Source: Paenibacillus donghaensis
GTDB taxonomy: Bacteria; Bacillota; Bacilli; Paenibacillales; Paenibacillaceae
DNA: 64,000 nt
Direction: 5' to 3'
Assembly (NCBI RefSeq): GCF_002192415.1
Contig: NZ_CP021780.1
Location: 1,178,001 to 1,242,000 of the forward strand
Shown: positions 1 through 64,000 of the stretch, one piece after another
Layout: each line of letters begins with the position of its first letter
Position numbering within the stretch: the stretch's first letter is position 1
Notes under the pieces: model-generated
The model's input: the letters and a program-made list of their open reading frames with translations, nothing else
Database searches by the model: none
What the model was told of the DNA's origin: nothing
Made by a program: the position numbers and the translations under genes

Positions 1-40
1 GGTCAGAAGTTAAGTTAAGTGTAAGGAAGTGACAACGGGT

Positions 41-1252
41 ATGGGTGAATATACGGTCACTCCCGACCTGGAGCTGCTGACAGATTCCCGGGGAGATTGT
101 TATATTTCGAGCGATGAGGCAGGCAGTTATCTGAAGGTCAAGCAGCCGTTGTTCCTGTTTCTCAGCCATCTGGTTACGGTTATCCGCAGCGGGCAGAATC
201 TGGATGATTATATCCGTAAGGAATGCACAACCCAGGCAGTAGAGGACAAATATAACGAAGGCTTGCGGTTTCTGAAGCAGCATGCACTGGTGTATGAGGG
301 CGATGAAAGACCAAAGAGGCGGACTACACTGGAGACGGAAATGCTCGGCCACCGGCTTGCTGAGATTGGAGTAAGGGAATACAAAAGCGCACAGCGCTGG
401 CTTCGGTTCCTCCTGTTCGGACTGCTGGCGGCAAGTGCGGCAATGATGATGCTGAATGGGATATCGCTGGCAAACGGCAGCATCATGAGGGAGATCATCG
501 CCGGTTACCGCAGTTTTGAGCTGGATCGTCCCTATTATGCACTAATCGTGCTGCCTATCATCCTGGCCGGTATTCTGATCCACGAAGCAGGGCATATTCT
601 GGTCGCCAGTGCGCTGGGTGTTTCCGTCCGTTCGGTCAGCTTGTTTCTGTTCATGGGGTTTCAGCCTGTTGTGTTCGTCAAGTACAGAAATATGCTGGCC
701 GCCGGCCGCAAGGTGAAGATCATGATCTATCTGGCCGGGTTTCTGTTCAACCTGCTGACCATCAACGCCAGCCTGGCCTTGCTGATCCATACCGGATCAT
801 GGATTTACGGGGTATTCATAGCTGTTAACTTTTTTCTGATCGTGGAGAATCTGTCCATTATTAATAATACGGATTTCTATTATGTGCTGTGTGAGCTCTT
901 TGGGCTTAGATCTTTCAAGCTGAAGGCGCTGGAGCGGCTGGGGGCTTGCCTGAACCGGACCCTGAAGCCGTCGGCCTTCTTCTTCTCCAGAGCTGGGATA
1001 TGGGGCAATCTGTATCTGCTGGCCGGTTATGTGTACCGATTCTTCAGCCTGTATCTGTTCCTGACTCTGATTGGCGGGTTGTTCGCGGATTATCCGTACA
1101 TCCGGCCTGTAGGTCTGCTGCTGTGCGGCGGCTATTTCCTGTTCAGCTTCAACCGGTTCAGGCTAAACATTCAGCACAGCAGCTTTCCCTTGCAGAATGT
1201 GCCTGAGCAGAACGTTCCCGAGCAGAGCCGTGCAAGAGTAGGAGGAGAATAA
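41..1252 (+). CDS. M50-type membrane zinc metalloprotease of a peptide-maturation locus
   Basis: Integral membrane protein of about 403 residues. Residues 1-90 form a soluble region resembling a PqqD/winged-helix peptide-binding domain. A hydrophobic segment follows, then the zinc motif HEAGH at residues 181-185 inside a membrane helix, and NNTDFYYVL near residue 278, which is the usual place of the third metal ligand in site-2-type proteases. Several further membrane segments follow. This layout is typical of the putative peptide zinc metalloproteases found in RiPP clusters, where they cut or help export a modified peptide. It lies 1 base upstream of the next gene and shares its operon with a precursor-like peptide. 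ATG at 41 is preferred (GGAAGTGA 8 bases upstream); GTG at 29 is possible. The substrate is inferred from context only. Confidence 0.8.
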   Translation: MGEYTVTPDLELLTDSRGDCYISSDEAGSYLKVKQPLFLFLSHLVTVIRSGQNLDDYIRKECTTQAVEDKYNEGLRFLKQHALVYEGDERPKRRTTLETEMLGHRLAEIGVREYKSAQRWLRFLLFGLLAASAAMMMLNGISLANGSIMREIIAGYRSFELDRPYYALIVLPIILAGILIHEAGHILVASALGVSVRSVSLFLFMGFQPVVFVKYRNMLAAGRKVKIMIYLAGFLFNLLTINASLALLIHTGSWIYGVFIAVNFFLIVENLSIINNTDFYYVLCELFGLRSFKLKALERLGACLNRTLKPSAFFFSRAGIWGNLYLLAGYVYRFFSLYLFLTLIGGLFADYPYIRPVGLLLCGGYFLFSFNRFRLNIQHSSFPLQNVPEQNVPEQSRARVGGE

Positions 1253-1253
1253 G

Positions 1254-2294
1254 ATGTTATACAGGGAATGCCGTTTCCGGGCCGCCTATACCTTGTTCCA
1301 GGAGGTCAAACCTGATATTAAGCAGAGTGAGGTCTTTCAGATTCTGGGCGGGATCACTACCTCTGTGTACATGTATCCTATTCACAAGCTGAAGCTGTAT
1401 ATCATGGCAGGGGCCTCAGAGAAGCTGCGGATCGAGAATTTTTTTGACCAATTCGCATTAGATCCCCACAAGCTGGATATTGAACAATTTCTGAGCGAGC
1501 CGGCGGATTTCGAACAATATTTCTATATCCTGCCTATCACTGCCGAGATGCTGAACAGTCGTTCCTTCTCTCATGTGGATACAAGCTTCCTAGGCTGCTC
1601 GTTCGCCATGATCGGCGAGTATAACCGGGAGGAACAGAGGCTGTATCTACCCCATCTTGGAGAAAGTGACAAGGATTGGTTGGACGTCGCCGCTCTCCTG
1701 ACGATGAATGAGTTCAGTAATGAGCTGATGGGACGTTATGTGGTGTACCGGATAGCCAAAAAAGAGCTGTACACCAACCCGGTCTTGGCCGCGTGTATTG
1801 ATCGCCCGTTCCGGGAGCTTGTGCTTGAGAACCTCAGCAACGTGATTCACGGGCTGGAGGTTCCCGAGAAATATAAGGGAGTGCGGGGCGAGGAGGCTTA
1901 TGGGCTGATGATTCGCCATTTCGGGCAGCTGAAGCAGCTTTTGGAACAGCCGGACCACCCGCCTCATTATGAGCAGGCCATGAAATATTACAGAATACAG
2001 TGTTCTTACCTGCGCACGTTCATTATGTCCGGGACAGATCATTTCTACAGAGGGGAATTCATCGACAGCTTGCGTCAGCTGGCCGTCTGCGATCCGGGCT
2101 TCCAACTGGACATGCATACGAAATGCTGGCAGAAAGCAGCGAATATCTGGAGAAGAATCGGCAGAAACCTGTTACAGCTGTACTACAAGCTTGATCCAGT
2201 CAGGCTGGATGGTCTGATTCTGCAGCTGGAACAGCTTCGTGAGCTGGAAATGCAAGGGATGAAGGAGCTGTATCAATCGCTTGAAGGGAGGTGA
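1254..2294 (+). CDS. Uncharacterised 346-aa protein of the peptide locus
   Basis: I do not recognise this family. The protein is soluble, with no signal peptide or membrane helix. It is rich in aromatic and acidic residues, has GITTSVYMYPIHKLKLY near residue 30, and has a helical C-terminus rich in Leu, Gln and Glu. Start ATG at 1254 has AGGAGGAG upstream and follows the protease stop directly, so the two are co-transcribed and probably translationally coupled. It ends 6 bases before the precursor-like peptide. Position suggests a maturation enzyme, a leader-binding scaffold or an immunity factor. Sequence alone does not separate these. Confidence 0.6.
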   Translation: MLYRECRFRAAYTLFQEVKPDIKQSEVFQILGGITTSVYMYPIHKLKLYIMAGASEKLRIENFFDQFALDPHKLDIEQFLSEPADFEQYFYILPITAEMLNSRSFSHVDTSFLGCSFAMIGEYNREEQRLYLPHLGESDKDWLDVAALLTMNEFSNELMGRYVVYRIAKKELYTNPVLAACIDRPFRELVLENLSNVIHGLEVPEKYKGVRGEEAYGLMIRHFGQLKQLLEQPDHPPHYEQAMKYYRIQCSYLRTFIMSGTDHFYRGEFIDSLRQLAVCDPGFQLDMHTKCWQKAANIWRRIGRNLLQLYYKLDPVRLDGLILQLEQLRELEMQGMKELYQSLEGR

Positions 2295-2300
2295 GACAAG

Positions 2301-2417
2301 ATGGAACAAAAATTCGTTGAAGAACTCATTATTGAAGAATTGGATTTCTCTGATGTAGAGAAGCTTGAAGAAATTGCAACGCCGGTATTTGTGGGAACAG
2401 CAGGTTGCTGCGCGTAA
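2301..2417 (+). CDS. Small precursor-like peptide (38 aa) ending GTAGCCA
   Basis: A very strong ribosome binding site (GGGAGGTGA) precedes ATG 2301. The product has an acidic leader-like first half (EELIIEELDFSDVEKLEEI), then ATPVFVGTAGCCA. Acidic, Leu/Asp-rich leaders followed by a short Gly/Ala/Cys/Thr core are typical of RiPP precursors, for example azole-forming or thiopeptide-type leaders. The adjacent pair of Cys and the single core Thr are candidate modification sites. It is the last gene of the operon, 6 bases after the 346-aa gene, and a hairpin terminator follows at 2484. Modification type is unknown because the upstream part of the cluster is outside the window. Confidence 0.7.
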   Translation: MEQKFVEELIIEELDFSDVEKLEEIATPVFVGTAGCCA

Positions 2418-2483
2418 CAACGTGACATGCCCTCTGGGGTTTAAGCTGCCCCATCCGGTACTTTAAGTAACATTCACAAACAT

Positions 2484-2527
2484 AAGGGGACTCCTGTGCC
2501 AGGGCAATGGCAGCGTGGGGTCCTCTT
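2484..2527 (+). terminator. Rho-independent terminator of the peptide operon
   Basis: AAGGGGACTCC pairs with GGGGTCCTCTT across a 23-base loop, about 65 bases after the precursor stop codon. Confidence 0.6.
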
Positions 2528-2547
2528 GTTATGTCTATGCCTTAAAT

Positions 2548-3201
2548 TCACTTCTTAATATAGTGGCTATAAGGCTCTTGAAAGTCCAGTGAATCCATAT
2601 CCGCACGCAGATGGTGGTGAACAGAGTCGTCGATCTTCAGGGTCTCACCCTGGAGAATAATCTGAACCATGGCCTGATGCTCTTTATGGATATCCAGCAG
2701 CTTGTCCTTCTTCAACATACAGAGGTTGCGGTATCTTACATAATGCACATTAAACTGCTGAAGCAGACCCCAGAGGAATTCGCGCCCCGCCCAGCGGAAC
2801 AAGGTCTGGTGAAAAGCGTCGTCCAACTTCAAAAAATGCTGTGAAGCCTGATCGCTATGTATAGCCTGTTCCTGCAGCGCAAGCAGCTGATTCAGCTCAT
2901 GGACAGCTTTGAGCGGAAGCTGCCCTGCCAGATCCTTGAACAGCTGCTTCTCCAGCGCACTGCGCAGATAAATAATCTGCTCTACGGAGTCCAGATCAAT
3001 GTAAGAGACGATATTCCCCTTTTTGGGATAGATATTGATATAGTCTTCCAGCGACAGCTGCTTCAGAATGTCACGGATAGGGGTGCGCGACAGCTTGAAA
3101 CGCTCGGACAGAGCCGTTTCGCTGATGATGGTGCCCGGTTTCAATTGCAGGGAGAGGATATCCTGCTTCAGCTCATTCATAATCTCATCTTTTAGGGACA
3201 T
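2548..3201 (-). CDS. GntR family (FadR-type) transcriptional regulator of the uxu operon
   Basis: N-terminal winged helix (residues 1-70, with SETALSERFKLSRTPIRDILKQL as the recognition region), then an all-helical FCD-type ligand domain. It is divergent from uxuA-uxuB, so it most likely represses them and responds to a hexuronate catabolite. ATG at 3201 is preferred because GAAGCGAG lies 9 bases upstream; TTG at 3210 is an alternative start. A TAGTATACA site at 3235 lies in its own leader, which suggests autoregulation. Confidence 0.85.
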   Translation of the reverse strand: MSLKDEIMNELKQDILSLQLKPGTIISETALSERFKLSRTPIRDILKQLSLEDYINIYPKKGNIVSYIDLDSVEQIIYLRSALEKQLFKDLAGQLPLKAVHELNQLLALQEQAIHSDQASQHFLKLDDAFHQTLFRWAGREFLWGLLQQFNVHYVRYRNLCMLKKDKLLDIHKEHQAMVQIILQGETLKIDDSVHHHLRADMDSLDFQEPYSHYIKK

Positions 3202-3234
3202 ATCGTTCAACTCGCTTCTTAGCTATTCTGGAAA

Positions 3235-3246
3235 CTAGTATACATG
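3235..3246. promoter_or_regulatory. Secondary GntR operator-like site
   Basis: CTAGTATACATG is an imperfect copy of the core of the perfect palindrome at 3332 (CTTGTATACAAG). It lies 34 bases upstream of the regulator start, fitting autoregulation. Confidence 0.5.
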
Positions 3247-3294
3247 AAATGAAGCGAAGATGCATCAGGGTTATTAGAATCCGTAAGTTTCTTG

Positions 3295-3323
3295 TTGACA
3301 AGGTGATGTTAATATTCTATGAT
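3295..3323 (+). promoter_or_regulatory. Sigma-A promoter of uxuA-uxuB
   Basis: TTGACA (3295-3300), a 17-base spacer and TATGAT (3318-3323). Transcription should start near 3330, right at the operator. Confidence 0.8.
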
Positions 3324-3331
3324 CGATTCAA

Positions 3332-3347
3332 ATCTTGTATACAAGAT
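3332..3347. promoter_or_regulatory. Perfect 16-bp palindromic GntR operator
   Basis: ATCTTGTATACAAGAT is a perfect inverted repeat covering the predicted transcription start of uxuA. Its TTGTATACAA core fits FadR-subfamily operators, so regulator binding would block initiation. Confidence 0.8.
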
Positions 3348-3376
3348 AGATGGAGAAGCTGAAGGAGGATTCAGGC

Positions 3377-4456
3377 ATGAAGATGACATGGAGATGGTAT
3401 GGGGAAGGGAATGACAATATCACCCTTGACCATGTGCGGCAGATTCCGGGAGTAATGGGCATTGTGTGGTCGCTGCACGACAAGGTGGCTGGAGAGGTCT
3501 GGGAGATGGAACGGATTCAGCAAGCTGCCGATCAGATTACAGCCAAGGGCTTCAGTCCTGCCGTTGTTGAGAGCGTTAACATCCATGATGATATCAAAAT
3601 TGGCCTGCCCACAAGAGACAAATACATCGACATTTATATCGATACCATCCGCAAGCTGAGCAAGGTTGGGGTCAAGGTGATCTGCTATAATTTCATGCCT
3701 ATATTCGACTGGACGCGCACTGAGCTGTATAAAGAGCTGCCGGACGGCTCCAATGCGCTTTTTTATGAAAAAGCAGCCATTACCGATAATCCGCAAGCGA
3801 TGGTGGACCGGATTCTCAGCGGGTCCAAGGGCTTCACTATGCCGGGCTGGGAGCCGGAACGGCTGGCGAAGCTGGATGAGCTGTTCGCAGCGTACAAGCC
3901 GGTAACCGAGGATGTTCTCCTGGAGAATCTGAAATATTTCCTGGAGCGGATCATTCCGGTATGTGAAGAGGTGGACGTCAAGATGGCGATTCATCCGGAT
4001 GACCCGGCCTGGCCGATCTTTGGATTGCCGCGCATTATCCGCAGCCGGGAGCATATCCGCAAATTCCTTGCGCTTGTGGACAGTCCCTACAATGGCTTGA
4101 CCTTCTGTACAGGTTCTCTGGGCACAAGTGCGGAGAATGATCTGCCGGCGATGATCCGCGAATTCCATGACCGGATTCATTTCGCCCATATCCGCAATGT
4201 GAAGCGGTTTGACAATGGCGATTTCATTGAGGTCTCGCATCGCGGGCAGGATGGAAGCGTCGATGTAGCCGAAGTGGTCAGAGCCTATCATGAATGCGGG
4301 TTCCAGGGGTATGTCCGCCCCGATCATGGGCGGCATCTGTGGGGAGAAGAGGCAAACTGCAGACCCGGATACGGACTCTACGATAGGGCGATGGGCATTA
4401 TGTATCTGCTGGGCGTGTGGGACAGCCTGGACAATGGCAGCAGGGGGAATCGATGA
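3377..4456 (+). CDS. uxuA: Mannonate dehydratase
   Basis: Converts D-mannonate to 2-keto-3-deoxygluconate in glucuronate catabolism. The 359-residue TIM-barrel protein carries conserved UxuA segments: MTWRWYG at the N-terminus, ICYNFMPIFDWTRT, FCTGSLGTS, HFAHIRNVK and VRPDHGRH, which hold the metal-binding Cys and His residues. ATG 3377 has GGAGG 9 bases upstream; an in-frame ATG at 3350 lacks such a site and overlaps the operator end. Its stop overlaps the uxuB start (ATGA), so the two are translationally coupled. Confidence 0.95.
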   Translation: MKMTWRWYGEGNDNITLDHVRQIPGVMGIVWSLHDKVAGEVWEMERIQQAADQITAKGFSPAVVESVNIHDDIKIGLPTRDKYIDIYIDTIRKLSKVGVKVICYNFMPIFDWTRTELYKELPDGSNALFYEKAAITDNPQAMVDRILSGSKGFTMPGWEPERLAKLDELFAAYKPVTEDVLLENLKYFLERIIPVCEEVDVKMAIHPDDPAWPIFGLPRIIRSREHIRKFLALVDSPYNGLTFCTGSLGTSAENDLPAMIREFHDRIHFAHIRNVKRFDNGDFIEVSHRGQDGSVDVAEVVRAYHECGFQGYVRPDHGRHLWGEEANCRPGYGLYDRAMGIMYLLGVWDSLDNGSRGNR

Positions 4457-6072
4457 TGCGTTTAAGCAGAAGCAGCCTACAGAACGAATCGGCGTGGGAG
4501 CAGGCAGGGATCGCGCTGCCGCAGTTTAACATCGGACAGGTAACCCGTGCTACGGCAGAGAAGCCGGAGTGGATTCATTTTGGTGCCGGCAATATCTTCA
4601 GAGGTTTCGTGGCGAATGCCCATCAGAAGCTGCTGAACAGTGGCAAGGCAGATACGGGAATTATCGCGGTGGAGTCGTTTGATTTCGAAATGATAGATCG
4701 AGTATACAAGCCATACGATAATCTGACCCTGCTAGTGCTGATGAACGCAAAAGGCGAATTTGAGCAGACTCTCATCGGCAGTATTGTGGAAGCCATTACG
4801 GCGGACCGCAGCAGAAGTGAGGATTACAACCGGCTGGTTGAGGTGTTTGAGCATCCGGGCCTGCAGCTGGCCAGCTTCACCATTACGGAGAAGGGCTATT
4901 CTCTTAAAGGGCCTGACGGGCAATATCTGGGCATTGTGCAGCAGGACATTGCAAAGGGGCCTGAGCAGGCGGTGCATGTTATGGGTATTGTGGCTTCGCT
5001 GGCTTACAAGCGCTTTTGCCAAGGAGCCTATCCGATGACCCTGGTCAGTATGGACAATTGCTCACATAATGGTGACAAGCTGAAGAACGGTGTCGTGACG
5101 ATGGCCAGGGAATGGGCCGGGCAGGGGTTCGTGGGCGAAGATTTCGTGGCTTATCTGGAGGATGAGCGTAAGATTACGTTCCCGCTGTCCATGATCGACA
5201 AGATTACGCCAAGACCCTCCGAGTCGGTCAGAGAAGCGCTGCTTGCTGAAGGATTATCGGACATGGAGCTGATTGTCACTGCCAAGAATACCTATACTGC
5301 GCCTTTTGTGAATGCGGAGATCAGCGAATATCTGGTGATTGAAGATAAGTTCACGAATGGCAGACCGGCCCTGGAAGCGGCAGGCATCATCTTCACAGAC
5401 CGGGATACGGTCAACAACATCGAGACGATGAAGGTCACCACCTGTTTGAACCCGCTGCATACTGCGCTCGCTGTGTGTGGCTGTCTGTTGGGCTATACGC
5501 TGATCGCCGATGAGATGGGCGACCCCACGCTGCGGAAATTAGTCGAGGTGATTGGCTATGATGAAGGGCTGCCGGTGGTGGTTGATCCGCTGATTATGAG
5601 TCCCCGACAATTCCTGGATGAGGTGCTGAACGAACGGTTCGCCAATCCGTATATTCCCGATACGCCGCAGCGGATCGCTACAGATACCTCACAGAAGGTG
5701 GGTATCCGTTTCGGTGAAACGATCAAGTCGTATGTGAAGAGAGACGATCTGAATCCTGCGGAGCTGACAGCGATTCCGCTGGCCATTGCGGCCTGGTGCC
5801 GCTACCTGGTGGGGATCGATGACAAGGGTGAAGCGTTCCAGCTTAGTCCTGATCCACTGCTGGAGCCGCTGCAGGCTCACCTGCAGGGGGTGGTTCTAGG
5901 AGGCAGGGCTTCTTCCAATATACAGGGTATCCTGGGAGATGAACGCATCTTCGGCGTGAATCTGTATGAAGTAGGACTGGGCAGCAAAATCGAAGGTATG
6001 TTCTACGAGATGCTGGCCGGACCCGGTGCGGTGCGCCGCACGCTGGAGAAACATTTGGAAGCGCGGCAGTAG
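4453..6072 (+). CDS. uxuB: Fructuronate reductase / mannitol dehydrogenase family oxidoreductase
   Basis: Reduces D-fructuronate to D-mannonate with NADH, the step before UxuA. The protein is 539 residues long. The Rossmann region near residue 30 contains IHFGAGNIFRGF, and the C-terminal mannitol-dehydrogenase domain has the expected length. ATG 4453 overlaps the uxuA stop and has GGGGGAA upstream; ATG 4456 is equally possible. Regulation is shared with uxuA through the promoter and operator at 3295-3347. Confidence 0.92.
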   Translation: MMRLSRSSLQNESAWEQAGIALPQFNIGQVTRATAEKPEWIHFGAGNIFRGFVANAHQKLLNSGKADTGIIAVESFDFEMIDRVYKPYDNLTLLVLMNAKGEFEQTLIGSIVEAITADRSRSEDYNRLVEVFEHPGLQLASFTITEKGYSLKGPDGQYLGIVQQDIAKGPEQAVHVMGIVASLAYKRFCQGAYPMTLVSMDNCSHNGDKLKNGVVTMAREWAGQGFVGEDFVAYLEDERKITFPLSMIDKITPRPSESVREALLAEGLSDMELIVTAKNTYTAPFVNAEISEYLVIEDKFTNGRPALEAAGIIFTDRDTVNNIETMKVTTCLNPLHTALAVCGCLLGYTLIADEMGDPTLRKLVEVIGYDEGLPVVVDPLIMSPRQFLDEVLNERFANPYIPDTPQRIATDTSQKVGIRFGETIKSYVKRDDLNPAELTAIPLAIAAWCRYLVGIDDKGEAFQLSPDPLLEPLQAHLQGVVLGGRASSNIQGILGDERIFGVNLYEVGLGSKIEGMFYEMLAGPGAVRRTLEKHLEARQ

Positions 6073-6120
6073 TGTAGGCTGTGTCCAACATATTCATTAC
6101 GCCGCTCTAACGGGGAGCTG

Positions 6121-6282
6121 GCATGCGTAATAGGTTGCGGGCGTGTGAGTAATAGATGGTTGGCGTGTTAATGTGTGGCAAAATGCGTAATAGTTGGCTG
6201 GCGTGCGCAATAGGTGGCTAACATATGTAATAGTTGGCAGGCGTGTGTGTAATAGATGGTTGGCGTGCGTAATGGGTGGCTA
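6121..6282. repeat. Degenerate tandem repeat, about 8 units of 18-22 bp
   Basis: Consecutive units resemble GCGTGYGTAATAGRTGGYTG with small changes in length. No coding region is supported here. Confidence 0.7.
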
Positions 6283-6283
6283 A

Positions 6284-6462
6284 CGGACTGTATAGCCCCT
6301 GTTGCGCATTTTTTGCGCCCATAACTGGTTTTGCGGACTCTATAGCCTCTATTATGTGTTTCTGTGCGCCAAAGGCAGTGATTCTGTGCAAATAGAGGCT
6401 CCTCAGTCCGCAAGCTGCAGAAATAGCCGTATATAAGTAAAATAAGGGCTGTTGAGTCCGCT
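6284..6462. repeat. Dispersed intergenic repeat, family B, copy 1
   Basis: The outer arms CGGACTNTATAGCC and GGGCTGTTGAGTCCG form an inverted pair, and an inner pair (GCGGACTCTATAGCCTCTATT and AATAGAGGCTCCTCAGTCCGC) is nested inside. A second copy is at 10071-10250. Confidence 0.7.
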
Positions 6463-6523
6463 AAGCCCACTGTCTCCAAGATCCAGCCTCTCCAGGGTCC
6501 AGCGTTCCGCTGTCGTCAGCGGA

Positions 6524-6576
6524 TTGACATGTACCTGTATCTACGCTATGTTGTGAATGAAAAAAATAGTATTCAC
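6524..6576 (+). promoter_or_regulatory. Promoter and operator of the TetR gene
   Basis: TTGACA (6524), 17-base spacer, TATGTT (6547-6552). Immediately after it, GTGAAT (6553) and ATTCAC (6571) form an inverted pair separated by 12 bases, placed for autorepression by the TetR product. Confidence 0.65.
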
Positions 6577-6599
6577 TCAAACCGGCGGAGGATCTATAC

Positions 6600-7172
6600 A
6601 TGGAAGATAAAAAAACGGCAATCTATCAGAGCGGCAAAACCCTGTTCAGCGAACATGGCTTCAAGGATACCAATGTGGCTGGCATTACCCAGCTGGCCGG
6701 GGTCAGCGTAGGCACCTTCTACAACTATTATTCCTCCAAAGAGAAGCTCTTTATGGAAATCTTCCTGGAGGAGAACGCGAAGCTGAAAGAACAGGTGATG
6801 GGTTCCATTGATCTGAATGCTGATCCGTTAACGACCATTAAGGCACTGATGGCGGCTAATCTCAGTGGAATGAGCGCGCATCCGATCCTGCGGGAATGGT
6901 ACAACCGTGACGTATTCAGTAGAATCGAACAGCAATACATTGAAGACAACGGTACCGAAGCTGTAGATTTTGTATATGGAAGCTCCATCCAGTTGGTCAG
7001 AAGCTGGCAGGCGCAAGGCAAGATGAGAGCAGATATGGATGCGGAGTTGATTATGGCGATGTTCGCCTCGCTGATCCAGGTGGATATGCACAAAGCGGAA
7101 ATTGGGGTGCAGCATTTTCCACAGATACTGGATCACCTGGCGGAGTTTATAGTAGATGGCTTGACGAAATAG
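6600..7172 (+). CDS. TetR family transcriptional regulator
   Basis: 190 residues. The N-terminal helix-turn-helix contains NVAGITQLAGVSVGTFYNYY followed by SSKEKLF, the classical TetR pattern; the helical C-terminal domain would bind an unknown ligand. GGCGGAGG precedes ATG 6600. It is convergent with a MATE efflux remnant whose C-terminal part is lost, so its original target may have been that exporter. Confidence 0.88.
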   Translation: MEDKKTAIYQSGKTLFSEHGFKDTNVAGITQLAGVSVGTFYNYYSSKEKLFMEIFLEENAKLKEQVMGSIDLNADPLTTIKALMAANLSGMSAHPILREWYNRDVFSRIEQQYIEDNGTEAVDFVYGSSIQLVRSWQAQGKMRADMDAELIMAMFASLIQVDMHKAEIGVQHFPQILDHLAEFIVDGLTK

Positions 7173-7175
7173 CTC

Positions 7176-7215
7176 AAACAGCCGGCATTCTGACATACAG
7201 AGGCTGGCTGTTTAT
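7176..7215 (+). terminator. Terminator after the TetR gene
   Basis: AAACAGCCGGC pairs imperfectly with GGCTGGCTGTTT right after the TetR stop codon. Confidence 0.6.
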
Positions 7216-7269
7216 TGATGCGGGGGATGGGTTGAGGCTTGACTTGTAGTACCACTTGATAATTTGAGC

Positions 7270-7663
7270 AGGTAACTACGCTGTGGTCCATGTCGTAAAG
7301 CGTACCCAGAATCCATCTGCCGCCCAATAGAATAACGACTTCGCTGATGATCCCGATGACGATGGACAAGGTCATCCCTGAATTAAAAGCCTGTCCAAAG
7401 CTGTCCGTATCGTTCTGCCCCAGGTATCTGCCCCCAATAATAGTAAATGAAATGGCCAAAATCCCAATGGTTCCCGTAATCAGATAGATGAATGAGGAAG
7501 CAATGCCAACCGCGGCAAATTCTTGAATGCCAAGCCTGCCCACAATGGCCTGATCGCCCAGTTGAAAGAGAAGCTGCAGAATCTGGGTGAGCAGCATGGG
7601 AAGGACCAGGCTGTTGATGGACCGGATGTCCGGTCTATGGTGATGTATCCACTGTTTAAGCAT
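7270..7663 (-). pseudogene. MATE efflux transporter, N-terminal remnant
   Basis: About 130 residues match the start of a MATE family drug/sodium antiporter: RSINSLVLPMLLTQILQLLFQLGDQAIVGRLG, then membrane helices with a GGRYLGQ motif. Similarity stops near 7270 and the frame runs into unrelated sequence and the TetR terminator. A complete protein would be about 440-460 residues, so roughly 70% is missing. Unlikely to be functional. Confidence 0.8.
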
Positions 7664-7841
7664 AATAAATATAAATAACCTCCAAAAAGCATCTCATCTG
7701 GAAATTATAGCAATGGACTAAGGGTTCATCAGTGACAAGTATCTCTCAGAAGAAGATCAGATTCGGAAGGAACACATTGGCAATGGGTGAATACCCTGTA
7801 ACCAAGTGGTTTATCCTTAGTCAAGGCGGTGTGTTGATTAC

Positions 7842-8306
7842 ATGTATTCAGGATACTATTACGCTCCTGCTCCGATGCAAGTGAACTGGGCGTTTCAACG
7901 CAGCGACGATGCGGTAGTTCAGATGATTCAGCAATCCATTCAGGGAGAACGCAACGATGAAGTATTCTATGATTTCCTGATCAAGCTGGCCCCAACCCTG
8001 CAGGAACAAGAGGTCATTACCGGCATCCGCAATGATGAACGAAAACATCGTCAGATGTTCAGAACGCTGTATACCCAACTGACAGGTCGCGCTCCCTCCG
8101 TCGCGGAAGAACCCGCAGAACTGCTTCCGGACAGTTATATACCCGGTCTGGAGCAGGCGCTGCTGGGAGAGTTGAAGGCATTCGAGAAATACCGCAAGAT
8201 CTATCTGCACATCAATCCGCAATACCGCGACTGGATCTTTGAAATCATGACCGACGAGATCAAACACGCGAGTTACTACAATTGGCTGTACGCCAAAAAT
8301 AAATAA
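7842..8306 (+). CDS. Ferritin-like fold protein, YhjR/rubrerythrin type
   Basis: 154 residues in a four-helix arrangement with Glu and His residues typical of a di-metal site: QGERNDEVF, GIRNDERKHRQMF, LLGELKAFEKY and MTDEIKHASYYN. The N-terminal MYSGYYYAP segment is Tyr-rich, as in small spore-associated YhjR-like proteins of Bacillales. Likely role is metal binding or redox protection, possibly in the spore coat; this is inference from the family. A terminator follows. Confidence 0.8.
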   Translation: MYSGYYYAPAPMQVNWAFQRSDDAVVQMIQQSIQGERNDEVFYDFLIKLAPTLQEQEVITGIRNDERKHRQMFRTLYTQLTGRAPSVAEEPAELLPDSYIPGLEQALLGELKAFEKYRKIYLHINPQYRDWIFEIMTDEIKHASYYNWLYAKNK

Positions 8307-8363
8307 AAAAAGGCTGCTCCTGCAAGAGGAGCGGGTTCCCTTTCGGCAAACTAGGATTTACGA

Positions 8364-8389
8364 AAAGCCAGCGGTTTTCCGCTGGCTTT
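8364..8389 (+). terminator. Hairpin terminator
   Basis: AAAGCCAGCGG and CCGCTGGCTTT with a TTTT loop, about 60 bases after the ferritin-like gene. Confidence 0.75.
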
Positions 8390-8399
8390 CTGGCACTAA

Positions 8400-8662
8400 T
8401 CATCTATTATGTTGCTTCTTGAAGAAGTTTCAAAAGCTCTCGTTTCGTGATAGGGTGGTATGTAAGAAACTTGTCTGGACAGCATTGTCATTGTAAGGGC
8501 ATTGGTCTGACCTTAATATAGTAATTCCTGATTTCTTTTGATCAACCGCCTCATTGATACATTCCTCTAGCAACCTCGAGCCATATCCCTTACCGTTTCC
8601 TTGACCAACATAATTTCAATCACTTCGTCACTGCGTATAGTTAATTTCAGGATAAATAGAAA
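8400..8662 (-). pseudogene. GNAT acetyltransferase fragment
   Basis: Reading the minus strand, LKLTIRSDEVIEIMLV matches the beta-4 strand of a GNAT fold in one frame. In another frame GQGNGKGYGSRLLEECINEA gives the acetyl-CoA binding motif A, followed by about 40 more residues to a stop. The change of frame and the missing N-terminal half show a decayed gene. Confidence 0.65.
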
Positions 8663-8676
8663 TATTATACATATAA

Positions 8677-9621
8677 TTAAGCTATACCCGGCTTCTTGCC
8701 TCTGCGTGATAGTAGATACAGCATGTATCCAATGACATTGGTCAGCAGGAACAGTGCGACCCAGCCAATATTACCGTTGCCTTCATAATAAGCGTTCATG
8801 CTTGCCCAGACCGTAAACAGCAGGCAGTAGCCGCCCAGCAGGAACAATCCCAGACTATAGAAAAAGGTGTAGTTGAAATAGGTGGCCGCCACGCTGACAA
8901 TGAAGGAGTTTTCGTTAATAATCTCAGGCTGCTTAGTGTCAGTAGTTGTATAGCTGGATATATTTAGGATCGTTGTTTTGATGAAGAAATTTGACTCCGG
9001 CCGGGTGTGAGCTTCCCCCTTCATTTCCATATAATGCGAGTTGAAATTGAGCCATTGTTCTGTAGTGGAATCGGCTGCATACATAAACTGTCTCACAGGT
9101 GCTACGCTGGACTGTTGAGCAGGCTCCACGAGAATTCCCTTTACCCCCCAGGTGTCATCCACCCAGTCCTTCAATTTAGCCTGAAGCGGCTCGGATAGAG
9201 TGGTAGTGCCGGGAAGCCCTGCCTCTTGCTCAACCAGCTGATAGGCCTCTGCGGAGAATACATCTATCATCCGTTCATTCCAGACACCGATGATCAGGCC
9301 CAGACAGACTGCGGACAACACCAGCAGGGTAAGGGCACCTCGGAGCACACCGGTTGCAAACCTTCTTTTAATCGTGTAGATTTGCTCGAGTTCCCGTTTC
9401 ACTTCCCCGGCACCGCCAAACTGTGATAACGCTAGCGATACCGCCTGCTGTTCGCTGTTCCCGGCCTGCATATGCTCCAGCGCTCCCGAGATCAGATTGG
9501 CTGTCATCTCCTCGCGGAAATCATTGATTTCTGCAGCCGGTTCATTCATTTGTCTGCACAGCCGGTCGACATAGTCTGTAATCCGGCGGGTAGATTCAGG
9601 GGTTAAGCTCTTCGTTCTCAT
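8677..9621 (-). CDS. Membrane protein with N-terminal HAAS/permease-prefix-type domain
   Basis: 314 residues. Residues 1-85 are helical and soluble (RITDYVDRLCRQMNEP, SQFGGAGEVKREL), resembling the small domain found next to PadR regulators. One membrane helix follows near residue 95, then an extracytoplasmic region of about 130 residues, then two C-terminal helices. Its start overlaps the padR stop by four bases (ATGA), so the two are coupled. Such pairs act as PadR-controlled membrane modules; the signal is unknown. Confidence 0.7.
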   Translation of the reverse strand: MRTKSLTPESTRRITDYVDRLCRQMNEPAAEINDFREEMTANLISGALEHMQAGNSEQQAVSLALSQFGGAGEVKRELEQIYTIKRRFATGVLRGALTLLVLSAVCLGLIIGVWNERMIDVFSAEAYQLVEQEAGLPGTTTLSEPLQAKLKDWVDDTWGVKGILVEPAQQSSVAPVRQFMYAADSTTEQWLNFNSHYMEMKGEAHTRPESNFFIKTTILNISSYTTTDTKQPEIINENSFIVSVAATYFNYTFFYSLGLFLLGGYCLLFTVWASMNAYYEGNGNIGWVALFLLTNVIGYMLYLLSRRGKKPGIA

Positions 9622-9962
9622 GATGGTTTCCCTCCCAATAAAGTATCAATAATGCCGCGGAATACGGACCAGCTTCGCTGGCTGTCCTGCAGCCGTGTTT
9701 CACCCTCTGGCAGCAGCCGGTAATATTTGCGCCGCCCGCCGCCGCTGGATTCATCGTCTTCTCCCCAGAAGGCCTCCAGCAAGCCTTGTTTCTCCAGCCG
9801 TTTCAGCGCCATATACAGCGTAGCTTCTTTAATATCCATTGCGCCGCCGCTGACCTCGCGTACTTTCTTGGCAATTTCATACCCATACATCGGCTTGTCC
9901 TGAAGGAGACTCAGCAGAATGACATCGATATAACCCTTCAACATCTCCTTATCGAAATCCAA
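9618..9962 (-). CDS. PadR family transcriptional regulator
   Basis: 114 residues. The winged helix contains PMYGYEIAKKVREVSGG and EATLYMALKRLEKQGLLEAFW, diagnostic of PadR. It probably represses its own operon with the downstream HAAS-type membrane gene, whose start codon overlaps its stop. Confidence 0.9.
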   Translation of the reverse strand: MDFDKEMLKGYIDVILLSLLQDKPMYGYEIAKKVREVSGGAMDIKEATLYMALKRLEKQGLLEAFWGEDDESSGGGRRKYYRLLPEGETRLQDSQRSWSVFRGIIDTLLGGKPS

Positions 9963-10070
9963 GTAACTATTCCCCCTGTCTGACTACTTCGTATTATTAA
10001 GTACATCATATTATGTTCTGGGATAGATTGCAAGCCAACGGCACCGAATTACCCCACGCACGTGAATTAA

Positions 10071-10250
10071 CGGACTCCATAGCTCTTATTTGGGTATTTT
10101 GGCCATTTTTGGCGGGTTACACGGACTGCATGGCTCTTATTGCAGAATATACGTGTCAAAAGAGACGGGTTTGGAGTAAATAAGGGCGCTGGAGTCCGCT
10201 AATCTCGCAAATGACGGGAAATGGGGCAAATAAGGGTACTGGAGTCCGTA
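10071..10250. repeat. Dispersed intergenic repeat, family B, copy 2
   Basis: Arms CGGACTCCATAGCTCTTATTT and AAATAAGGGCGCTGGAGTCCG, with a second nested pair, match the arrangement at 6284-6462. No gene is supported between 9963 and 10407. Confidence 0.7.
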
Positions 10251-10407
10251 TAGACGTGAGAGAAATCAATACAGGTGAATACTCCCCCAAATACTCTGTG
10301 CACCCGACTTTACGTAATTTTCCCTGAGTGGCATAACTCACAAGCATTATGGAAGATATTGGTTATAATTAACAGTGGTTTGAAATTGATTATAATCCGG
10401 GAGGTAC

Positions 10408-10608
10408 ATGATGTACGAATACAAATTTATAGACATTCCCCTCAAGAAATCCAAGAAAGCGTTGATCGTGACGGAGGCTGATTATCAGGAGCTGATCCGG
10501 AGCCATGCCGCCGAAGGCTGGAGACTGGTGCAAATCTTCGCTCCGATGGGAGATGGACTGTTGATTGCGGATCATTATCAGATTATTCTGGAGCGTAGCG
10601 GCAGCTAG
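10408..10608 (+). CDS. DUF4177 family small protein
   Basis: 66 residues beginning MMYEYKFIDIPL and containing HAAEGWRLVQIFAP, the DUF4177 signature. No membrane segment; function unknown in the family. GGGAGG lies upstream; ATG 10408 and ATG 10411 are both possible starts. It stands alone. Confidence 0.8.
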   Translation: MMYEYKFIDIPLKKSKKALIVTEADYQELIRSHAAEGWRLVQIFAPMGDGLLIADHYQIILERSGS

Positions 10609-10747
10609 GTTACATCAGCAACTGCCCTTGCGACAATTTCATCCATGGAAACAGATGGCTATTCCACAGAGATTATTTTAGAATAGAAGCGTATGGATTA
10701 GCTTATCTTGACCATTCGACAGGACAATCGAGAGGAGAGATTACAGG

Positions 10748-11686
10748 ATGAAATTCCGCAAACTGGGTGGAACCGGATTGAAGGTCAGTGAAATCAGTCT
10801 TGGCAGCTGGCTGACGTATGGAGGTTATGTGGAACGGGAGAATGCCGTGCGGGCGATCGAGACGGCCTATGGGCTCGGAGTCAACTTTTTCGATACAGCC
10901 AATGTATATGAGAGAGGGGCGGCCGAGAAGGTGCTGGGCGAGACGCTGCGCGGCTATCCCCGGGATTCTTATGTGCTGGCGACCAAGGTATACGGCACGA
11001 TGGGCGAAGGTCCCAATGACAGAGGCCTGTCCCGCAAGCATATTACCGAGCAATGCCATGCCAGCTTGAAGCGGCTGGGTGTGGAATATGTCGATATTAT
11101 GTATTGCCACCGCTATGATCCCGAAACGCCGCTGCTCGAAACACTGCGTGCACTGGATGATCTTATCCGCCAGGGCAAAATCTATTATATAGGGGTAAGC
11201 GAGTGGACCGCCGCTCAAATGGTAGACGCGCTGGCTACAGCGGATCGCTATCTGCTGGACCGGATCGTTGTGAACCAGCCGGTATACAATATGTTCAATC
11301 GCTATATTGAGAAAGAGATTCTTCCGCTTGGCGAACGCTGCGGTATCGGACAAGTGGTCTTCTCTCCGCTGGCCCAGGGTCTGCTGACCGGCAAATACAG
11401 CTCGGTCTCCGACTTCCCGGAGGACAGCCGGGCGGCCAAGCTGGACGGAATGCGCAAAGGCATTACCGAGGAGAAGCTGGCGAAGGTTCGCCAATTAGGT
11501 GAAATCGCTGCGGGGCTGGACATCTCCACCTCCAATCTGGCCTTGGCCTGGATTCTGCGTCAGGGAAATGTCGCCAGCGCGCTGGTGGGTGCCAGCAAGC
11601 CGGAGCAGGTTGAAGAGAATGTCAAGGCCTCGGGGATCGAGCTGAGCGCCGAAGTGCTGAAGCAGATTGAAGATATTCTGGTCTGA
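10748..11686 (+). CDS. Aldo/keto reductase
   Basis: 312-residue TIM-barrel NADPH-dependent oxidoreductase close to the potassium-channel beta-subunit-like group. The catalytic tetrad is visible: D49, Y54, K80 and H121 in FFDTANVYERG, LATKVYG and MYCHRYD. The C-terminal WILRQGNVASALVGASKPEQ is the cofactor-binding end. AGGAGAG lies upstream of ATG 10748. Substrate unknown; single-gene unit. Confidence 0.92.
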   Translation: MKFRKLGGTGLKVSEISLGSWLTYGGYVERENAVRAIETAYGLGVNFFDTANVYERGAAEKVLGETLRGYPRDSYVLATKVYGTMGEGPNDRGLSRKHITEQCHASLKRLGVEYVDIMYCHRYDPETPLLETLRALDDLIRQGKIYYIGVSEWTAAQMVDALATADRYLLDRIVVNQPVYNMFNRYIEKEILPLGERCGIGQVVFSPLAQGLLTGKYSSVSDFPEDSRAAKLDGMRKGITEEKLAKVRQLGEIAAGLDISTSNLALAWILRQGNVASALVGASKPEQVEENVKASGIELSAEVLKQIEDILV

Positions 11687-11785
11687 ACCTGTGTAACGGC
11701 AAGGCCTATGAAAGGTTGTGGTATGATTCAGGTTATTCTGAATATACTCTACTACCTAAATCATAGTAAAAAAGGAGTCCTGGCC

Positions 11786-12445
11786 ATGCCTACACATCCC
11801 TTTGTTTCCCGGTTTTTTGTGAATACCGATGCGCGCTGTGAGTCGCTGATCTACGATTTGCCGCCAAGCTGGTGGAGCCGTCCTTATGAATACGAATGGA
11901 GCCTCAATTTTATTTCTCCGCACGGTGCGGTGCTGGATGCGGCTTGCGGGATATCCCATCCGCTCAAATTTCATCTGGCCAGCGTCTGTGCCGAGGTTCA
12001 CGCCTGTGATATGGATGCTCGAATCGCTTCCTGGGATGCCGTGATACAGGAGGTCAGTGATGATATAGGACCGGAAGCTGCCCGGCAGGTCAAAACGTCA
12101 AGAACAGGCAATCTGAAGCTGCAGCAGGCCAATCTGACCGAGCTTCCTTATGAGGATGAGAGCTTTGATACTATTTTCTGCATCTCTGTACTGGAGCATC
12201 TGACCCATGAGGACACCGTAGGCACATTGCGGGAGTTCCACCGGACCCTGAATGGCGAGGGGCTGCTGGTGCTGACCTTCGACTACCCGACAGTAAATCT
12301 GCCAGTTATGAACCAACTGCTGCTGGAAGCGGGGTTCGTGTATTGGGGCGAGACGGATTTTGAACTGCCGGCAGATGCGGTAGGAACAGACCTGTGGGGC
12401 GGGCTCAACTGTTTCAGAGCTGTGCTCAAAAAAGCTGAGGAATAG
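11786..12445 (+). CDS. Class I SAM-dependent methyltransferase
   Basis: 219 residues. Motif I is VLDAACGISHPL (residues 49-60), followed by an acidic residue in HACDMDARI and by DTIFCISVLEHL as the post-motif region. AAAGGAG lies 8 bases upstream of ATG 11786; an in-frame ATG at 11708 has no such site. Substrate cannot be told from sequence. Confidence 0.85.
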   Translation: MPTHPFVSRFFVNTDARCESLIYDLPPSWWSRPYEYEWSLNFISPHGAVLDAACGISHPLKFHLASVCAEVHACDMDARIASWDAVIQEVSDDIGPEAARQVKTSRTGNLKLQQANLTELPYEDESFDTIFCISVLEHLTHEDTVGTLREFHRTLNGEGLLVLTFDYPTVNLPVMNQLLLEAGFVYWGETDFELPADAVGTDLWGGLNCFRAVLKKAEE

Positions 12446-12523
12446 TACCAGCCTCTCATTTGGATAGGGCCTCCAGTTATAGTAGAATAGGGTGGAACGT
12501 ACTGATGACAGGAGGGTATTCTG

Positions 12524-12991
12524 ATGGGAATGACAGGACAATATTTGGCGGTGACTTCAGAGGTGCTTCAGTCCATTCGGAGTGAGGAGGTTAGCATCCA
12601 CAGTCTGGAAACGGGTCTGGATATCGATAAATCGTGGCAAGCGCTGCATTATGTGCTCTGTGGAACGATTGCCGACGGCGAGCCGCCGCTTGGGTTGATT
12701 GTGCCGATGTCGGGCAGCCATTATATCGGGCATCTGTCAGACATGGATGTGTTCGCACTGAGTCCAACTGAAGTGGAGGAAGCCCTGTCTGCGGTAGAGA
12801 AGATCACGGCGGCAGAGCTGAAGGAGCAATATGATTTTGCCGATCTGCTCGAGCAAGGGGTGTATCCTGTGATGGAGGATGAGGACCCGGAAGCGTTTTT
12901 TGAGTATATTTATGAGCACTTTACAGCCATCCGCGATTTCTACGCTAAAGTGACTGCTGAAGGCAAGCAAATTTTATTTTATATCTTTTGA
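12524..12991 (+). CDS. DUF1877 (YfbM-like) family protein
   Basis: 155 residues with the family's MGMTGQYLAVTSEVL start, DIDKSWQALHYVLCG and LSPTEVEEALSAVEKI. Soluble and acidic. AGGAGGG precedes ATG 12524. Function of the family is unknown. Confidence 0.85.
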   Translation: MGMTGQYLAVTSEVLQSIRSEEVSIHSLETGLDIDKSWQALHYVLCGTIADGEPPLGLIVPMSGSHYIGHLSDMDVFALSPTEVEEALSAVEKITAAELKEQYDFADLLEQGVYPVMEDEDPEAFFEYIYEHFTAIRDFYAKVTAEGKQILFYIF

Positions 12992-13030
12992 GTACAACTA
13001 CAGCTTAGGCAATAGCCCAGAAGGAGTTTA

Positions 13031-14080
13031 TTGATTTTGCGCAAATTTCTTATGTTTACCTTGGCGTTGCTCCTGCTGCTTCCAGCTGCATTTAGCACTG
13101 AACCTTCGGTGGCTTCCAGTGCGACGCCGGCGGTTAAGGACAACATCAAGCTTACCTTTGCCGGTGATATCCTGCTGGATGGATTCGTGGGGGACCAGAT
13201 TGCCAAATACGGGGTGAATTTCCCGTTTGCCAAGGTGACCCCTGTGCTGAAGCAGGCCGATATGGCCTTCGCCAATCTGGAGACGCCGGTCTCCAATAGA
13301 GGCAGTGCTGCCCAGAAGGCCTTTGCATTCCGCTCGAAGCCGTCGGCACTTGCCGGTCTGCAGTATGCCGGGATTGACGGTGTTACCGTTGCCAACAATC
13401 ATATTCTCGACTATGGCCGGAATGCGATGCTGGATACACTGACTTATCTGGATCAATACAAGATTGGTCGCACAGGCGCGGGCAAGAATCTGGACGAGGC
13501 GTTTAAGCCTTACACCCAGACCATCAAAGGCAAAACCGTTGCCGTACTTGGTGTCAGCCGGGTACTGTCCAGTCCGGACTGGTATGCAGGCAAGAACAAA
13601 CCCGGTGCAGCTTCGGCATACACCCTGGAGCCTATGCTGAGCGTGATTAAGCAGTCGGCCAAGGTCAATGACTACACGGTGGTGTATATCCACTGGAACC
13701 AGGAGTTTAAGGATTACCCGGAGAAATATGCCCGTACGATGGCCAAACAGATGATCGACAGCGGGGCCGACATTATTATCGGCTCACACAGCCATTGTCT
13801 GATGGGGATTGAATATTACAAAAACAAACCGATTTACTATTCGCTCGGCAACTTTGTGTTCAACCGCTCGACGCGCGGCGGCGACAAGACGCTGAATTCC
13901 ATGCTGGTCGATTTCGAGCTGGACGGTTCCAAGATCACCAGCCGGATCACACCAGTCAAAATCATCGGCGGACAGCCGAACTTCATGGGCGAAGCGTACA
14001 ATAAGCAGACGATCCAGCTGCTGAACAAGCTTTCCTTCAACGCACGCATTGCTGCGGACGGCAAGGTGACGCAGAAATAA
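13031..14080 (+). CDS. CapA family (poly-gamma-glutamate synthesis-type) metallophosphatase-like protein
   Basis: Begins with a signal peptide (LMFTLALLLLLPAAF), then a CapA domain: LTFAGDILLDG, ADMAFANLETPV, DGVTVANNHILDYG, VVYIHWNQEFKDYPE, DIIIGSHSHCLMGIEYY and YYSLGNFVFN. These hold the Asp, Asn and His ligands of the calcineurin-like fold. 349 residues, exported. Start is a TTG after AAGGAG, at 13031 or 13037. It stands alone, without capB/capC, so a role in capsule synthesis is not supported here. Confidence 0.87.
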   Translation: MILRKFLMFTLALLLLLPAAFSTEPSVASSATPAVKDNIKLTFAGDILLDGFVGDQIAKYGVNFPFAKVTPVLKQADMAFANLETPVSNRGSAAQKAFAFRSKPSALAGLQYAGIDGVTVANNHILDYGRNAMLDTLTYLDQYKIGRTGAGKNLDEAFKPYTQTIKGKTVAVLGVSRVLSSPDWYAGKNKPGAASAYTLEPMLSVIKQSAKVNDYTVVYIHWNQEFKDYPEKYARTMAKQMIDSGADIIIGSHSHCLMGIEYYKNKPIYYSLGNFVFNRSTRGGDKTLNSMLVDFELDGSKITSRITPVKIIGGQPNFMGEAYNKQTIQLLNKLSFNARIAADGKVTQK

Positions 14081-14145
14081 ATGCATGAAGCGCTACTACT
14101 TAGGTCTCTCTGATGATGTAGAAGGCTACATGGGTGCTTCCAGAG

Positions 14146-14340
14146 GAATTAGATGCAAAAGTGCATTTAATTTCAGCTGGATTTCCTGTTATTGGGCAAA
14201 GAAGTGCGAATCTGCAACTATTTTCGAGTAAATTGCTTGTTTCTCGCTCAGAATCGGATATTAAGTGCGTTATCGCACTTATTTACTCCAAAACGGAAAA
14301 AAACGGAAAATTAGATGCAGATTCGCAACTAATTCAGTGG
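14146..14340. repeat. Dispersed intergenic repeat, family A, copy 1
   Basis: Repeated short hairpins of the type TTAGATGC...GCAACTAA, plus TTTCGAGTAAA and TTTACTCCAAAACGG. The same order appears at 28826-29023 and 49256-49413, and inverted at 22497-22707. Confidence 0.8.
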
Positions 14341-14400
14341 ATTGGACAGATGTGGCGATCAGACTTACGTGCTCTTATCCTTAGATCCAGAGGAAGAATT

Positions 14401-14441
14401 AATACAGTTCCAAGCCCGTGTTGCGGCCTTGGAACTGTATT
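14401..14441. terminator. Strong hairpin terminator
   Basis: A perfect 14-bp stem (AATACAGTTCCAAG with its complement) and a 13-base loop, followed by a T-rich run. Confidence 0.8.
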
Positions 14442-14633
14442 TTTTATTTTTTAGGAAATTATAATTTTCTTAATTCTGCGGATAAAGCATGTATCCAGTG
14501 CATGAAATTCAGGTCTTGCGCATTCCGCAGGAGCAGCCCGCCCTTGGAAGGGAGGGTTTGGGTGGGTTCTTCGAAACGCGGGAACGGGGAAGGAACTTAT
14601 GAAACGGACAACCAGGCGCTACATTTAACGATA

Positions 14634-14670
14634 AAACCGGCAGGTCCGCCAATGTGGGGCCTGCCGGTTT
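14634..14670. terminator. Hairpin, possible terminator
   Basis: AAACCGGCAGG pairs perfectly with CCTGCCGGTTT. No coding gene is supported between 14081 and 14879. Confidence 0.5.
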
Positions 14671-14774
14671 ATGTGGAAATATAAGACCCCCATGCCGCTG
14701 CGCGGCACCACTGAGCAATGTAATTGCGCGTGCCATCGCGTGATTACAGAGCAGAATGTATAGATTCTACGCTA

Positions 14775-14845
14775 TAAATTATCCTTCTATTTCTCGCAGA
14801 AACGGATGCCGCCTCTCGCAGAGGTCGGCGATGCCGTTTCTTCTT
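14775..14845 (-). terminator. Terminator-like hairpin after the sugar permease operon
   Basis: AGAAACGGATGCCGCCTCT pairs with AGAGGTCGGCGATGCCGTTTC. A related sequence, including the flanking ATCCTTCTATTT, is at 28083-28140 after the ferredoxin gene, so this is a repeated terminator module. Confidence 0.6.
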
Positions 14846-14879
14846 ATTGTGGAGCCAGGCGAACAGGCTCTCACATACG

Positions 14880-15716
14880 TCAGCCCTTAACCGCCCCGGC
14901 GACAACTCCCTTGACGATATATTTCTGCAGGAAGATGAACACTACGATGGAAGGCAGCACAGCCATCACCATGGCGGTCATTGCATATTGCCAATCCGAG
15001 GTATATTGGCCGACAAAGGTATAGGCGACCAGCGTCAGTGTTTTGGTATCAGGTGAGCCATTAACCATCAGCAGCGGCAACAGGAAGTCATTCCAGATCC
15101 ACATCACATCGATAATGACGATGGTGGTGGTCACGGACTTCAGCAGCGGGAAGATGACACTGAAGAACAGCCGGAAGCCGGAAGCTCCGTCGATTGTAGC
15201 GCTCTCATCAATCTCTGCCGGAATCCCCTTGACGAACCCATGGTAGATGAACACAGCCAGCGGAGCGCCGAAACCCCAGTAGAGCAGGCCCAGTCCCCAG
15301 GTGCTCTCGGACAGATGAAAGCTCTTGGAGATTTGCAGCACGGTCAGCATAATCGATTGGAACGGAATCAGCATCGGCATGATGCAGATGAAGTAGAGAA
15401 TGCCGCTCAGCTTCGACTTGGTGCGGGCCAGCTTATAGGCTGCGATCGAGGAGATTAGCACAATTCCTACCAGACCGACAACGGTAATGACCAGGTTGTT
15501 CATGAACAGACGGGGATAGTTAATGAACTCCCATACATAAGTGTAATTGCTGAAGGTCAGCGACTTGGGGAGGGCGATGACGTCGGTCATGACCTCGCCG
15601 AAGCTTTTGAAAGAGTTGATAATCGTCAGGAACAGCGGGTACAGGAACAGCAGGGAGAGAAGCACCATAACTACTTCCGTGATGATCCGGCCCGGACTCC
15701 ATTTCATTCTTGTCAT
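14880..15716 (-). CDS. Carbohydrate ABC transporter permease (MalG/GanQ type)
   Basis: 278 residues, six membrane helices. The cytoplasmic EAA loop that contacts the ATPase is IPAEIDESATIDGASGFRLF, normal for CUT1 transporters. The start overlaps the stop of the partner permease (TAATG), so the pair is co-translated. With the permease upstream and the binding protein at 20399 it should form an oligosaccharide importer. The ATPase is not encoded nearby; a shared MsmX-type ATPase would be needed. Confidence 0.92.
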   Translation of the reverse strand: MTRMKWSPGRIITEVVMVLLSLLFLYPLFLTIINSFKSFGEVMTDVIALPKSLTFSNYTYVWEFINYPRLFMNNLVITVVGLVGIVLISSIAAYKLARTKSKLSGILYFICIMPMLIPFQSIMLTVLQISKSFHLSESTWGLGLLYWGFGAPLAVFIYHGFVKGIPAEIDESATIDGASGFRLFFSVIFPLLKSVTTTIVIIDVMWIWNDFLLPLLMVNGSPDTKTLTLVAYTFVGQYTSDWQYAMTAMVMAVLPSIVVFIFLQKYIVKGVVAGAVKG

Positions 15717-16606
15717 TAGGCTTCCACCTCTCTGCGTTTGAAGAAGGCCAGCTGCAGGATCGTCACCACAAGCACAGCAAGGAACAGGATCAGCGCTTTG
15801 GCGGTGCCATAGCCGTACAGATTGTTCTGGAAGGTATCGCGGTAGATATCATAAGCAATACTGTAGGTTGTGCCGCCGGGACCGCCGCCGGTCAGAGACA
15901 GGATGACATCGAACACCTTGATCGAGTTGGTCAGAGCCATAAATACCGAAATGGTTATCGACGGGGCGAGCAGCGGCAGCGTGATGCTGAAGAATTTGCG
16001 GAAGGCCCCAGCGCCGTCTACGGTAGCGGCTTCCTTGAGATCATCGGGTACCGACTGTAGCCCGGCGATATAAATGACAAGGTAGAAACCAATCGATTGC
16101 CAGATCGAAACGGCCAGGATGGAGATGAACGCCAGCCCCGGCGTCCCCAGCCAGCTTAAGGCAAAGACGGACCAGCCGGTGCTTTCGCCAAGTGAATTGA
16201 AGCCCTGCATGAAGATGAATTTCCAGATGAAGCCGACAATCACCAGACTGAGGATATAAGGAATGAAAAAGGCGGCTCTCAGCCACGGGGTCGTCTTCAG
16301 CTTCATGTCCAGCACCAGAGCCAGCAGGATGGCCAGCACGTTGACGATCACAATGTAGAGCAGGGCGTACTTAATCGTGAACCAGGCAGAGCTGGCGAAG
16401 TTGGCATCGCCCATCAGAATCTGCTTGAAATTATCCAGCCCGACAAATACGGGATTCTTCGAGATTCCATTCCATTTGGTCAGTGAATAACGGATGGTCA
16501 TGGCGAACGGAATGTAGAAGGCCACGGCGATGCACAGGAGAACCGGAAATGTAAATAATCCGAATTCTGCTTTCACGCGCCATCTTTTTCCAGGATTTTT
16601 GAACAT
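15716..16606 (-). CDS. Carbohydrate ABC transporter permease (MalF/LacF type)
   Basis: 296 residues, six membrane helices, EAA loop VPDDLKEAATVDGAGAFRKF, and the MalF-type N-terminus LFTFPVLLCIAVAFYIPFAMTIRYSLTKW. AGAGGTG precedes ATG 16606. First gene of the minus-strand permease operon, divergent from the sensor-kinase gene, so control by that two-component pair is likely. Confidence 0.92.
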   Translation of the reverse strand: MFKNPGKRWRVKAEFGLFTFPVLLCIAVAFYIPFAMTIRYSLTKWNGISKNPVFVGLDNFKQILMGDANFASSAWFTIKYALLYIVIVNVLAILLALVLDMKLKTTPWLRAAFFIPYILSLVIVGFIWKFIFMQGFNSLGESTGWSVFALSWLGTPGLAFISILAVSIWQSIGFYLVIYIAGLQSVPDDLKEAATVDGAGAFRKFFSITLPLLAPSITISVFMALTNSIKVFDVILSLTGGGPGGTTYSIAYDIYRDTFQNNLYGYGTAKALILFLAVLVVTILQLAFFKRREVEA

Positions 16607-16792
16607 GGCTGCACCTCTTTATCTTTTTGAGTGAAGGGAGTATGTTAGGCTATATTGTGTATTATAGGGCAGTCTCTTATACGTCTAAATGGATTTAAGA
16701 GTACAGTTAAGGGTAAAAAGGTGAACTGAAATGGCGCAAGGGAGGCTGACGTTATCATCAGAAAAATAAGGCTCAGGCTGCTTGGTCCGCTG

Positions 16793-18622
16793 ATGGACCG
16801 TGTATCGCGGAGGCTGGCGAACAAGCTGATTCTCCTGTTCACGATTATTATTATCCTGGTTGTGACCTCGCTGACCTTCATCTCCTACGGGATGCTGCGC
16901 AAGGAATCGGTCAACAACAGCATTGCCAGTACCAGCAGTAATCTGCTGCTGGTGGGGCGCAATCTGGAGAGCTATCTGCAGGGCATTGAGCAGCTGTCGC
17001 TGCCGCAAATCGCCTACGACGAATTTACCTATGCGATCCTGCACGAATCCACAGACTATGCTTCCCGGATGTATGTCGAGGATTATCTCAAGAATCTGTA
17101 TTTCTCGCGCAAGGATCTGGAATCGGCCTATCTGTACATTATCAAGGAGCATAAATACTATTATGTGACCAAAGAAAATTACAATATTACCGTCCGGTCA
17201 GCCGAGCATCCGTCCATCGAGCAGCTGCCCTGGTACCGCAAGGCGCTTGCCAGCCCGTTTAACCGTTCGTACCAGTCCTTTGTGCAGGGAGCTGGCGTGA
17301 AGGCAGACAGCGCAGATTATCCCATCAATAGCGAACAGAGCTTCATGGGCTATCACCGGCTGCTGCGCTCGATTGTGTCCAGAGAACCGCAGGCAGTGCT
17401 GTCGCTTTATTTTAATACCACGGTTACGGATGAGATTATGAAGGACATTCCGCTCAGCGGCGGCCAGCATCTGATGGTGGTCAGTCCGGACAATGAGCCG
17501 TTTGTGGTCGATGACGCCGGATTCTATCAGCACAGTGCGGGGGCCGGGCTGCTGGAACAGCTGGTGGAGAGCCCTGAGGGCCGCGCTACCTGGTCCGACG
17601 GCGAGCAGAAATATCTGGTGATCTACAATATTGGACACAAAGAGGGCTGGAAGCTGATCAAGCCGATTCCCTACAAGGAAATTTATGAAGCCGCGACAAC
17701 GACGCGACGGCTGAGCCTGCTGATTGGTCTGCTGTTCCTGATCGTATCCGTGGTGCTGGTCAGCTTCACCTCCAACCGGATTACGAATCCCTTGAAGAAT
17801 CTCTCGCTGCAGATGAAGCGCTTCAGTACGGGCGGCTTCGACGCGAAGGCACAGGTGGAGGGCAGAGATGAGATCGCTTACCTGTCCCGCCATTTCAACA
17901 AAATGGTCGAGAATACCAATGAGCTGATCAACGAACGCTACAAGATGAAGATCGTTGAGAAAAATGCCGTGCTCAAAGCGCTGGAGGCCGAGATTAACCC
18001 GCATTTTCTGTATAATGCGCTGCAGGCGATATCTACCAAGGCGCTGAAGCAGGGCAATGAGGATGTGGTGGAGATGGTGGATAATCTGGCGCTGACCCTG
18101 AGGTACTGCATCAGCGGCAAGGACGTCGTGCCGGCCAGAGAGGAGCTGCGTCATATTGAACGTTATCTGGCGCTGCAGAAGGCGCGGTTCGGCAGCAGAA
18201 TGCTGGTTGACTATGAGTGGGACGAGTCGCTGATGGAGCTGAAGCTTCCCAAGCTGTCGATTCAGACGCTGGTGGAGAACTGCATCAAGCATGGGCTGGA
18301 GAAGGTCGCCAGCCCGGTCACGATTGTCATTGGTGCCCATCTGGCGGCTGGTCATGCGGTGATCTCCGTACAGGACAATGGACCTGGATTCAGCAGCGCA
18401 AGACTGGAGCAGGTGCTGGAATCGCTGCAGATTCAGTGGGAGGATCAGGGTGCGGGCGACGCCTTCATCCGTGAGGAAGGGCAAGAGAGCATTGGGCTGG
18501 TGAATTTAAATACCCGGCTGAAGCTGCTGTACGGGCAGGAAGCAGGCCTTGTTATTATCAGCGGCGGCAGGGGAACCATCATGGAGATGCGCATACCGCA
18601 GGGGGGAACAAGTAATGTATAA
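16793..18622 (+). CDS. YesM-type sensor histidine kinase
   Basis: 609 residues: membrane helix near 20, extracytoplasmic sensor domain (about 45-300), second helix, HAMP (TSNRITNPLKNLSLQMKRF), His-kinase domain with EAEINPHFLYNALQAIS and ATPase motif DNGPGFSSARL. It should sense an external sugar and phosphorylate the response regulator encoded next. ATG 16793 has no clear ribosome binding site. GGGAGG at 16738-16743 lies in front of an in-frame stretch with no ATG, GTG or TTG (encoding VIIRKIRLRLLGPL), so a non-standard upstream start is possible. Confidence 0.93.
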   Translation: MDRVSRRLANKLILLFTIIIILVVTSLTFISYGMLRKESVNNSIASTSSNLLLVGRNLESYLQGIEQLSLPQIAYDEFTYAILHESTDYASRMYVEDYLKNLYFSRKDLESAYLYIIKEHKYYYVTKENYNITVRSAEHPSIEQLPWYRKALASPFNRSYQSFVQGAGVKADSADYPINSEQSFMGYHRLLRSIVSREPQAVLSLYFNTTVTDEIMKDIPLSGGQHLMVVSPDNEPFVVDDAGFYQHSAGAGLLEQLVESPEGRATWSDGEQKYLVIYNIGHKEGWKLIKPIPYKEIYEAATTTRRLSLLIGLLFLIVSVVLVSFTSNRITNPLKNLSLQMKRFSTGGFDAKAQVEGRDEIAYLSRHFNKMVENTNELINERYKMKIVEKNAVLKALEAEINPHFLYNALQAISTKALKQGNEDVVEMVDNLALTLRYCISGKDVVPAREELRHIERYLALQKARFGSRMLVDYEWDESLMELKLPKLSIQTLVENCIKHGLEKVASPVTIVIGAHLAAGHAVISVQDNGPGFSSARLEQVLESLQIQWEDQGAGDAFIREEGQESIGLVNLNTRLKLLYGQEAGLVIISGGRGTIMEMRIPQGGTSNV

Positions 18623-20276
18623 AGTACTGATTATCGATGATGAAGAACCACTGCGCGAGGCGATCCAGATTCTCGGAGACTGGCAGGGGCTTGGTGTATC
18701 GGAGGTGCTGGAGGCTACAAACGGCCTTGCGGGACTTGAACTGCTGCGCCAGCATCGTATCGACCTTGCCCTGGTGGACATGAAGATGCCGGAGCTGAAC
18801 GGGGTGCAGCTGCTGCAGCAGCTGGAGACGGAATTTCCGGAACTGCTGACCATCGTCATTAGCGGCTACAATGATTTCGAATATACAAGGCAGGCGATCC
18901 GCTCCAGAGTGGTGGATTATTTGCTGAAGCCGGTCAACCGGACCGACCTGAATGCCGCGCTGCGCAAGGCGATGGATGTGCTGGAGGCCAGACGCAAGCA
19001 GGCGAGCGATTTCATCAGCACGAACATTACGCTGAATATGTCGCTGCCCAAGCTGAAAGAGAAGCTATATCTCTCGATCATTGAGCGCAGCTTCAAACAC
19101 CAGTCTAATGAGGCACTGCTGCCCTTGATCGGGGCTGGTAGTCCGGGTAATTTCTTCGCGGTAGGCGTATGGCGTGTGCTTAATCTGGAGCAGGTGCGGC
19201 GGGACAGGTTCCATGAGGACCGCGAATTGCTGCATTTTGCGCTGACCAATGTCATTAACGAGAACAGCGACGGCCACTTCGAAGCCTTCAGCTTCCCCAG
19301 CCCCCGCAGCCAGCGGGAATATATCGCGATATTTACCCAAAAAGGCGGGTACGAACAGGATGCTGCCTTTCTGTCGGTCCATCAGTTGCGCAAGAGTGTA
19401 TCCACCCTCCGCGAGCTGTTTGGCATTGAGGCCGCAGCCGGGCTGGGTCAGCCCTCCGGCGATATGATGAAGCTTGCCGATTCTTATGAGCAGGCACATG
19501 CCCTGCTTAGTGCGCTGGATCTGCTGGAGCTGAAGGGAGGTTCTGTCGCTGCTGCAGGCAGCGGCAGTCCACCGGCTCAGCTTAAGGATACAACGGCGCT
19601 GAATGTGTGGCTGCCGATGCTCCGCAGCGCTCTGGAGAACGGAAATATCAGTCATGCCAAGAGCATTCTGGGCGAAATTACACGCAAGTGGAGCAGCTCA
19701 GGTTATTTCAGCCTGGCAGAAGCCGATAGGGTGCTGCGAGAAATGAGCCTGCTGCTGAAGGATGTGGTGGCAGAGCTGAATGCCGGCGCAGGCGGACTGC
19801 GGGATGGGGAAGAGCCCGGATCGCGCAGCGCACCGGAGGGGGTGCTGCTGGACGATTTTGCCGACTTCAGGCAGTTTGAGGTCCGGCTGTTGGAGCGGCT
19901 GGAGCGCTGTGGTGCAGAAATCGGCAGATCGCTGGCGGGTAGCCGGGGAGGTACGCTGGAGAACATCAAGGCATATATAGACAACCGTTATTTCGAGAAT
20001 ATTAGAATATCGATGTTCACGGATAAATATTTCCTCAGCCGGGAATACCTAATGAAACTGTTCAAAGGGAAATATGGCTACGGCATCCATGAGTATGTGC
20101 AGAAGGTCAGAATGGACAAGGCCAAGGAGCTGTTGGCCGACCCCGGCCTGAAGATTCAGGATATCTCCGAGCGGCTGGGCTACAAGGACAAGAATTATTT
20201 CAGCAAGGCGTTCCGCAACTATTATGAATGCTCTCCCTCCGAATACCGCAGCCAGCTGCCGAAGAACGGAGAATAA
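18615..20276 (+). CDS. YesN-type response regulator with AraC DNA-binding domain
   Basis: 553 residues. Receiver domain with the acidic pair in LIIDDEE and phospho-acceptor D55 (LALVDMKMPE), a long linker, and a C-terminal AraC helix-turn-helix pair ending DKNYFSKAFRNYYECSPSEYR. ATG 18615 overlaps the kinase stop. Expected to activate the neighbouring permease and binding-protein genes when sugar is sensed. Confidence 0.93.
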   Translation: MYKVLIIDDEEPLREAIQILGDWQGLGVSEVLEATNGLAGLELLRQHRIDLALVDMKMPELNGVQLLQQLETEFPELLTIVISGYNDFEYTRQAIRSRVVDYLLKPVNRTDLNAALRKAMDVLEARRKQASDFISTNITLNMSLPKLKEKLYLSIIERSFKHQSNEALLPLIGAGSPGNFFAVGVWRVLNLEQVRRDRFHEDRELLHFALTNVINENSDGHFEAFSFPSPRSQREYIAIFTQKGGYEQDAAFLSVHQLRKSVSTLRELFGIEAAAGLGQPSGDMMKLADSYEQAHALLSALDLLELKGGSVAAAGSGSPPAQLKDTTALNVWLPMLRSALENGNISHAKSILGEITRKWSSSGYFSLAEADRVLREMSLLLKDVVAELNAGAGGLRDGEEPGSRSAPEGVLLDDFADFRQFEVRLLERLERCGAEIGRSLAGSRGGTLENIKAYIDNRYFENIRISMFTDKYFLSREYLMKLFKGKYGYGIHEYVQKVRMDKAKELLADPGLKIQDISERLGYKDKNYFSKAFRNYYECSPSEYRSQLPKNGE

Positions 20277-20398
20277 AGCGATTACATCAGCACACTTTTT
20301 TACCCTTACATGATTACTTATGTACATTTTTATCCGGATACAATTTATTTAGAATAGCACCAGGACCACATGATACAGGAAAAAAAGGGGGCAACACC

Positions 20399-21715
20399 AT
20401 GTTGAAAAGAGTTATGGCCTTGTCTGCAAGCCTGGTGCTATTCGGCGGGTTATTGGCAGGCTGCGGCGGCAATAATGCGGAGCCGGCAGCCGGTGGCAAC
20501 GCAGCTGCGGGCGGTGCGGCGGAGGAAGGCAAACCAGTCACAATTAATATGTTCACGGCTTCTCCCGAATACACGGATGCATTTAATGCGTATATTGCCG
20601 AATACAAGAAGGTCAAACCCAATGTGTCGATCAATCTGGAGATTATGCAGGCTGACTATAATACGGTGCTGAAATCGAAAATTGCTGCAGGCAGCACGCC
20701 TGATGTGTTCCAGACCACGGCGGGCGGAGATATTGATACCTTCGCCGAATACAGCGCCGATCTGACGAATGAGCCGCTGGCGGCGGCCATGACCGACGCG
20801 GTCCGCGCCAACATGAGCTCCAGTGACGGCAAAGTGCTGGGACTGCCGATTAAGGGCAACCTGTTCGTACTGATGTACAATAAGAAGCTGCTGACGGACG
20901 CCGGAATCAGCGAGCTGCCGAAGACTACAGCTCAACTGGACGATACCATTGCGAAGCTTGAAGCCAAGGGGATCACCCCGTTCGCGAACGCTTATAAAGA
21001 GTGGTGGGTCTGGAAGCATATCTTCCAGCACTTTGTGGATGCGGCGGCAGCAGATGCAGGATCAGACGCCAAGACACTGGTGGCGGATTTCATCGCCGGA
21101 AAAACCACGTTCCAGGATCATCCGGTGCTGAACGATAACTTCTTCAGCTTCATTGACACTACCGTCAAATACGGAACCGACAAACCGCTGGAGCGCGACA
21201 GCAATGCAGAGGTCAGTGACTTTGCGCTTGGCAAAACCGCATTTATGACGGGCAAAGGCGCATGGGATGAAGAAGCGATCAAAAAGATCACTCCCGACTT
21301 TGACCTGGGCATCATGGGCTACCCTGTCAGCGAGAAGGCCGAGCAGTCGCAGATTATTACCGGTGCCGACCAGGCGCTCCGGATCAACAAGGATTCCGCC
21401 GTGGCTGCGGAAACGATTGAATTCTTCAACTGGCTCTATACCTCCGAGTACGGCAAGAACTGGTTCTCTGCGGTAGCGAAGGTCATTCCTCCGATCAAGG
21501 ATGCCCCGATGCCTGACCTGCAGATGCCGAAGGAAATGGAGGAGCTGCTGAAGACGGAGAAATCTGGCGATCTGTCCGTTAACTATTCGCTGGATACGTT
21601 CCACCAGAAGTTTGGTGAGCTGATGCAGGCTTACATCGGCGGCAGCAAAACCAAGGCACAGGCCATCGATGAGATTCAAAAGGCCTGGATTCAGTTCGGA
21701 TCGGCTACACAATAA
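20399..21715 (+). CDS. Extracellular sugar-binding lipoprotein of an ABC transporter
   Basis: 438 residues with a lipoprotein signal (LLAGC, lipidated Cys 22), a Gly/Ala-rich linker, then a family 1 solute-binding domain (PVTINMFTASPEYTD, TPDVFQTTAGGDID, GKTAFMTGKGAW). AAAAAAGGGGG precedes the start. It follows the two-component genes and serves the permeases at 14880-16606; the alpha-galactosidase downstream suggests an alpha-galactoside ligand. Confidence 0.93.
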   Translation: MLKRVMALSASLVLFGGLLAGCGGNNAEPAAGGNAAAGGAAEEGKPVTINMFTASPEYTDAFNAYIAEYKKVKPNVSINLEIMQADYNTVLKSKIAAGSTPDVFQTTAGGDIDTFAEYSADLTNEPLAAAMTDAVRANMSSSDGKVLGLPIKGNLFVLMYNKKLLTDAGISELPKTTAQLDDTIAKLEAKGITPFANAYKEWWVWKHIFQHFVDAAAADAGSDAKTLVADFIAGKTTFQDHPVLNDNFFSFIDTTVKYGTDKPLERDSNAEVSDFALGKTAFMTGKGAWDEEAIKKITPDFDLGIMGYPVSEKAEQSQIITGADQALRINKDSAVAAETIEFFNWLYTSEYGKNWFSAVAKVIPPIKDAPMPDLQMPKEMEELLKTEKSGDLSVNYSLDTFHQKFGELMQAYIGGSKTKAQAIDEIQKAWIQFGSATQ

Positions 21716-21735
21716 GATAATCTGTATAGATTCCG

Positions 21736-21775
21736 GGCGGTCTCCAGAGTAAGATTACTGGAGAGCCGCCTTTTT
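21736..21775 (+). terminator. Rho-independent terminator of the binding-protein gene
   Basis: GGCGGTCTCCAG pairs with CTGGAGAGCCGCC and is followed by TTTTT. Confidence 0.85.
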
Positions 21776-21989
21776 AGGTTACTGCTTACGCTGTGGCATG
21801 AGGGGAAGACTCGAGCACTAGAGCACTCAGCGCCGGGGTTGGTTTGATAAGTTCTAATTGGAACCCTATACGTCATGAAAACCGAACACAAGCTAGGAGT
21901 TAACGGTAGATTTTCCCCATAGCCACCTACGTTTGGACTTAGAACGCTCCAATCTATATGGAATGACCCGGGTTCTAAGTAGTAACCGA

Positions 21990-22037
21990 AAGTGCATCTA
22001 ATTGGCAGATTTTTTCTGTTTTCTCTTAAGCCCCTAA
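21990..22037. repeat. Partial family A repeat
   Basis: GTGCATCTAATTGG and TTTTTTCTGTTTTC resemble pieces of family A. The rest of 21776-21989 holds nothing I can recognise. Confidence 0.4.
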
Positions 22038-22092
22038 TCGAAGTGGAGTCCTTGACATGCAAGAGGACACTAAAGAAGAGGGAGTGGAGCCG

Positions 22093-22497
22093 ATGAAAAG
22101 CAACAAGTTATACGACGAACAGAGGATCAAAGTTGCCCAAGAAGCGATGAATGGAATCAAACTCTCTTACCTGGCCCGAAAGTATTCCGTCTCCCCCAGC
22201 ACGATTACGAATTGGGTGAAGTTCTACAAGGAACGTTTTGGGGAAGAAGCCCCCTTGTCCGTCCATGAACAGATTGAAGACGCCAAACGCGTACAAGACC
22301 TGGAGACGAAGATGGATACCGCCATTAAGCTACTGGGCGAAAAGGATCTGGAGATCGAACTGCTGCGTGAACTCTTAAAAAAAGCCAACCCCGCTTACAG
22401 GACCAAATCGAACTAGCCGATGAAAGCATAAAGCGGGGGTATTCGGCAGCACTTGGACTCCTTATAAAAAGATTTACGCAGATTCTGTTCCATCTTT
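22093..22497 (+). pseudogene. IS3-type transposase remnant (OrfA plus start of OrfB)
   Basis: OrfA (22093-22416, 107 residues) has a helix-turn-helix (GIKLSYLARKYSVSPSTITNWVKF) and a leucine-zipper-like region (KDLEIELLRELLKKANP). In an overlapping frame QIELADESIKRGYSAALGLL resembles the first residues of OrfB, but it stops within about 35 codons. The catalytic DDE part is absent, so the element cannot move on its own. Confidence 0.7.
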
Positions 22498-22707
22498 AGG
22501 GAGCCGAACAATTAGTTGCGAAACTGCATCTATTTAACCGATTTTTTCCGTTTTGGAGGAAATAAGTGCGAATACGCATCTATTTTAGACTTTTGAGCGT
22601 TCCAGGGGTGATTTACTCGAAATTAGTTGCAGATTTGCACTTATTTGCCTGCTAATGGACGTTTCGGCTGAATTTAGTTGCAGTTTCGCATCTAATTGCT
22701 CCGAACG
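22497..22707. repeat. Dispersed intergenic repeat, family A, copy 2 (inverted)
   Basis: Reverse-complement order of the family A modules: AATTAGTTGCGAAACTGCATC, TTTTCCGTTTTGGAGGAAATA, TTTACTCGAAATTAGTTGCAG, GGCTGAATTTAGTTGCAG. Confidence 0.8.
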
Positions 22708-22796
22708 TAACAAGCGCGTCCGTCTAACTCCTCTCGGGGACTTAAACAGTAACCTTGTTTGACTCTACAATGAATTGATGGCAGGAGGCCGAACAG

Positions 22797-24911
22797 ATGA
22801 ATAATGGGAAGCAGGAAAAGGTACAATGGATCGAAATTGCCGAGAATGGGCTGTATCTGGTTATAGAGGTGACCGGAGAGCAGGATGTGCGCTTGCTGCA
22901 TTTCGCTGCGCAGCCACTGGTCGCAGCGCACATTGCGGACAAAAACAAGCCGGGGTTCCGGCTGCTGGAGCTGCAGCTGTCCGGGGAGGACCGCGACGAA
23001 TACCACGGCCGCACGCACCGGGCGTCCTACCCGGGGCTGCGAATGAGATACACCGGGCACAGCGACGGAAGGAACACGCTCGGCCGCAAGCTGGAGGTGG
23101 CGCTGAGTGATCCGCTCACCGGGATCACGGCTGTGCAGCATTTCCAGTTCTACAGCGGCGTACAGCTGGTCCGCTGCTGGACGGAGCTGCGCAATGAAGG
23201 GGAGACTGCGGTAGCGGTGGAGTATATTTCCTCCTTTGCCCTGACCGGTGTAGACAAGGAGGGCAGCGCTGACCGCAGCAGCAAGATTGAGGTGACCTTG
23301 GCCCACAGCGGCTGGCAGAGCGAGCTGCAGTGGAAGACGTACAGCCTGCCGGAGCTGGGCATGTCCCATCTGTCGGACCGCGGGTCCAAACGGATTGCCT
23401 GCAGCAATACCGGCTCCTGGTCGGCGGCAGAGCTGCTGCCGATGGCAGTGCTCAGCAACAAGGAGCAGGGGACAAGCCTGTTCTGGCAGATCGAGCATAA
23501 CGGCTCCTGGCACTGGGAGCTGACGGACCAGTATGACCAGCTGACGCTGCTGGCCAGCGGCCCCACCGAGCATGACAACCATTGGTGGCTGAAGCTGGCC
23601 CCCGGCGCTGTGTTCACAGCCGTGCCGGTAGCTGTCGGAGCGGTGGAAGGAGGCTTCCAGCAGGCGGCGGAACAGCTGACCGCCTACCGCCGGCTCATCC
23701 GCAGGCCGAATGAGGACAACGAGCTGCTGCGGATTATTTTCAACGACTACATGAACTGCCTGTGGGGCAAGCCGACTACGGAGAAGCTGCTGCCGCTGAT
23801 TGATGCCGCCGCTGAGGTGGGCTGTGAGTATTTCTGCATTGATGCGGGCTGGTATGCGCCGGGAGACTGGTGGGACGGTGTAGGAGAATGGGAGCCGTCG
23901 TTGGAGCGATTCCCGGAAGGCATCAAATATGTGCTGGATATCATCCGCGTCAAGGGAATGATTCCGGGACTGTGGCTGGAGCTGGAGGTGATGGGCATCA
24001 ACAGTCCCAAGCTGGCGGAGACGGATGACAGCTGGTTCTTCATGCGCCATGGCGTCCGGGTCAAGGACCGCAGCCGCTACCAGCTGGACTTCCGCAATCC
24101 GCAAGTCATCCGGCATGCCAACGGTGTAATCCAGCGGCTGGTGGAGGAGTATGGTGTCGGATATATTAAGATGGATTATAACATCAACGCCGGAATCGGC
24201 ACGGAAACCGCTGCGGACAGCTTCGGCGACGGGCTGCTGCAGCATAACCGCGCCTACTTGGCCTGGCTGGACAGCATCTTCGCCCGTTATCCCGACTTAG
24301 TGATCGAGAACTGCTCCAGCGGTGGCATGCGGATGGATTATGCCATGCTCAGCCGCCACAGCATCCAGTCCACCAGCGATCAGGAGGACTATGTGAAGTA
24401 TGCGGCGATTGCAGCGGCATCACCTGCTGCGCTGACGCCGGAGCAGTCAGCGGTGTGGTCCTACCCGCTGCGTGAAGGAGATGACGAGGAGGTCATCTTC
24501 AACATGGTCAATGCCCTGCTGCTGCGCGTGCATCAGAGCGGGCATCTGGCCGAGCTGAGCCCGCAGCGCCGGGCCCTGGTCAAGGAAGCCTTGGACGTCT
24601 ACCGCCGCATTCGCGGCGACATTCCCAAGGCGATGCCGTTCTGGCCGCTGGGCCTGCCGGGCAGCGGCGACGAATGGGTCAGCTTCGGCCTGCGCCGCGG
24701 CAAGAAGCGCTACGTAGCCGTCTGGCGCGCGGCAGGCGAAGCGGCGGGCCTCCGGCTGCCGCTGCCGGAGCTGCAGGGGCAGATGCCGACCGTCAGCTGT
24801 GCGTATCCGCAGGCGCATGACTCGGAATGGTCATGGAGCCAGGATGAAGGCGTGCTGACGGTGTCGCTGCCTCCGGGCCGGGTGGCCAGGATGTTTGAAC
24901 TGCAGCTTTAG
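22797..24911 (+). CDS. Alpha-galactosidase, GH36
   Basis: 704 residues: N-terminal beta-sandwich, central TIM barrel and C-terminal beta domain. Catalytic nucleophile D460 (YIKMDYN) and acid/base D528 (STSDQEDY) are present, with the substrate-binding CSSGGMRMDY motif. No signal peptide, so it acts on imported melibiose- or raffinose-type sugars in the cytoplasm. GGAGG precedes ATG 22797. Its position next to the ABC and two-component genes supports one utilisation locus, although an IS remnant and a repeat intervene. Confidence 0.93.
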   Translation: MNNGKQEKVQWIEIAENGLYLVIEVTGEQDVRLLHFAAQPLVAAHIADKNKPGFRLLELQLSGEDRDEYHGRTHRASYPGLRMRYTGHSDGRNTLGRKLEVALSDPLTGITAVQHFQFYSGVQLVRCWTELRNEGETAVAVEYISSFALTGVDKEGSADRSSKIEVTLAHSGWQSELQWKTYSLPELGMSHLSDRGSKRIACSNTGSWSAAELLPMAVLSNKEQGTSLFWQIEHNGSWHWELTDQYDQLTLLASGPTEHDNHWWLKLAPGAVFTAVPVAVGAVEGGFQQAAEQLTAYRRLIRRPNEDNELLRIIFNDYMNCLWGKPTTEKLLPLIDAAAEVGCEYFCIDAGWYAPGDWWDGVGEWEPSLERFPEGIKYVLDIIRVKGMIPGLWLELEVMGINSPKLAETDDSWFFMRHGVRVKDRSRYQLDFRNPQVIRHANGVIQRLVEEYGVGYIKMDYNINAGIGTETAADSFGDGLLQHNRAYLAWLDSIFARYPDLVIENCSSGGMRMDYAMLSRHSIQSTSDQEDYVKYAAIAAASPAALTPEQSAVWSYPLREGDDEEVIFNMVNALLLRVHQSGHLAELSPQRRALVKEALDVYRRIRGDIPKAMPFWPLGLPGSGDEWVSFGLRRGKKRYVAVWRAAGEAAGLRLPLPELQGQMPTVSCAYPQAHDSEWSWSQDEGVLTVSLPPGRVARMFELQL

Positions 24912-25204
24912 TTACAGGAGTGTGCGTCTGTGCAGAAGTTTCTGTGCATCTGGTTCGGAATACCGCTCTTATAGGATGCCAAGTCTTACCGGGCATCTGA
25001 ATAAGGGTGGTTTTTTTGTCGAATTAGGACTCTTTATGCCTGAAAATATTGTCGATTAATATCATAATCTGTAGAAATAAAATTGACAGGAAAGAAATAG
25101 CACTTTACAATGCAGATATGAGGTAATCATTACTACTTTATAGAAGCTTTTATATCATTTAACACGAATGAGCATATAAGCATTATTTCAAGGGAGGATG
25201 TACA

Positions 25205-25462
25205 ATGATGAAAGCAACAGGTATTGTAAGAAAAGTGGATGAACTGGGACGTATCGTAATTCCGATTGAGCTGCGCAGAACGATGGGAATTGACATAAAA
25301 GACCCGCTCGAGATTTTTGTGGATGGAGAGAAGATCATTCTCAGAAAATATGAACCTACCTGTATCTTCTCCGGAAGCGCAGAGAACCTGATCAGCTTCA
25401 AAGGCAAAATGGTCAGCAAGGATGTCCTGGATGAGCTGATTTCCAGCTTCGACCAGATATAA
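25205..25462 (+). CDS. AbrB family transition-state regulator
   Basis: 85 residues. The N-terminal swapped-hairpin DNA-binding domain (ATGIVRKVDELGRIVIPIELRRTMGI) is nearly canonical; the short C-terminal part would mediate tetramer formation. AAGGGAGG precedes ATG ATG at 25205/25208. In Bacillales such proteins control transition-phase genes; this could be AbrB or an Abh-like paralogue. Confidence 0.9.
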   Translation: MMKATGIVRKVDELGRIVIPIELRRTMGIDIKDPLEIFVDGEKIILRKYEPTCIFSGSAENLISFKGKMVSKDVLDELISSFDQI

Positions 25463-25494
25463 TTTTCAAACGCCGAATTCTGGAGTACATGAAT

Positions 25495-25541
25495 AAAGGA
25501 CCGTACAGCATACACATTACGTGTTTGCCGTACGGTCCTTT
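25495..25541. terminator. Terminator after the AbrB-family gene
   Basis: AAAGGACCGTAC pairs with GTACGGTCCTTT, with a 23-base loop. Confidence 0.8.
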
Positions 25542-25654
25542 GTCATATCCTGGGTTCAGGAGAAATCCTATTGGAATCCGCGGCATGGACATGGCAAAGA
25601 GGTATCATATATCATAGTGGATGTGACAGAACCATAAACGGGAGGGATTCACAG

Positions 25655-26368
25655 ATGAATCATGGGATAGGATACGTTGCACCTGGCAATACTTCAGAGC
25701 TTAAGAAGCCGCAGGCTATTATTTTTGATATGGATGGAACGCTGTTCCAGACCGAAAGCCTGCTGTTGCCTGCTTATCACAAAATGTTCGATGTACTGCG
25801 CGAGGAGAAGCTCTATGAAGGGCCAACGCCGCCGGAAGAACGGATTCTGGGCAGTCTCGGAATGCTGCTGGCGGACATCTGGAAGAATGTGATGCCTGAG
25901 GCAGATGAAGCGGTACACCGCCGGGCGGACGAGCTGCTGCTGAAGCTGGAGGTAGAAGGGCTGGAAGCAGGCGGTACGCTGCTGTATCCGCAGGTTGTCG
26001 AGACGCTGAGCGCACTGAAGGAACGCGGGGTGAAATTGTTCGTAGCCAGCAATGGGTTGGAGGATTATATCCACAGCATTGTGGTAGTACATGAGCTGAA
26101 GGAGCTGTTCGAGGGATTGTACAGTGCCGGAGGCCAGGGCACAGCAACCAAAACAGAACTGGTGCGGCTGCTGCTGGATAACCACGGCATCTCCAATGCC
26201 TGGATGGTCGGCGACCGCTCCTCTGACGTAGAGGCAGGCAAAGGGAACGCCCAGACGGTGATCGGCTGCGCCTATGCCGGCTTCGGCCGCCAGGATGAGC
26301 TGAAGGGTTCAGACCGGATCATTACCGCTTTTGATCAGCTGATTGAGTTGTATGACAACGCGGAGTAA
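25655..26368 (+). CDS. HAD superfamily hydrolase (phosphoglycolate-phosphatase-like)
   Basis: 237 residues. Motif I is IFDMDGTLFQTE with both catalytic Asp residues, motif II is in LFVASNGLE, and motif IV is WMVGDRSSDVEAGK. An alpha-helical cap lies between motifs I and II. GGGAGGG precedes ATG 25655. Substrate unknown; single gene. Confidence 0.88.
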   Translation: MNHGIGYVAPGNTSELKKPQAIIFDMDGTLFQTESLLLPAYHKMFDVLREEKLYEGPTPPEERILGSLGMLLADIWKNVMPEADEAVHRRADELLLKLEVEGLEAGGTLLYPQVVETLSALKERGVKLFVASNGLEDYIHSIVVVHELKELFEGLYSAGGQGTATKTELVRLLLDNHGISNAWMVGDRSSDVEAGKGNAQTVIGCAYAGFGRQDELKGSDRIITAFDQLIELYDNAE

Positions 26369-26459
26369 TCTTGGCTGAGAGAGCATTGAGGAAGCACCTC
26401 TCCTTAGGTACGGTCACTGAAAAACATGGTCTTCACAGATAGCAGGAAGTGAACACATC

Positions 26460-26510
26460 AAAAAAGACGACATTCATTCTAAGATTTCCGAATGAAATGT
26501 CGTTTTTTTT
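26460..26510. terminator. Terminator
   Basis: AAAAAAGACGACATTCATTC pairs with the GAATGAAATGTCG segment and ends in eight T residues. Confidence 0.75.
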
Positions 26511-26627
26511 GGGTGTATCACTTCCTTCAGGTGAGCGACGTTTAGTTCAAAAGCTTCGAAATCGATTTCAAATTCACTGCAAATCTTGGAGCTTAAGCAT
26601 ACAAAGATGAGAAGAGATAATCACTTA

Positions 26628-26679
26628 TTGACTGTTGCGACAACATGTCGTATATTTTACGTACGACAAGTTGTCGCAA
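26628..26679 (+). promoter_or_regulatory. Promoter with two BlaI-type operators
   Basis: TTGACT (26628), 17-base spacer and TATATT (26651). The spacer holds one dyad (CGACAACATGTCG) and the start region a second (CGACAAGTTGTCG). Together, 26635-26652 and 26662-26679 form an 18-base inverted pair with one mismatch, as in bla/mec control regions. Confidence 0.8.
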
Positions 26680-26702
26680 TGATGATCAGAGGTGCGCGCC
26701 CA

Positions 26703-27386
26703 ATGAAAAAATTAGGAAGACTGTCTGAAACAGAAATGGAAGTCATGGAGGTGATATGGGGATTAGCAACGTCCGTAACGGTTAACCAGCTCCTGGATAT
26801 TTTCAAAAGCAAAGGCTGGAAAACGTCAACCTTGTCGACCATGCTAAAACGCCTGATTGAAAAAGGTTTTTTGACAAAATCAATGAGCGGTAAGGTGAAC
26901 TATTACGTTCCTGTTTTGACATTACTTGAGTACAAGAAGTGCGAAACCCAAACTTTTCTTAGTCGCTTATACAATGGGAAAGTAAAAAATTTAATTGCTG
27001 CTCTGGTTGATGATGCTGAACTCAGCCCTGATGACATAGCGGAATTAAAAGAGTGGTTTGTCCGCAAGGTAAGTAATGATGGCCTTAGTCTTGTCCCTTG
27101 TCATTGCGTCATTCGTAGGAACGATCATTTGGATTTTGCAAAACAGTATAAAGCCTGTCACGCAAAAAGTGTTTTCTCAGACATGGCATTATTATACTGG
27201 CTTGATTTCTGTATTTTTTCTTCTTGGCGGTTCAGAGATTATAATCAGGCTTATCCCTTTGATACGTTCTGTCTTGCCTCACACAGGCACAAGTCTGGAA
27301 TCAGGAACGATTGCGGAACCATATGTACACGGCACTTCAATGGAGCCAACGGCAACAAGCAGCTCATTTATGAAACAACAGTTTGA
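26703..27386 (+). CDS. BlaI/MecI family repressor with abnormal read-through C-terminus
   Basis: The first 125 residues form a normal BlaI-type winged-helix repressor: LGRLSETEMEVMEVIWG, SKGWKTSTLSTMLKRLIEKGFL, and a helical dimer region ending ELKEWFVRKV. The usual stop is missing. The frame continues about 100 codons through the next gene and encodes low-plausibility sequence. One lost base near 27066 would restore RKGK followed by TAATG, the usual stop/start overlap with the metallopeptidase gene. Start ATG 26703 has AGAGGTG upstream. DNA binding may survive; cleavage control may not. Confidence 0.8.
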   Translation: MKKLGRLSETEMEVMEVIWGLATSVTVNQLLDIFKSKGWKTSTLSTMLKRLIEKGFLTKSMSGKVNYYVPVLTLLEYKKCETQTFLSRLYNGKVKNLIAALVDDAELSPDDIAELKEWFVRKVSNDGLSLVPCHCVIRRNDHLDFAKQYKACHAKSVFSDMALLYWLDFCIFSSWRFRDYNQAYPFDTFCLASHRHKSGIRNDCGTICTRHFNGANGNKQLIYETTV

Positions 27387-27981
27387 CTATCTGTTACGGC
27401 TTGATAACATAAAGGAAGTTATTGTGTTTTCAACTATAATTTGGGCTGTTGGAACCACTATCTTTCTTGTTGTAAATATCAATAAGTATCGGGCATTTAA
27501 ACGTTCGCTCTTACAAGAAAGCCGGATATGTGATACGTTGCAATGCCCTGCAAAGGTTATTGTAAGTGCTAATGCAACAACGCCAATGGTTATGGGTTTG
27601 TGGAAACCAATAGTTGTACTGCCGGATACGAAGCTTGGGGAAAAAGAGCTTTCCATGATCCTATCCCACGAGCTCGTTCATTTAAAGCGCGGTGATCTGC
27701 TTGTGAAGCTTCTGGTACTTATTGTGAATTCGGTTCACTGGTTTAATCCGGCAGCTTATGCGCTCAGTAAACAGATAAATACGCTTTGTGAACTGTCTTG
27801 TGATGAAAAAGTCGTTCAGGAAATGGATACGGAAAACCGAAGATTGTACGGTGAAACGTCAGAGAGCTTGCTGAAGTACTTGGCGTTAAAGTCGGGTGGG
27901 ATAAAACAACAAGGACAGCAACGTTCAATATGCCTTAGGATTGGAAACGAATACAACAGCCTCAACTTCAAGCGAGTGTAA
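27076..27981 (+). CDS. BlaR1/MecR1-type M56 membrane metallopeptidase, truncated
   Basis: 301 residues with four membrane helices and the zinc motif HELVH at residues 198-202, then CELSCDEKVV with further metal-ligand residues. In the family, this protein senses cell-wall stress or beta-lactam and triggers cleavage of BlaI. After about residue 265 the sequence degenerates and stops, and the usual long C-terminal sensor domain is absent. With the frame problem in its partner, this looks like a decaying signalling pair. Confidence 0.75.
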   Translation: MMALVLSLVIASFVGTIIWILQNSIKPVTQKVFSQTWHYYTGLISVFFLLGGSEIIIRLIPLIRSVLPHTGTSLESGTIAEPYVHGTSMEPTATSSSFMKQQFDYLLRLDNIKEVIVFSTIIWAVGTTIFLVVNINKYRAFKRSLLQESRICDTLQCPAKVIVSANATTPMVMGLWKPIVVLPDTKLGEKELSMILSHELVHLKRGDLLVKLLVLIVNSVHWFNPAAYALSKQINTLCELSCDEKVVQEMDTENRRLYGETSESLLKYLALKSGGIKQQGQQRSICLRIGNEYNSLNFKRV

Positions 27982-28082
27982 TGAACGATCTTTCCAATGG
28001 TATAAACGTAAAAAGCGACCTTCTTGTCCTTACGGAGGGGTGCTTATTGCAAATATAAGAATTTTATGTTTCGCACCATAGT

Positions 28083-28140
28083 TCATCCTTCTATTTTTTG
28101 CAGAAACGGATGTCGCCTCTTCCAGAGGACGGCATCCGTT
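28083..28140 (-). terminator. Hairpin after the ferredoxin gene (repeated terminator module)
   Basis: GAAACGGATGTCGCCTCT pairs with AGAGGACGGCATCCGTTT. It matches the module at 14775-14845 in stem and flank. Confidence 0.6.
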
Positions 28141-28187
28141 TGTGTGTGCTGAGATAGACCTGCCCTGTGGAGAGCAACGGTAACGTT

Positions 28188-28421
28188 TTAGGCGAAAGGT
28201 GCTGCAGCGAGCTGGATACACTGGGTAGGGCAATTGTCGTAGGCTTCCTGCAACTCCTCCTGCAGGTCTGCCGCAATGGCGGTGACACCACGGTTGCTGT
28301 CCCCTTCATAAATGACTCCGGCAATCCCGCTGTTGTCCAGATCGAAAATGTCGGGTGCTGCGGAGTTGCAGGCGCCGCATGAGATGCAGTCGTCCTGGTT
28401 AACACTGGCATAGTTATTCAT
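28188..28421 (-). CDS. [4Fe-4S] ferredoxin
   Basis: 77 residues, acidic. Cluster ligands are in CISCGACNSAAPDIF and the distal NCPTQCIQL, giving the CxxCxxC...CP pattern of a single 4Fe-4S ferredoxin. ATG 28421 follows GGAGAGATCC. Single gene; redox partner unknown. Nothing recognisable lies between 28422 and 28825. Confidence 0.92.
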   Translation of the reverse strand: MNNYASVNQDDCISCGACNSAAPDIFDLDNSGIAGVIYEGDSNRGVTAIAADLQEELQEAYDNCPTQCIQLAAAPFA

Positions 28422-28825
28422 TGGATCTCTCCTCTGCAATATGGATGAACATACGAATACCCTCGATTGATTGTTTTTAACTAACATGACTTTCCGCGAA
28501 GAGGTTGATATCGTCTGGTGCTATTTTACATCTCTCAGCTCTTTAAATTCAATGAAAAATGTGCGATTTAACAATTGATTCACGAATCGCGTCATGTAAT
28601 CTAACATATAAAATCTGTTGACGGTTACATGAATGGATTGATTATGCTTTTACATGGCCAACTGTTGTGATGTTCGGAAATAAAGCTCGATAATCGCAAG
28701 AGCTTCTGGATTCCATGCGGGCAGCAGCTCAGCAATCCGTGTCCTGATTAACCTATGCGCACAGAGGAAGTAGAGGAAGCCTGCCGCAGTCCAGCAAGGA
28801 TTTGGTGGGTTGTCCTGGAACGTCG

Positions 28826-29023
28826 GAGCAATTAGATGCGAAAGTGCAACTAAATTCAGCTGAAACTCCCGTAAGCAGGCGAATAAGTGCAATTCTGCAA
28901 CTAATTTCGAGTAAACCAAGCCTGATTCGCTCATATGCCGAAAATAGATGCCTTTTTGCATCTATTTCCTCCAAAACGGAGAAAAACCGCTAATTAGATG
29001 CACTTTCGCATCTAATTGATGTT
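28826..29023. repeat. Dispersed intergenic repeat, family A, copy 3
   Basis: The most complete copy: AATTAGATGCGAAAGTGCAAC, GAATAAGTGCAATTCTGCAAC, AAATAGATGCCTTTTTGCATC and TTAGATGCACTTTCGCATCTAA hairpins in series. Confidence 0.85.
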
Positions 29024-29070
29024 CGCAACCAAAAGGGATGGGATAGTTGCCAACAAGCGGGTGAGTAGAG

Positions 29071-29361
29071 TTATGGCCTTCTGGTAAGTGTGTAGAAATA
29101 AATCACGAGTGAGATTAAGGTTACGCACATGAAGCTCTGAATCAACTTGAATACATTGACCGCGTCTACTTCCAAATAGTCTAAATATTGAAAGCCGGAA
29201 GCGCCTTGACTGGAAAGAGCTGAATTGAGCAGCAGGATTGATAGGATAATGGAGAGTGCGGCGGACAAGAGCGAGAAATTTCTCAATAGCTCCTGCTTCT
29301 CATCTTTGAAGATAAAGAGGACTGAGAATAGGACGACTACAACAATCAGAAAGAAAAACAT
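29071..29361 (-). CDS. Small three-helix membrane protein, unknown function
   Basis: 96 residues with hydrophobic segments at about 2-18, 30-50 and 70-92. FIFKDEKQELLRN forms the first cytoplasmic loop. Family not recognised. Confidence 0.55.
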   Translation of the reverse strand: MFFFLIVVVVLFSVLFIFKDEKQELLRNFSLLSAALSIILSILLLNSALSSQGASGFQYLDYLEVDAVNVFKLIQSFMCVTLISLVIYFYTLTRRP

Positions 29362-29430
29362 GTCACAACCTCCAGTGGGTATATTTGGAATCTAATATAA
29401 TCCATTACTGGTGAAGGGTCCAGCGTATAT

Positions 29431-29469
29431 ATAAATAACCCACTCCTTAAGCAGGAGTGGGTTATTTAT
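29431..29469. terminator. Bidirectional terminator
   Basis: AAATAACCCACTCCT pairs perfectly with AGGAGTGGGTTATTT across a 5-base loop. Confidence 0.85.
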
Positions 29470-29562
29470 TGTTGCGGCGTAGCCGCTGCCAACTGTATTC
29501 TTCGCTGCAGTATAGCTTGCAATCTAACCAGTGCCGCAGTAGGAATAGAAGCATATCCCGTG

Positions 29563-30575
29563 TTATTCCTCGGTCGTTTTGGCAGAGCTCGGTGTGTTCT
29601 TGTTGTTGTACATCCACAGCGCATATTCCAGCGGTCGGATCAACGCTTTGTGGTAGGTGCCGCCATCGCCGGCGCGGGCGAAGACCTCGCGGGCTGGCTT
29701 GGGGTTTACCTCCAGCACGTAGATCCGTCCCTCGCGGTCGATCGCAAGGTCAAGCGCCAGCTCGCATAAGGCGCTGAAGCTGTCCTCCAGATAAGCAGCG
29801 GCCTCCAGCCCCAGCTTCTCGGCGTTCTTGATGACCCGGTCCGACTTCTCGGCGCTGCCCAGCCATTTCTTCAGCAGAATCTCGGCCCGAACGGCATGGC
29901 CGCCGCCATGCAGATTGGAGGTAACGCTGCGGGCAGCGCCGACCCGTCCTGCCATTCCGGTGAATTCCCATACTCCGTGGCCGTTCTTCTGCACCAGCAT
30001 GCGGTAGTCGTGGAACCGCCCGCCCGGCAGTCGCAGCGGGATGCCCTGCTGGACCAGGAAACGTCCGCCGATGCACCACTGCCGCACTATGCCCTCCAGC
30101 CGGGCCTGCGACACCTTGCGCGGCGCGATGATCCGGCGGTCCTGACGGCGGCCCTGGATGTCATAGCCGCCCTTGCCCACTCGCAGCCGTTCAATCCGCA
30201 GAATGCCGCGTCCGCCGGTGCCGTTGATCGGCTTGATATAGATCACAGGATAGGCCTTCAGCATCCGCTGCAGATCGACAGAGGAATGGTAGAGCAGCGT
30301 CTCCGGCATATGCTGGCGGAAACGGGTCTTCTGCGAGAAGGTCTGGTGTATCGTCCATTTGTTGCGCAGCGGCCGGTTCAGAAACACCAGATCCTTGTAG
30401 CGCTCGCGGAACCGCAGCAGTTGCTGGAAACGCGAGCTGCGCTGGATGCGGCAGCGGTCATAGATCATATGCGGGAAGGAGCGCCACTTGCGCGACCATT
30501 TGCCGCTCTTCGGATCATATATCAGCGCATGGATCTGCTCTTTGCTAGGATGGACATCAGCTGGGGTGAACACAA
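29563..30575 (-). pseudogene. YheC/YheD-type spore ATP-grasp protein, 5' end removed by an inserted element
   Basis: About 335 residues of a YheC/YheD family protein: PADVHPSKEQIHALIYD, PHMIYDRC, PVIYIKPINGTGGRGI (ATP-grasp glycine loop), WEFTGMAGRVGA and YVLEVNPKPAREVF (metal/ATP site). The roughly 30 N-terminal residues and the native start are missing. Upstream of about 30575 the frame passes directly into the 3' end of a serine recombinase gene, and only a TTG with a weak ribosome binding site could start it. In Bacillales these proteins are spore-associated. The missing 5' end would be expected at the far end of the element and is not in this window. Confidence 0.82.
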
Positions 30576-30605
30576 TAACACATGCATCATAGACGTGGGT
30601 GCAGG
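30560..30605. other. Probable left attachment junction (attL)
   Basis: Homology to yheC/yheD ends here and the recombinase stop codon is at 30587, so the crossover core must be in this stretch. Without the other junction the exact core cannot be named. Confidence 0.5.
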
Positions 30606-32149
30606 AACAGCTCAAACTGCTCTTTATACTGGCCGGGTCCTTTTTTATAAATTACTTTGTTCAGTACGGATTTCAATAATGCATTTCTGCTCATGGGATT
30701 GTCTGTCTGGTAGTACGACTTCACTACAGATTCTGCAATAGGGATAATTTTGCTTCTTGCTTCTTTCCGGGTCAGTTCCAGATCCAGATCCTTTTGAATC
30801 TTGCTGATTTCTTCACTGGTTACTGTTATTCGTGTGGAGACATCTTGTGATCTCTCCATAAATACCTCTTCGGTATAAATTCCTCTTTCTAAGAAATCGA
30901 ACAATTTCCCTCTTTGGTTTTCCAGTTCTCTCAGCTCGATTTGTAATGAGGCTATCGCTCGTTCTTTTAGCTTGAGCTCGCTCTGCGGTGTGGTATGATT
31001 TCGTTTTCCCCATTTGATCTTATAATCGTTCAGCCAAATCTCAAGTCCTTCAACGATTCTGGCCTCCACTGAATCATAACGGCTGCTGCGTGTAGGACAA
31101 CCAACGGTACTGCAGCGAAAATGAGCAGTTTGATTGGTGTATGAGCGATAAACCATGGTCATTCCACACTCGGAGCACTTTACAAGGCCAGCCAATGCCG
31201 AGGTCATGCGTGGTTTGCCGTCCATATCGAATTGATGTGGGGAATGATGATGCTCTGAGAGCCTCTGGTTAGCCTTTAGGAAGGTTTCGTTTTCGATAAT
31301 AGGTTTATGCTTACCTTGGACGTCAATCCACTCATCGCGGCTCCTATGCCGTGAGGTGCGGCGTTTGCTTCCATCCTTGCTTTTCTTAAGTTCTTTCTTT
31401 CCCCATTGAATTCTTCCGATGTATACTTCGTTTTTAAGAATGGTTAAGACAGAAGACGCTGACCAACTACCCCCTTTATAAGAGGGGATTTTTAGTCGTT
31501 CTAATTCTGAGGCGATTTTACTGCCCCCCTTTTGTTGCTCCGGGTCTTCATGGGTATACCAAGAGAAGATTTGTCTTACAATATCAGCTTGTTCCGGATG
31601 GGGGGTTAAAGTGCGACCACGGCCATCAGCGAGATTCTCAATTAAGTATCCGTATGGAGGACGAGTTCCCAAGAAATTTCCTTCCTCTGCAGCACGCTTC
31701 CGGCCTCCTTGCATACGGCGGGTAATGATCTTGAGTTCTTTACGGGCCATAAAGGCTTCAAATTCACTGTATTCCTCATCAAATTCATCCATCAAATCAT
31801 AGGTCTTCCGTGGAGTTATAATCTTAGTCTTGGCTGAGCGGAACGTCTCCAGGATCAATCCTTGCTCTTGCATATTGCCGCGCCCCAAACGGTCAATATC
31901 CATAACCAGGACAGCATCATATTCGCCAGATTCGACCTCTTTTAATAACTGCAGCATTTCTGGACGGTGGACTAAGGTTTCACCGCTGACAATCTCTTCG
32001 CGGATGCGAATGATATTTAATTTTAGTTGCTTGGCAAGTTTGAGTAGGGCTGCCTTATGTTTGGCCAGGGTTTCACCTTCGCCGCGCCGTTCGGCGTCTT
32101 CATCTGATCTGGATTTTCGCAAGTATAGAGCTACATCCAATATGTACAT
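30587..32149 (-). CDS. Large serine recombinase (site-specific integrase)
   Basis: 520 residues. The catalytic domain starts DVALYLRKSRSDED with the nucleophilic Ser, followed by DIDRLGRGN and the recombinase domain (RPPYGYLIENLADGRGRTL). A zinc ribbon follows (CSECGMTMVYRS...CSTVGCPTR), then a coiled-coil C-terminal region. AAAGGGG precedes ATG 32149. It sits at the extreme left end of the element, reading towards the interrupted spore gene, as expected for an integrase next to its att site. Confidence 0.93.
   Translation of the reverse strand: MYILDVALYLRKSRSDEDAERRGEGETLAKHKAALLKLAKQLKLNIIRIREEIVSGETLVHRPEMLQLLKEVESGEYDAVLVMDIDRLGRGNMQEQGLILETFRSAKTKIITPRKTYDLMDEFDEEYSEFEAFMARKELKIITRRMQGGRKRAAEEGNFLGTRPPYGYLIENLADGRGRTLTPHPEQADIVRQIFSWYTHEDPEQQKGGSKIASELERLKIPSYKGGSWSASSVLTILKNEVYIGRIQWGKKELKKSKDGSKRRTSRHRSRDEWIDVQGKHKPIIENETFLKANQRLSEHHHSPHQFDMDGKPRMTSALAGLVKCSECGMTMVYRSYTNQTAHFRCSTVGCPTRSSRYDSVEARIVEGLEIWLNDYKIKWGKRNHTTPQSELKLKERAIASLQIELRELENQRGKLFDFLERGIYTEEVFMERSQDVSTRITVTSEEISKIQKDLDLELTRKEARSKIIPIAESVVKSYYQTDNPMSRNALLKSVLNKVIYKKGPGQYKEQFELFLHPRL
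31908..32045. repeat. 138-bp direct repeat, copy inside the recombinase gene
   Basis: Matches 33998-34135 with about three differences. It encodes residues of the recombinase catalytic domain (AKQLKLNIIRIREEIVSG region). Confidence 0.85.
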
Positions 32150-32250
32150 CCCCTTTAGGTTATAAGGATAATATTTATGGATGTATTATACGGGGATGGG
32201 CATGAAAAAACCACTAAATACTACTTTCCAATAGGTTGAATTATGGTCTT

Positions 32251-32706
32251 ATGTCAAAGGTTAAAGATAATTTGCTTCACTTTCTGAAGAAGGTTGAGTC
32301 GGGTGATGTTACTGCTCAAGACATTCACAATGCACAGTCCATTTTAAAGTCTTCTGTCATTATTCCGTCAAGCAGTGTACTGAGAAAAGGAAGCACGGAA
32401 ATTCGCTTGAAACATCGTGTTGAAATCACTCCAGCCTTAAAAGATATGCTCCAATCTAACGAGTACTACACAGTCCAAGAGGTTGCTGAGCGCTTCAATG
32501 TGACGGATAAAGCAGTCTACAAATGGATTAAACAAAATAAAATTGTGTGGGAACGGACCAGTCAAAATAGTAGGGACATCCGTATTCCCAAAAATCAATT
32601 TAAAAGTCCTCCTGCCAAAGCCGAGGCCTCAATTCTGGAAAAATCTATATTCAACGATGCTGTTGAAATGGAACTCGTTAATCGTAATGATCTATACCGC
32701 GATTAA
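32251..32706 (+). CDS. Excisionase-like helix-turn-helix protein
   Basis: About 151 residues. The C-terminal half holds a MerR/excisionase-type helix-turn-helix (YYTVQEVAERFNVTDKAVYKWIKQNKI, then RIPKNQF). Divergent from the large serine recombinase. It could be the recombination directionality factor or a regulator of it; this is inference from position. Start uncertain: ATG 32251, or TTG at 32236, neither with a strong site. Confidence 0.6.
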   Translation: MSKVKDNLLHFLKKVESGDVTAQDIHNAQSILKSSVIIPSSSVLRKGSTEIRLKHRVEITPALKDMLQSNEYYTVQEVAERFNVTDKAVYKWIKQNKIVWERTSQNSRDIRIPKNQFKSPPAKAEASILEKSIFNDAVEMELVNRNDLYRD

Positions 32707-32799
32707 ATTGATAGCTACTTTAGTGAAACCACACAGTTTTTCTAACGTATGATCATTATTCAAATTTTTCCAATAGGGCTCATGCGGAGGTGAACTTGA

Positions 32800-33048
32800 C
32801 TGGAGCATTTTTATGACTTGGTCCAATTGGCATTCTCGATCGCTCTCATTTCTTCCTTAGTGTTAATTCCATTCACCTATTTTTCTTTACAAGAGATACA
32901 CTGGGGTCATGAAATTGCTGCAGTCGGTTCAACTTGGTTTGTGGCTGTAAGACTGTCGCAACCCAACAGCATTCAGCGGTGGATAGTACGTATCGCCAGA
33001 CGAAGAGAAGCACCTGATGAAGACGACAATGGTCCTTCCCCACATTGA
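32800..33048 (+). CDS. MifM-like force-sensing arrest peptide upstream of yidC
   Basis: Small single-span membrane protein: LEHFYDLVQLAFSIALISSL and VLIPFTYFSL, then a cytoplasmic tail SIQRWIVRIARRREAPDEDDNGPS. In Bacillus subtilis MifM, arrest depends on an RI..WI motif and a downstream acidic DEED-like cluster; the spacing here is strikingly similar. Stalling would open the stem at 33032-33075 and free the yidC ribosome binding site. CTG 32800 has GGAGG 9 bases upstream; TTG 32818 is an alternative, and a frameshift near the start is possible. Length about 82 residues, against roughly 95 in MifM. The functional call is inference from motif and context. Confidence 0.65.
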   Translation: MEHFYDLVQLAFSIALISSLVLIPFTYFSLQEIHWGHEIAAVGSTWFVAVRLSQPNSIQRWIVRIARRREAPDEDDNGPSPH

Positions 33049-33075
33049 TATTCCATACTTTCAATTAGGGAGGAC
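33032..33075 (+). promoter_or_regulatory. mRNA stem sequestering the yidC ribosome binding site
   Basis: GTCCTTCCC (33032-33040), inside the last codons of the arrest peptide, can pair with GGGAGGAC (33068-33075) with one bulged base. This hides the yidC Shine-Dalgarno sequence. Confidence 0.7.
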
Positions 33076-33079
33076 AACG

Positions 33080-33922
33080 ATGAAAAAGATTTTGTTGCTC
33101 CAAAAATGGGCCAAGCCCATTCTCGTCATGTTGATTGGAGTTATTCCGATCATTGTGCTCAGCGGGTGTTCGACAGCATCCCAATCAAACTCGATTAATG
33201 CCGATTCATCAGGGATATTTAACCACTTTTTTATTTATCCATTTTCGATCTTGATCAAATTCTTCGCGAATGCATTTCACGGAAACTACGGATTATCGAT
33301 CGTGCTGATGACTTTCATCATCAGACTTGCGATCATGCCGCTCATGATGAATCAAACCAAGAAACAAATGGACATGAAAGAAAAGATGGCCGTCCTCCAG
33401 CCGGAGTTAACTGCACTTAAGGAGAAGTATAAGAACGACGTCAGTGCGGATGCCAAAAAACAACAGCAAGTCGAGATGATGCAGCTCTACCAGAAGCATC
33501 AATTTAATCCCTTAAACATGGGGTGTTTACCGATGCTTCTCCAATGGCCGATCACTCTCGCATTTTACTACGCCATTCGTCGTACCCCAGAGATTGCAGC
33601 TCACGATTTTCTGTGGTTTAGCTTGGGGAAAACAGATATGATTTTGCCGCTTATTGCCGCTGCGGTGTATTACGTTCAGTTCCGCGTGTCTCAATCCGTT
33701 TCAGCGCAGTATCAGCAAAATCAAAATAACCAAATGGCTTTCATCGGATTGTTGTCACCGATCATGATGGGTGTATTTTCTTTTGAGATGCCCGCCGCGT
33801 TACCATTATATTGGGCGGTTGGCGGTATATTCATTATCGTGCAAACGATCATACTCAATAAAATGTACACGAAGCCAAATGTAGCGAGTAAAAACCTCCC
33901 TACCGGTGTAGAAGATTTATAA
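33080..33922 (+). CDS. yidC: YidC/OxaA-type membrane protein insertase
   Basis: 280 residues with a lipoprotein signal (IIVLSGC), a 60KD_IMP domain starting FIYPFSILIKFFANAFHGNYGLSIV, the conserved TFIIRLAIMPLMMNQTKK loop with the cavity Arg, and FNPLNMGCLPMLLQWPITLAFYYAI. Inserts membrane proteins together with or without SecYEG. Encoded in the acquired region beside a MifM-like regulator, so it is probably a YidC2-type inducible backup of the housekeeping copy. TAGGGAGG precedes ATG 33080. Confidence 0.93.
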   Translation: MKKILLLQKWAKPILVMLIGVIPIIVLSGCSTASQSNSINADSSGIFNHFFIYPFSILIKFFANAFHGNYGLSIVLMTFIIRLAIMPLMMNQTKKQMDMKEKMAVLQPELTALKEKYKNDVSADAKKQQQVEMMQLYQKHQFNPLNMGCLPMLLQWPITLAFYYAIRRTPEIAAHDFLWFSLGKTDMILPLIAAAVYYVQFRVSQSVSAQYQQNQNNQMAFIGLLSPIMMGVFSFEMPAALPLYWAVGGIFIIVQTIILNKMYTKPNVASKNLPTGVEDL

Positions 33923-33957
33923 AATTGAACCAGTTATATAACAATACTAAATACAAG

Positions 33958-33993
33958 GCATCTGAGACGCGACCTCAGATGCTTTGTTTTTTA
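33958..33993 (+). terminator. Terminator of the yidC unit
   Basis: GCATCTGAG pairs with CTCAGATGC, followed by TTTGTTTTTT. Confidence 0.85.
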
Positions 33994-33997
33994 TGTG

Positions 33998-34135
33998 AGG
34001 ATAGCATCATATTCGCTAGATTCGACCTCTTTTAATAACTGCAGCATTTCTGGAGGGTGGACTAAGGTTTCACCGCTGACAATCTCTTCGCGGATGCGAA
34101 TGATATTTAATTTTAGTTGCTTGGCAAGTTTGAGT
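33998..34135. repeat. 138-bp direct repeat, second copy of recombinase gene segment
   Basis: Nearly identical to 31908-32045. It begins right after the yidC terminator and ends abruptly at 34135, leaving an isolated slice of recombinase coding sequence on the minus strand. Confidence 0.85.
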
Positions 34136-34232
34136 TCGGCTGGGCGGGAATATTTCATGGGCATCCGCCCAAGCAACCTTTCCGCGAATGCATATGATGA
34201 TTATGCCTACTCATTGAAAGGAGCGATCACAT

Positions 34233-34631
34233 ATGGGATTTTTTCCAACGCCGGGAACCGGCGGAGGATTCCCGGGGTTCCCGGGCGGACCTGGCGTGCC
34301 GGGAGGATCGGGTTTTCCAGGTGGAAGTCCCGGTGGATTTCCGGGGACTCCGGGACCTCCAGGAGGTGCACCGGGAGGCGTTCAAGCGCCGACGGCTCCT
34401 CCACCGCAATTCCTACCGCAAATGCCGGTCACCACATTTGCCATCGACCCGGGCGGGATCAGACGCTGTTTGTTCCGTAACACATACATTTGGCTGAACA
34501 ACGGCGAGCAATTCTGGTTCTTCCCGGTATTCGTCGGACGTAATTCTATTGCAGGGTTCAGATGGTTCGGTTTCTCCTGGGCATACTTCGGCATTGATTT
34601 GAATCGGATTAGCTCGTTCACATGCTTCTAA
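34233..34631 (+). CDS. Collagen-like Gly-rich surface protein with conserved aromatic C-terminus
   Basis: 132 residues. Residues 8-50 are Gly-X-Y-like with many Pro (GFPGFPGGPGVPGG, GTPGPPGG), then a Pro-rich linker. The compact C-terminal domain (RRCLFRNTYIWLNNG, GFRWFGFSWAYFGIDLNRISSF) is of a type seen in small Bacillales spore-surface proteins. No signal peptide, which fits mother-cell assembly on spores. AAGGAG precedes ATG 34233. Exosporium or coat role is inference. Confidence 0.7.
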   Translation: MGFFPTPGTGGGFPGFPGGPGVPGGSGFPGGSPGGFPGTPGPPGGAPGGVQAPTAPPPQFLPQMPVTTFAIDPGGIRRCLFRNTYIWLNNGEQFWFFPVFVGRNSIAGFRWFGFSWAYFGIDLNRISSFTCF

Positions 34632-34641
34632 GCAGACAGCG

Positions 34642-34671
34642 AAAGAGAACAGCCTACGGGCTGTTCTCTTT
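34642..34671 (+). terminator. Terminator of the collagen-like gene
   Basis: AAAGAGAACAGCC pairs perfectly with GGCTGTTCTCTTT around TACG. The following 34672-34870 is AT-rich and shows no gene. Confidence 0.9.
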
Positions 34672-34889
34672 GTTATGCTGCTTCTCGTGTCTGCGGTTGT
34701 GAGCAAGGCGAGTTATGCGGTTAACGGTGAAAGAGCTAATCACTTTTCTTAACAAAAGGGTAATTACATTAGATTAAGAAAGAGTATATTTTATCTGCAA
34801 TTAATTTCAACGTCAATCTTCTAACTCATATGTTTGATAGTATTTTTAACATATAATCTCTTTAATACCTAAAGGAGGTGAATTTTATA

Positions 34890-34990
34890 TGAAAACGGAA
34901 GAACAAGAATTGCTTGCAGCCATTTTGGAAGTCACCGAAGAATTTGATAGCGTCATTACACGTGAGAACAACGTCAATAACATTCACTAG
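34890..34990 (+). CDS. 33-aa precursor-like peptide of a B12-radical-SAM locus
   Basis: A near-perfect ribosome binding site (AAAGGAGGTGA) precedes ATG 34890. The product has an acidic helical first half (KTEEQELLAAILEVTEEFD) and a distinct tail, SVITRENNVNNIH. Followed 74 bases later by a cobalamin-binding radical SAM gene and then an exporter, which is the layout of a RiPP operon. Candidate modified residues are in the Asn-rich tail. It is not recognised as any named peptide family. Confidence 0.65.
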
Positions 34991-35064
34991 CAACTCTCCG
35001 CAGCCCAGCCTCCTCATTGAATCTCCAAATGAGGAGGTATTCTCTTCATTATGGAGGTCTTGGA

Positions 35065-37280
35065 ATGGTAAAAACTGCGCTTATATACCCTCCTATCAGC
35101 GATCCTACTTCGGGTTATCACAGCCTTTGTTGTTTGGCGGGCTATGCGCGGCAATTCGGCTTTGAAGATATTGATATTATTGACAGCAACATTGACTCAT
35201 GGCTGTATACCGTAGCACCTGAGCAAATCGGGAGAACCATGCAATATATCAATGAACGAACTGCGCAGCTTCAAGCACTGGAACAACCCACGCCCATTGA
35301 ACAAATGGAGCTTTTTTACGCGCTCAAAGTACAAGACATGAATTTTGTCGAGGCGCTGCCAGCCGCGTTGCATACTTTCCGTCATGAAACAGAATTTTTT
35401 GACTACAGGATGTATACCAGCGCCGTTGAGACGGTAATGCTCTGGATGGATGCCTTATCTTTAAAGGGCTTCCCGGGGCAATTCAAGGGGTTCAGCTTAG
35501 CCACCACCGGATTTTTCAATATATTTAGCTCCTTGGATATGCGCGATACTCGAATCACCGAAGTGATCTCTCAACCTTTCACCGACTATTTCAGGAACGA
35601 ATTGATTCCTGGCATCATCATAGGCGACTATTCCCTCGTTGGTATCAGTATCACCTATGTCGCCCAAATTCCTTTCGCACTCAGCATGGCACAGCACATT
35701 CGGAGAAGCTGCCCGGAAATCCGGATTATATTTGGCGGTACCCCCGTCTCTGATTACTGGAAATATATTTTGAACAAAACCGATTTTTATGCGGTATTTG
35801 ACTCTGCAGACGCCTGCATCATCGGTGAAGGTGAAAGTGCCTTGGTCTCTATCCTCCAGGCATTGAAGCACAATAAGCCGTTGCCTGCGTCTCCGAATAT
35901 TGCACTGCATCCCCGATATCAAGCCGTGCCTGACACATCCGCGCTGGAAATCAAATACGAAGATATCTGCTCCTTTCCGGCGCCGGAGTACAGCAAGCTG
36001 CCCTGGGAGAAATACCTATCCCCATTTCCGTTCATTTACTATTCTCCTTCGCGGGGATGTTATTGGAACCGGTGCACCTTTTGTGATTACGGCTTGAATA
36101 CCGATTCGCCTACCAGTCCCTGGCGGCAATACCCGCTGGATAAAATTATGGAAGATTTGAGGACGCTCGCCGTCACCTACAAATATATTTATTTCTCAGT
36201 GGACGTGCTTTCTCCGGCCTTGCTGTTGAAGCTGGCGGCGGCGATCCTGGAAGAAGGCCTCGACATGGAGCGGAGATCCGGTTGGAGGAATACTGGACGC
36301 CTGAACGCTGTGATTTGCTGCATAAAAGCGGATGTACCGCCATCTCGGTCGGATTTGAATCCGGCAACCAACGGATATTGAATCTGATCAATAAAGGAAC
36401 CAAGGTCGACCGGCTGCAGGAAACCATTCAAATGTTCAGCGAAGCCGGCATCGGCGTACAAATTATGGGATTTACCGGATTCCCTACGGAAACGGTTGAC
36501 GATGCCTTGAGTTCCGTTGATTTTCTGCAGCATAACAGCAGGCACTGGACTTTTGGCGGGCTTGGCCAGTTCGTCTTAACCAAAGGCGCCATTATAGCCA
36601 AAGAACCGGAGCGTTTCGGTATTCTCGATATCCGGCCTTTTGAGGGCGAAGATATCGCCTGGAGGCTGTATTACAGTGAGCAAAAGCACTTGCTTGCAAA
36701 TTCTTCACGTTGCGGGTCGAAGGAGCTGACACAAGCCAAAGCATCCTTGAGGGCCAATCAGTTTGACCGTCCTTGGGTGGGGGGAGTGGATACGGCGCAT
36801 TCGATGTTCTACCACGACCGGTTCGGGAACAACATCCTCAAAGTCATCAGCGGCGCAAATCATACGGCAGCTAACGAGAGCACAATCTTGGAATTAAATG
36901 GGCATCTTATTGAGGAACACTATTACCTTCCTGTCCACAAGCTGTTTAACAAAAAGAACTTGGATAACATACTTGACACATCCGAACGCGAAGGAAAGGC
37001 AGTCACCGCGCAAAATATAACTGAACTTCTTCAACAATGGGAACCGGATTATTCCAGTTACCCGCAGCCAAAAGAACAGCAGCTGTTCGTCCGGCGGGAT
37101 GGCACTCTTTTTCCGTTTCCTGTACCCATGATCGAGTTTTTGCGGAATTTCGAACATGGCTTAAGTTTGACGGAACTGCTGCAGCAATCTACACAGCATG
37201 AGTTCCATACCCAACTATGGCAACACTGTATCACCAACCGGTTTCTGCGGCTGAAACGGTCACCGGCAGCGGAAGCTTGA
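35065..37280 (+). CDS. Cobalamin-binding radical SAM protein (frameshifted)
   Basis: About 738 residues when two frames are joined. Residues 1-290 resemble a B12-binding Rossmann region (TALIYPPISDPTSGYHSL, GISITYVAQIPFALSM, IIFGGTPVSDYW, CIIGEGESAL). The radical SAM cluster motif is RGCYWNRCTFCDYG with Cys 332, 337 and 340, spacing CX4CX2C rather than CX3CX2C. The frame breaks between about 36265 and 36282; SVGFESGNQRIL, a radical SAM barrel motif, continues in the second frame to 37280. One missing base explains the break. GGAGG lies 10 bases upstream of ATG 35065. Likely a peptide-modifying enzyme (methylation or C-C bond formation); the reaction is not determined. Confidence 0.82.
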
Positions 37281-37311
37281 AGATCGTTGGACAAAGGAGG
37301 TGTGTTCTCAG

Positions 37312-38598
37312 TTGAACTCCGCAATCAGCAAACCTAATTACAGACTCCTGCTAAAGCATAATGCCGACTTTCGCTATTTATGGCTAGCCCGTGCATGCTC
37401 CTTCTTTGGGGATTCCTTATACAATCTGGCGATCAGCTGGCTCGTGTACTCGATGACCGGCTCCTCGCTCCAGGTGGGGCTGGTGATTGTCGCCAAGTTC
37501 CTGCCGGAAATGGTACTCGGTTTATTCATTGGCGCCTGGGTAGACCGCTTGAACAAAAAGATTTTGATGCAGATCTCCGATGCCGCTCAGGCCCTGCTCA
37601 CCGGAACCCTTGCTGTATTGATGATAACCGGGCAGCTTCAGCTGCTGCATATCTATCTGATTACAGTCGGTTTATCGATTATGGGCAATCTGTTTGCAAC
37701 TTCGCAGAGCTCTTGGATGCCGGAGCTCATCGCGGATAAAACCTATCTCATCTCAGCCAATTCACTGCTGTCCGTTTCCCTGCAAATCACCCGTATTCTC
37801 GGTACGGTTGCAGGTGGAATATTGGTGGCCTCCATTGGGAATTCAGGGGCCGTGATTGTGGATGCGGTAACCTTTATCGTCTCGCTCGCCCTGATTCAGC
37901 GGATTAAGCAACGCAGCAAGGCCGAGAAGAATTCCGGCGCCGCCACCGACTTGTCCATCTTCGCGGAAATCCGTGAGGGCTGGAAATGGCTGCGGGGACA
38001 AACTGCCTTGCTCCTGCTCATCCTTCTCGGTACGCTCAGCAATATTGCCTTAGGACCAAGCAATGTGCTTCCCCCCATGCTGATCGAGGAGTTGCTGCAA
38101 GGCGGTTCCAGCGAGCTCGGTATTTTTAATGCAGCTATAGCTGTCGGGTTGCTTCTGGGCGGGCTGTTCGTCGGCAGCAAGTCCCCCCGGAGAATCGGTC
38201 TCTGGTTCTCCTGTGGACTGGGTGTTCAAGGCCTTGGCATGTGTGTGATCGCATTATCTCCCGTACTCTGGACGGCTTGCTTCGGCAACTTGATTTTGGG
38301 CTTTGGAGTGACAGTCACTGTGATCCCGATGAGCACCTTGTTCCAGTTGCTTGTTCCGTCTCCGCTTCGGGGACGTGTCAACAGCATCAGCTCCATGGCC
38401 TTTAACATCTCCATCCCGTTAACCTATGGCGGAGTAGGTATTCTGGCCGACAGAATCGGTGTGGAAGTATGTTTCGGTCTTGCCGCTATCCTGTTTGCCG
38501 TTTGTCTGATCATCGGGCTGACCAATCATCATCTGCGCAGCCTCGACATAAAAGCTCCACAGTCCTCCCGTTCACCTCAAACCGGTCAATCTGTATAA
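37312..38598 (+). CDS. MFS transporter, probable exporter of the peptide locus
   Basis: 428 residues, twelve predicted membrane helices, MFS_3-type: DFRYLWLARACSFFGDSLYNLAISWLVY, GLFIGAWVDRLNKK (loop 2-3 motif) and RGRVNSISSMAFNISIPL. AAAGGAGG lies upstream; TTG 37312 is the most likely start. It lies 31 bases after the radical SAM gene, so it is probably in the same operon and exports the mature product or gives self-protection. Confidence 0.85.
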   Translation: MNSAISKPNYRLLLKHNADFRYLWLARACSFFGDSLYNLAISWLVYSMTGSSLQVGLVIVAKFLPEMVLGLFIGAWVDRLNKKILMQISDAAQALLTGTLAVLMITGQLQLLHIYLITVGLSIMGNLFATSQSSWMPELIADKTYLISANSLLSVSLQITRILGTVAGGILVASIGNSGAVIVDAVTFIVSLALIQRIKQRSKAEKNSGAATDLSIFAEIREGWKWLRGQTALLLLILLGTLSNIALGPSNVLPPMLIEELLQGGSSELGIFNAAIAVGLLLGGLFVGSKSPRRIGLWFSCGLGVQGLGMCVIALSPVLWTACFGNLILGFGVTVTVIPMSTLFQLLVPSPLRGRVNSISSMAFNISIPLTYGGVGILADRIGVEVCFGLAAILFAVCLIIGLTNHHLRSLDIKAPQSSRSPQTGQSV

Positions 38599-38697
38599 GT
38601 AATTTAGGTTCAGTAACAAGTTACGGGAGAATCGACGAAATTCTACAAATGGAAGACGCGGAGAAAGAAGGGTCACGGGTCGTTGTCGATTATTGTG

Positions 38698-38949
38698 TCA
38701 GCCTGACTTTCTCTCCTGGCGATCCTGGTAGTTCCGCCAGCGGTTTAACGCAGTCAGCTGTTCCTTCATCTCCATTCGGGCTTGGAGGGACGTGATGGAG
38801 TACCCAAAACCTTGCTTGTTCATCGCACGAAGCTGGTTGTTTTTCCCTTCCGTTTTCGCTTTGGAGATTTTGCAAAGGAGCCGGTTCATGATTTCGGGAA
38901 GCCAGTTCCAGACGGTTCGGATAGGAAAAATCGCAGCAAAAAGATCCAT
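38698..38949 (-). pseudogene. ISL3-type transposase C-terminal remnant
   Basis: About 83 residues matching the transposase end, with KTEGKNNQLRAMNKQGFGYSITSL as the typical motif before the stop. No 5' part is present. Confidence 0.6.
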
Positions 38950-38972
38950 CTAATGATGGATCTTTTTGCTGC
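38933..38972. terminator. Perfect 18-bp hairpin
   Basis: GCAGCAAAAAGATCCATC with its complement around TAAT. It overlaps the start side of the transposase remnant and could serve as terminator for the MFS operon. Confidence 0.65.
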
Positions 38973-39018
38973 GGATATGGTTGGCAGAGATATGTATTGC
39001 GTTAATTGAAGAATTATA

Positions 39019-39462
39019 TCAATCAAATTCATTGTCTGACAGTTGCTTTAGATGCTCCAGACCCGGTGGGATACCATATAATACGGCTGCTTCTTGCAAA
39101 GTGAAATCCGTGTGTTTAGATTCGTACAATAATTCGTCCGGCATCAGCAGTTCCACAGCGAATTGATTGGCCTGTCGTTCGATACGATCTACAGAATAGA
39201 GGGTATGTCTTCTCAAAAAGGGTGTATTAACATCAGGATGCAGAATCACATGTCCCAGTTCATGAGCGCATGTGAAGCGCTGATCTTGTTGTGAGGATTC
39301 ATTATTAATATGGATCATTTTTAATCGACGACTGGAATTGTAGTAGCCTAACATATCGCCCAACAATTCATATAACACCAGGACTTTTCTCTGCGATGCA
39401 ATTTCGAATGGGTTATTGGTCCGGTGTTTCTTGATGAGTTGGGTTACAGTAGATTTAATCAC
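39019..39462 (-). CDS. ImmA/IrrE family metallopeptidase
   Basis: 147 residues with the zinc motif in CAHELGHVILH and a downstream RIERQANQFAVELLMP Glu ligand. Such proteases cleave the partner phage or ICE repressor upon damage or signals. GTG 39462 follows AAAGGG and lies 18 bases after the repressor stop, so both are co-transcribed. Confidence 0.9.
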   Translation of the reverse strand: MIKSTVTQLIKKHRTNNPFEIASQRKVLVLYELLGDMLGYYNSSRRLKMIHINNESSQQDQRFTCAHELGHVILHPDVNTPFLRRHTLYSVDRIERQANQFAVELLMPDELLYESKHTDFTLQEAAVLYGIPPGLEHLKQLSDNEFD

Positions 39463-39480
39463 GCTGTATCCCTTTCATAG

Positions 39481-39948
39481 CTAATCCCTGTATTTTTTTG
39501 GAGTGAACTTCTGCTTAGATACTTCTCTGGCCAACCGAAGAGAATTCTCAAGAGAAATAGCAAACAACCTTTTAGTTTCCTCATCCATAGGTTCTCCGTT
39601 AAAAGCTAATGCCTCGTTTGATTCTAAATCTGCCAGTATACGATCCAGGTCTTTGCCGATGTCTTTCTTGTCTTTATCAGATATTTCGTAATATTTGGAA
39701 TCAGAATTTGAAATGTTTTCTTGTCCTTCTAAGTAACCCATAGCCCTCATTAAGTCATCGCTATCAGCATTCTTTAGAAATGGAGCCAATGCAATTAAAT
39801 TCTCAGGCGTAACCTTGTGAGTTCCAGACTCGATGCGGTTTATAGTGGAATGGCTTACTCCGGATTTAACAGCAAGTTCTCTTTGACTCCTAAATCCACT
39901 CTCTTCTCTTAATTTCGCAAAATATATCCCAAACTCTTTTAAGTTCAT
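39481..39948 (-). CDS. XRE family repressor of a phage/ICE-type switch
   Basis: 155 residues. N-terminal helix-turn-helix (YFAKLREESGFRSQRELAVKSGVSHSTINRIESG), then a helical C-terminal region. Encoded with an ImmA protease and divergent from a Cro-like gene, with operators between them. ATG 39948 is preferred over GTG 39957. Confidence 0.9.
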   Translation of the reverse strand: MNLKEFGIYFAKLREESGFRSQRELAVKSGVSHSTINRIESGTHKVTPENLIALAPFLKNADSDDLMRAMGYLEGQENISNSDSKYYEISDKDKKDIGKDLDRILADLESNEALAFNGEPMDEETKRLFAISLENSLRLAREVSKQKFTPKKYRD

Positions 39949-39980
39949 ATGTATCACCCAATCCTAGTTTAACAGAAAGT

Positions 39981-40041
39981 GTTTCAAGTATGAAACAATC
40001 GTTTGTTTCATTCGTGAAATATAATGTTTCATTCGTGATAC
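39981..40041. promoter_or_regulatory. Three repressor operators
   Basis: GTTTCAAGTATGAAAC (39981), GTTTCATTCGTGAAAT (40005) and GTTTCATTCGTGATAC (40026) are 16-bp dyads at 24 and 21 base steps. A weaker fourth, GTAACAAGTGTGAGAC, is at 40061. Confidence 0.85.
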
Positions 40042-40094
40042 AAAGGTGGAATATTTTTTTGTAACAAGTGTGAGACAGGAGGTGCTGTACAGAG

Positions 40095-40283
40095 ATGAAA
40101 GTAATTCCTAAACCAGGAATCATTAATCAACTACAAGAAGAAAAGTGTATGTCTGAGCAAGAATTTGCAGATTTCGTAGGGACTTCAAGGTCTTCGCTGT
40201 GGAGAGCAAAGCTATCGTCAGATGATAAACGTTTTTCTTTAGGGCAAGATGTAATGGCAAAAATACTAAGGAAGTTTTCCTGA
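40095..40283 (+). CDS. Cro-like small helix-turn-helix protein
   Basis: 62 residues: CMSEQEFADFVGTSRSSLWRAKL is a compact helix-turn-helix. AGGAGGTG precedes ATG 40095. Divergent from the repressor across the three operators, so it is the first gene of the lytic or transfer direction. Confidence 0.75.
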   Translation: MKVIPKPGIINQLQEEKCMSEQEFADFVGTSRSSLWRAKLSSDDKRFSLGQDVMAKILRKFS

Positions 40284-40450
40284 AAAGTCGTTTGAAGACA
40301 TATTTTTTTTGGAGTTCTTGTCTCAAACGTGTTACAAAAATATTTCTGACGAAATTGTTTTAATTTTTGAGTATGTCCCTGTACCTGAAAGTACAAGTGG
40401 CTTCTTTACTTTCGGTAATCAATATCTTTTGAAAAGGAGTTGATAAAAAC

Positions 40451-40678
40451 ATGGTAGTCCCACACACCATCCAGCATACACATAAAGCCAGGGGGGATGC
40501 TGGCATGATTGTTGCAAGCTACACATTCGGGGAGACGAAGGTTCATATCTGCGATGACCATATTGCCAAGAGCCCAGAAGAGCGTGAGAAAGTCGATACA
40601 GCAATTGCAGATGCTGCATGGGCCTGTTTACAGGATGCAGCAGACTCCATGAAGGATGTCTCTGAGTCTACTCTATAA
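40451..40678 (+). CDS. Hypothetical small protein (75 aa)
   Basis: AAAAGGAG precedes ATG 40451. Acidic C-terminal half with two Cys (HICDD and AWACLQDAADS). Family not recognised. Confidence 0.6.
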   Translation: MVVPHTIQHTHKARGDAGMIVASYTFGETKVHICDDHIAKSPEEREKVDTAIADAAWACLQDAADSMKDVSESTL

Positions 40679-40796
40679 GTATAGCTATTATTAGAAAAAA
40701 TTATACGTAGATTTTTACGTTATGGATTATCCGGTGACAGAAATCCATATCCGAATTTAAAGAAGTGTCTTAATACATTATGGAGGGAGCCACGAC

Positions 40797-41192
40797 ATGG
40801 GGAACTTTGAGAATTTGCTGAATATAGAAGTGCGCTTAACGGGAAAGAGGGAGGAAATTGAATTGATTAAACACAGACGGCGTGTTCTTTTCAATGATGT
40901 TGATGCAAATGAGAAAGAAATAATTAGCCTTCATTATGAAATTGAATTTAAAAAGCTTGAATTGTTGCATGTCAAACGGGAGCAGATCACCCTCTTGAGG
41001 AACTCGACTGATGTACACGACAGAACGATCTATTTGCAGCAGCTAAGCCGACTCCAGTTGTTAAATGAAAAGTGCATCACCATTCAGGTTAAACAGTTAT
41101 TCGAGGAAGGCTATGGCCTGGAACTGAAGCAGCGTGGACTCATAACAGGATATGAAGAGGCAGAGCCTACAGAACAGACGAAGGTGATCTAA
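40797..41192 (+). CDS. Hypothetical coiled-coil protein (131 aa)
   Basis: GGAGGGAG precedes ATG 40797. Highly charged and mainly helical (LTGKREEIELIKHRRRVLF, FKKLELLHVKREQITLL). No known motif. The next gene starts 1 base after its stop. Confidence 0.65.
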   Translation: MGNFENLLNIEVRLTGKREEIELIKHRRRVLFNDVDANEKEIISLHYEIEFKKLELLHVKREQITLLRNSTDVHDRTIYLQQLSRLQLLNEKCITIQVKQLFEEGYGLELKQRGLITGYEEAEPTEQTKVI

Positions 41193-41193
41193 C

Positions 41194-41454
41194 TTGAGTA
41201 AGTTTCAGAATAATGAGCGACTTCCTGATCATCGTATGAACGAAAAAGATAAAGCAGAGTTTGCTGAAGCGTTGGCATTCAGATATGTCCAGTTAACGCT
41301 TCTAGCTAATTCTGCTAACCATGCACGCTATTGGGTTGATCAAACGACAGCACAGTCTGCTGAAGAACTGGAACGTCTATCTAAGATTCTGTCGGATCTT
41401 CCTGAAGATATTCAAGAACTAGTGAACGAAAGCATTCGATTACACCAACAATGA
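41194..41454 (+). CDS. Hypothetical protein (86 aa)
   Basis: TTG start with AAGGTGAT upstream, coupled to the preceding gene. Helical, with HARYWVDQTTAQSAEELERL. Unknown family. Confidence 0.6.
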   Translation: MSKFQNNERLPDHRMNEKDKAEFAEALAFRYVQLTLLANSANHARYWVDQTTAQSAEELERLSKILSDLPEDIQELVNESIRLHQQ

Positions 41455-41576
41455 GGACAGGCCTTGGCCTTGTCTCCATGCTTGTTCTTTACTTACGGAC
41501 AAGCATGGAGATGCGGCTAACGCATCCAGAAGCGCTGAACGCAAAATTGCGCTGAGCTACTAAGGAGGTGAATAAA

Positions 41577-41789
41577 ATGGATACCGAAGCAAAGCAAACA
41601 CAGATACTTCAAGCAGCTCGAAATTGGCAGAGATATCGGGGCAGCATTACAGACAAAGTCGTAAATCTGATGTTGGACGCCGGGTTGAGCATCTACGATG
41701 CACGAATTGTTCTGGACGAAGCCCAAGGTTCGCTCAACATTAGATCGTGGGGAAAGGAAGGAGAGCTAACGAAAGCAAACTTTGATTAA
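41577..41789 (+). CDS. Hypothetical protein (70 aa)
   Basis: AAGGAGGTGAA precedes ATG 41577. Contains VVNLMLDAGLSIYDARIVLDEAQ, a motif echoed by the product at 43252 (LIDLLINEGLCVSRVNQIMDLV), so the two may be paralogues. Confidence 0.65.
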   Translation: MDTEAKQTQILQAARNWQRYRGSITDKVVNLMLDAGLSIYDARIVLDEAQGSLNIRSWGKEGELTKANFD

Positions 41790-41925
41790 TAGTATCGCTC
41801 TACTCTTTCTATCCATAATTTATATTCTTTTCCCTCTTTATGTTGCGCCCAATAATAAATATCTGATCTTGTAAAACTCAACGCAAAATTGCGTTAAGCC
41901 CAATCCTGAGAACGGGGATGGAGAT

Positions 41926-42102
41926 GTGAAGTCCTTAGTAAACGATAAACCTTTAACTAAAAGTATGGTCGGAGAGCGCATATGGGCGTTGCAAAGTACA
42001 GATGAAGCAGCCTTTCAACGGGAACTCATTACGTATTTTGAGCGCGGTTATTCAGGATATTCCATAGTGGGCATTGAGTATCCATATATCTTTTTGCAGT
42101 GA
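41926..42102 (+). CDS. Hypothetical protein (58 aa), GTG start
   Basis: GTG 41926 after GGGGATGGAG. The product contains MVGERIWALQST and ELITYFERGYSGYSIVGIEYPY. Its stop lies 11 bases before the next start. The palindrome CGCAAAATTGCG lies 33 bases upstream. Confidence 0.5.
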   Translation: MKSLVNDKPLTKSMVGERIWALQSTDEAAFQRELITYFERGYSGYSIVGIEYPYIFLQ

Positions 42103-42113
42103 GGAGGCTAGTA

Positions 42114-42299
42114 ATGAAGAAAGAAATGAACATTATACATTGTACTTTGCAAAGATGCTTTGACGTTGGAACAGACGACACTTTTCTATCTCAAATCATT
42201 TCGATGTTTCGCCGCAAATGGCGGGGGCAGACACTTGTTTTGTCTTTCATTGACGACATGGAGGTAAGATTTATATCCTCTTTTAGAACTTACAGATAG
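42114..42299 (+). CDS. Hypothetical protein (61 aa)
   Basis: GAGGAGG precedes ATG 42114. Basic region MFRRKWRGQTLVLSF; no recognised family. Confidence 0.5.
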   Translation: MKKEMNIIHCTLQRCFDVGTDDTFLSQIISMFRRKWRGQTLVLSFIDDMEVRFISSFRTYR

Positions 42300-42368
42300 C
42301 GAAAGGAAGAGAAGTCTGTAGGAATCATGAGGATTTTAACGTCCCACAAATCTAAGGAGGATGGCAAC

Positions 42369-42536
42369 ATGAAGCAATGGAGTAATAATGCTTGCCTGGG
42401 ATATATCCTGGCTGCTCTGAAGCGTAAAGGCTGGTCCAAAGCACAGATTAAGGAAGTCACTCATGCCGTATATTTTGAATTTGACTTCAAGAGCATTAAG
42501 GAAGCTGCCGATCTGTATGAAAGATCATTTGATTAA
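42369..42536 (+). CDS. Hypothetical protein (55 aa)
   Basis: AAGGAGG precedes ATG 42369. Contains LKRKGWSKAQIKEVTHAVYFEFDF. Unknown family. Confidence 0.55.
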   Translation: MKQWSNNACLGYILAALKRKGWSKAQIKEVTHAVYFEFDFKSIKEAADLYERSFD

Positions 42537-42619
42537 TCGGCTTATGGTGGTAAAGGACGGTGCTGAATTCTAGTAAAAGAAATAACGAGTATCTGCTAAC
42601 AACGGAAGGAGTGAATGAT

Positions 42620-42895
42620 ATGGGGACTGCGAATTCCCTGCCGGTGATCACTGGCAGAGCTGCTGCTGAATATCTGCAGGACTGGTTGCACATTTCAGCG
42701 ATTGTGAAGGTAGTGTCGGATGACAGGAAGCATCTCTATTTTAGAGGCAAGGATCAGATCGGAAGACGGATGGAATATCGGGTTGAGGCTGTAGCAGAAG
42801 CTGATTACCACAACATTTACGAACGAACTCCAAATCCAGAACAACCGGAACCCTGGGAATGGGCTGATGCGATCCCTGTGAGGCGAGAGGGCTAA
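42620..42895 (+). CDS. Hypothetical protein (91 aa)
   Basis: GGAAGGAG lies 8 bases upstream of ATG 42620; GTG 42611 is an alternative. The Trp-rich tail PEQPEPWEWADAIPVRR is distinctive. Unknown function. Confidence 0.6.
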   Translation: MGTANSLPVITGRAAAEYLQDWLHISAIVKVVSDDRKHLYFRGKDQIGRRMEYRVEAVAEADYHNIYERTPNPEQPEPWEWADAIPVRREG

Positions 42896-42957
42896 AGTCA
42901 AGGCCAGTCAACATATACGAATGAGATCATCTGAATTCTTGAAAGGAATGATCAGTG

Positions 42958-43119
42958 ATGGATACAGGAGAAGAGATTATGCACGAATTAGAAGCGGGTA
43001 TCTCGTTGTTGGAAAAGCACAATTTGGTCGATGCAGCCAATGTCCTGCGGAATCGACTGGCATCCTACCGGCAGCTTATGGATGAACTCGGCCGCCTGGA
43101 ATTCACACGTATCCTTTAA
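42958..43119 (+). CDS. Hypothetical helical protein (53 aa)
   Basis: GAAAGGAATG lies upstream of ATG 42958. Two helices: LEAGISLLEKHNLVDAANVL and RLASYRQLMDELGRL. Confidence 0.5.
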   Translation: MDTGEEIMHELEAGISLLEKHNLVDAANVLRNRLASYRQLMDELGRLEFTRIL

Positions 43120-43251
43120 TAGGCAACCCGCCTAATGATGGCTGGAGGGATACCAGTCGAAACCCAACCGGTCAGCACGGGAGGGCTGCGGAATCTGCCA
43201 TTTGAGAAGCTTGTGTTCTCGGTGTTACAAGGATTAGGAAGGAGGGGGAAA

Positions 43252-43446
43252 ATGGACGGTAAAACTTTTGCTGCTGAATTAAGAGAGGTATCAACATGGG
43301 AACTAAGGGAGCGTTTTAATAACGAGAATTTGGCTATTTCTGATAAGTTGATTGATTTGTTAATTAATGAAGGTCTTTGTGTGTCACGTGTCAACCAGAT
43401 TATGGACTTAGTAAAGAAAAGAGTTTTGGAACGACCCTTAGCTTAG
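43252..43446 (+). CDS. Hypothetical protein (64 aa)
   Basis: AGGAGGGGG precedes ATG 43252, favouring this start over 43135. Shares an LIDLLINEGLCVSRVNQIMD motif with the 41577 product. Confidence 0.55.
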   Translation: MDGKTFAAELREVSTWELRERFNNENLAISDKLIDLLINEGLCVSRVNQIMDLVKKRVLERPLA

Positions 43447-43450
43447 CTGA

Positions 43451-43494
43451 TTAACTCGCCTAGAGGGCATGTTATTCCCTCTTAGGCGAGTTAA
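43451..43494. terminator. Terminator between convergent small genes
   Basis: TTAACTCGCCTA and AGGG pair with CCCT and TAGGCGAGTTAA. Confidence 0.8.
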
Positions 43495-43501
43495 ACCAAC
43501 A

Positions 43502-43723
43502 TCAATCTTGACTTAGAAATTTACGTGATTCTCTTGCATAACTTTTTAGTTCTTCGGGTTTAACAGTAGCTAATGCTTCTAGAAAAGAACTGTAGACTCC
43601 CACGTATGTGCTGATAATTTCATCAATATTTAACTTTTCGAATTTGTTTGGATTAACTTTATCGAGAGCAGCAATTGTAAGATCTTTAGCAACGAGATTA
43701 ATGCATTCGTTTAATTCAGCCAA
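43502..43723 (-). CDS. Hypothetical helical protein (73 aa)
   Basis: TTG 43723 preceded by AAAGGAGGTAA. Contains IDEIISTYVGVYSSFLEAL. Convergent with the 43252 gene; unknown family. Confidence 0.6.
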   Translation of the reverse strand: MAELNECINLVAKDLTIAALDKVNPNKFEKLNIDEIISTYVGVYSSFLEALATVKPEELKSYARESRKFLSQD

Positions 43724-43817
43724 AACTATTACCTCCTTTCAAGGAAAAAAATGAAATAAAATTCTATTTTAGCAGAAATTAGTAGTTTGTAACCAATTTC
43801 GTAAAAGTATAGAAAGG

Positions 43818-44036
43818 ATGAGTGGTTTGGACTCTGAGTATCCGGTATTTATTGCAGCACAAATGCTTAGATTTGTAAATCAGGACTCCTATTTAACCTT
43901 AGTGTATAGGGATTTCTTGAAAAGAGGTCATGCCTCAGAAAAAGCTTTAGAGATACTGTTTAACGGAAATGTGTTGGAAGATTCGGTCATGACTCGTGAG
44001 TATGAATTATATGCTAAAGAAGGAGAGAGAAAATAA
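43818..44036 (+). CDS. Hypothetical protein (72 aa)
   Basis: Start is ATG 43818 or TTG 43827; GAAAGG sits too close to the ATG and suits the TTG better. The stop overlaps the next ATG (TAATG). Confidence 0.5.
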   Translation: MSGLDSEYPVFIAAQMLRFVNQDSYLTLVYRDFLKRGHASEKALEILFNGNVLEDSVMTREYELYAKEGERK

Positions 44037-44338
44037 TGCCACTGGTATTTAAACGTCCCCTGTACGCAGGGGACATCTTTGAAGGAGAGATTCAAGGCCT
44101 CTTTGTACAAGCGCATGTATTTTCAGATCCATCCTCGTATGGGATATCAGAAGGTCGAATCAGTCGGTTGACGGTGTATCCGAATCAACAAAAAGAGTTC
44201 GGTAAACATCTGGCTAATTATGATCGGGGCTGGGATGGTAAACCTCCGGAAGACAGCAAGATTCGTGCAGTTACTGAAGCGGTAATCAGGCAATTTGATG
44301 ATAAGGCGGTAGATTGGCGGTTTGAGGCTTCGCGTTAG
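44036..44338 (+). CDS. Hypothetical phage-type protein (100 aa)
   Basis: Contains YPNQQKEFGKHLANYDRGWDG and a C-terminal helical region, similar to small proteins common in Firmicute phage or ICE early regions. AAGGAGAGAG lies upstream of ATG 44036. Confidence 0.6.
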   Translation: MPLVFKRPLYAGDIFEGEIQGLFVQAHVFSDPSSYGISEGRISRLTVYPNQQKEFGKHLANYDRGWDGKPPEDSKIRAVTEAVIRQFDDKAVDWRFEASR

Positions 44339-44372
44339 ATTGCGAAAAGTCCAATTGGTTAGGAGGTGAATT

Positions 44373-44558
44373 ATGCAGCTTGGTCTGTTTGAACAAATGA
44401 TTTTGTGTCGTGTATTAACGGAAGCAGAATACAAAGAAGTCCAATATGCACATTCGAATGATAGATGCCATGTATTTCATACGGATATCGGTCTGGTCGC
44501 TGTTGATCGGGAAACGGGGAAATTCGATTCCAAGGATTATAAACAGATGTTTCAATAG
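44373..44558 (+). CDS. Hypothetical protein (61 aa)
   Basis: AGGAGGTGAA precedes ATG 44373. Contains CRVLTEAEYKEVQYAHSND. Unknown family. Confidence 0.55.
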   Translation: MQLGLFEQMILCRVLTEAEYKEVQYAHSNDRCHVFHTDIGLVAVDRETGKFDSKDYKQMFQ

Positions 44559-44643
44559 ATTGCCTTGATGAAATAGTGCTGTCACTCAATCTGCATGAAT
44601 CATAGTGAAGTGTGAGTGATGGATAGTAGACGCATACTGCGCA

Positions 44644-44892
44644 TTAGGGAAGAAAAGGTCGTTTTGATAACGAAATGATGTTTTTGTCCTTATCATCACC
44701 ATGGTCCGCATTATCTTCTATCTCTTTTTTCTCATCGTGAAACTCAACAAGAGAATGGGCCGTGATGTAGTCAAATGGAGTGTAATTATTACTTGGTAAT
44801 TTTCTTGTAAGTAATATCTTGACAATGATGATTCCTAATAAGAGATTTAAAATTCCGAATCCTCCAACCAACATGAATTGTACCAAGTTCAT
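44644..44892 (-). CDS. DUF3951 family membrane protein
   Basis: 82 residues. One membrane helix (LVGGFGILNLLLGIIIVKIL), then TRKLPSNNYTPFDYITAHS, the conserved core of DUF3951, and a charged cytoplasmic tail. ATG 44892 has AAGGCGGTG upstream. Confidence 0.75.
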   Translation of the reverse strand: MNLVQFMLVGGFGILNLLLGIIIVKILLTRKLPSNNYTPFDYITAHSLVEFHDEKKEIEDNADHGDDKDKNIISLSKRPFLP

Positions 44893-45050
44893 TGTTAACA
44901 CCGCCTTTGTTTGATTTTATAATTAAATGTTAATATTTTCAAGATACAAGGTTGCTGAGTGCTATTCATTCGACCGAGATTTGATGCACAGTACGAAGAT
45001 ACTGAACAATAGACGCAAACGGTGTAATAGAAGGGGGTGTATATTGGGAA

Positions 45051-45215
45051 ATGCTAAAAAAAGAATATCTTACGGTATTTACCCATAAAGGCTTCAATAT
45101 TCAAACACAAAAGGTTGCTGTTCCGGCCACAGGGGATCAGCTGGGTTATGTAATTGATAACTATTTCTTCATTGAACGTACATATGATCTGTTGCAAGAT
45201 GCTGCAGAATTATAA
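45051..45215 (+). CDS. Hypothetical protein (54 aa)
   Basis: AAGGGGGTG lies upstream of ATG 45051. Contains TVFTHKGFNIQTQKVAVPATGDQ. Unknown function. Confidence 0.5.
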   Translation: MLKKEYLTVFTHKGFNIQTQKVAVPATGDQLGYVIDNYFFIERTYDLLQDAAEL

Positions 45216-45222
45216 TTGTATG

Positions 45223-45510
45223 TTATGGAGTATAAAAAACCGTCAGAATGAGTACACAAAACAAAACTGCCGATAAATTGATTCCTATCCCCAAAAGCGC
45301 GACATGTCTATTTTTTTTATTCTTAAGACCCATTAATCCGAAAATTAATCCTATAGGACTAATATAAAAGAGAGAAAAAAAGCCGATACCATCTCCAAGC
45401 TGACCAGCTTTTATAGCATAGTGATCAATAAGAGCAATTAAGACTACAAAAACACCAATTATAACAGAACAAAATAGTAATGGTAGATTTGATATTCTTT
45501 TTTTACTCAT
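45223..45510 (-). CDS. Small membrane protein (95 aa)
   Basis: Three membrane helices (LLFCSVIIGVFVVLIALI, FSLFYISPIGLIFGLMG, LLGIGINLSAVLFCVLIL). GGAGGG precedes ATG 45510. Looks like a DUF4190-type helical-hairpin protein; unconfirmed. Confidence 0.6.
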   Translation of the reverse strand: MSKKRISNLPLLFCSVIIGVFVVLIALIDHYAIKAGQLGDGIGFFSLFYISPIGLIFGLMGLKNKKNRHVALLGIGINLSAVLFCVLILTVFYTP

Positions 45511-45732
45511 TTTATTTTTACCCTCCATACATTTACATATAATACATATAACACATATATGCATTATATGTAAAACGAACCAGAGATTCCGATTCTTAAA
45601 TTTTTATACTATCAGACTCATATTGATATTACGTAGTACGAAGATACGGTCTCATTAAGGGAGTAGGAGTATCCCTCCTCTCCCACAGGTTATGACCGTA
45701 GTAGATACAAACTGTGAAGGAGCGTGTGTGAA

Positions 45733-45900
45733 ATGAGAATTGAAGTCTTTGAAAATGGTAGCAAAAGCAAACTGATAGCTATGCTTGTAGATGATGATGG
45801 CAACGAGCGCGAGTTGGTAAGAACCGATAAAGGCAGGGATGATTTGTTGAACCAAATCGACGACAGGGACCTTTCACACCTTACAGTAAGATTTAATTAG
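45733..45900 (+). CDS. Hypothetical protein (55 aa)
   Basis: AAGGAGCG lies upstream of ATG 45733. Acidic, with MLVDDDGNERELVRTDKGRDD and a predicted beta-sheet start. Confidence 0.5.
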   Translation: MRIEVFENGSKSKLIAMLVDDDGNERELVRTDKGRDDLLNQIDDRDLSHLTVRFN

Positions 45901-45976
45901 ACACATAGCGAAGTATCATAATTTTTAGAAAAACATTGCAATGATGATGTTTAAAAAAAGAAGGGGCGTGAATTGA

Positions 45977-46447
45977 TTGAATAAAAAGGATACCCGTTTG
46001 TTACCGTATATAGTGGAATCTGAAAAGGTCCTTCAATCTTACAATCTTACTGATGAAGAAAATGATCTGCAACTCGCGGCAATCATGACTGAGATGGAAA
46101 AGCAGTTTGGTGTTCCCTGGGCGAATAATGAAAACTACAATAAAGCATTTCCTGAATGCATTGCATTATACAAATTCATTTCTGATGCAAGGGTTACATA
46201 TGGAGAGGATGGTGTATTTCAAGTTGGGAAAAAAGTCAAAATTGTAGATGGTTTAGAGTCGCGTGGCGCAAAGGCGTACGATGTCAAAAATGTAAATGAC
46301 TCAATATGGTACTGGTGTATGGACTATACTGGAAAATTTGGTTATGCCTTTGATAAAAACACCATAGATTGGACCAAATCTGAATTCATTTATGATTGCA
46401 AGAAATGGAAGACTCCCCTTTCAGTAATAGCTCAATATGGGTATTGA
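45977..46447 (+). CDS. Hypothetical protein (156 aa)
   Basis: TTG 45977 after AAGAAGGGGCG. Helical N-terminal half and an aromatic C-terminal half (SIWYWCMDYTGKFGYAFDKN). Low GC; family not recognised. Confidence 0.55.
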   Translation: MNKKDTRLLPYIVESEKVLQSYNLTDEENDLQLAAIMTEMEKQFGVPWANNENYNKAFPECIALYKFISDARVTYGEDGVFQVGKKVKIVDGLESRGAKAYDVKNVNDSIWYWCMDYTGKFGYAFDKNTIDWTKSEFIYDCKKWKTPLSVIAQYGY

Positions 46448-46509
46448 TTGACCACACCATTTTGAATATTTTCCCTACAAAGGGGAGCAACTAAATAAAA
46501 GGAGAGTGT

Positions 46510-46764
46510 ATGGAAATGGAGGAAACTAAAACGACAATTATGGAGCATGAAGATAATTTGCTTGTGCGAGTTAATTCATCTGTAATGTTAGGGGACAAAA
46601 AATATAAGTTGGTATCTTATGAAATTTGGACAGATCGTGAAAAGTATAAAGAAAATATTCTGGTAGAGCAGAAACAGGGTGAACAATATATATATTGCTC
46701 CAATTATGCTACTACTGATGAAGAAGATATGATTCAAACGTTTAAGCGGCGTTTTATGAATTGA
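46510..46764 (+). CDS. Hypothetical protein (84 aa)
   Basis: AAAGGAGAG lies upstream; ATG at 46510 or 46516. Charged beta-rich sequence with YKLVSYEIWTDREKYKENI. Confidence 0.5.
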   Translation: MEMEETKTTIMEHEDNLLVRVNSSVMLGDKKYKLVSYEIWTDREKYKENILVEQKQGEQYIYCSNYATTDEEDMIQTFKRRFMN

Positions 46765-46836
46765 ATTTGTTGAACAGTACGAAGAATTTTGTTCTTAGGG
46801 AAATTAGCATACTTAACAATAGAAGGAATGAATGAA

Positions 46837-47025
46837 ATGAAAATTGCAGTTTACTACGGAAAACATTTTGGAGAATATACAACTTCTGAAAAAATATTAG
46901 AAGAATTTCAAGACAAAGATAAGGCGAGAATAATTATTTCTGACCTTAATAGAACTGGAGCCTGTGTACGTCCAATTAAGGGGAGTATTGAAGCAGTTAT
47001 TTATAAAATAGTTCCTGAATCTTAA
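46837..47025 (+). CDS. Hypothetical protein (62 aa)
   Basis: AGAAGGA lies 9 bases upstream of ATG 46837. Contains MKIAVYYGKHFGEYTTSEKI. Unknown function. Confidence 0.5.
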   Translation: MKIAVYYGKHFGEYTTSEKILEEFQDKDKARIIISDLNRTGACVRPIKGSIEAVIYKIVPES

Positions 47026-47602
47026 TGGGGGTAATACCACCTTTCATTTGACCAAATGATATTTACGCATAGTTCCCCACGCTATTTCGTAGTGCTTCAG
47101 GCGCTTTGAATGGGGGGATGCCGGTTCTCTCACTGGTAAAGTAACGTAGCCTGGTAAAATTTCATGTTCCGGAGTGGCAGCCGCCGGCAACTGGTTCCGC
47201 GCATAGTCTGCGGGTGACGATTCATTTCGAGAATGAGGCCGGAAAGGGCGATTCAAAATAAGGTCACAGAAGATACCTTCTGTGACCTTATTTTGAATCC
47301 GGATGTTGGCCAGGGATCCGGATCGCCCGGCGCCGGCGCCTCGATCGGGAGCCTGCCGGCAGCTGCCTTGTCCTGGCTAATCGGTGCAGCGCCGGATCCG
47401 CCGAAGCTGCAGCTGACGCTCTCATTGTCGTACAAATAGAAAAGGAATTGCATACCTGTACAGGTAATTTTATGTAGAGAACGAGGTGACAAGGAATATT
47501 GCAGAGTATTTTTTATATTTATAGAGAGTAACACCAAAAGATTCAATTGAAATGAGATGCTGAATCAGAATGGTTTATTCTCAAAAATAAGGAGGGGTAT
47601 CT
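47026..47602. other. Intergenic stretch with a GC-rich block
   Basis: No gene is supported. A minus-strand frame at 47044-47256 ends KRLKHYEIAWGTMRKYH and may be a transposase scrap. The block 47300-47405 is much richer in GC than its surroundings; its GGATCGCCCGGCGCCGGC segment recurs in changed form at 48909. Confidence 0.4.
47250..47299. terminator. Perfect 23-bp hairpin
   Basis: GATTCAAAATAAGGTCACAG and following bases pair perfectly with their complement around ATAC; T-rich right arm. Confidence 0.65.
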
Positions 47603-47677
47603 ATGGAGCATGAGGAGTATTTTCCTGTTCATTCGAACCAAGAATCAAATTCATTAAGAAAGGATGATTTTTTATGA
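47603..47677 (+). CDS. 24-aa leader ORF coupled to the toxin-like gene
   Basis: AAGGAGGGG precedes ATG 47603. The product is MEHEEYFPVHSNQE plus ten residues. Its stop overlaps the next start (ATGA at 47674), so translation is coupled. Confidence 0.55.
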   Translation: MEHEEYFPVHSNQESNSLRKDDFL

Positions 47678-48726
47678 TACCTAATCAAAATCAATTTTAT
47701 AAGATTGTCAACAAAAAAAACGACCTTGTAGCGGATTATGGATATCCGGAAACCGGAAAGCCAGTGACTTTGTGGCCGTGGCATGGGGAGGATAATCAAC
47801 GATGGATGTTCGTTCCGCTTAATGATAATTATTATGCGATTGTCAACAAAAAAAACGGCCTTGTAGCGGATTATGGATATCCGGAAACCGGAAAGCCAGT
47901 GACTTTGTGGCCGTGGCATGGGGGGGATAATCAACAATGGTTCCTACATGATTTGGAAGGTGGTTACCAAAAAATTAGCAACAAAAAAAACGGCCTTGTA
48001 GCGGATTATGGATATCCGGAAACCGGAAAGCCAATGACTTTGTGGCCGTGGCATGGGGGGGATAATCAACGATGGCTTCCTGAAGCTGTAGAAAGTTTCA
48101 CACTTCCTTCTGTTCAAACGTATCCTGTACCAGCTGTTCCTCAATATACGAATATCAATGAAGTGTTACCAAATCAAACGCAGATAGTTACGACGCACTA
48201 TACATTAGCAACATGTATTGCGGTGGACGATCCTCATTATAATGATCAACAAAAAATAAAAACCAATCCATACTATTTATATGTAAAAAAACAATACTGG
48301 AAGAAAGTCGAATCACATGTGCTTGCTCCAAAAGAATCATACAAATATACAATGACATCCGGTATGACACAAGAAGATCAAAATACAGTGTCCAAAACCG
48401 TTAGTCATACGATTGGGGTAGACGCAGGGTTTCAATTTGGTAAGGAGGGGCGTTTTAATGTAGCTGCTAGTTTATCTTATCAATACACAGAGCAACTAGA
48501 AACAACTGTAAGTCATACAACCATACAAATGACTGAAACAACGCAAGAACATTCAATCATCAATGATGAAAACTATAATGTCGCATGGTCTAAATATATA
48601 TTGGTTTCAGAATATAGTGTACAGCGTTCAGACGGTACACTTGTAAGTAAACCATGGACAGTGACAGATCACAATACTACACAATCTAGTTACTACCCTC
48701 TAGAAACTACACTTTTGGATAAATAA
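47674..48726 (+). CDS. Beta-trefoil lectin plus aerolysin-like pore-forming protein, insecticidal-toxin-like
   Basis: 350 residues. Residues 5-135 are three 45-residue repeats (KIVNKKNGLVADYGYPETG, then LWPWHGGDNQQW) forming a ricin-B-like beta-trefoil for carbohydrate binding. Residues 170-350 form a Ser/Thr-rich beta-region (KTVSHTIGVDAGFQFGKEG, SLSYQYTEQLETTVSHTT, TDHNTTQSSYYP) like ETX/MTX2 or aerolysin-type toxins of Bacillales. No signal peptide. The repeats are nearly identical in DNA, period exactly 135 bp, and each has an A8 tract. Pore-forming function is inferred. Confidence 0.78.
   Translation: MIPNQNQFYKIVNKKNDLVADYGYPETGKPVTLWPWHGEDNQRWMFVPLNDNYYAIVNKKNGLVADYGYPETGKPVTLWPWHGGDNQQWFLHDLEGGYQKISNKKNGLVADYGYPETGKPMTLWPWHGGDNQRWLPEAVESFTLPSVQTYPVPAVPQYTNINEVLPNQTQIVTTHYTLATCIAVDDPHYNDQQKIKTNPYYLYVKKQYWKKVESHVLAPKESYKYTMTSGMTQEDQNTVSKTVSHTIGVDAGFQFGKEGRFNVAASLSYQYTEQLETTVSHTTIQMTETTQEHSIINDENYNVAWSKYILVSEYSVQRSDGTLVSKPWTVTDHNTTQSSYYPLETTLLDK
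47704..48075. repeat. Three 135-bp direct repeats inside the toxin gene
   Basis: Repeat starts at 47704, 47839 and 47974. About 90 bases of each unit are almost the same in all three copies, including silent positions. Confidence 0.9.
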
Positions 48727-49099
48727 CAGACGACGAAATAGCCAGTAAGTCCTTGGCCCAGGTGCAGTTTCAATTACTTGAATGAGTTCTTTCTCGGCTT
48801 GATAAGGAGTAGGGTAGAACATTTCAGATTAAAAATGAGAGAAGAATGATTCTATGCAAGCTTGAGAGTGGCTGCCGATGGCGTCTAGTTGTTGAAGTGT
48901 ATGGAGGAACCGGATCGCCCGGTGCCGGCATATTGATCGAGAGCTCACCTGCTGGCCACGCTTCCTGCAGGAATCATGTAGCCGTTTCCTGGACAACTGG
49001 CGTGTAGGTAGCACCCTCCATTCCCGAGAAATTATAACAAGGGTGATGTAAAAACCTTATAAGACCGCGGCTTTCCAGCGGTTTTTCCTGTTAGGATTG
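48727..49099. other. Intergenic stretch after the toxin gene
   Basis: No gene is supported. It holds a short GC-rich block near 48900-48980 related to 47300-47405 and a weak hairpin (ACCGC...GCGGT then T residues) at 49064-49086. Confidence 0.35.
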
Positions 49100-49137
49100 C
49101 CATCATTCCACGTTATAATTATAACGTGGAATGATGG
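49100..49137. repeat. Perfect 38-bp palindrome
   Basis: CCATCATTCCACGTTATAA is followed at once by its exact complement. There is no loop and no T run, so an operator or a hairpin recognised as DNA is more likely than a terminator. Confidence 0.85.
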
Positions 49138-49255
49138 ATTGATATTTCCAGCAAATTTAAAAAATCAAGAAAAAAGACCCTTTATTCATCGAAATATTTT
49201 ATGAATTATTGAAATTAAGGTTACTACTTAGGTCCAGCGTGAATTTAGAATGTTG

Positions 49256-49413
49256 CCTGGAATGTTCGGAGCAAATAGATGCAAAACTGCAACTAAATTC
49301 AGCCGGATCACCACCAACGGATGAATAAGTGCGATTGTGCAACTAATTTTGAGTAAATCCAGCTTATTTCGCTCAGAAGGTCAAATTAGATGCCTTTTTG
49401 CATCTATTTCTCA
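49256..49413. repeat. Dispersed intergenic repeat, family A, copy 4
   Basis: AATAGATGCAAAACTGCAACTA, GAATAAGTGCGATTGTGCAAC and TTAGATGCCTTTTTGCATCTA modules. Its right end overlaps the last codons and stop of the fabF gene, so it is truncated there. Confidence 0.8.
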
Positions 49414-50642
49414 AAACGTTTCAAAACGATTACGGCGTTATGACCGCCGAAGCCAAAGGAATTCGATAAGCCGATGGTTAATTTTGCTTTGCGCGCTACA
49501 TTTGGCACATAATCCAGATCACATTCAGGATCCACTTGCTCTAAATTGATCGTCGCTGGAATAATGCCTTCATTTAGAGTTTTCATTAATGCAATGGCTT
49601 CAACTCCGCCCGCTGCGCCAAACATATGACCTAGCATCGACTTATTAGCTGTGACTGGAATTTGATAAGCTCGCTCGTCAAACATCTTTTTGATAGCTAA
49701 AGTTTCTGCTTTGTCACCTGCTAGCGTACTGGTAGCATGTGCACTAATAACATCGACTTCATCAGCAGATATGCCTGCATTATACATTGCATTTTTCATT
49801 GCAAGGTAAGCGCCCGCTCCTTCAGGATGAGGTGCCACCATATGGTAAGCATCCGAGCTCGCTCCATATCCGATCACTTCCCCATAAATATGTGCGCCTC
49901 GGTTTAAAGCATGATTTAGTGATTCCAATACCAGAATACCGGAGCCCTCACTCATAATAAAACCATCTCGATTCACATCAAACGGACGACTTGCTAATGC
50001 AGGCTTATCATTCCGGGTAGATAAAGCAGTTGCATTTCCAAAGCTAGCTAAGGATATATTCGTAACAGCCGCCTCTGTTCCACCTGCAAATATCACATCG
50101 GCTTCGCCGCTCCTAATTACTCGGAATGCTTCACCAATGGCTGTATTTCCAATAGAACATGCTGTTACAGGGGATAAGGAAGCTCCTTTTGCACCCAATC
50201 GGATGCTGATTTGAGCTGCTGCTATATTGGAAATCAACATGGGCACTAAGCTGGGACTTACTCGTCCAGGTCCACGGTCATTTAACAAATTAACATTATC
50301 GACTAAGGTTTGTATCCCACCAATTCCTGAACCTACATAAACGCCCAAGCGCTCTAAATCGATCTTGTCCAGCTCTAATCCCGAATTTTCAAGAGCTTCT
50401 TCTGCAGCAGCAACTGCAAACTGACAAAACTTATCCATTTTTCTAGCTTCCTTGCGTCCCCACAATGCATCAGCATCAAAATCACGAACCAATCCTGCTA
50501 TTTTTGTTTTGGAATTGGAGACATCAAACGTATCAATTGCCGTAATACCTGACTTTCCCTCAATTAAGTGACGCCAAAGCGTCTCTACATTATTTCCAAG
50601 TGGTGAGATGACACCCATTCCTGTTATAACAACCCGTTCCAT
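49404..50642 (-). CDS. fabF: 3-oxoacyl-ACP synthase II (FabF-type)
   Basis: 412 residues. Condensing enzyme of fatty acid elongation. Catalytic Cys 162 is in SPVTACSIGNTAIG, the two His residues in VISAHATST and NKSMLGHMFGAAGG, and the C-terminal NSFGFGGHNAVIVL loop is normal. ATG 50642 follows AAGGAGGAG. It lies alone in an acquired region with no other fab genes, so it is probably a second, accessory copy. Divergent from an MmyB-type regulator that likely controls it. Confidence 0.92.
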   Translation of the reverse strand: MERVVITGMGVISPLGNNVETLWRHLIEGKSGITAIDTFDVSNSKTKIAGLVRDFDADALWGRKEARKMDKFCQFAVAAAEEALENSGLELDKIDLERLGVYVGSGIGGIQTLVDNVNLLNDRGPGRVSPSLVPMLISNIAAAQISIRLGAKGASLSPVTACSIGNTAIGEAFRVIRSGEADVIFAGGTEAAVTNISLASFGNATALSTRNDKPALASRPFDVNRDGFIMSEGSGILVLESLNHALNRGAHIYGEVIGYGASSDAYHMVAPHPEGAGAYLAMKNAMYNAGISADEVDVISAHATSTLAGDKAETLAIKKMFDERAYQIPVTANKSMLGHMFGAAGGVEAIALMKTLNEGIIPATINLEQVDPECDLDYVPNVARKAKLTIGLSNSFGFGGHNAVIVLKRFEK

Positions 50643-50712
50643 TGTAATTACTCCTCCTTGCAGCTTCAATATGCCTAATATACCTTAAGTTTATACTATA
50701 ACAAGTGCTTCA

Positions 50713-50726
50713 TTATACTGGTATAA
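50713..50726. promoter_or_regulatory. Operator-like dyad between fabF and its regulator
   Basis: TTATACTGGTATAA is an inverted repeat; TTATACTATAA (50690) and GTACTATAATA (50729) nearby resemble it, giving possible cooperative sites over both divergent promoters. Confidence 0.5.
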
Positions 50727-50761
50727 TAAGTACTATAATAAGATACTAGGAGATACCTTAG

Positions 50762-51604
50762 ATGAAACCAGAAACTAGACTTGAGGCACTTTCCGATTTT
50801 CTTAAAATACAACGCTCCAAAATCCACCCACACATGGTTGGATTGCCTTTGGGTTCGCGAAGAAGAACCCCCGGCCTGCGCCGAGAGGAATTGGCACAAT
50901 TAGCGGGACTCAGCGTCACTTGGTATACATGGCTTGAACAGGGTAGAGACATTAAAGTATCCTCTTCTGTTTTGGATTCTATTGCAAATGTACTACAGCT
51001 AAAAACGGACGAGCGTAAATATTTATTTGATTTAGCTTTAGAAACAGGCTCTTCTCCTACGTTAGCAGACGATGAAAAAAACGCAATCAGCCCCTCCCTA
51101 ACCAAAATATTGCATGAGCTTCGCTACTGTCCAACTATAATTTCAGATAGACGTTGTAATATTGTTGGATGGAATCAAGCAGCATCCCATGTATTTTTGA
51201 ATTTTGAGCAAATTCCCATTGAGGAACGAAATATGATTCAATTACTGTTTACTAAAAAAGAATTGCGTAGCTTAGCTGTAAACTGGGAGCATTTTGTCAA
51301 AGGCTTTCTCTCTATTTTCCGAGCGTATTATGGTCATTATGTGGCTGATAAATGGTATTCGAAATTTATAGAAGATATGAGTCAGGTTCACCCTGAATTT
51401 CTCGAGCAATGGAATCAAAGCGATGTTAGTTCTGCACCCGAAGTCCTCATCGAATTCCGGCATGCCAAAGTAGGGAAAATGTTATTCAACCTCACTTCAT
51501 TACAGGTCCATGGCAGTGTTGATTTGCGCTGTAGCATTTACACACCTATTGAAGATTCGAAAACTGAGGCTAAATTAAAGCAGCTGATGAAGGATAATTT
51601 ATAG
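50762..51604 (+). CDS. XRE regulator with MmyB-like ligand-binding domain
   Basis: 280 residues. N-terminal helix-turn-helix with the signature RRTPGLRREELAQLAGLSVTWYTWLEQGRD. The C-terminal MmyB-like domain (residues 105-270, IISDRRCNIVGWNQAASHVF, EFRHAKVGKMLFNLTSLQVH) is PAS-like; a member of this family has been reported with a bound fatty acid. Divergent from fabF, so a lipid-responsive repressor is plausible. AGGAG precedes ATG 50762. Confidence 0.88.
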   Translation: MKPETRLEALSDFLKIQRSKIHPHMVGLPLGSRRRTPGLRREELAQLAGLSVTWYTWLEQGRDIKVSSSVLDSIANVLQLKTDERKYLFDLALETGSSPTLADDEKNAISPSLTKILHELRYCPTIISDRRCNIVGWNQAASHVFLNFEQIPIEERNMIQLLFTKKELRSLAVNWEHFVKGFLSIFRAYYGHYVADKWYSKFIEDMSQVHPEFLEQWNQSDVSSAPEVLIEFRHAKVGKMLFNLTSLQVHGSVDLRCSIYTPIEDSKTEAKLKQLMKDNL

Positions 51605-51717
51605 TTTTATGTGTTCCATCAATAGCGTTTTTATACACCCTAGTAAAAGGCGTACATTGTTCATATTGGCAAATATGAATCCGCGATAAGAGTCGATTTG
51701 AAAAAATGAGATGTGTC

Positions 51718-51752
51718 AAATGGATGCCTGATTACATAGGGGTATCCATTTT
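51718..51752. terminator. Hairpin with T run
   Basis: AAATGGAT pairs with ATCCATTT, about 110 bases after the regulator stop. Confidence 0.55.
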
Positions 51753-51875
51753 TTGTTTAGTTACAGATACATACTTTTTTCGAACTTTAACTAATTTAAA
51801 ATGTGATAACCTTAAATGTACAGGGTGATAAACCTGATTCTGTAATTTTGAATCTTAATTAAAGAGGGATTTAAA

Positions 51876-52052
51876 TTGGAAGGGTTTGCGTCAGGTAGGT
51901 TTACTCATAAGGAAAGTCAGATCCTATTGGAGTTTAGTCAGAAAGTGGCTGGAAGGATTTACGGTAACCAAGTGGTTGTTGAATATCACTCGCCCGATCA
52001 GGAAGACAGGTCACTGAGGATTGCGAAGGAGTATGGTGTTGAACAAATTTAG
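51876..52052 (+). CDS. Hypothetical protein (58 aa)
   Basis: TTG 51876 after AAAGAGGG. Product has MEGFASGRFTHKESQILLEF and a charged tail. A hairpin terminator follows at 52088. Unknown family. Confidence 0.45.
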   Translation: MEGFASGRFTHKESQILLEFSQKVAGRIYGNQVVVEYHSPDQEDRSLRIAKEYGVEQI

Positions 52053-52087
52053 AAGAACGTTTCTATCAGAAATAACTGTTTTTCATT

Positions 52088-52131
52088 GACGCCAAATAAT
52101 GGGTGGGATATATACCCCATTATTTGGCGTC
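52088..52131. terminator. Hairpin terminator
   Basis: GACGCCAAATAATGGG pairs perfectly with CCCATTATTTGGCGTC. Confidence 0.7.
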
Positions 52132-52142
52132 TCTAAAAGCAT

Positions 52143-52243
52143 GCTTTTTGATACTAAGATAATCATTCCACATTTTTCGTATCAAAATTACTAAAAATGA
52201 TTTTGGAGACGTTTCACATTGACAAAGGGGTTTTTGATACAAA
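52143..52243. promoter_or_regulatory. Probable resolvase site (res)
   Basis: CTTTTTGATAC (52143), CGTATCAAAA (52179) and GTTTTTGATACAA (52230) are repeated half-sites in both orientations directly upstream of the resolvase gene, as in resolvase recombination sites. Confidence 0.5.
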
Positions 52244-52259
52244 TAAGGAGGTAGGTCGC

Positions 52260-52883
52260 GTGAACATCGCATATGGGCGAGTGTCAGCCAAGGATCAGAA
52301 TCCGGAACGGCAGCTCGTGAAGTTTAGGGAGCTGGGGATTGAGGACCGTTTCATTTTCGTGGACAAGCAAAGCGGCAAAGACTTCGAGCGGCCACGCTAT
52401 CAGGCTATGCGTCTGATGATTCGGGATGGGGACTTGGTGTACCTGGATGCACTGGATCGGCTGGGGCGCGATTATGACGGTATCATTTCTGAATGGAAGC
52501 ATATCACGCGGGAGATTGGAGCGGATATTGTCTGCCTAGATAATGAAACTTTGTTCGACAGCAGGAAATTCAAGACCATGGGGGACTTGGGGAAACTTCT
52601 TGAAGATCAGTTCTTAAGCATGCTGGCCTATGTAGCCGAGCAAGAGCGGAAGAAAAATCGGCAACGTCAGGCTGAAGGAATTGTGGTTGCCAGATCGGAA
52701 GGTGTGACGTTCGGTCGTCCAAGGCAGGAAATAGACGAAAAATTTCTACATATATATAAAGAATGGAAAGACGGCGGTATAACAGCTACGGCAGCCATGC
52801 GGCAGATTAAGATGTCCAAACCAACCTTCTACCGGAGAGTGAAGGAGTATGAAGCACTGTCACAGGAGGGACAGACCGAATGA
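52260..52883 (+). CDS. Small serine resolvase/invertase
   Basis: 207 residues. Catalytic domain NIAYGRVSAKDQNPERQL with the active Ser, YLDALDRLGRDYDGI, and a C-terminal helix-turn-helix (GITATAAMRQIKMSKPTFYRRVKEY). AAGGAGG precedes GTG 52260. Typical of plasmid or Tn3-type resolution systems; no partner transposase is seen here. Confidence 0.92.
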   Translation: MNIAYGRVSAKDQNPERQLVKFRELGIEDRFIFVDKQSGKDFERPRYQAMRLMIRDGDLVYLDALDRLGRDYDGIISEWKHITREIGADIVCLDNETLFDSRKFKTMGDLGKLLEDQFLSMLAYVAEQERKKNRQRQAEGIVVARSEGVTFGRPRQEIDEKFLHIYKEWKDGGITATAAMRQIKMSKPTFYRRVKEYEALSQEGQTE

Positions 52884-53351
52884 AAATTTGTTCAGAGGTG
52901 GTATGGCCGCGCTACATATGCTGGTAATATTGTTCTTTGGTTTAAAAGTGATTGTTTGGGAGTTTTCGGGAAATTGGTGGGGTAGTGATTGTCGTCGTTG
53001 TGGCGTACATCAGGTTATAATAATCCTAAAGACGAATCCCAGGCTTTAACATTCTTAACGAAAGCCCCATTGTTCCTTAGCATTGCTCCGCAGTTATTCG
53101 TCTGGTGCTTACACTGTATTCTTGATCGAAAATTCAGAACTTCCAGATCTTTAGAAAGTAGGCATAGTGCCAGTTCTCATGTCTTGTAAAGGGGTGGATC
53201 ATATGTTTCTTTTTATGAATGATAAAAATTTCGATCTCATTGTCCCAGGATAATAAAGTATTAGACTGGATGTCTTGATCTGGCGCCGATTATCCTTGTT
53301 AGAGAACGTCAGCTTCATAAGAATAAGTGTTAGACTGGCTTGAAATAAAGA
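52884..53351. other. Non-coding stretch
   Basis: Low-complexity intergenic DNA without a frame that has both a ribosome binding site and recognisable content. AGTRTTAGACTGG occurs twice (53256 and 53327). Confidence 0.4.
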
Positions 53352-53400
53352 AACAGCGGTAGCTTAGGACTGAATAATTAAGTCCTAGACTACCGCTGTT
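53352..53400. terminator. Terminator
   Basis: AACAGCGGTAG and TTAGGACT pair with AGTCCTA and CTACCGCTGTT around GAATAATTA. Confidence 0.75.
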
Positions 53401-53580
53401 CTATTGAACTAACATTCCCAGATAGTTGAACGGCACTACTCATTTATTATTTTTATTTGAAATAGTTCTTGCATAAACCCTAAGTTTCATTCCTGTATTT
53501 TAAACATGCTAGAACCTCGTATTTAGTGGGGTTAGCAATATGCGTATAATCAGATCGTAAAATATTGACTTAACTGCACA

Positions 53581-54180
53581 TTAAAATCTTGCCGCTTGGA
53601 AGGCTGTGAATACTTGATTGCCCAACTCCGATTGGAATATTTGTCCTTCCCTATTTGCGTTAAATATGATTTCAACTCTATCTCCAGCACGTAGCCTGAG
53701 AATTGCGCTTATTTTTACAGAGAAAGCAGCAGTTGGAACAAAATTCTTTAAAGTCGTAGCTACCACGGCATTGTTTACTAGCACATTCATAGAAATAGAA
53801 GTTAGTTGGTTAGTAACAGCTGGGCCAAATACCACACTGGAATCAATAGCATAAATACCAGTTTGTTTTGGAACAAACGTACTTAAACTTGGACTATATT
53901 CATTATTTAAATCAAATTGTTTGTTCGGAAATTGAACTTTAGTTCTAGAGAACGGAAATATTGATTGATTGTTACTAGCTAAAGCTCTAAAGGCTGACCC
54001 AGTAACTAAGGCCGAAACCGTTTTTTTAGAAGTTTTTATAGAAGTTATTTTGTTTACGCTATTCCTACTAGCTAAAGCACTAAAGGCTGACCCAGTAAAT
54101 AAGGCTGAAACCATTTTAGTTTTTTTAGAAGTTATTTTGTTTACACTGTTCCTAGTAACCAATTTTTCCTTTTTATTCAT
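53581..54180 (-). CDS. BclA/C1q-like spore surface protein with duplicated N-terminus
   Basis: 199 residues. Two copies of an approximately 30-residue segment (RNSVNKITS, then VSALFTGSAFSALAS or VSALVTGSAFRALAS) precede a C-terminal beta-jelly-roll (FDLNNEYSPSLSTFVPKQTG, RLRAGDRVEIIFNANREG). This jelly roll is like the C1q/TNF-type trimer domain of BclA-type exosporium proteins. No collagen repeat. Start ATG 54180 is preferred over 54189. The duplicated part may be a surface-targeting sequence. Confidence 0.65.
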   Translation of the reverse strand: MNKKEKLVTRNSVNKITSKKTKMVSALFTGSAFSALASRNSVNKITSIKTSKKTVSALVTGSAFRALASNNQSIFPFSRTKVQFPNKQFDLNNEYSPSLSTFVPKQTGIYAIDSSVVFGPAVTNQLTSISMNVLVNNAVVATTLKNFVPTAAFSVKISAILRLRAGDRVEIIFNANREGQIFQSELGNQVFTAFQAARF

Positions 54181-54426
54181 AATAACCACTCGCTTTCATA
54201 AATTTATACCCTACGATATATACTATGAGTCTATGAAAAAATAGAAACAGACAAGAGTGGATTGTGAATAAATATTTCTTGTTTTACCTATATGTCGTAA
54301 ATTTATTTTGCTGGGAAGTAACTGTTTGTTTTGTGCATCTTTACAAAAGAATTAACTGCAATGTACAAAAGAAGGGCAAAAGTTTTTAAGGATGGTTCAT
54401 TGATGAAATCTGCCCGTTCGTATTAT

Positions 54427-54460
54427 GAGGTCAGCCAGTTTTTACTGGTTGACCTCTTTT
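54427..54460. terminator. Terminator
   Basis: GAGGTCA and CCAG pair with CTGG and TGACCTC, then TTTT. Confidence 0.75.
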
Positions 54461-54669
54461 ATCTTTAAGAGGTTTAGTAGGGGTAGTCGGGGTAGAACGT
54501 CTCTGCCCGTGGGGCTTTGCCGCCGTGCGCTAAACTGTTCACCCCCTACTTGTTGAAACATGTTTGAGGCTGGTTGAGACATCGATCTCGAATAACAAGC
54601 GAAGCTATGACACTGCAAGGTGGGATTAGGGCTGCCGGCAAATCTTATGAAGCGAAGGTGATCCTAACG

Positions 54670-55432
54670 ATGAATCCAGTAGTTGAGCTGGACATTGCCA
54701 AAGGGGAAAGTCAGGGCCAAGCGTTCCTAGACAAGGCCAACCTTACGGTAAGAGTTTTACCGTCATTATACTCGTGAAGGCCTTGAGGCCTTTCATGCGT
54801 TCTTAAAGTTCCTTGAGGAGGAAACAGATCAACAACCCATGATCATCTTGGAATCAACGGGTCATTACCATCTGCCGGTTACTCGTTTCTTAGAAGATCA
54901 TAATTACCTGTTCGTCGTAGTTAATCCGATGCTATCTTATCAAGCCAAGAAAGCATCAAGCTAGCGCAAGGTCAAGACCGATGCCGTCGCCCCCTATTCC
55001 CTTTGTGAACAGTTCTACAAAGAGGACTTTGAACAGTACAAAACAAGAGGTGTTCAGCTGCTTAATTTGGGCTACTTAACAAGGCAGCACGACGCAATAA
55101 CGGGTCTCTACATTAAAATCAAACTTCAATTTCAAGCTGTTTTAGATCAGGTTTTTCCGGAGTATAAGGGTATGTTCGGGGATTTGCATTCCTCAGTATC
55201 GCTAAATACGTTGTTGGCATTTCCGACCTCTGATGCCGTTCTGAAAGCAGGGAAAACGAAGGTTGCGGAGAAGATTGCGTGCTTATGTATGCGACGATCC
55301 GAGAGCTGGGCAAGGTCAAAAGCAGAAGCTTTACTGGCTGCAGCGGAACGGAATCCATTTCGAAAGGCGCCTTTCCACAGCCATCTTATGAGTCATGAAA
55401 TATATGTGAGCATATTAGCTGGTTTAGCTTAA
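54670..55432 (+). pseudogene. IS110 family transposase, degenerate
   Basis: Starts MNPVVELDIAKGESQGQAF (DEDD-type catalytic Asp), then in shifted frames ILESTGHYHLPVT, NPMLSYQAKKA and TDAVAPYSLCEQFYKED, and finally LNLGYLTRQHDAITGLYIKIKLQFQAVLDQVFPEY to the stop at 55432. Several frameshifts and a stop interrupt it, and the C-terminal Ser-containing part is shortened. Not functional. Confidence 0.8.
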
Positions 55433-55483
55433 CGCCTACAGCCAGTCTACAACTTTATTTTCTCAGTTTAATTGTAGTAACGT

Positions 55484-55532
55484 AAATAGAGGATGGTTAG
55501 TTCATTATATGAGCTAATCTCCTCTATTTTTT
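55484..55532. terminator. Terminator before the Tn554-type genes
   Basis: AAATAGAGGA and GTTAG pair with CTAAT and TCCTCTATTT, then TTTT. Confidence 0.75.
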
Positions 55533-55620
55533 GTTTAAAAGAAATATTAACTATGGCTTTAAAACCTAGTATAAATTATTTAATATATTGAGGATAAATG
55601 CTTTCGTTGGGAGTGACGCT

Positions 55621-56700
55621 GTGAGAGTACAAGAAGTAATTCTTAATGATAATAAAAAGAGATATTTGCTGTTGGATGAGGTAGGTGTTCCGGTTGTTCC
55701 TGTTATGAAGTATTTAAAGCACCTGGATCAGACAGGTAAAAGCAACAATACACTGAAGACTTATTGCTATGCATTAAAACAGTATTTCACTTATCTTGAA
55801 GAGCGGAAGATAGATTACAAAGAAGTAGGAGTTAAGGATCTTGCTGACTTTGTAGGGTGGTTGCGTAATCCGTTTGAAAGCGGAAAAGTTACTCCATTAC
55901 AACAGATTGAAGCGAAAAGAACGGAAAAATCAGTGAATCTAATAATCACAGTGGTAACAAGCCTATATGATTACTTTTTCCGTATTCAAGAGATCCAAAA
56001 CGATATGGTAGGTAAACTGGTAAGACAGGTATTTAGAGGTGATCATAGTAAATATAAGGGATTCCTACATCATGTCAATGAAGGAAAACCGACGAATAAG
56101 AACATTTTAAAGCTGAAAGAACCCAGAAGAAAACCTAGGGCTTTGCATAAGGACGAGGTCGAACAGATATACGAGTTCACAACGAACATTCGTGATCGAT
56201 TGTTGATTCAGCTGTTGTTTGAAACGGGACTACGTATCGGGGAAGCATTATCACTCTTCATGGAGGACTTCGTATTCGATCACAAGAATGGCCATCGAAT
56301 ACGTTTAACGGACCGCGGTGAATTGGAGAATGGAGCTAAACTCAAGACAGGTGAACGGGAATTGTATGTTTCGCAGGGACTTATGGATTTATACGAAGAC
56401 TACCTATACAACGTGATTGTTGATCTTGAAATCGATACGAATTTCGTATTTGTTAAACTGCGGGGAAACCGTGTTGGACAACCGATGAATGACCGTGATG
56501 TTCGCGCCTTATTTAAAGTACTGCGTAAGAAAACAGGGATGCACATTCACCCTCACTTGCTGCGGCATACGCATGCAACAATATACTACCGTCAAACGAA
56601 AGACATCAAGCAAGTGCAAGAACGATTAGGGCACGCAAATATTCAAACAACTATGAACATGTATGTCCATCCATCGGAAGAAGATATACGTGAGAATTAG
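55621..56700 (+). CDS. tnpA: Tn554-type tyrosine recombinase TnpA
   Basis: 359 residues, close to the 361 of Tn554 TnpA. Catalytic residues are in ETGLRIGEALSLF (Arg), HPHLLRHTHATIYY (His-x-x-Arg) and HANIQTTMNMYVHP (Tyr). GGGAGTG lies 7 bases upstream of GTG 55621. First gene of a tnpA-tnpB-tnpC set. Confidence 0.93.
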   Translation: MRVQEVILNDNKKRYLLLDEVGVPVVPVMKYLKHLDQTGKSNNTLKTYCYALKQYFTYLEERKIDYKEVGVKDLADFVGWLRNPFESGKVTPLQQIEAKRTEKSVNLIITVVTSLYDYFFRIQEIQNDMVGKLVRQVFRGDHSKYKGFLHHVNEGKPTNKNILKLKEPRRKPRALHKDEVEQIYEFTTNIRDRLLIQLLFETGLRIGEALSLFMEDFVFDHKNGHRIRLTDRGELENGAKLKTGERELYVSQGLMDLYEDYLYNVIVDLEIDTNFVFVKLRGNRVGQPMNDRDVRALFKVLRKKTGMHIHPHLLRHTHATIYYRQTKDIKQVQERLGHANIQTTMNMYVHPSEEDIREN

Positions 56701-56757
56701 GAGAAGCTCAACATGCATTTCAGCTTGGCAATAAACAATCAAAGGAGATAACTGACA

Positions 56758-58065
56758 GTGGTGTTACAGAATAAAAAACATATGAAAGCGGATAGGTTGA
56801 ATTATAATCGGCTTGAACAAGAGATCTCCAGCTATCAAGAGCGATTAGTTCATGATGACGGGTCCGTGTCGTTTCACAAAATAGAGAACCCCTATTTCAT
56901 GACTGAAAATACTTGGAGTGTAGATGTAATTGGTTCAATAGCTAACTTTCAGGATCAGCGAGACAAATATAATCGATCAAATAGAAATATTCGGTTCGAA
57001 TTTAATAACCCGTGGGTTAATCTTGAAATGAAGTATGTTGTGTTCTATAAGTTATTTAATGATGAATGGTCTTTTTCAAGCTTATTCGGAACTAATTTCA
57101 CAAACGTAAACCGGCTCACAAGATTTCTTAATGAAAAACACCCTCGACTAGAATCATTGTTAGATTTGAACATCGATAAGACGGACCAGGAGTGGTTGTT
57201 TTGGTTGGAGAATCAAAATATCCTTACACAAACTATAAGGAAACATGATGTGTACGGAGAGCAAATAATTAAATGTTCAATTACATACTTCTTAAGACAT
57301 ATGCATTTTACTTTATCTCAACTTATAGATACTCGCCAAGAATGGGAAAAGATCGTTACGATATCCGAGCTTTGTATGCTACGTATGGGATTAATTATAA
57401 TATGTCACAATCTCAACATTTTGTTGACTTCTCGAAAATAAAGAACCCCTCAATTCGGAGTAATGTTAAAGGATATTTAAAGCAACGTCATTTAAACAAA
57501 AACAATTTCTCTTGGTCTACTGCAATAGTTTATATGAATGTTATTCCTGGATTCTTAAACTTCATTTGCAACTTAGAGCCTTTATGGAATGACTTAAAGG
57601 GTCTTCAAAGAAGCCATATTTTAAAAAATATTGAATCGCTCCACCAAAGTGCAAAAAAGCTTACAAAACGTAATTCAAACCCTGAATCATACATTAAATA
57701 CAATCTATCTGCTGTAAGTAAGTTTAAATGCGATCGATAATCCCTACGGCTCCTGTCGGGCCCGTGTAAATGGTAATTGTCCATACGCGGAAGAACCCCC
57801 CTGTTTAACTTGTAACGGCGGCAGCCCTTGTAAAGACTTAGCTGTAGGTCTCTCTGAGATGGACGTACCTAAGTACGAAATTCATATTCAATCTACCTCA
57901 AAAATGATAGAAGTTGCCAAACAATACGGCCGCGACGAAATTGCGGAGAAAAACCAAAAGAACCTTGATCGTCTGACCAGCATCTATGAGACGATCAGGA
58001 AAGGCAACATCGTCTTTGGGCGAATGGAGCGTATCAAAGGAAAGAAAGGTGTAAAACATGTCTGA
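56758..58065 (+). pseudogene. tnpB: Tn554-type TnpB, frameshifted and internally deleted
   Basis: GTG 56758 opens an N-terminal part (LNYNRLEQEISSYQERLVHD...). The frame shifts near 57345, continues to about 57738, and then jumps at once to the C-terminal zinc-binding region (NPYGSCRARVNGNCPY, CLTCNGGSPCKDLAVGL), ending at 58065. Tn554 TnpB has about 630 residues; the central recombinase core is missing, so the transposon is probably immobile. Confidence 0.8.
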
Positions 58066-58438
58066 TTACGATCGCAGAGCGCATTTAAAGCAGGTTCATG
58101 AGGCTCGCAAAGCAAAGACCATACAAAGAGTGGATGAGTCGATTAGACGGCTTGTAAAAGCCAAAGAGGGCATCAATTTTAATAGTGTTGCAACTGATTC
58201 TAGCATAAGCAAAGCAACACTCTATAACAATTCTGAGATACGTGTGCGTATTGAATCGCTTCGTCAGCAGCAAGCTCAAGTGCCGACACCAAAACAAATC
58301 AAGCGAGAGATGGATGAAAACAACAAGGACGCCATCATTGCTTCACTAAAACGTAAGATGAAGAAGCTCAAAGATGAAAATAAAAAATTGAGAGAACAAC
58401 TTAAGTTTTCGTATGCAGAGGTCTATCAAAAGATTTGA
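58058..58438 (+). CDS. tnpC: Tn554-type TnpC (DUF6262)
   Basis: 126 residues, basic: AHLKQVHEARKAKTIQRVDE, then a helix-turn-helix-like SVATDSSISKATLYNN and a C-terminal coiled coil (KRKMKKLKDENKKLREQLKF). ATG 58058 overlaps the tnpB end. In Tn554, TnpC affects the frequency and orientation of transposition. Confidence 0.88.
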   Translation: MSDYDRRAHLKQVHEARKAKTIQRVDESIRRLVKAKEGINFNSVATDSSISKATLYNNSEIRVRIESLRQQQAQVPTPKQIKREMDENNKDAIIASLKRKMKKLKDENKKLREQLKFSYAEVYQKI

Positions 58439-58590
58439 GGGAATGTTTATTACCTTATTCAGCTAACGGGCAGTTTTGCGACAAAACACAGCATGCACAA
58501 CATAAAGCAAACACTAGCCCTCAACAGCACGGTCCTCTTAGGCCGCGTCTTTTGCATTTATTTTCTCCATAACGAACGACAAAATGAATT

Positions 58591-58633
58591 TTACCCGGGT
58601 AATATTGATTTTTTATTTTTACCCCGGTATAAT
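58591..58633 (+). promoter_or_regulatory. Promoter with paired TTACCCGGGTAA operators
   Basis: TTGATT (58605), 17-base spacer and TATAAT (58628). A perfect palindrome TTACCCGGGTAA (58591) lies upstream and a near copy TTACCCCGGTATAA (58619) overlaps the -10 box. Confidence 0.75.
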
Positions 58634-58661
58634 TGGTGAGGCAATCAGAGAGGAGGTCAGC

Positions 58662-59273
58662 ATGAGTAATGCCCTAACGCACTTTTACTGCACGGCATTT
58701 TTGGGTGTGGGAGTCGTCGCCAGTGGTTCGTTACAGCAAGTTGTTACTACTGTGAAGGATGCTCTGGATGACAGAGACCTCACACAGCTGCTTATATTTG
58801 ACGATTCCACAGGGAAGCCAATAGATGTTGATTTTCGTGGGAAGACAGATGATGTGCTCAAACGATTAGGAGAACAGTTAGGTGACCTACCCGGTACGGA
58901 AGTGAATCACCAGCCTATACGGCGGGTCGGTCGACCCAAGCTGGGGGTTGTATCCGGTGAGGTTACGTTATTGCCACGGCATTGGGAATGGCTCAAGAGT
59001 CAACCTGGAGGGGCGTCGGTAACATTACGAAAACTCATTGATGAGGCTCGCCGTGCTGGAGAAAAACAGAGCAATATCCGAGAGTCACAAGAAGCAACAT
59101 ATAACTTCATGACAGCTATGGCCGGGAACTTCCATCAATACGAAGAAGCTCTGCGGGCACTGTATGCTGGTGATTTGGATCGTTTTTACCACTTCATCGA
59201 TGACTGGGCACCTGATATCAGAAACCATGTCAAAAAATTATCCGCTAATGCATTCCCTGAAGGGAACTTATGA
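58662..59273 (+). CDS. DUF2239 family protein
   Basis: 203 residues. The N-terminal half FYCTAFLGVGVVASGSLQQVV and LLIFDDSTGKPIDVDFRG match DUF2239. The middle VGRPKLGVVSGEVTLLPRHWEWLKSQPGGAS and LRKLIDEAR is a DNA-binding-like region, so the protein may regulate its own promoter. GAGGAGG precedes ATG 58662. The genes downstream could be its target group. Confidence 0.8.
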   Translation: MSNALTHFYCTAFLGVGVVASGSLQQVVTTVKDALDDRDLTQLLIFDDSTGKPIDVDFRGKTDDVLKRLGEQLGDLPGTEVNHQPIRRVGRPKLGVVSGEVTLLPRHWEWLKSQPGGASVTLRKLIDEARRAGEKQSNIRESQEATYNFMTAMAGNFHQYEEALRALYAGDLDRFYHFIDDWAPDIRNHVKKLSANAFPEGNL

Positions 59274-59328
59274 ATGAGAGCATGTGGAGGCGTAAATATT
59301 TAAAAAAGGAACTACGAAAGGAGCCGCT

Positions 59329-59745
59329 ATGACAGAGTTTGAATCTATTCGTTACATCGAGGTTTATGCAACGAGGCATTGAGGGCAGCATCGTCATGTT
59401 GAACCTGCTGCGTTTTCGTGATGTTGCCGATTACATAGCCAATCCTGAACTAACACCGGAGGTCCCAATCAGCGGTGCCGAAGCTTTCAACCGCTACATT
59501 GAGCACACCCTCCCATTTCTCCGTGAAAGCGGAGGTGAAGTGCTGTTTCTTGGCGATGGCGGAGAGTTTCTTATCGGGCCCGAAGACGAAAGATGGGATC
59601 TTGTTATGCTGATCCGCCAGAGCAGCGCGCAGTCTTTCTTGCTTTTTCAAGTCATCAAGACTACCTGGCCAGTATCGGGCATCGGACTGCAGCGATCGAA
59701 GATTCACGCCTTCTGCCTATGACAGAATTTCCGATATCGAATTAA
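59329..59745 (+). pseudogene. DUF1330-like (dimeric alpha-beta barrel) protein, two frameshifts
   Basis: MTEFESIRYIEVYA begins after GAAAGGAG. A frameshift near 59370 leads to GSIVMLNLLRFRDVADY, SGAEAFNRYIEHTLPFLRESGGEVLF and GPEDERWDLVML. A second near 59640 leads to AFSSHQDYLASIGHRTAAIEDSRLLPM, the normal end of such proteins. Both breaks are explained by single-base changes. Confidence 0.75.
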
Positions 59746-59763
59746 TTGAAGGAGAAGATGATC

Positions 59764-60654
59764 ATGAACATCCTGAAAGTAAACGGCATCGATTTGGCCT
59801 ATGACAGTTTCGGTAACGAAAATGACGAGGCTATTATCCTAATCGCCGGGCTTGGAACCCAGATGATCCGATGGACGGTTTCGTTTTGTCGGATATTAGC
59901 AGCGCGGGGCTTTCGCGTGATTCGCTTTGACAATCGCGACGTAGGTTGCTCGACGCACTTTAGCCATTATCAGACGCTGGATTTTGACGAACTGGCGACT
60001 GCTCTCATGTCGGGACAGCGACCGGACATCCCTTACACTCTCGATGACATGTCCAACGACGCTATCGGACTGCTCGACGCCCTTTCAATTGACCGGGCAC
60101 ATTTCGTTGGCAGGTCAATGGGCGGAATGATCGCCCAGATTGCAGCCAGTGAGTACCCTGAACGGGTTTTATCACTCACTTCCATTATGTCCAGTTCCGG
60201 TAATCCCGCCCTTCCGCAATCTTTCCCGGAAGTCATGGCGATGATGACTACACCGGCGCCGAACCCATTTGAGGATGAAGCAGGATTTTTGACGCACAGT
60301 CTCGCTTTTGCCAAACGCATCGCTGGCACCGGCTATCCGTTTGAAGAGGACGCTTATCGGGCGCTCATTCTGGAGGAAGTCCAGCGAGCCTACGATCCAT
60401 GCAGTGTCGGACGACAAATTGCTGCGATCGCTGTCTCCGGTGACCGGCGTCCGCGGCTGGCGACCATAAAAGTACCAGCACTTGTCATTCATGGGGTGGA
60501 CGATCCCCTGTTCGTCCCAGCGTGTGGCGAGGACACGGCTTCTGCCATCCCGGGCGCCGAGCTAATGTTGGTTGACGGCATGGGACACGACCTGCCGCAC
60601 CAACTGTACAAAGTAACCGCTGATGGCATAGAGCGAACGGCTCGTCGCAATTGA
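59764..60654 (+). CDS. Alpha/beta hydrolase
   Basis: 296 residues. Nucleophile elbow GRSMGGM, catalytic acid in GVDDPLF and His in GMGHDLP; IIPhe-like oxyanion region IILIAGLGTQM and RFDNRDVGCS, as in the esterase/epoxide hydrolase-like group. GAAGGAG lies 9 bases upstream of ATG 59764; ATG 59758 is in frame but too close. Probably in one operon with DUF2239 and the DUF1330-like remnant. Substrate unknown. Confidence 0.9.
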   Translation: MNILKVNGIDLAYDSFGNENDEAIILIAGLGTQMIRWTVSFCRILAARGFRVIRFDNRDVGCSTHFSHYQTLDFDELATALMSGQRPDIPYTLDDMSNDAIGLLDALSIDRAHFVGRSMGGMIAQIAASEYPERVLSLTSIMSSSGNPALPQSFPEVMAMMTTPAPNPFEDEAGFLTHSLAFAKRIAGTGYPFEEDAYRALILEEVQRAYDPCSVGRQIAAIAVSGDRRPRLATIKVPALVIHGVDDPLFVPACGEDTASAIPGAELMLVDGMGHDLPHQLYKVTADGIERTARRN

Positions 60655-60854
60655 CACGCGCTTCCTGAATAGCAACCAGCCGGAGTCCCGCTGTGTCCAA
60701 TGGGCTGAGTAGGCTCAGGGGCGCAGCGCTAATCAATTTGCACCCTTGGCGCATACGGCCCAGGTGGAAGCGGCGGTGCTCTTGGAACGGTATCAATTAA
60801 CGGGGCTTCCTAACAAAGAATCCAAGTGAACGTATATGTGGAAACGATCGAATA

Positions 60855-60894
60855 AGCGCCGGTTTCATGATAACATCGTGAGCCGGCGCTTTTT
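60855..60894 (+). terminator. Terminator of the hydrolase operon
   Basis: AGCGCCGG and TCA pair with TGA and CCGGCGCT, then TTTT. Nothing recognisable is coded in 60655-60854. Confidence 0.8.
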
Positions 60895-60974
60895 CTGTGG
60901 GGATTTTTCCAAAACAGACGATGGTCAGATTCAGAAACGAATTATTCAAGTAACGGGAAACGATAGTTAAACAT

Positions 60975-61018
60975 AAAGGGTTTCACATATTATACATGAC
61001 TAATATGTGGAACCCTTT
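60975..61018. terminator. Hairpin terminator
   Basis: AAAGGGTTTCACATATTA pairs with TAATATGTGGAACCCTTT with one mismatch. Confidence 0.75.
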
Positions 61019-61093
61019 ATTATATCTGAGTTTCCTAAATTTAGGTCTTGATAAACTGAGCTAATACTTTATTTTCACTGAACACTCATTACT

Positions 61094-61393
61094 ATGCAAA
61101 CTACTACGTTTACCTTCATAAGTGTTGTAATTGCAGTTGCAGCCAAATTATTCGGCTTGGAAATGAGCCAGATCGGATTTATCCTCGCAGGCGTTCTTTG
61201 TGTAACTATTGTAATTTCTTTATGTGGTCTCATACAGAATTTCTATAAAGCTAGGCTTATTCCCTTTTGGATTGTTGATTTCTCGAGTAAGTACGTATGG
61301 GGAGCGATGGTCAGCGCTTTTATCATATTTGTGGTGCTATTTACGTTGTGGCTGTTTTTTAAATCACTTTCAATCGTTAATATTTTGCCATGA
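61094..61393 (+). CDS. Small membrane protein (99 aa)
   Basis: Three hydrophobic segments (TFISVVIAVAAKLF, FILAGVLCVTIVISLCGLI, MVSAFIIFVVLFTLWLFF). No ribosome binding site is obvious. Holin-like size and layout, but this is not established. Confidence 0.45.
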   Translation: MQTTTFTFISVVIAVAAKLFGLEMSQIGFILAGVLCVTIVISLCGLIQNFYKARLIPFWIVDFSSKYVWGAMVSAFIIFVVLFTLWLFFKSLSIVNILP

Positions 61394-61490
61394 GAACAAC
61401 AGCTATCTTTACTGGCGTCAAAATGGAACTTATGTTCCCGCTCTTCCGTATACAACCAATGACACCATAACATCAAGGGAGGACATTGAA

Positions 61491-62173
61491 ATGTTATATT
61501 TGGATAGTGTATCGAAGGAGCACAGAAAGTAATTGCTGATGAAACAGTAGATTTAGTTGTTGCCGATCCCCCGTATAATTTGAAATTCGGTGGAACGACT
61601 CAAACCAAAAATAAAAAACCTCGTTTTCATATTTTCCCCAATGATGACTTACCATTTCCTGATTATCGTAGATTTTGCCTTGCCTGGCTGAAACAAGCTT
61701 ATCGAATCCTAAAACCAGGTTGTCATGTGTACATTTTTATAGATTGGCGGACCTACCCGGATATGGCCCGTTGGCTTAAGATTACAGGCTTTACGATTAA
61801 GAATTGTATTGTCTGGGACAAAAGAAATATGGGCATGGGGTGGCAGTACCGTTACCAGCATGAATTTATCATTATGGCGGTGAAAGGCAAGAAGAATGTC
61901 CGACGTATTAGCACAAGGAGTCAAACGGATGTGTGGTAGATTCCTCGCATTCCGGGGAATCAAACGATTCACCCTACGGAGAAGCCGATAGACATGATGA
62001 AACGCATCATTGAGAACAGTAGTGAGGAAGGGGAATATGTAGTTGATTTTTTTGCGGGTAGCGGAGTGGTTCCGGAAGCAGCGGAGATCTTAAATCGACG
62101 CTGGGATGCCTTCGAGGTGGACCCAGGGTGGTATGCGGTGTCTACTGAGCGAATGGAGGGCAAGTATACATAA
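61491..62173 (+). pseudogene. Phage-type DNA methyltransferase, interrupted
   Basis: AAGGGAGG precedes ATG 61491 (MLYLDSV). A frameshift near 61525 moves into EGAQKVIADETVDLVVADPPYNL with the catalytic DPPY motif. A TAG at 61937 then interrupts it, and the same frame continues IPGNQTIHPTEKPIDMMKRII and VVDFFAGSGVVPEAA (SAM-binding FxGxG) to 62173. The order of motifs (DPPY before FAGSG) fits the beta group. Two lesions make it inactive unless read through. Confidence 0.8.
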
Positions 62174-62560
62174 TAGATACTCTCTAACTTTTTGAGAACA
62201 TTTTTATCGATATCTTTTCCTTATTGATAAATTTGGCCGGAACATTTATCTTGCTTTTGGTTGGATATTTTCTGAAACAACGAATTTCCATGTGGAGTAA
62301 GTCTAACAAAACTTGATTAACAACCTTAGAATAACGGAAAGCATGTTCGCCGACTGTGGTTGGCCAAACATCATTATCAGCAACATTTTATCTGAAGGCA
62401 GAAGTAGAAGACTACAATTATGTTCATTAGGATTTGTAATAGTACTAAGGCGAGGTGATATATCTATTGCCTCGCTTTAGTATATACAGAGGGAAATTAT
62501 GTATGGACTGCCCCCAATAAACTAACACGGTCATATAGCTCATATTGTACGGGAGTGAGG
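62174..62560. other. Intergenic stretch
   Basis: An open frame at about 62200-62313 encodes one membrane helix (INLAGTFILLLVGYFLKQRI) but has no start codon. A weak hairpin GCGAGG...CCTCGC lies at 62452-62477. Confidence 0.35.
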
Positions 62561-62566
62561 ATATTC

Positions 62567-62716
62567 ATGAAGATGTTTCTTTTATTTCTTGTTTTACTTT
62601 TTTTGCATCAGTTAATTGATTATATTGATAAAAAGAAAAAGATTCGATTTAAACCCCTATGGGTGGGTGGGGCTACGTTCTTTACTTTATTGATTTATTT
62701 TAATTTTTTTGATTAA
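62567..62716 (+). CDS. Small membrane protein (49 aa)
   Basis: GGGAGTGAGG precedes ATG 62567. Two hydrophobic helices around the basic loop DYIDKKKKIRFKP. Unknown function; terminator follows. Confidence 0.5.
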   Translation: MKMFLLFLVLLFLHQLIDYIDKKKKIRFKPLWVGGATFFTLLIYFNFFD

Positions 62717-62728
62717 TTCTCATTATAT

Positions 62729-62781
62729 GCCAAAAGAGAAATCTTCCCTTAATTGTATTTAAGGAAGATTTCTCTTTTGGC
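62729..62781. terminator. Long hairpin terminator
   Basis: GCCAAAAGAGAAATCTTCC pairs perfectly with GGAAGATTTCTCTTTTGGC. Confidence 0.85.
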
Positions 62782-62861
62782 TATATAGTCCTGCTTAGTA
62801 TTGCATGTGCATTTAGTAAAGGGGGAAATAACCAAAAGGAGAGGGAGTAACGAAGGGAAGG

Positions 62862-62965
62862 TGTGGGCTGTAGGAGCGAAAGCGTTCGCCTTTGCCCGCG
62901 GATTTCATCCGCGAACAGCGGATAAAATCATAGAAATCTGCGGGCAACAGTGACCGGAAGTCCAT
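62862..62965. repeat. Structured intergenic hairpin element
   Basis: GCGAAAGCGTTCGC, GCGGATTTCATCCGC and an outer CCCGCGGATTTC / GAAATCTGCGGG pair give a multi-stem structure. The rest of 62782-63214 shows no gene. Confidence 0.55.
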
Positions 62966-63214
62966 ACCTATCCCATAGTTACGACCCACTCTTAGGTAAG
63001 ATACTTAAGTTCATCTTATATAGCATCCTATCAAGGTGCATCCAACCACCCCATATAGATAATCCAATTTATTGATACTTTTTAAGAAAATGTTAAGGAA
63101 TTATAAGGAAAATTTTACTTTACATTTAAAAAACCTAGCAGTAATATTATAAAAGTGTTAGCAATATGTGGAATGAAAGCCAGCAATTCATCAATGAATT
63201 AAAAGGAGGATACT

Positions 63215-64000
63215 ATGCTTAAAACAGTCAAAAGATCATGTATGTCACTCGCTCTAATCATTGCTATGGTGTTGTCAATCCTACCGATTCTACCGCAAGC
63301 ATCCGTTACAGCCGCTTCGTCCGATTATCCACATCTCATTGGTAATGCTAATGTGAAAAAGCCTTCTGTTGGAGGTAAGTTACAGGTACTTAATAAAAAT
63401 GGCGTGAAGACTTTAAGCGACAAAGATGGAAACCCGATTCAATTAAGAGGGATGAGCACCCACGGGTTACAGTGGTTTCCTGAAGTTGTGAATGCGAATG
63501 CTTTTGCAGCTCTTTCCAATGACTGGGGGGCAAACGTCATCCGCCTTGCCATGTATGTAGGTGAAGACGGCTATGCAACCAATCCAGCCGTTAAACAGTC
63601 CGTTATCAATGGAATCAACTATGCAATTGCCAATGATCTGTATGTCATTGTAGACTGGCATATGATTAATCCAGGAAACCCCAACGACAGTGTGTATTCT
63701 GGGGCACAAAGCTTCTTTAATGAAATCTCTAGTTTATACCCCAATAATAAAAACATCATTTATGAATTGTGCAATGAGCCTAACGGTGAAAATAACGGCG
63801 TATCCAATGATGCAGCTGGATGGGCTCAGGTAAAATCTTATGCAACGCCCATCGTCGAACTGTTAAGAAAGAAAGGAAATGACAATCTGATCATTGTCGG
63901 TTCTCCTTTCTGGAGTCAACGGCCTGATCTGGCAGCCGATAACCCCATTAATGACCTAAACACGATGTATTCGGTTCATTTTTATAGTGGTACCAATCCG
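63215..64000 (+). CDS. Secreted GH5 endoglucanase (cellulase), cut by the window edge
   Basis: AAAAGGAGG precedes ATG 63215. A signal peptide (CMSLALIIAMVLSILPILPQASVTAA) is followed by a GH5 subfamily-2-type catalytic domain: GNPIQLRGMSTHGLQWFP, GANVIRLAMYVGEDGY, YVIVDWHMINPGNP, IIYELCNEPNG (proton-donor Glu) and MYSVHFYSG. 262 codons are visible; the nucleophile Glu and any carbohydrate-binding modules lie beyond 64000. Hydrolyses internal beta-1,4-glucan bonds outside the cell. Confidence 0.93.
   Translation, partial: MLKTVKRSCMSLALIIAMVLSILPILPQASVTAASSDYPHLIGNANVKKPSVGGKLQVLNKNGVKTLSDKDGNPIQLRGMSTHGLQWFPEVVNANAFAALSNDWGANVIRLAMYVGEDGYATNPAVKQSVINGINYAIANDLYVIVDWHMINPGNPNDSVYSGAQSFFNEISSLYPNNKNIIYELCNEPNGENNGVSNDAAGWAQVKSYATPIVELLRKKGNDNLIIVGSPFWSQRPDLAADNPINDLNTMYSVHFYSGTNP

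Follow-up and report, generated by a model that had tools for sequence, protein, structure and literature searches.

We describe a three-gene locus of Paenibacillus donghaensis that is very probably a minimal RiPP gene cluster, in which a 33-aa peptide would be the precursor, a B12-binding radical SAM enzyme would modify it and an MFS protein would export it. The best reading of the locus is an undescribed RiPP family. It lies in a stretch of 64,000 nucleotides (the window, to which all positions refer unless another locus is named), itself within one 8.54-Mb contig. The enzyme gene is frameshifted in the window and intact copies occur in relatives; in this genome the enzyme has probably lost its function, and the pathway is probably inactive.

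Results

The precursor peptide gene (34889..34990, + strand, stop codon 34988-34990) has 33 codons and the translation MKTEEQELLAAILEVTEEFDSVITRENNVNNIH. Its start codon is one base 5' of the start given in an earlier annotation made from the letters of this DNA, here called the sequence-only reading. That annotation had described a ribosome-binding site driving a peptide with an acidic leader, and both are found: AAAGGAGGTGA at 34871..34881 (+) is a strong Shine-Dalgarno sequence whose position is shared by the Paenibacillus relatives, and the peptide consists of an acidic leader-like part (approximately residues 1-24) and an Asn-rich core-like tail, NNVNNIH. A TATAAT box just 5' of the gene (34852..34857, +) is a possible -10 element; the hexamer is present in eight of ten aligned upstream regions, window included, and a promoter consensus scan called no promoter at this box. 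Searches of Pfam and NCBIfam with the 33-aa precursor gave no match up to E 0.1.

The small ORF evolves as a protein. Among eight close species its pooled pN/pS is 0.15 in frame, compared to 0.91 and 1.66 in the shifted frames, and the enzyme gene over its first 600 bases gives 0.16. Taken separately, residues 1-23 give 0.17 and residues 24-33 give 0.10. The Asn-rich small-ORF pattern is rare outside the enzyme loci. The control for rarity covered 18 stretches (711,826 bases over both strands, some stretches repeating one locus) and retained ORFs of 20-110 aa with a 7-base Shine-Dalgarno match, where Asn-rich means at least three Asn in the last eight residues. This filter was passed by 68 ORFs, 17 of them Asn-rich; 15 of the 17 adjoin the enzyme (13 distinct loci, two seen twice), and the other two are one unrelated membrane peptide seen twice. 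The filter missed the peptides of loci L054 (weak Shine-Dalgarno) and L057 (one Asn).

A family search found the enzyme in 10 of 394 genomes, all Paenibacillus and including the genome of origin. The nine others have the same gene order, with a 33-aa peptide that ends 70-75 bases before the enzyme start. In a second family (probably Tumebacillus) six of seven genomes match, five at 44-52% identity and one distantly at 29-32%. At an identity of at least 44%, which leaves out locus L056 (29%), there are 15 loci (10 Paenibacillus, 5 probably Tumebacillus), and a small ORF stands beside the enzyme in every one of them, upstream in 13 and divergent in two. The sequence-only reading had named homologous enzyme genes lacking a conserved upstream small ORF as the observation that would count against it; this set holds no enzyme gene that lacks an adjacent small ORF, and the reading is not refuted. 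It had also suggested looking for the tail motif near similar radical SAM genes: the tail is Asn-rich in 14 of the 15 loci, with at least three Asn in the last eight residues and up to NNNNNNN, and such tails stand behind varied N-terminal parts. The remaining peptide ends PPSNIVIIQ. Upstream peptides in three probably-Tumebacillus loci are MSLLAQVKTITANVERTRNETNNININ, MDLNNLLSEVEGITSEIEQVQLIDDTNNNNNNN and MSLLAQVKAVTVAVESTRNATNNINIKG, the last being upstream of an enzyme gene that, by eye, is split by apparent transposase genes. Of the divergent peptides, that of L053 ends ...EQKTNNNVIC, and that of L054 has one leader (start codon uncertain) followed by six tandem TVPTQNTNNNVC units. In locus L055 (probable Tumebacillus avium) the enzyme gene, like that of the window, is interrupted, in this case by apparent transposase genes; its peptide ORF is open, has a TTG start and lies ~3-3.7 kb before the main enzyme piece.

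At the class level 8 of 398 genomes have the enzyme, two of these being counted in the ten Paenibacillus as well, and at the phylum level one of 398 does, the genome of origin itself. Two other groups of Bacilli gave no match (0 of 80 and 0 of 199 genomes), an empty result that carries little weight. As proteins, homologues were seen in Cytobacillus, Halobacillus, Brevibacillus and actinobacteria. The plasmid search matched one record, and viral contigs yielded only distant B12-radical-SAM proteins of 20-26% identity. A protein search with the shortened L054 precursor found nothing, and tblastn of the L053 precursor on plasmids gave no match.

The enzyme gene is read in two pieces on the + strand. 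Piece A (35065..36381) holds the B12-binding domain and the CX4CX2C motif and runs into a premature stop, and piece B (36282..37280), in another frame, covers the latter half of the radical SAM barrel together with the C-terminal part; seven bases are missing at the break relative to all eight relatives compared. A B12-binding radical SAM gene next to the peptide had been proposed from the letters alone, and both domains are detected although the gene is broken: piece A scores 33.7 bits with PF02310 (cut-off 32.1) and piece B 41.5 bits with PF04055 (cut-off 29.5). Of the intact relatives, L011 is above both cut-offs and L012 reaches 31.8 bits with PF02310, just under. The presumed [4Fe-4S]/SAM site, CYWNRCTFC, is encoded at 36058..36084 (+), with Cys codons at 36058, 36073 and 36082. 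Its CX4CX2C spacing, which the same annotation had set apart from the common CX3CX2C, is fixed, the three Cys ligands (C336, C341, C344) being invariant in 49 of 49 aligned sequences, taken from the 120 listed of 620 matches together with loci of our own choice. The spacing extends to a 36%-identical Sinorhizobium homologue, whereas the more distant L056 protein has CX3CX2C. The DxHxxG motif is absent from the L012 enzyme. No second enzyme copy was found in the genome of origin: with an intact relative's enzyme as query, only pieces A and B were recovered at E 1e-60, and with piece B the sole other match was 31% over 77 residues. Since the peptide and exporter frames are still open, the loss of the enzyme looks recent.

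The C-terminal part of the enzyme (36879..37277, +), modelled on intact relative L012, suggestively resembles a RiPP recognition element (RRE). In structural comparisons of the model RiPP proteins rank first, with middling scores (TigE 9.0, MccB 8.2, TruD 7.4, TbiB1 7.4, PqqD 6.0); the best Foldseek E value is 0.41, which is not significant by Foldseek alone, and the lack of other folds in the structure lists was not counted as evidence. A sequence search of solved structures with the enzyme found only AprD4 (6fd2, E 1e-5). The solved structures of OxsB, TsrM, AprD4, MgmA, TokK and CysS are 14-18% identical to the enzyme, and their listed alignments fall short of the RRE-like domain, most stopping no later than residue 609 and one at 652.

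Between the peptide and enzyme genes an RNA hairpin is predicted at 35008..35038 (+). The window and 11 relatives all fold a stem at this position. Measured against single-base shuffles, its energy lies over 2 sd under the mean in 7 of the 12, the window included, and 1.2-1.7 sd under it in L017, L020, L021 and L023; in L018 it is no lower than the shuffles. The strongest hairpins are those of L027 (-53.8 vs -29.2 kcal/mol for shuffles) and L026 (-36.5 vs -22.4 kcal/mol). The ordinary reading, which is moderately supported, is that the hairpin possibly sets dosage, precursor over enzyme.

The MFS exporter gene (37312..38598, +; an upstream GTG at 37300 is also a possible start) follows the enzyme gene as had been proposed, and its reading frame is open to 38598. 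An MFS partner is adjacent at an identity of at least 44% in 13 of the 15 loci; the two divergent clusters have an MFS gene too, but its identity is just 25-28% and covers part of the length. The flanks of the locus (30001-34780 and 38621-46000) had no match at E 1e-10 in 11 Paenibacillus stretches, a sign that the three genes may travel together as one unit.

Several further elements were observed around the locus. The minus strand at 30587-32149 encodes a large serine recombinase with Resolvase, Recombinase and zinc-ribbon domains, and an ATP-grasp gene of YheC/D type (29563-30615) adjoins it. Upstream of the peptide locus, 33998-34142 repeats 145 bases of this recombinase gene at 96.6% identity; gene and copy together look like mobile-element debris. 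The next gene 5' of the peptide (34233-34631, +) encodes 132 aa, of which the N-terminal part is collagen-like and rich in Gly and Pro; Pfam gave no match to this protein up to E 0.1. On the other side, numerous small ORFs come after an ImmA/IrrE-like peptidase and HTH repressor pair (39019-39957, -), an arrangement that resembles the border of a prophage or integrative element. Dispersed repeats of ~200 bases, 71-85% identical and in both orientations, occur at 14094-14334, 22509-22706, 28789-29018 and 49222-49418.

Two relatives have richer gene sets. Within ~6.3 kb upstream of the B12-radical-SAM gene, L053 and L054 carry genes for a further radical SAM protein, a flavoprotein, two TldD-like proteins, an MFS protein and a peptide ending TNNNVIC or TNNNVC, a combination that appears RiPP-like. 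The domain assignments come from searches with L053; by eye, L054 shares its gene order and has similar protein starts. For the additional radical SAM protein of L053 the nearest model is the SPASM-type RiPP maturase TIGR04463 (204.8 of 525 bits), and its SPASM domain is below the cut-off; the flavoprotein is over the Pfam cut-off for PF02441, and its nearest NCBIfam model, CoaBC, is below cut-off. Since both cores end in Cys, decarboxylation of the C-terminal Cys by the flavoprotein is a natural guess. The TldD domain PF19289 is found in two proteins of L053 and has two matches in L054. TldD was considered as a general leader protease and set aside: PF19289 is present in five of the eight genomes searched and has no match in G000, G164 and G180. 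The three-gene locus holds no leader protease.

Two more distant clusters were noted. Locus L050, on the Sinorhizobium meliloti plasmid pAK76 (typed as conjugative), has at 5062-9470 a flavoprotein, the 36%-identical enzyme, a 72-aa ORF and two 2OG-Fe oxygenases. The flavoprotein scores 26.7 of 215 bits with the CypD peptide-Cys decarboxylase model, and the 72-aa ORF ends GGQNC, bears no resemblance to the window peptide and has a weak Frankia_peptide match below cut-off. Locus L056 (5720-10543) has an MFS protein, the distant B12-radical-SAM protein, whose tail looks PqqD-like by eye, and an MNIO-like protein; for this last the closest families are BufB and ApyH, with scores below their cut-offs. 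No peptide of the window type was seen upstream of its enzyme; L056 is perhaps a cluster of biphenomycin-like make-up and looks like another kind than the window locus.

Discussion

Our interpretation starts from what is observed directly, namely the gene order, its conservation, the protein-like evolution of the small ORF, the domain make-up and break of the enzyme and the RRE-like model. In the proposed pathway the peptide would divide into an acidic N-terminal leader and a core made up of its last 7-10, Asn-rich residues. With the leader bound by the RRE-like domain, the core would reach into the barrel and there meet cobalamin, the [4Fe-4S] cluster and SAM, which would act on unactivated carbons of Asn, Val or Ile. 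C-methylation is the most likely change, and leader-guided C-methylation of these core residues is the chemistry that we favour, at a little better than an even chance. A protease whose gene lies elsewhere would then cleave the modified peptide, and the MFS protein would export it.

In comparison with described families, intact relatives reach no NCBIfam cut-off. The top model, the PhpK family radical SAM P-methyltransferase (TIGR04479), gives 100.5 (L012) and 107.6 (L011) bits against a cut-off of 600; the best RiPP C-methyltransferase model, TIGR03975 rSAM_ocin_1, gives 85.5 (L012) and 90.5 (L011) bits against 281.85; and ApyD (NF050148, RiPP biosynthesis radical SAM protein), similar over the B12 and radical SAM domains, gives 62.9 and 58 bits against 750. 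In proteusins of the polytheonamide type, B12-radical-SAM methyltransferases act in pathways whose cores are rich in Asn, Ile and Val. The window locus is like them in its B12-radical-SAM enzyme and Asn/Ile/Val tail; a C-terminal RRE, which the model of the enzyme suggests, is described for proteusin epimerases in PMC8326336. The locus differs in its short putative core of 7-10 residues and in having no second radical SAM gene; moreover, a 33-aa precursor with no Pfam match has no nitrile-hydratase-like leader, unlike proteusins.

The enzyme could instead form a C-C or C-heteroatom cross-link or make another non-methylating change, as BipD and PbsB do, which would still be a RiPP pathway; we regard this variant as possible, though rather unlikely. 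According to PMC12707348 and PMC12257519, the BipD and PbsB clusters likewise pair a B12-radical-SAM enzyme with a short ribosomal precursor and hold an MFS gene and a metalloprotease gene, and the biphenomycin-type enzyme can couple carbons, the role of B12 there being unclear. OxsB and AprD4, which are not methyltransferases, rank with the methyltransferases among our structural matches, so cofactor and fold do not fix the reaction. Compared by gene content rather than enzyme sequence, however, the window locus is without the MNIO, arginase and hydroxylase of those clusters, and its Asn-rich tail is without FRF or YxY. The tails have no aromatic residue except His, which makes biaryl chemistry unlikely, and B12-radical-SAM enzymes of RiPP pathways are mostly methyltransferases, as stated in PMC12707348.

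Two other explanations take the peptide out of the chemistry. An ORF that ends in runs of a single residue, with a hairpin ahead of the gene behind it, resembles the his leader peptide, and the small ORF might accordingly be an attenuator whose Asn codons sense Asn-tRNA while the hairpin controls the enzyme gene. We consider this extremely improbable: it fails on the two relatives whose peptide and enzyme genes are divergent and on the one in which the core unit is repeated six times, and it is further opposed by the protein-level selection on residues 1-23 (pN/pS 0.17), by the RRE-like domain and by the locus, where no Asn-metabolism gene is seen. Alternatively, the enzyme might act on a small molecule or lipid and share its operon with an unrelated conserved small gene, for example a signal, given that its nearest family models include PhpK, HpnR and HpnJ, which are named for such substrates. 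This too is very improbable, as enzyme and peptide occur together in two bacterial families and in two different layouts, the enzyme has the RRE-like domain, and relatives stand beside other RiPP-type enzymes.

The RiPP reading thus remains the preferred one, and the candidate new RiPP class put forward in the sequence-only reading is in keeping with three findings: the enzyme has an RRE-like domain, two relatives have RiPP-like gene partners, and no NCBIfam score is above cut-off. The methylation or carbon-carbon chemistry that it put forward is an inference. A wider proposal, to which we give somewhat less than an even chance, is an undescribed class in which a CX4CX2C, RRE-fused enzyme rewrites Asn runs, for example by C-methylating several consecutive Asn side chains or linking them, in Paenibacillus, Tumebacillus-type bacteria and, by enzyme homology only, many actinobacteria. 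Within the titles and abstract openings of the papers listed, a coverage that most subscription journals fall outside, we found no description of an Asn-rich precursor with such an enzyme, and the examined portions of the literature yielded no radical modification of Asn runs.

With one peptide, one enzyme and one exporter, this is possibly one of the smallest radical-SAM RiPP systems, and in one relative the core would be seven Asn in a row. Among the matches listed, named members of the enzyme family bear nothing more specific than general labels, for example 'B12-binding domain-containing radical SAM protein'; a curated model of the enzyme clade would flag the family that such names now cover.
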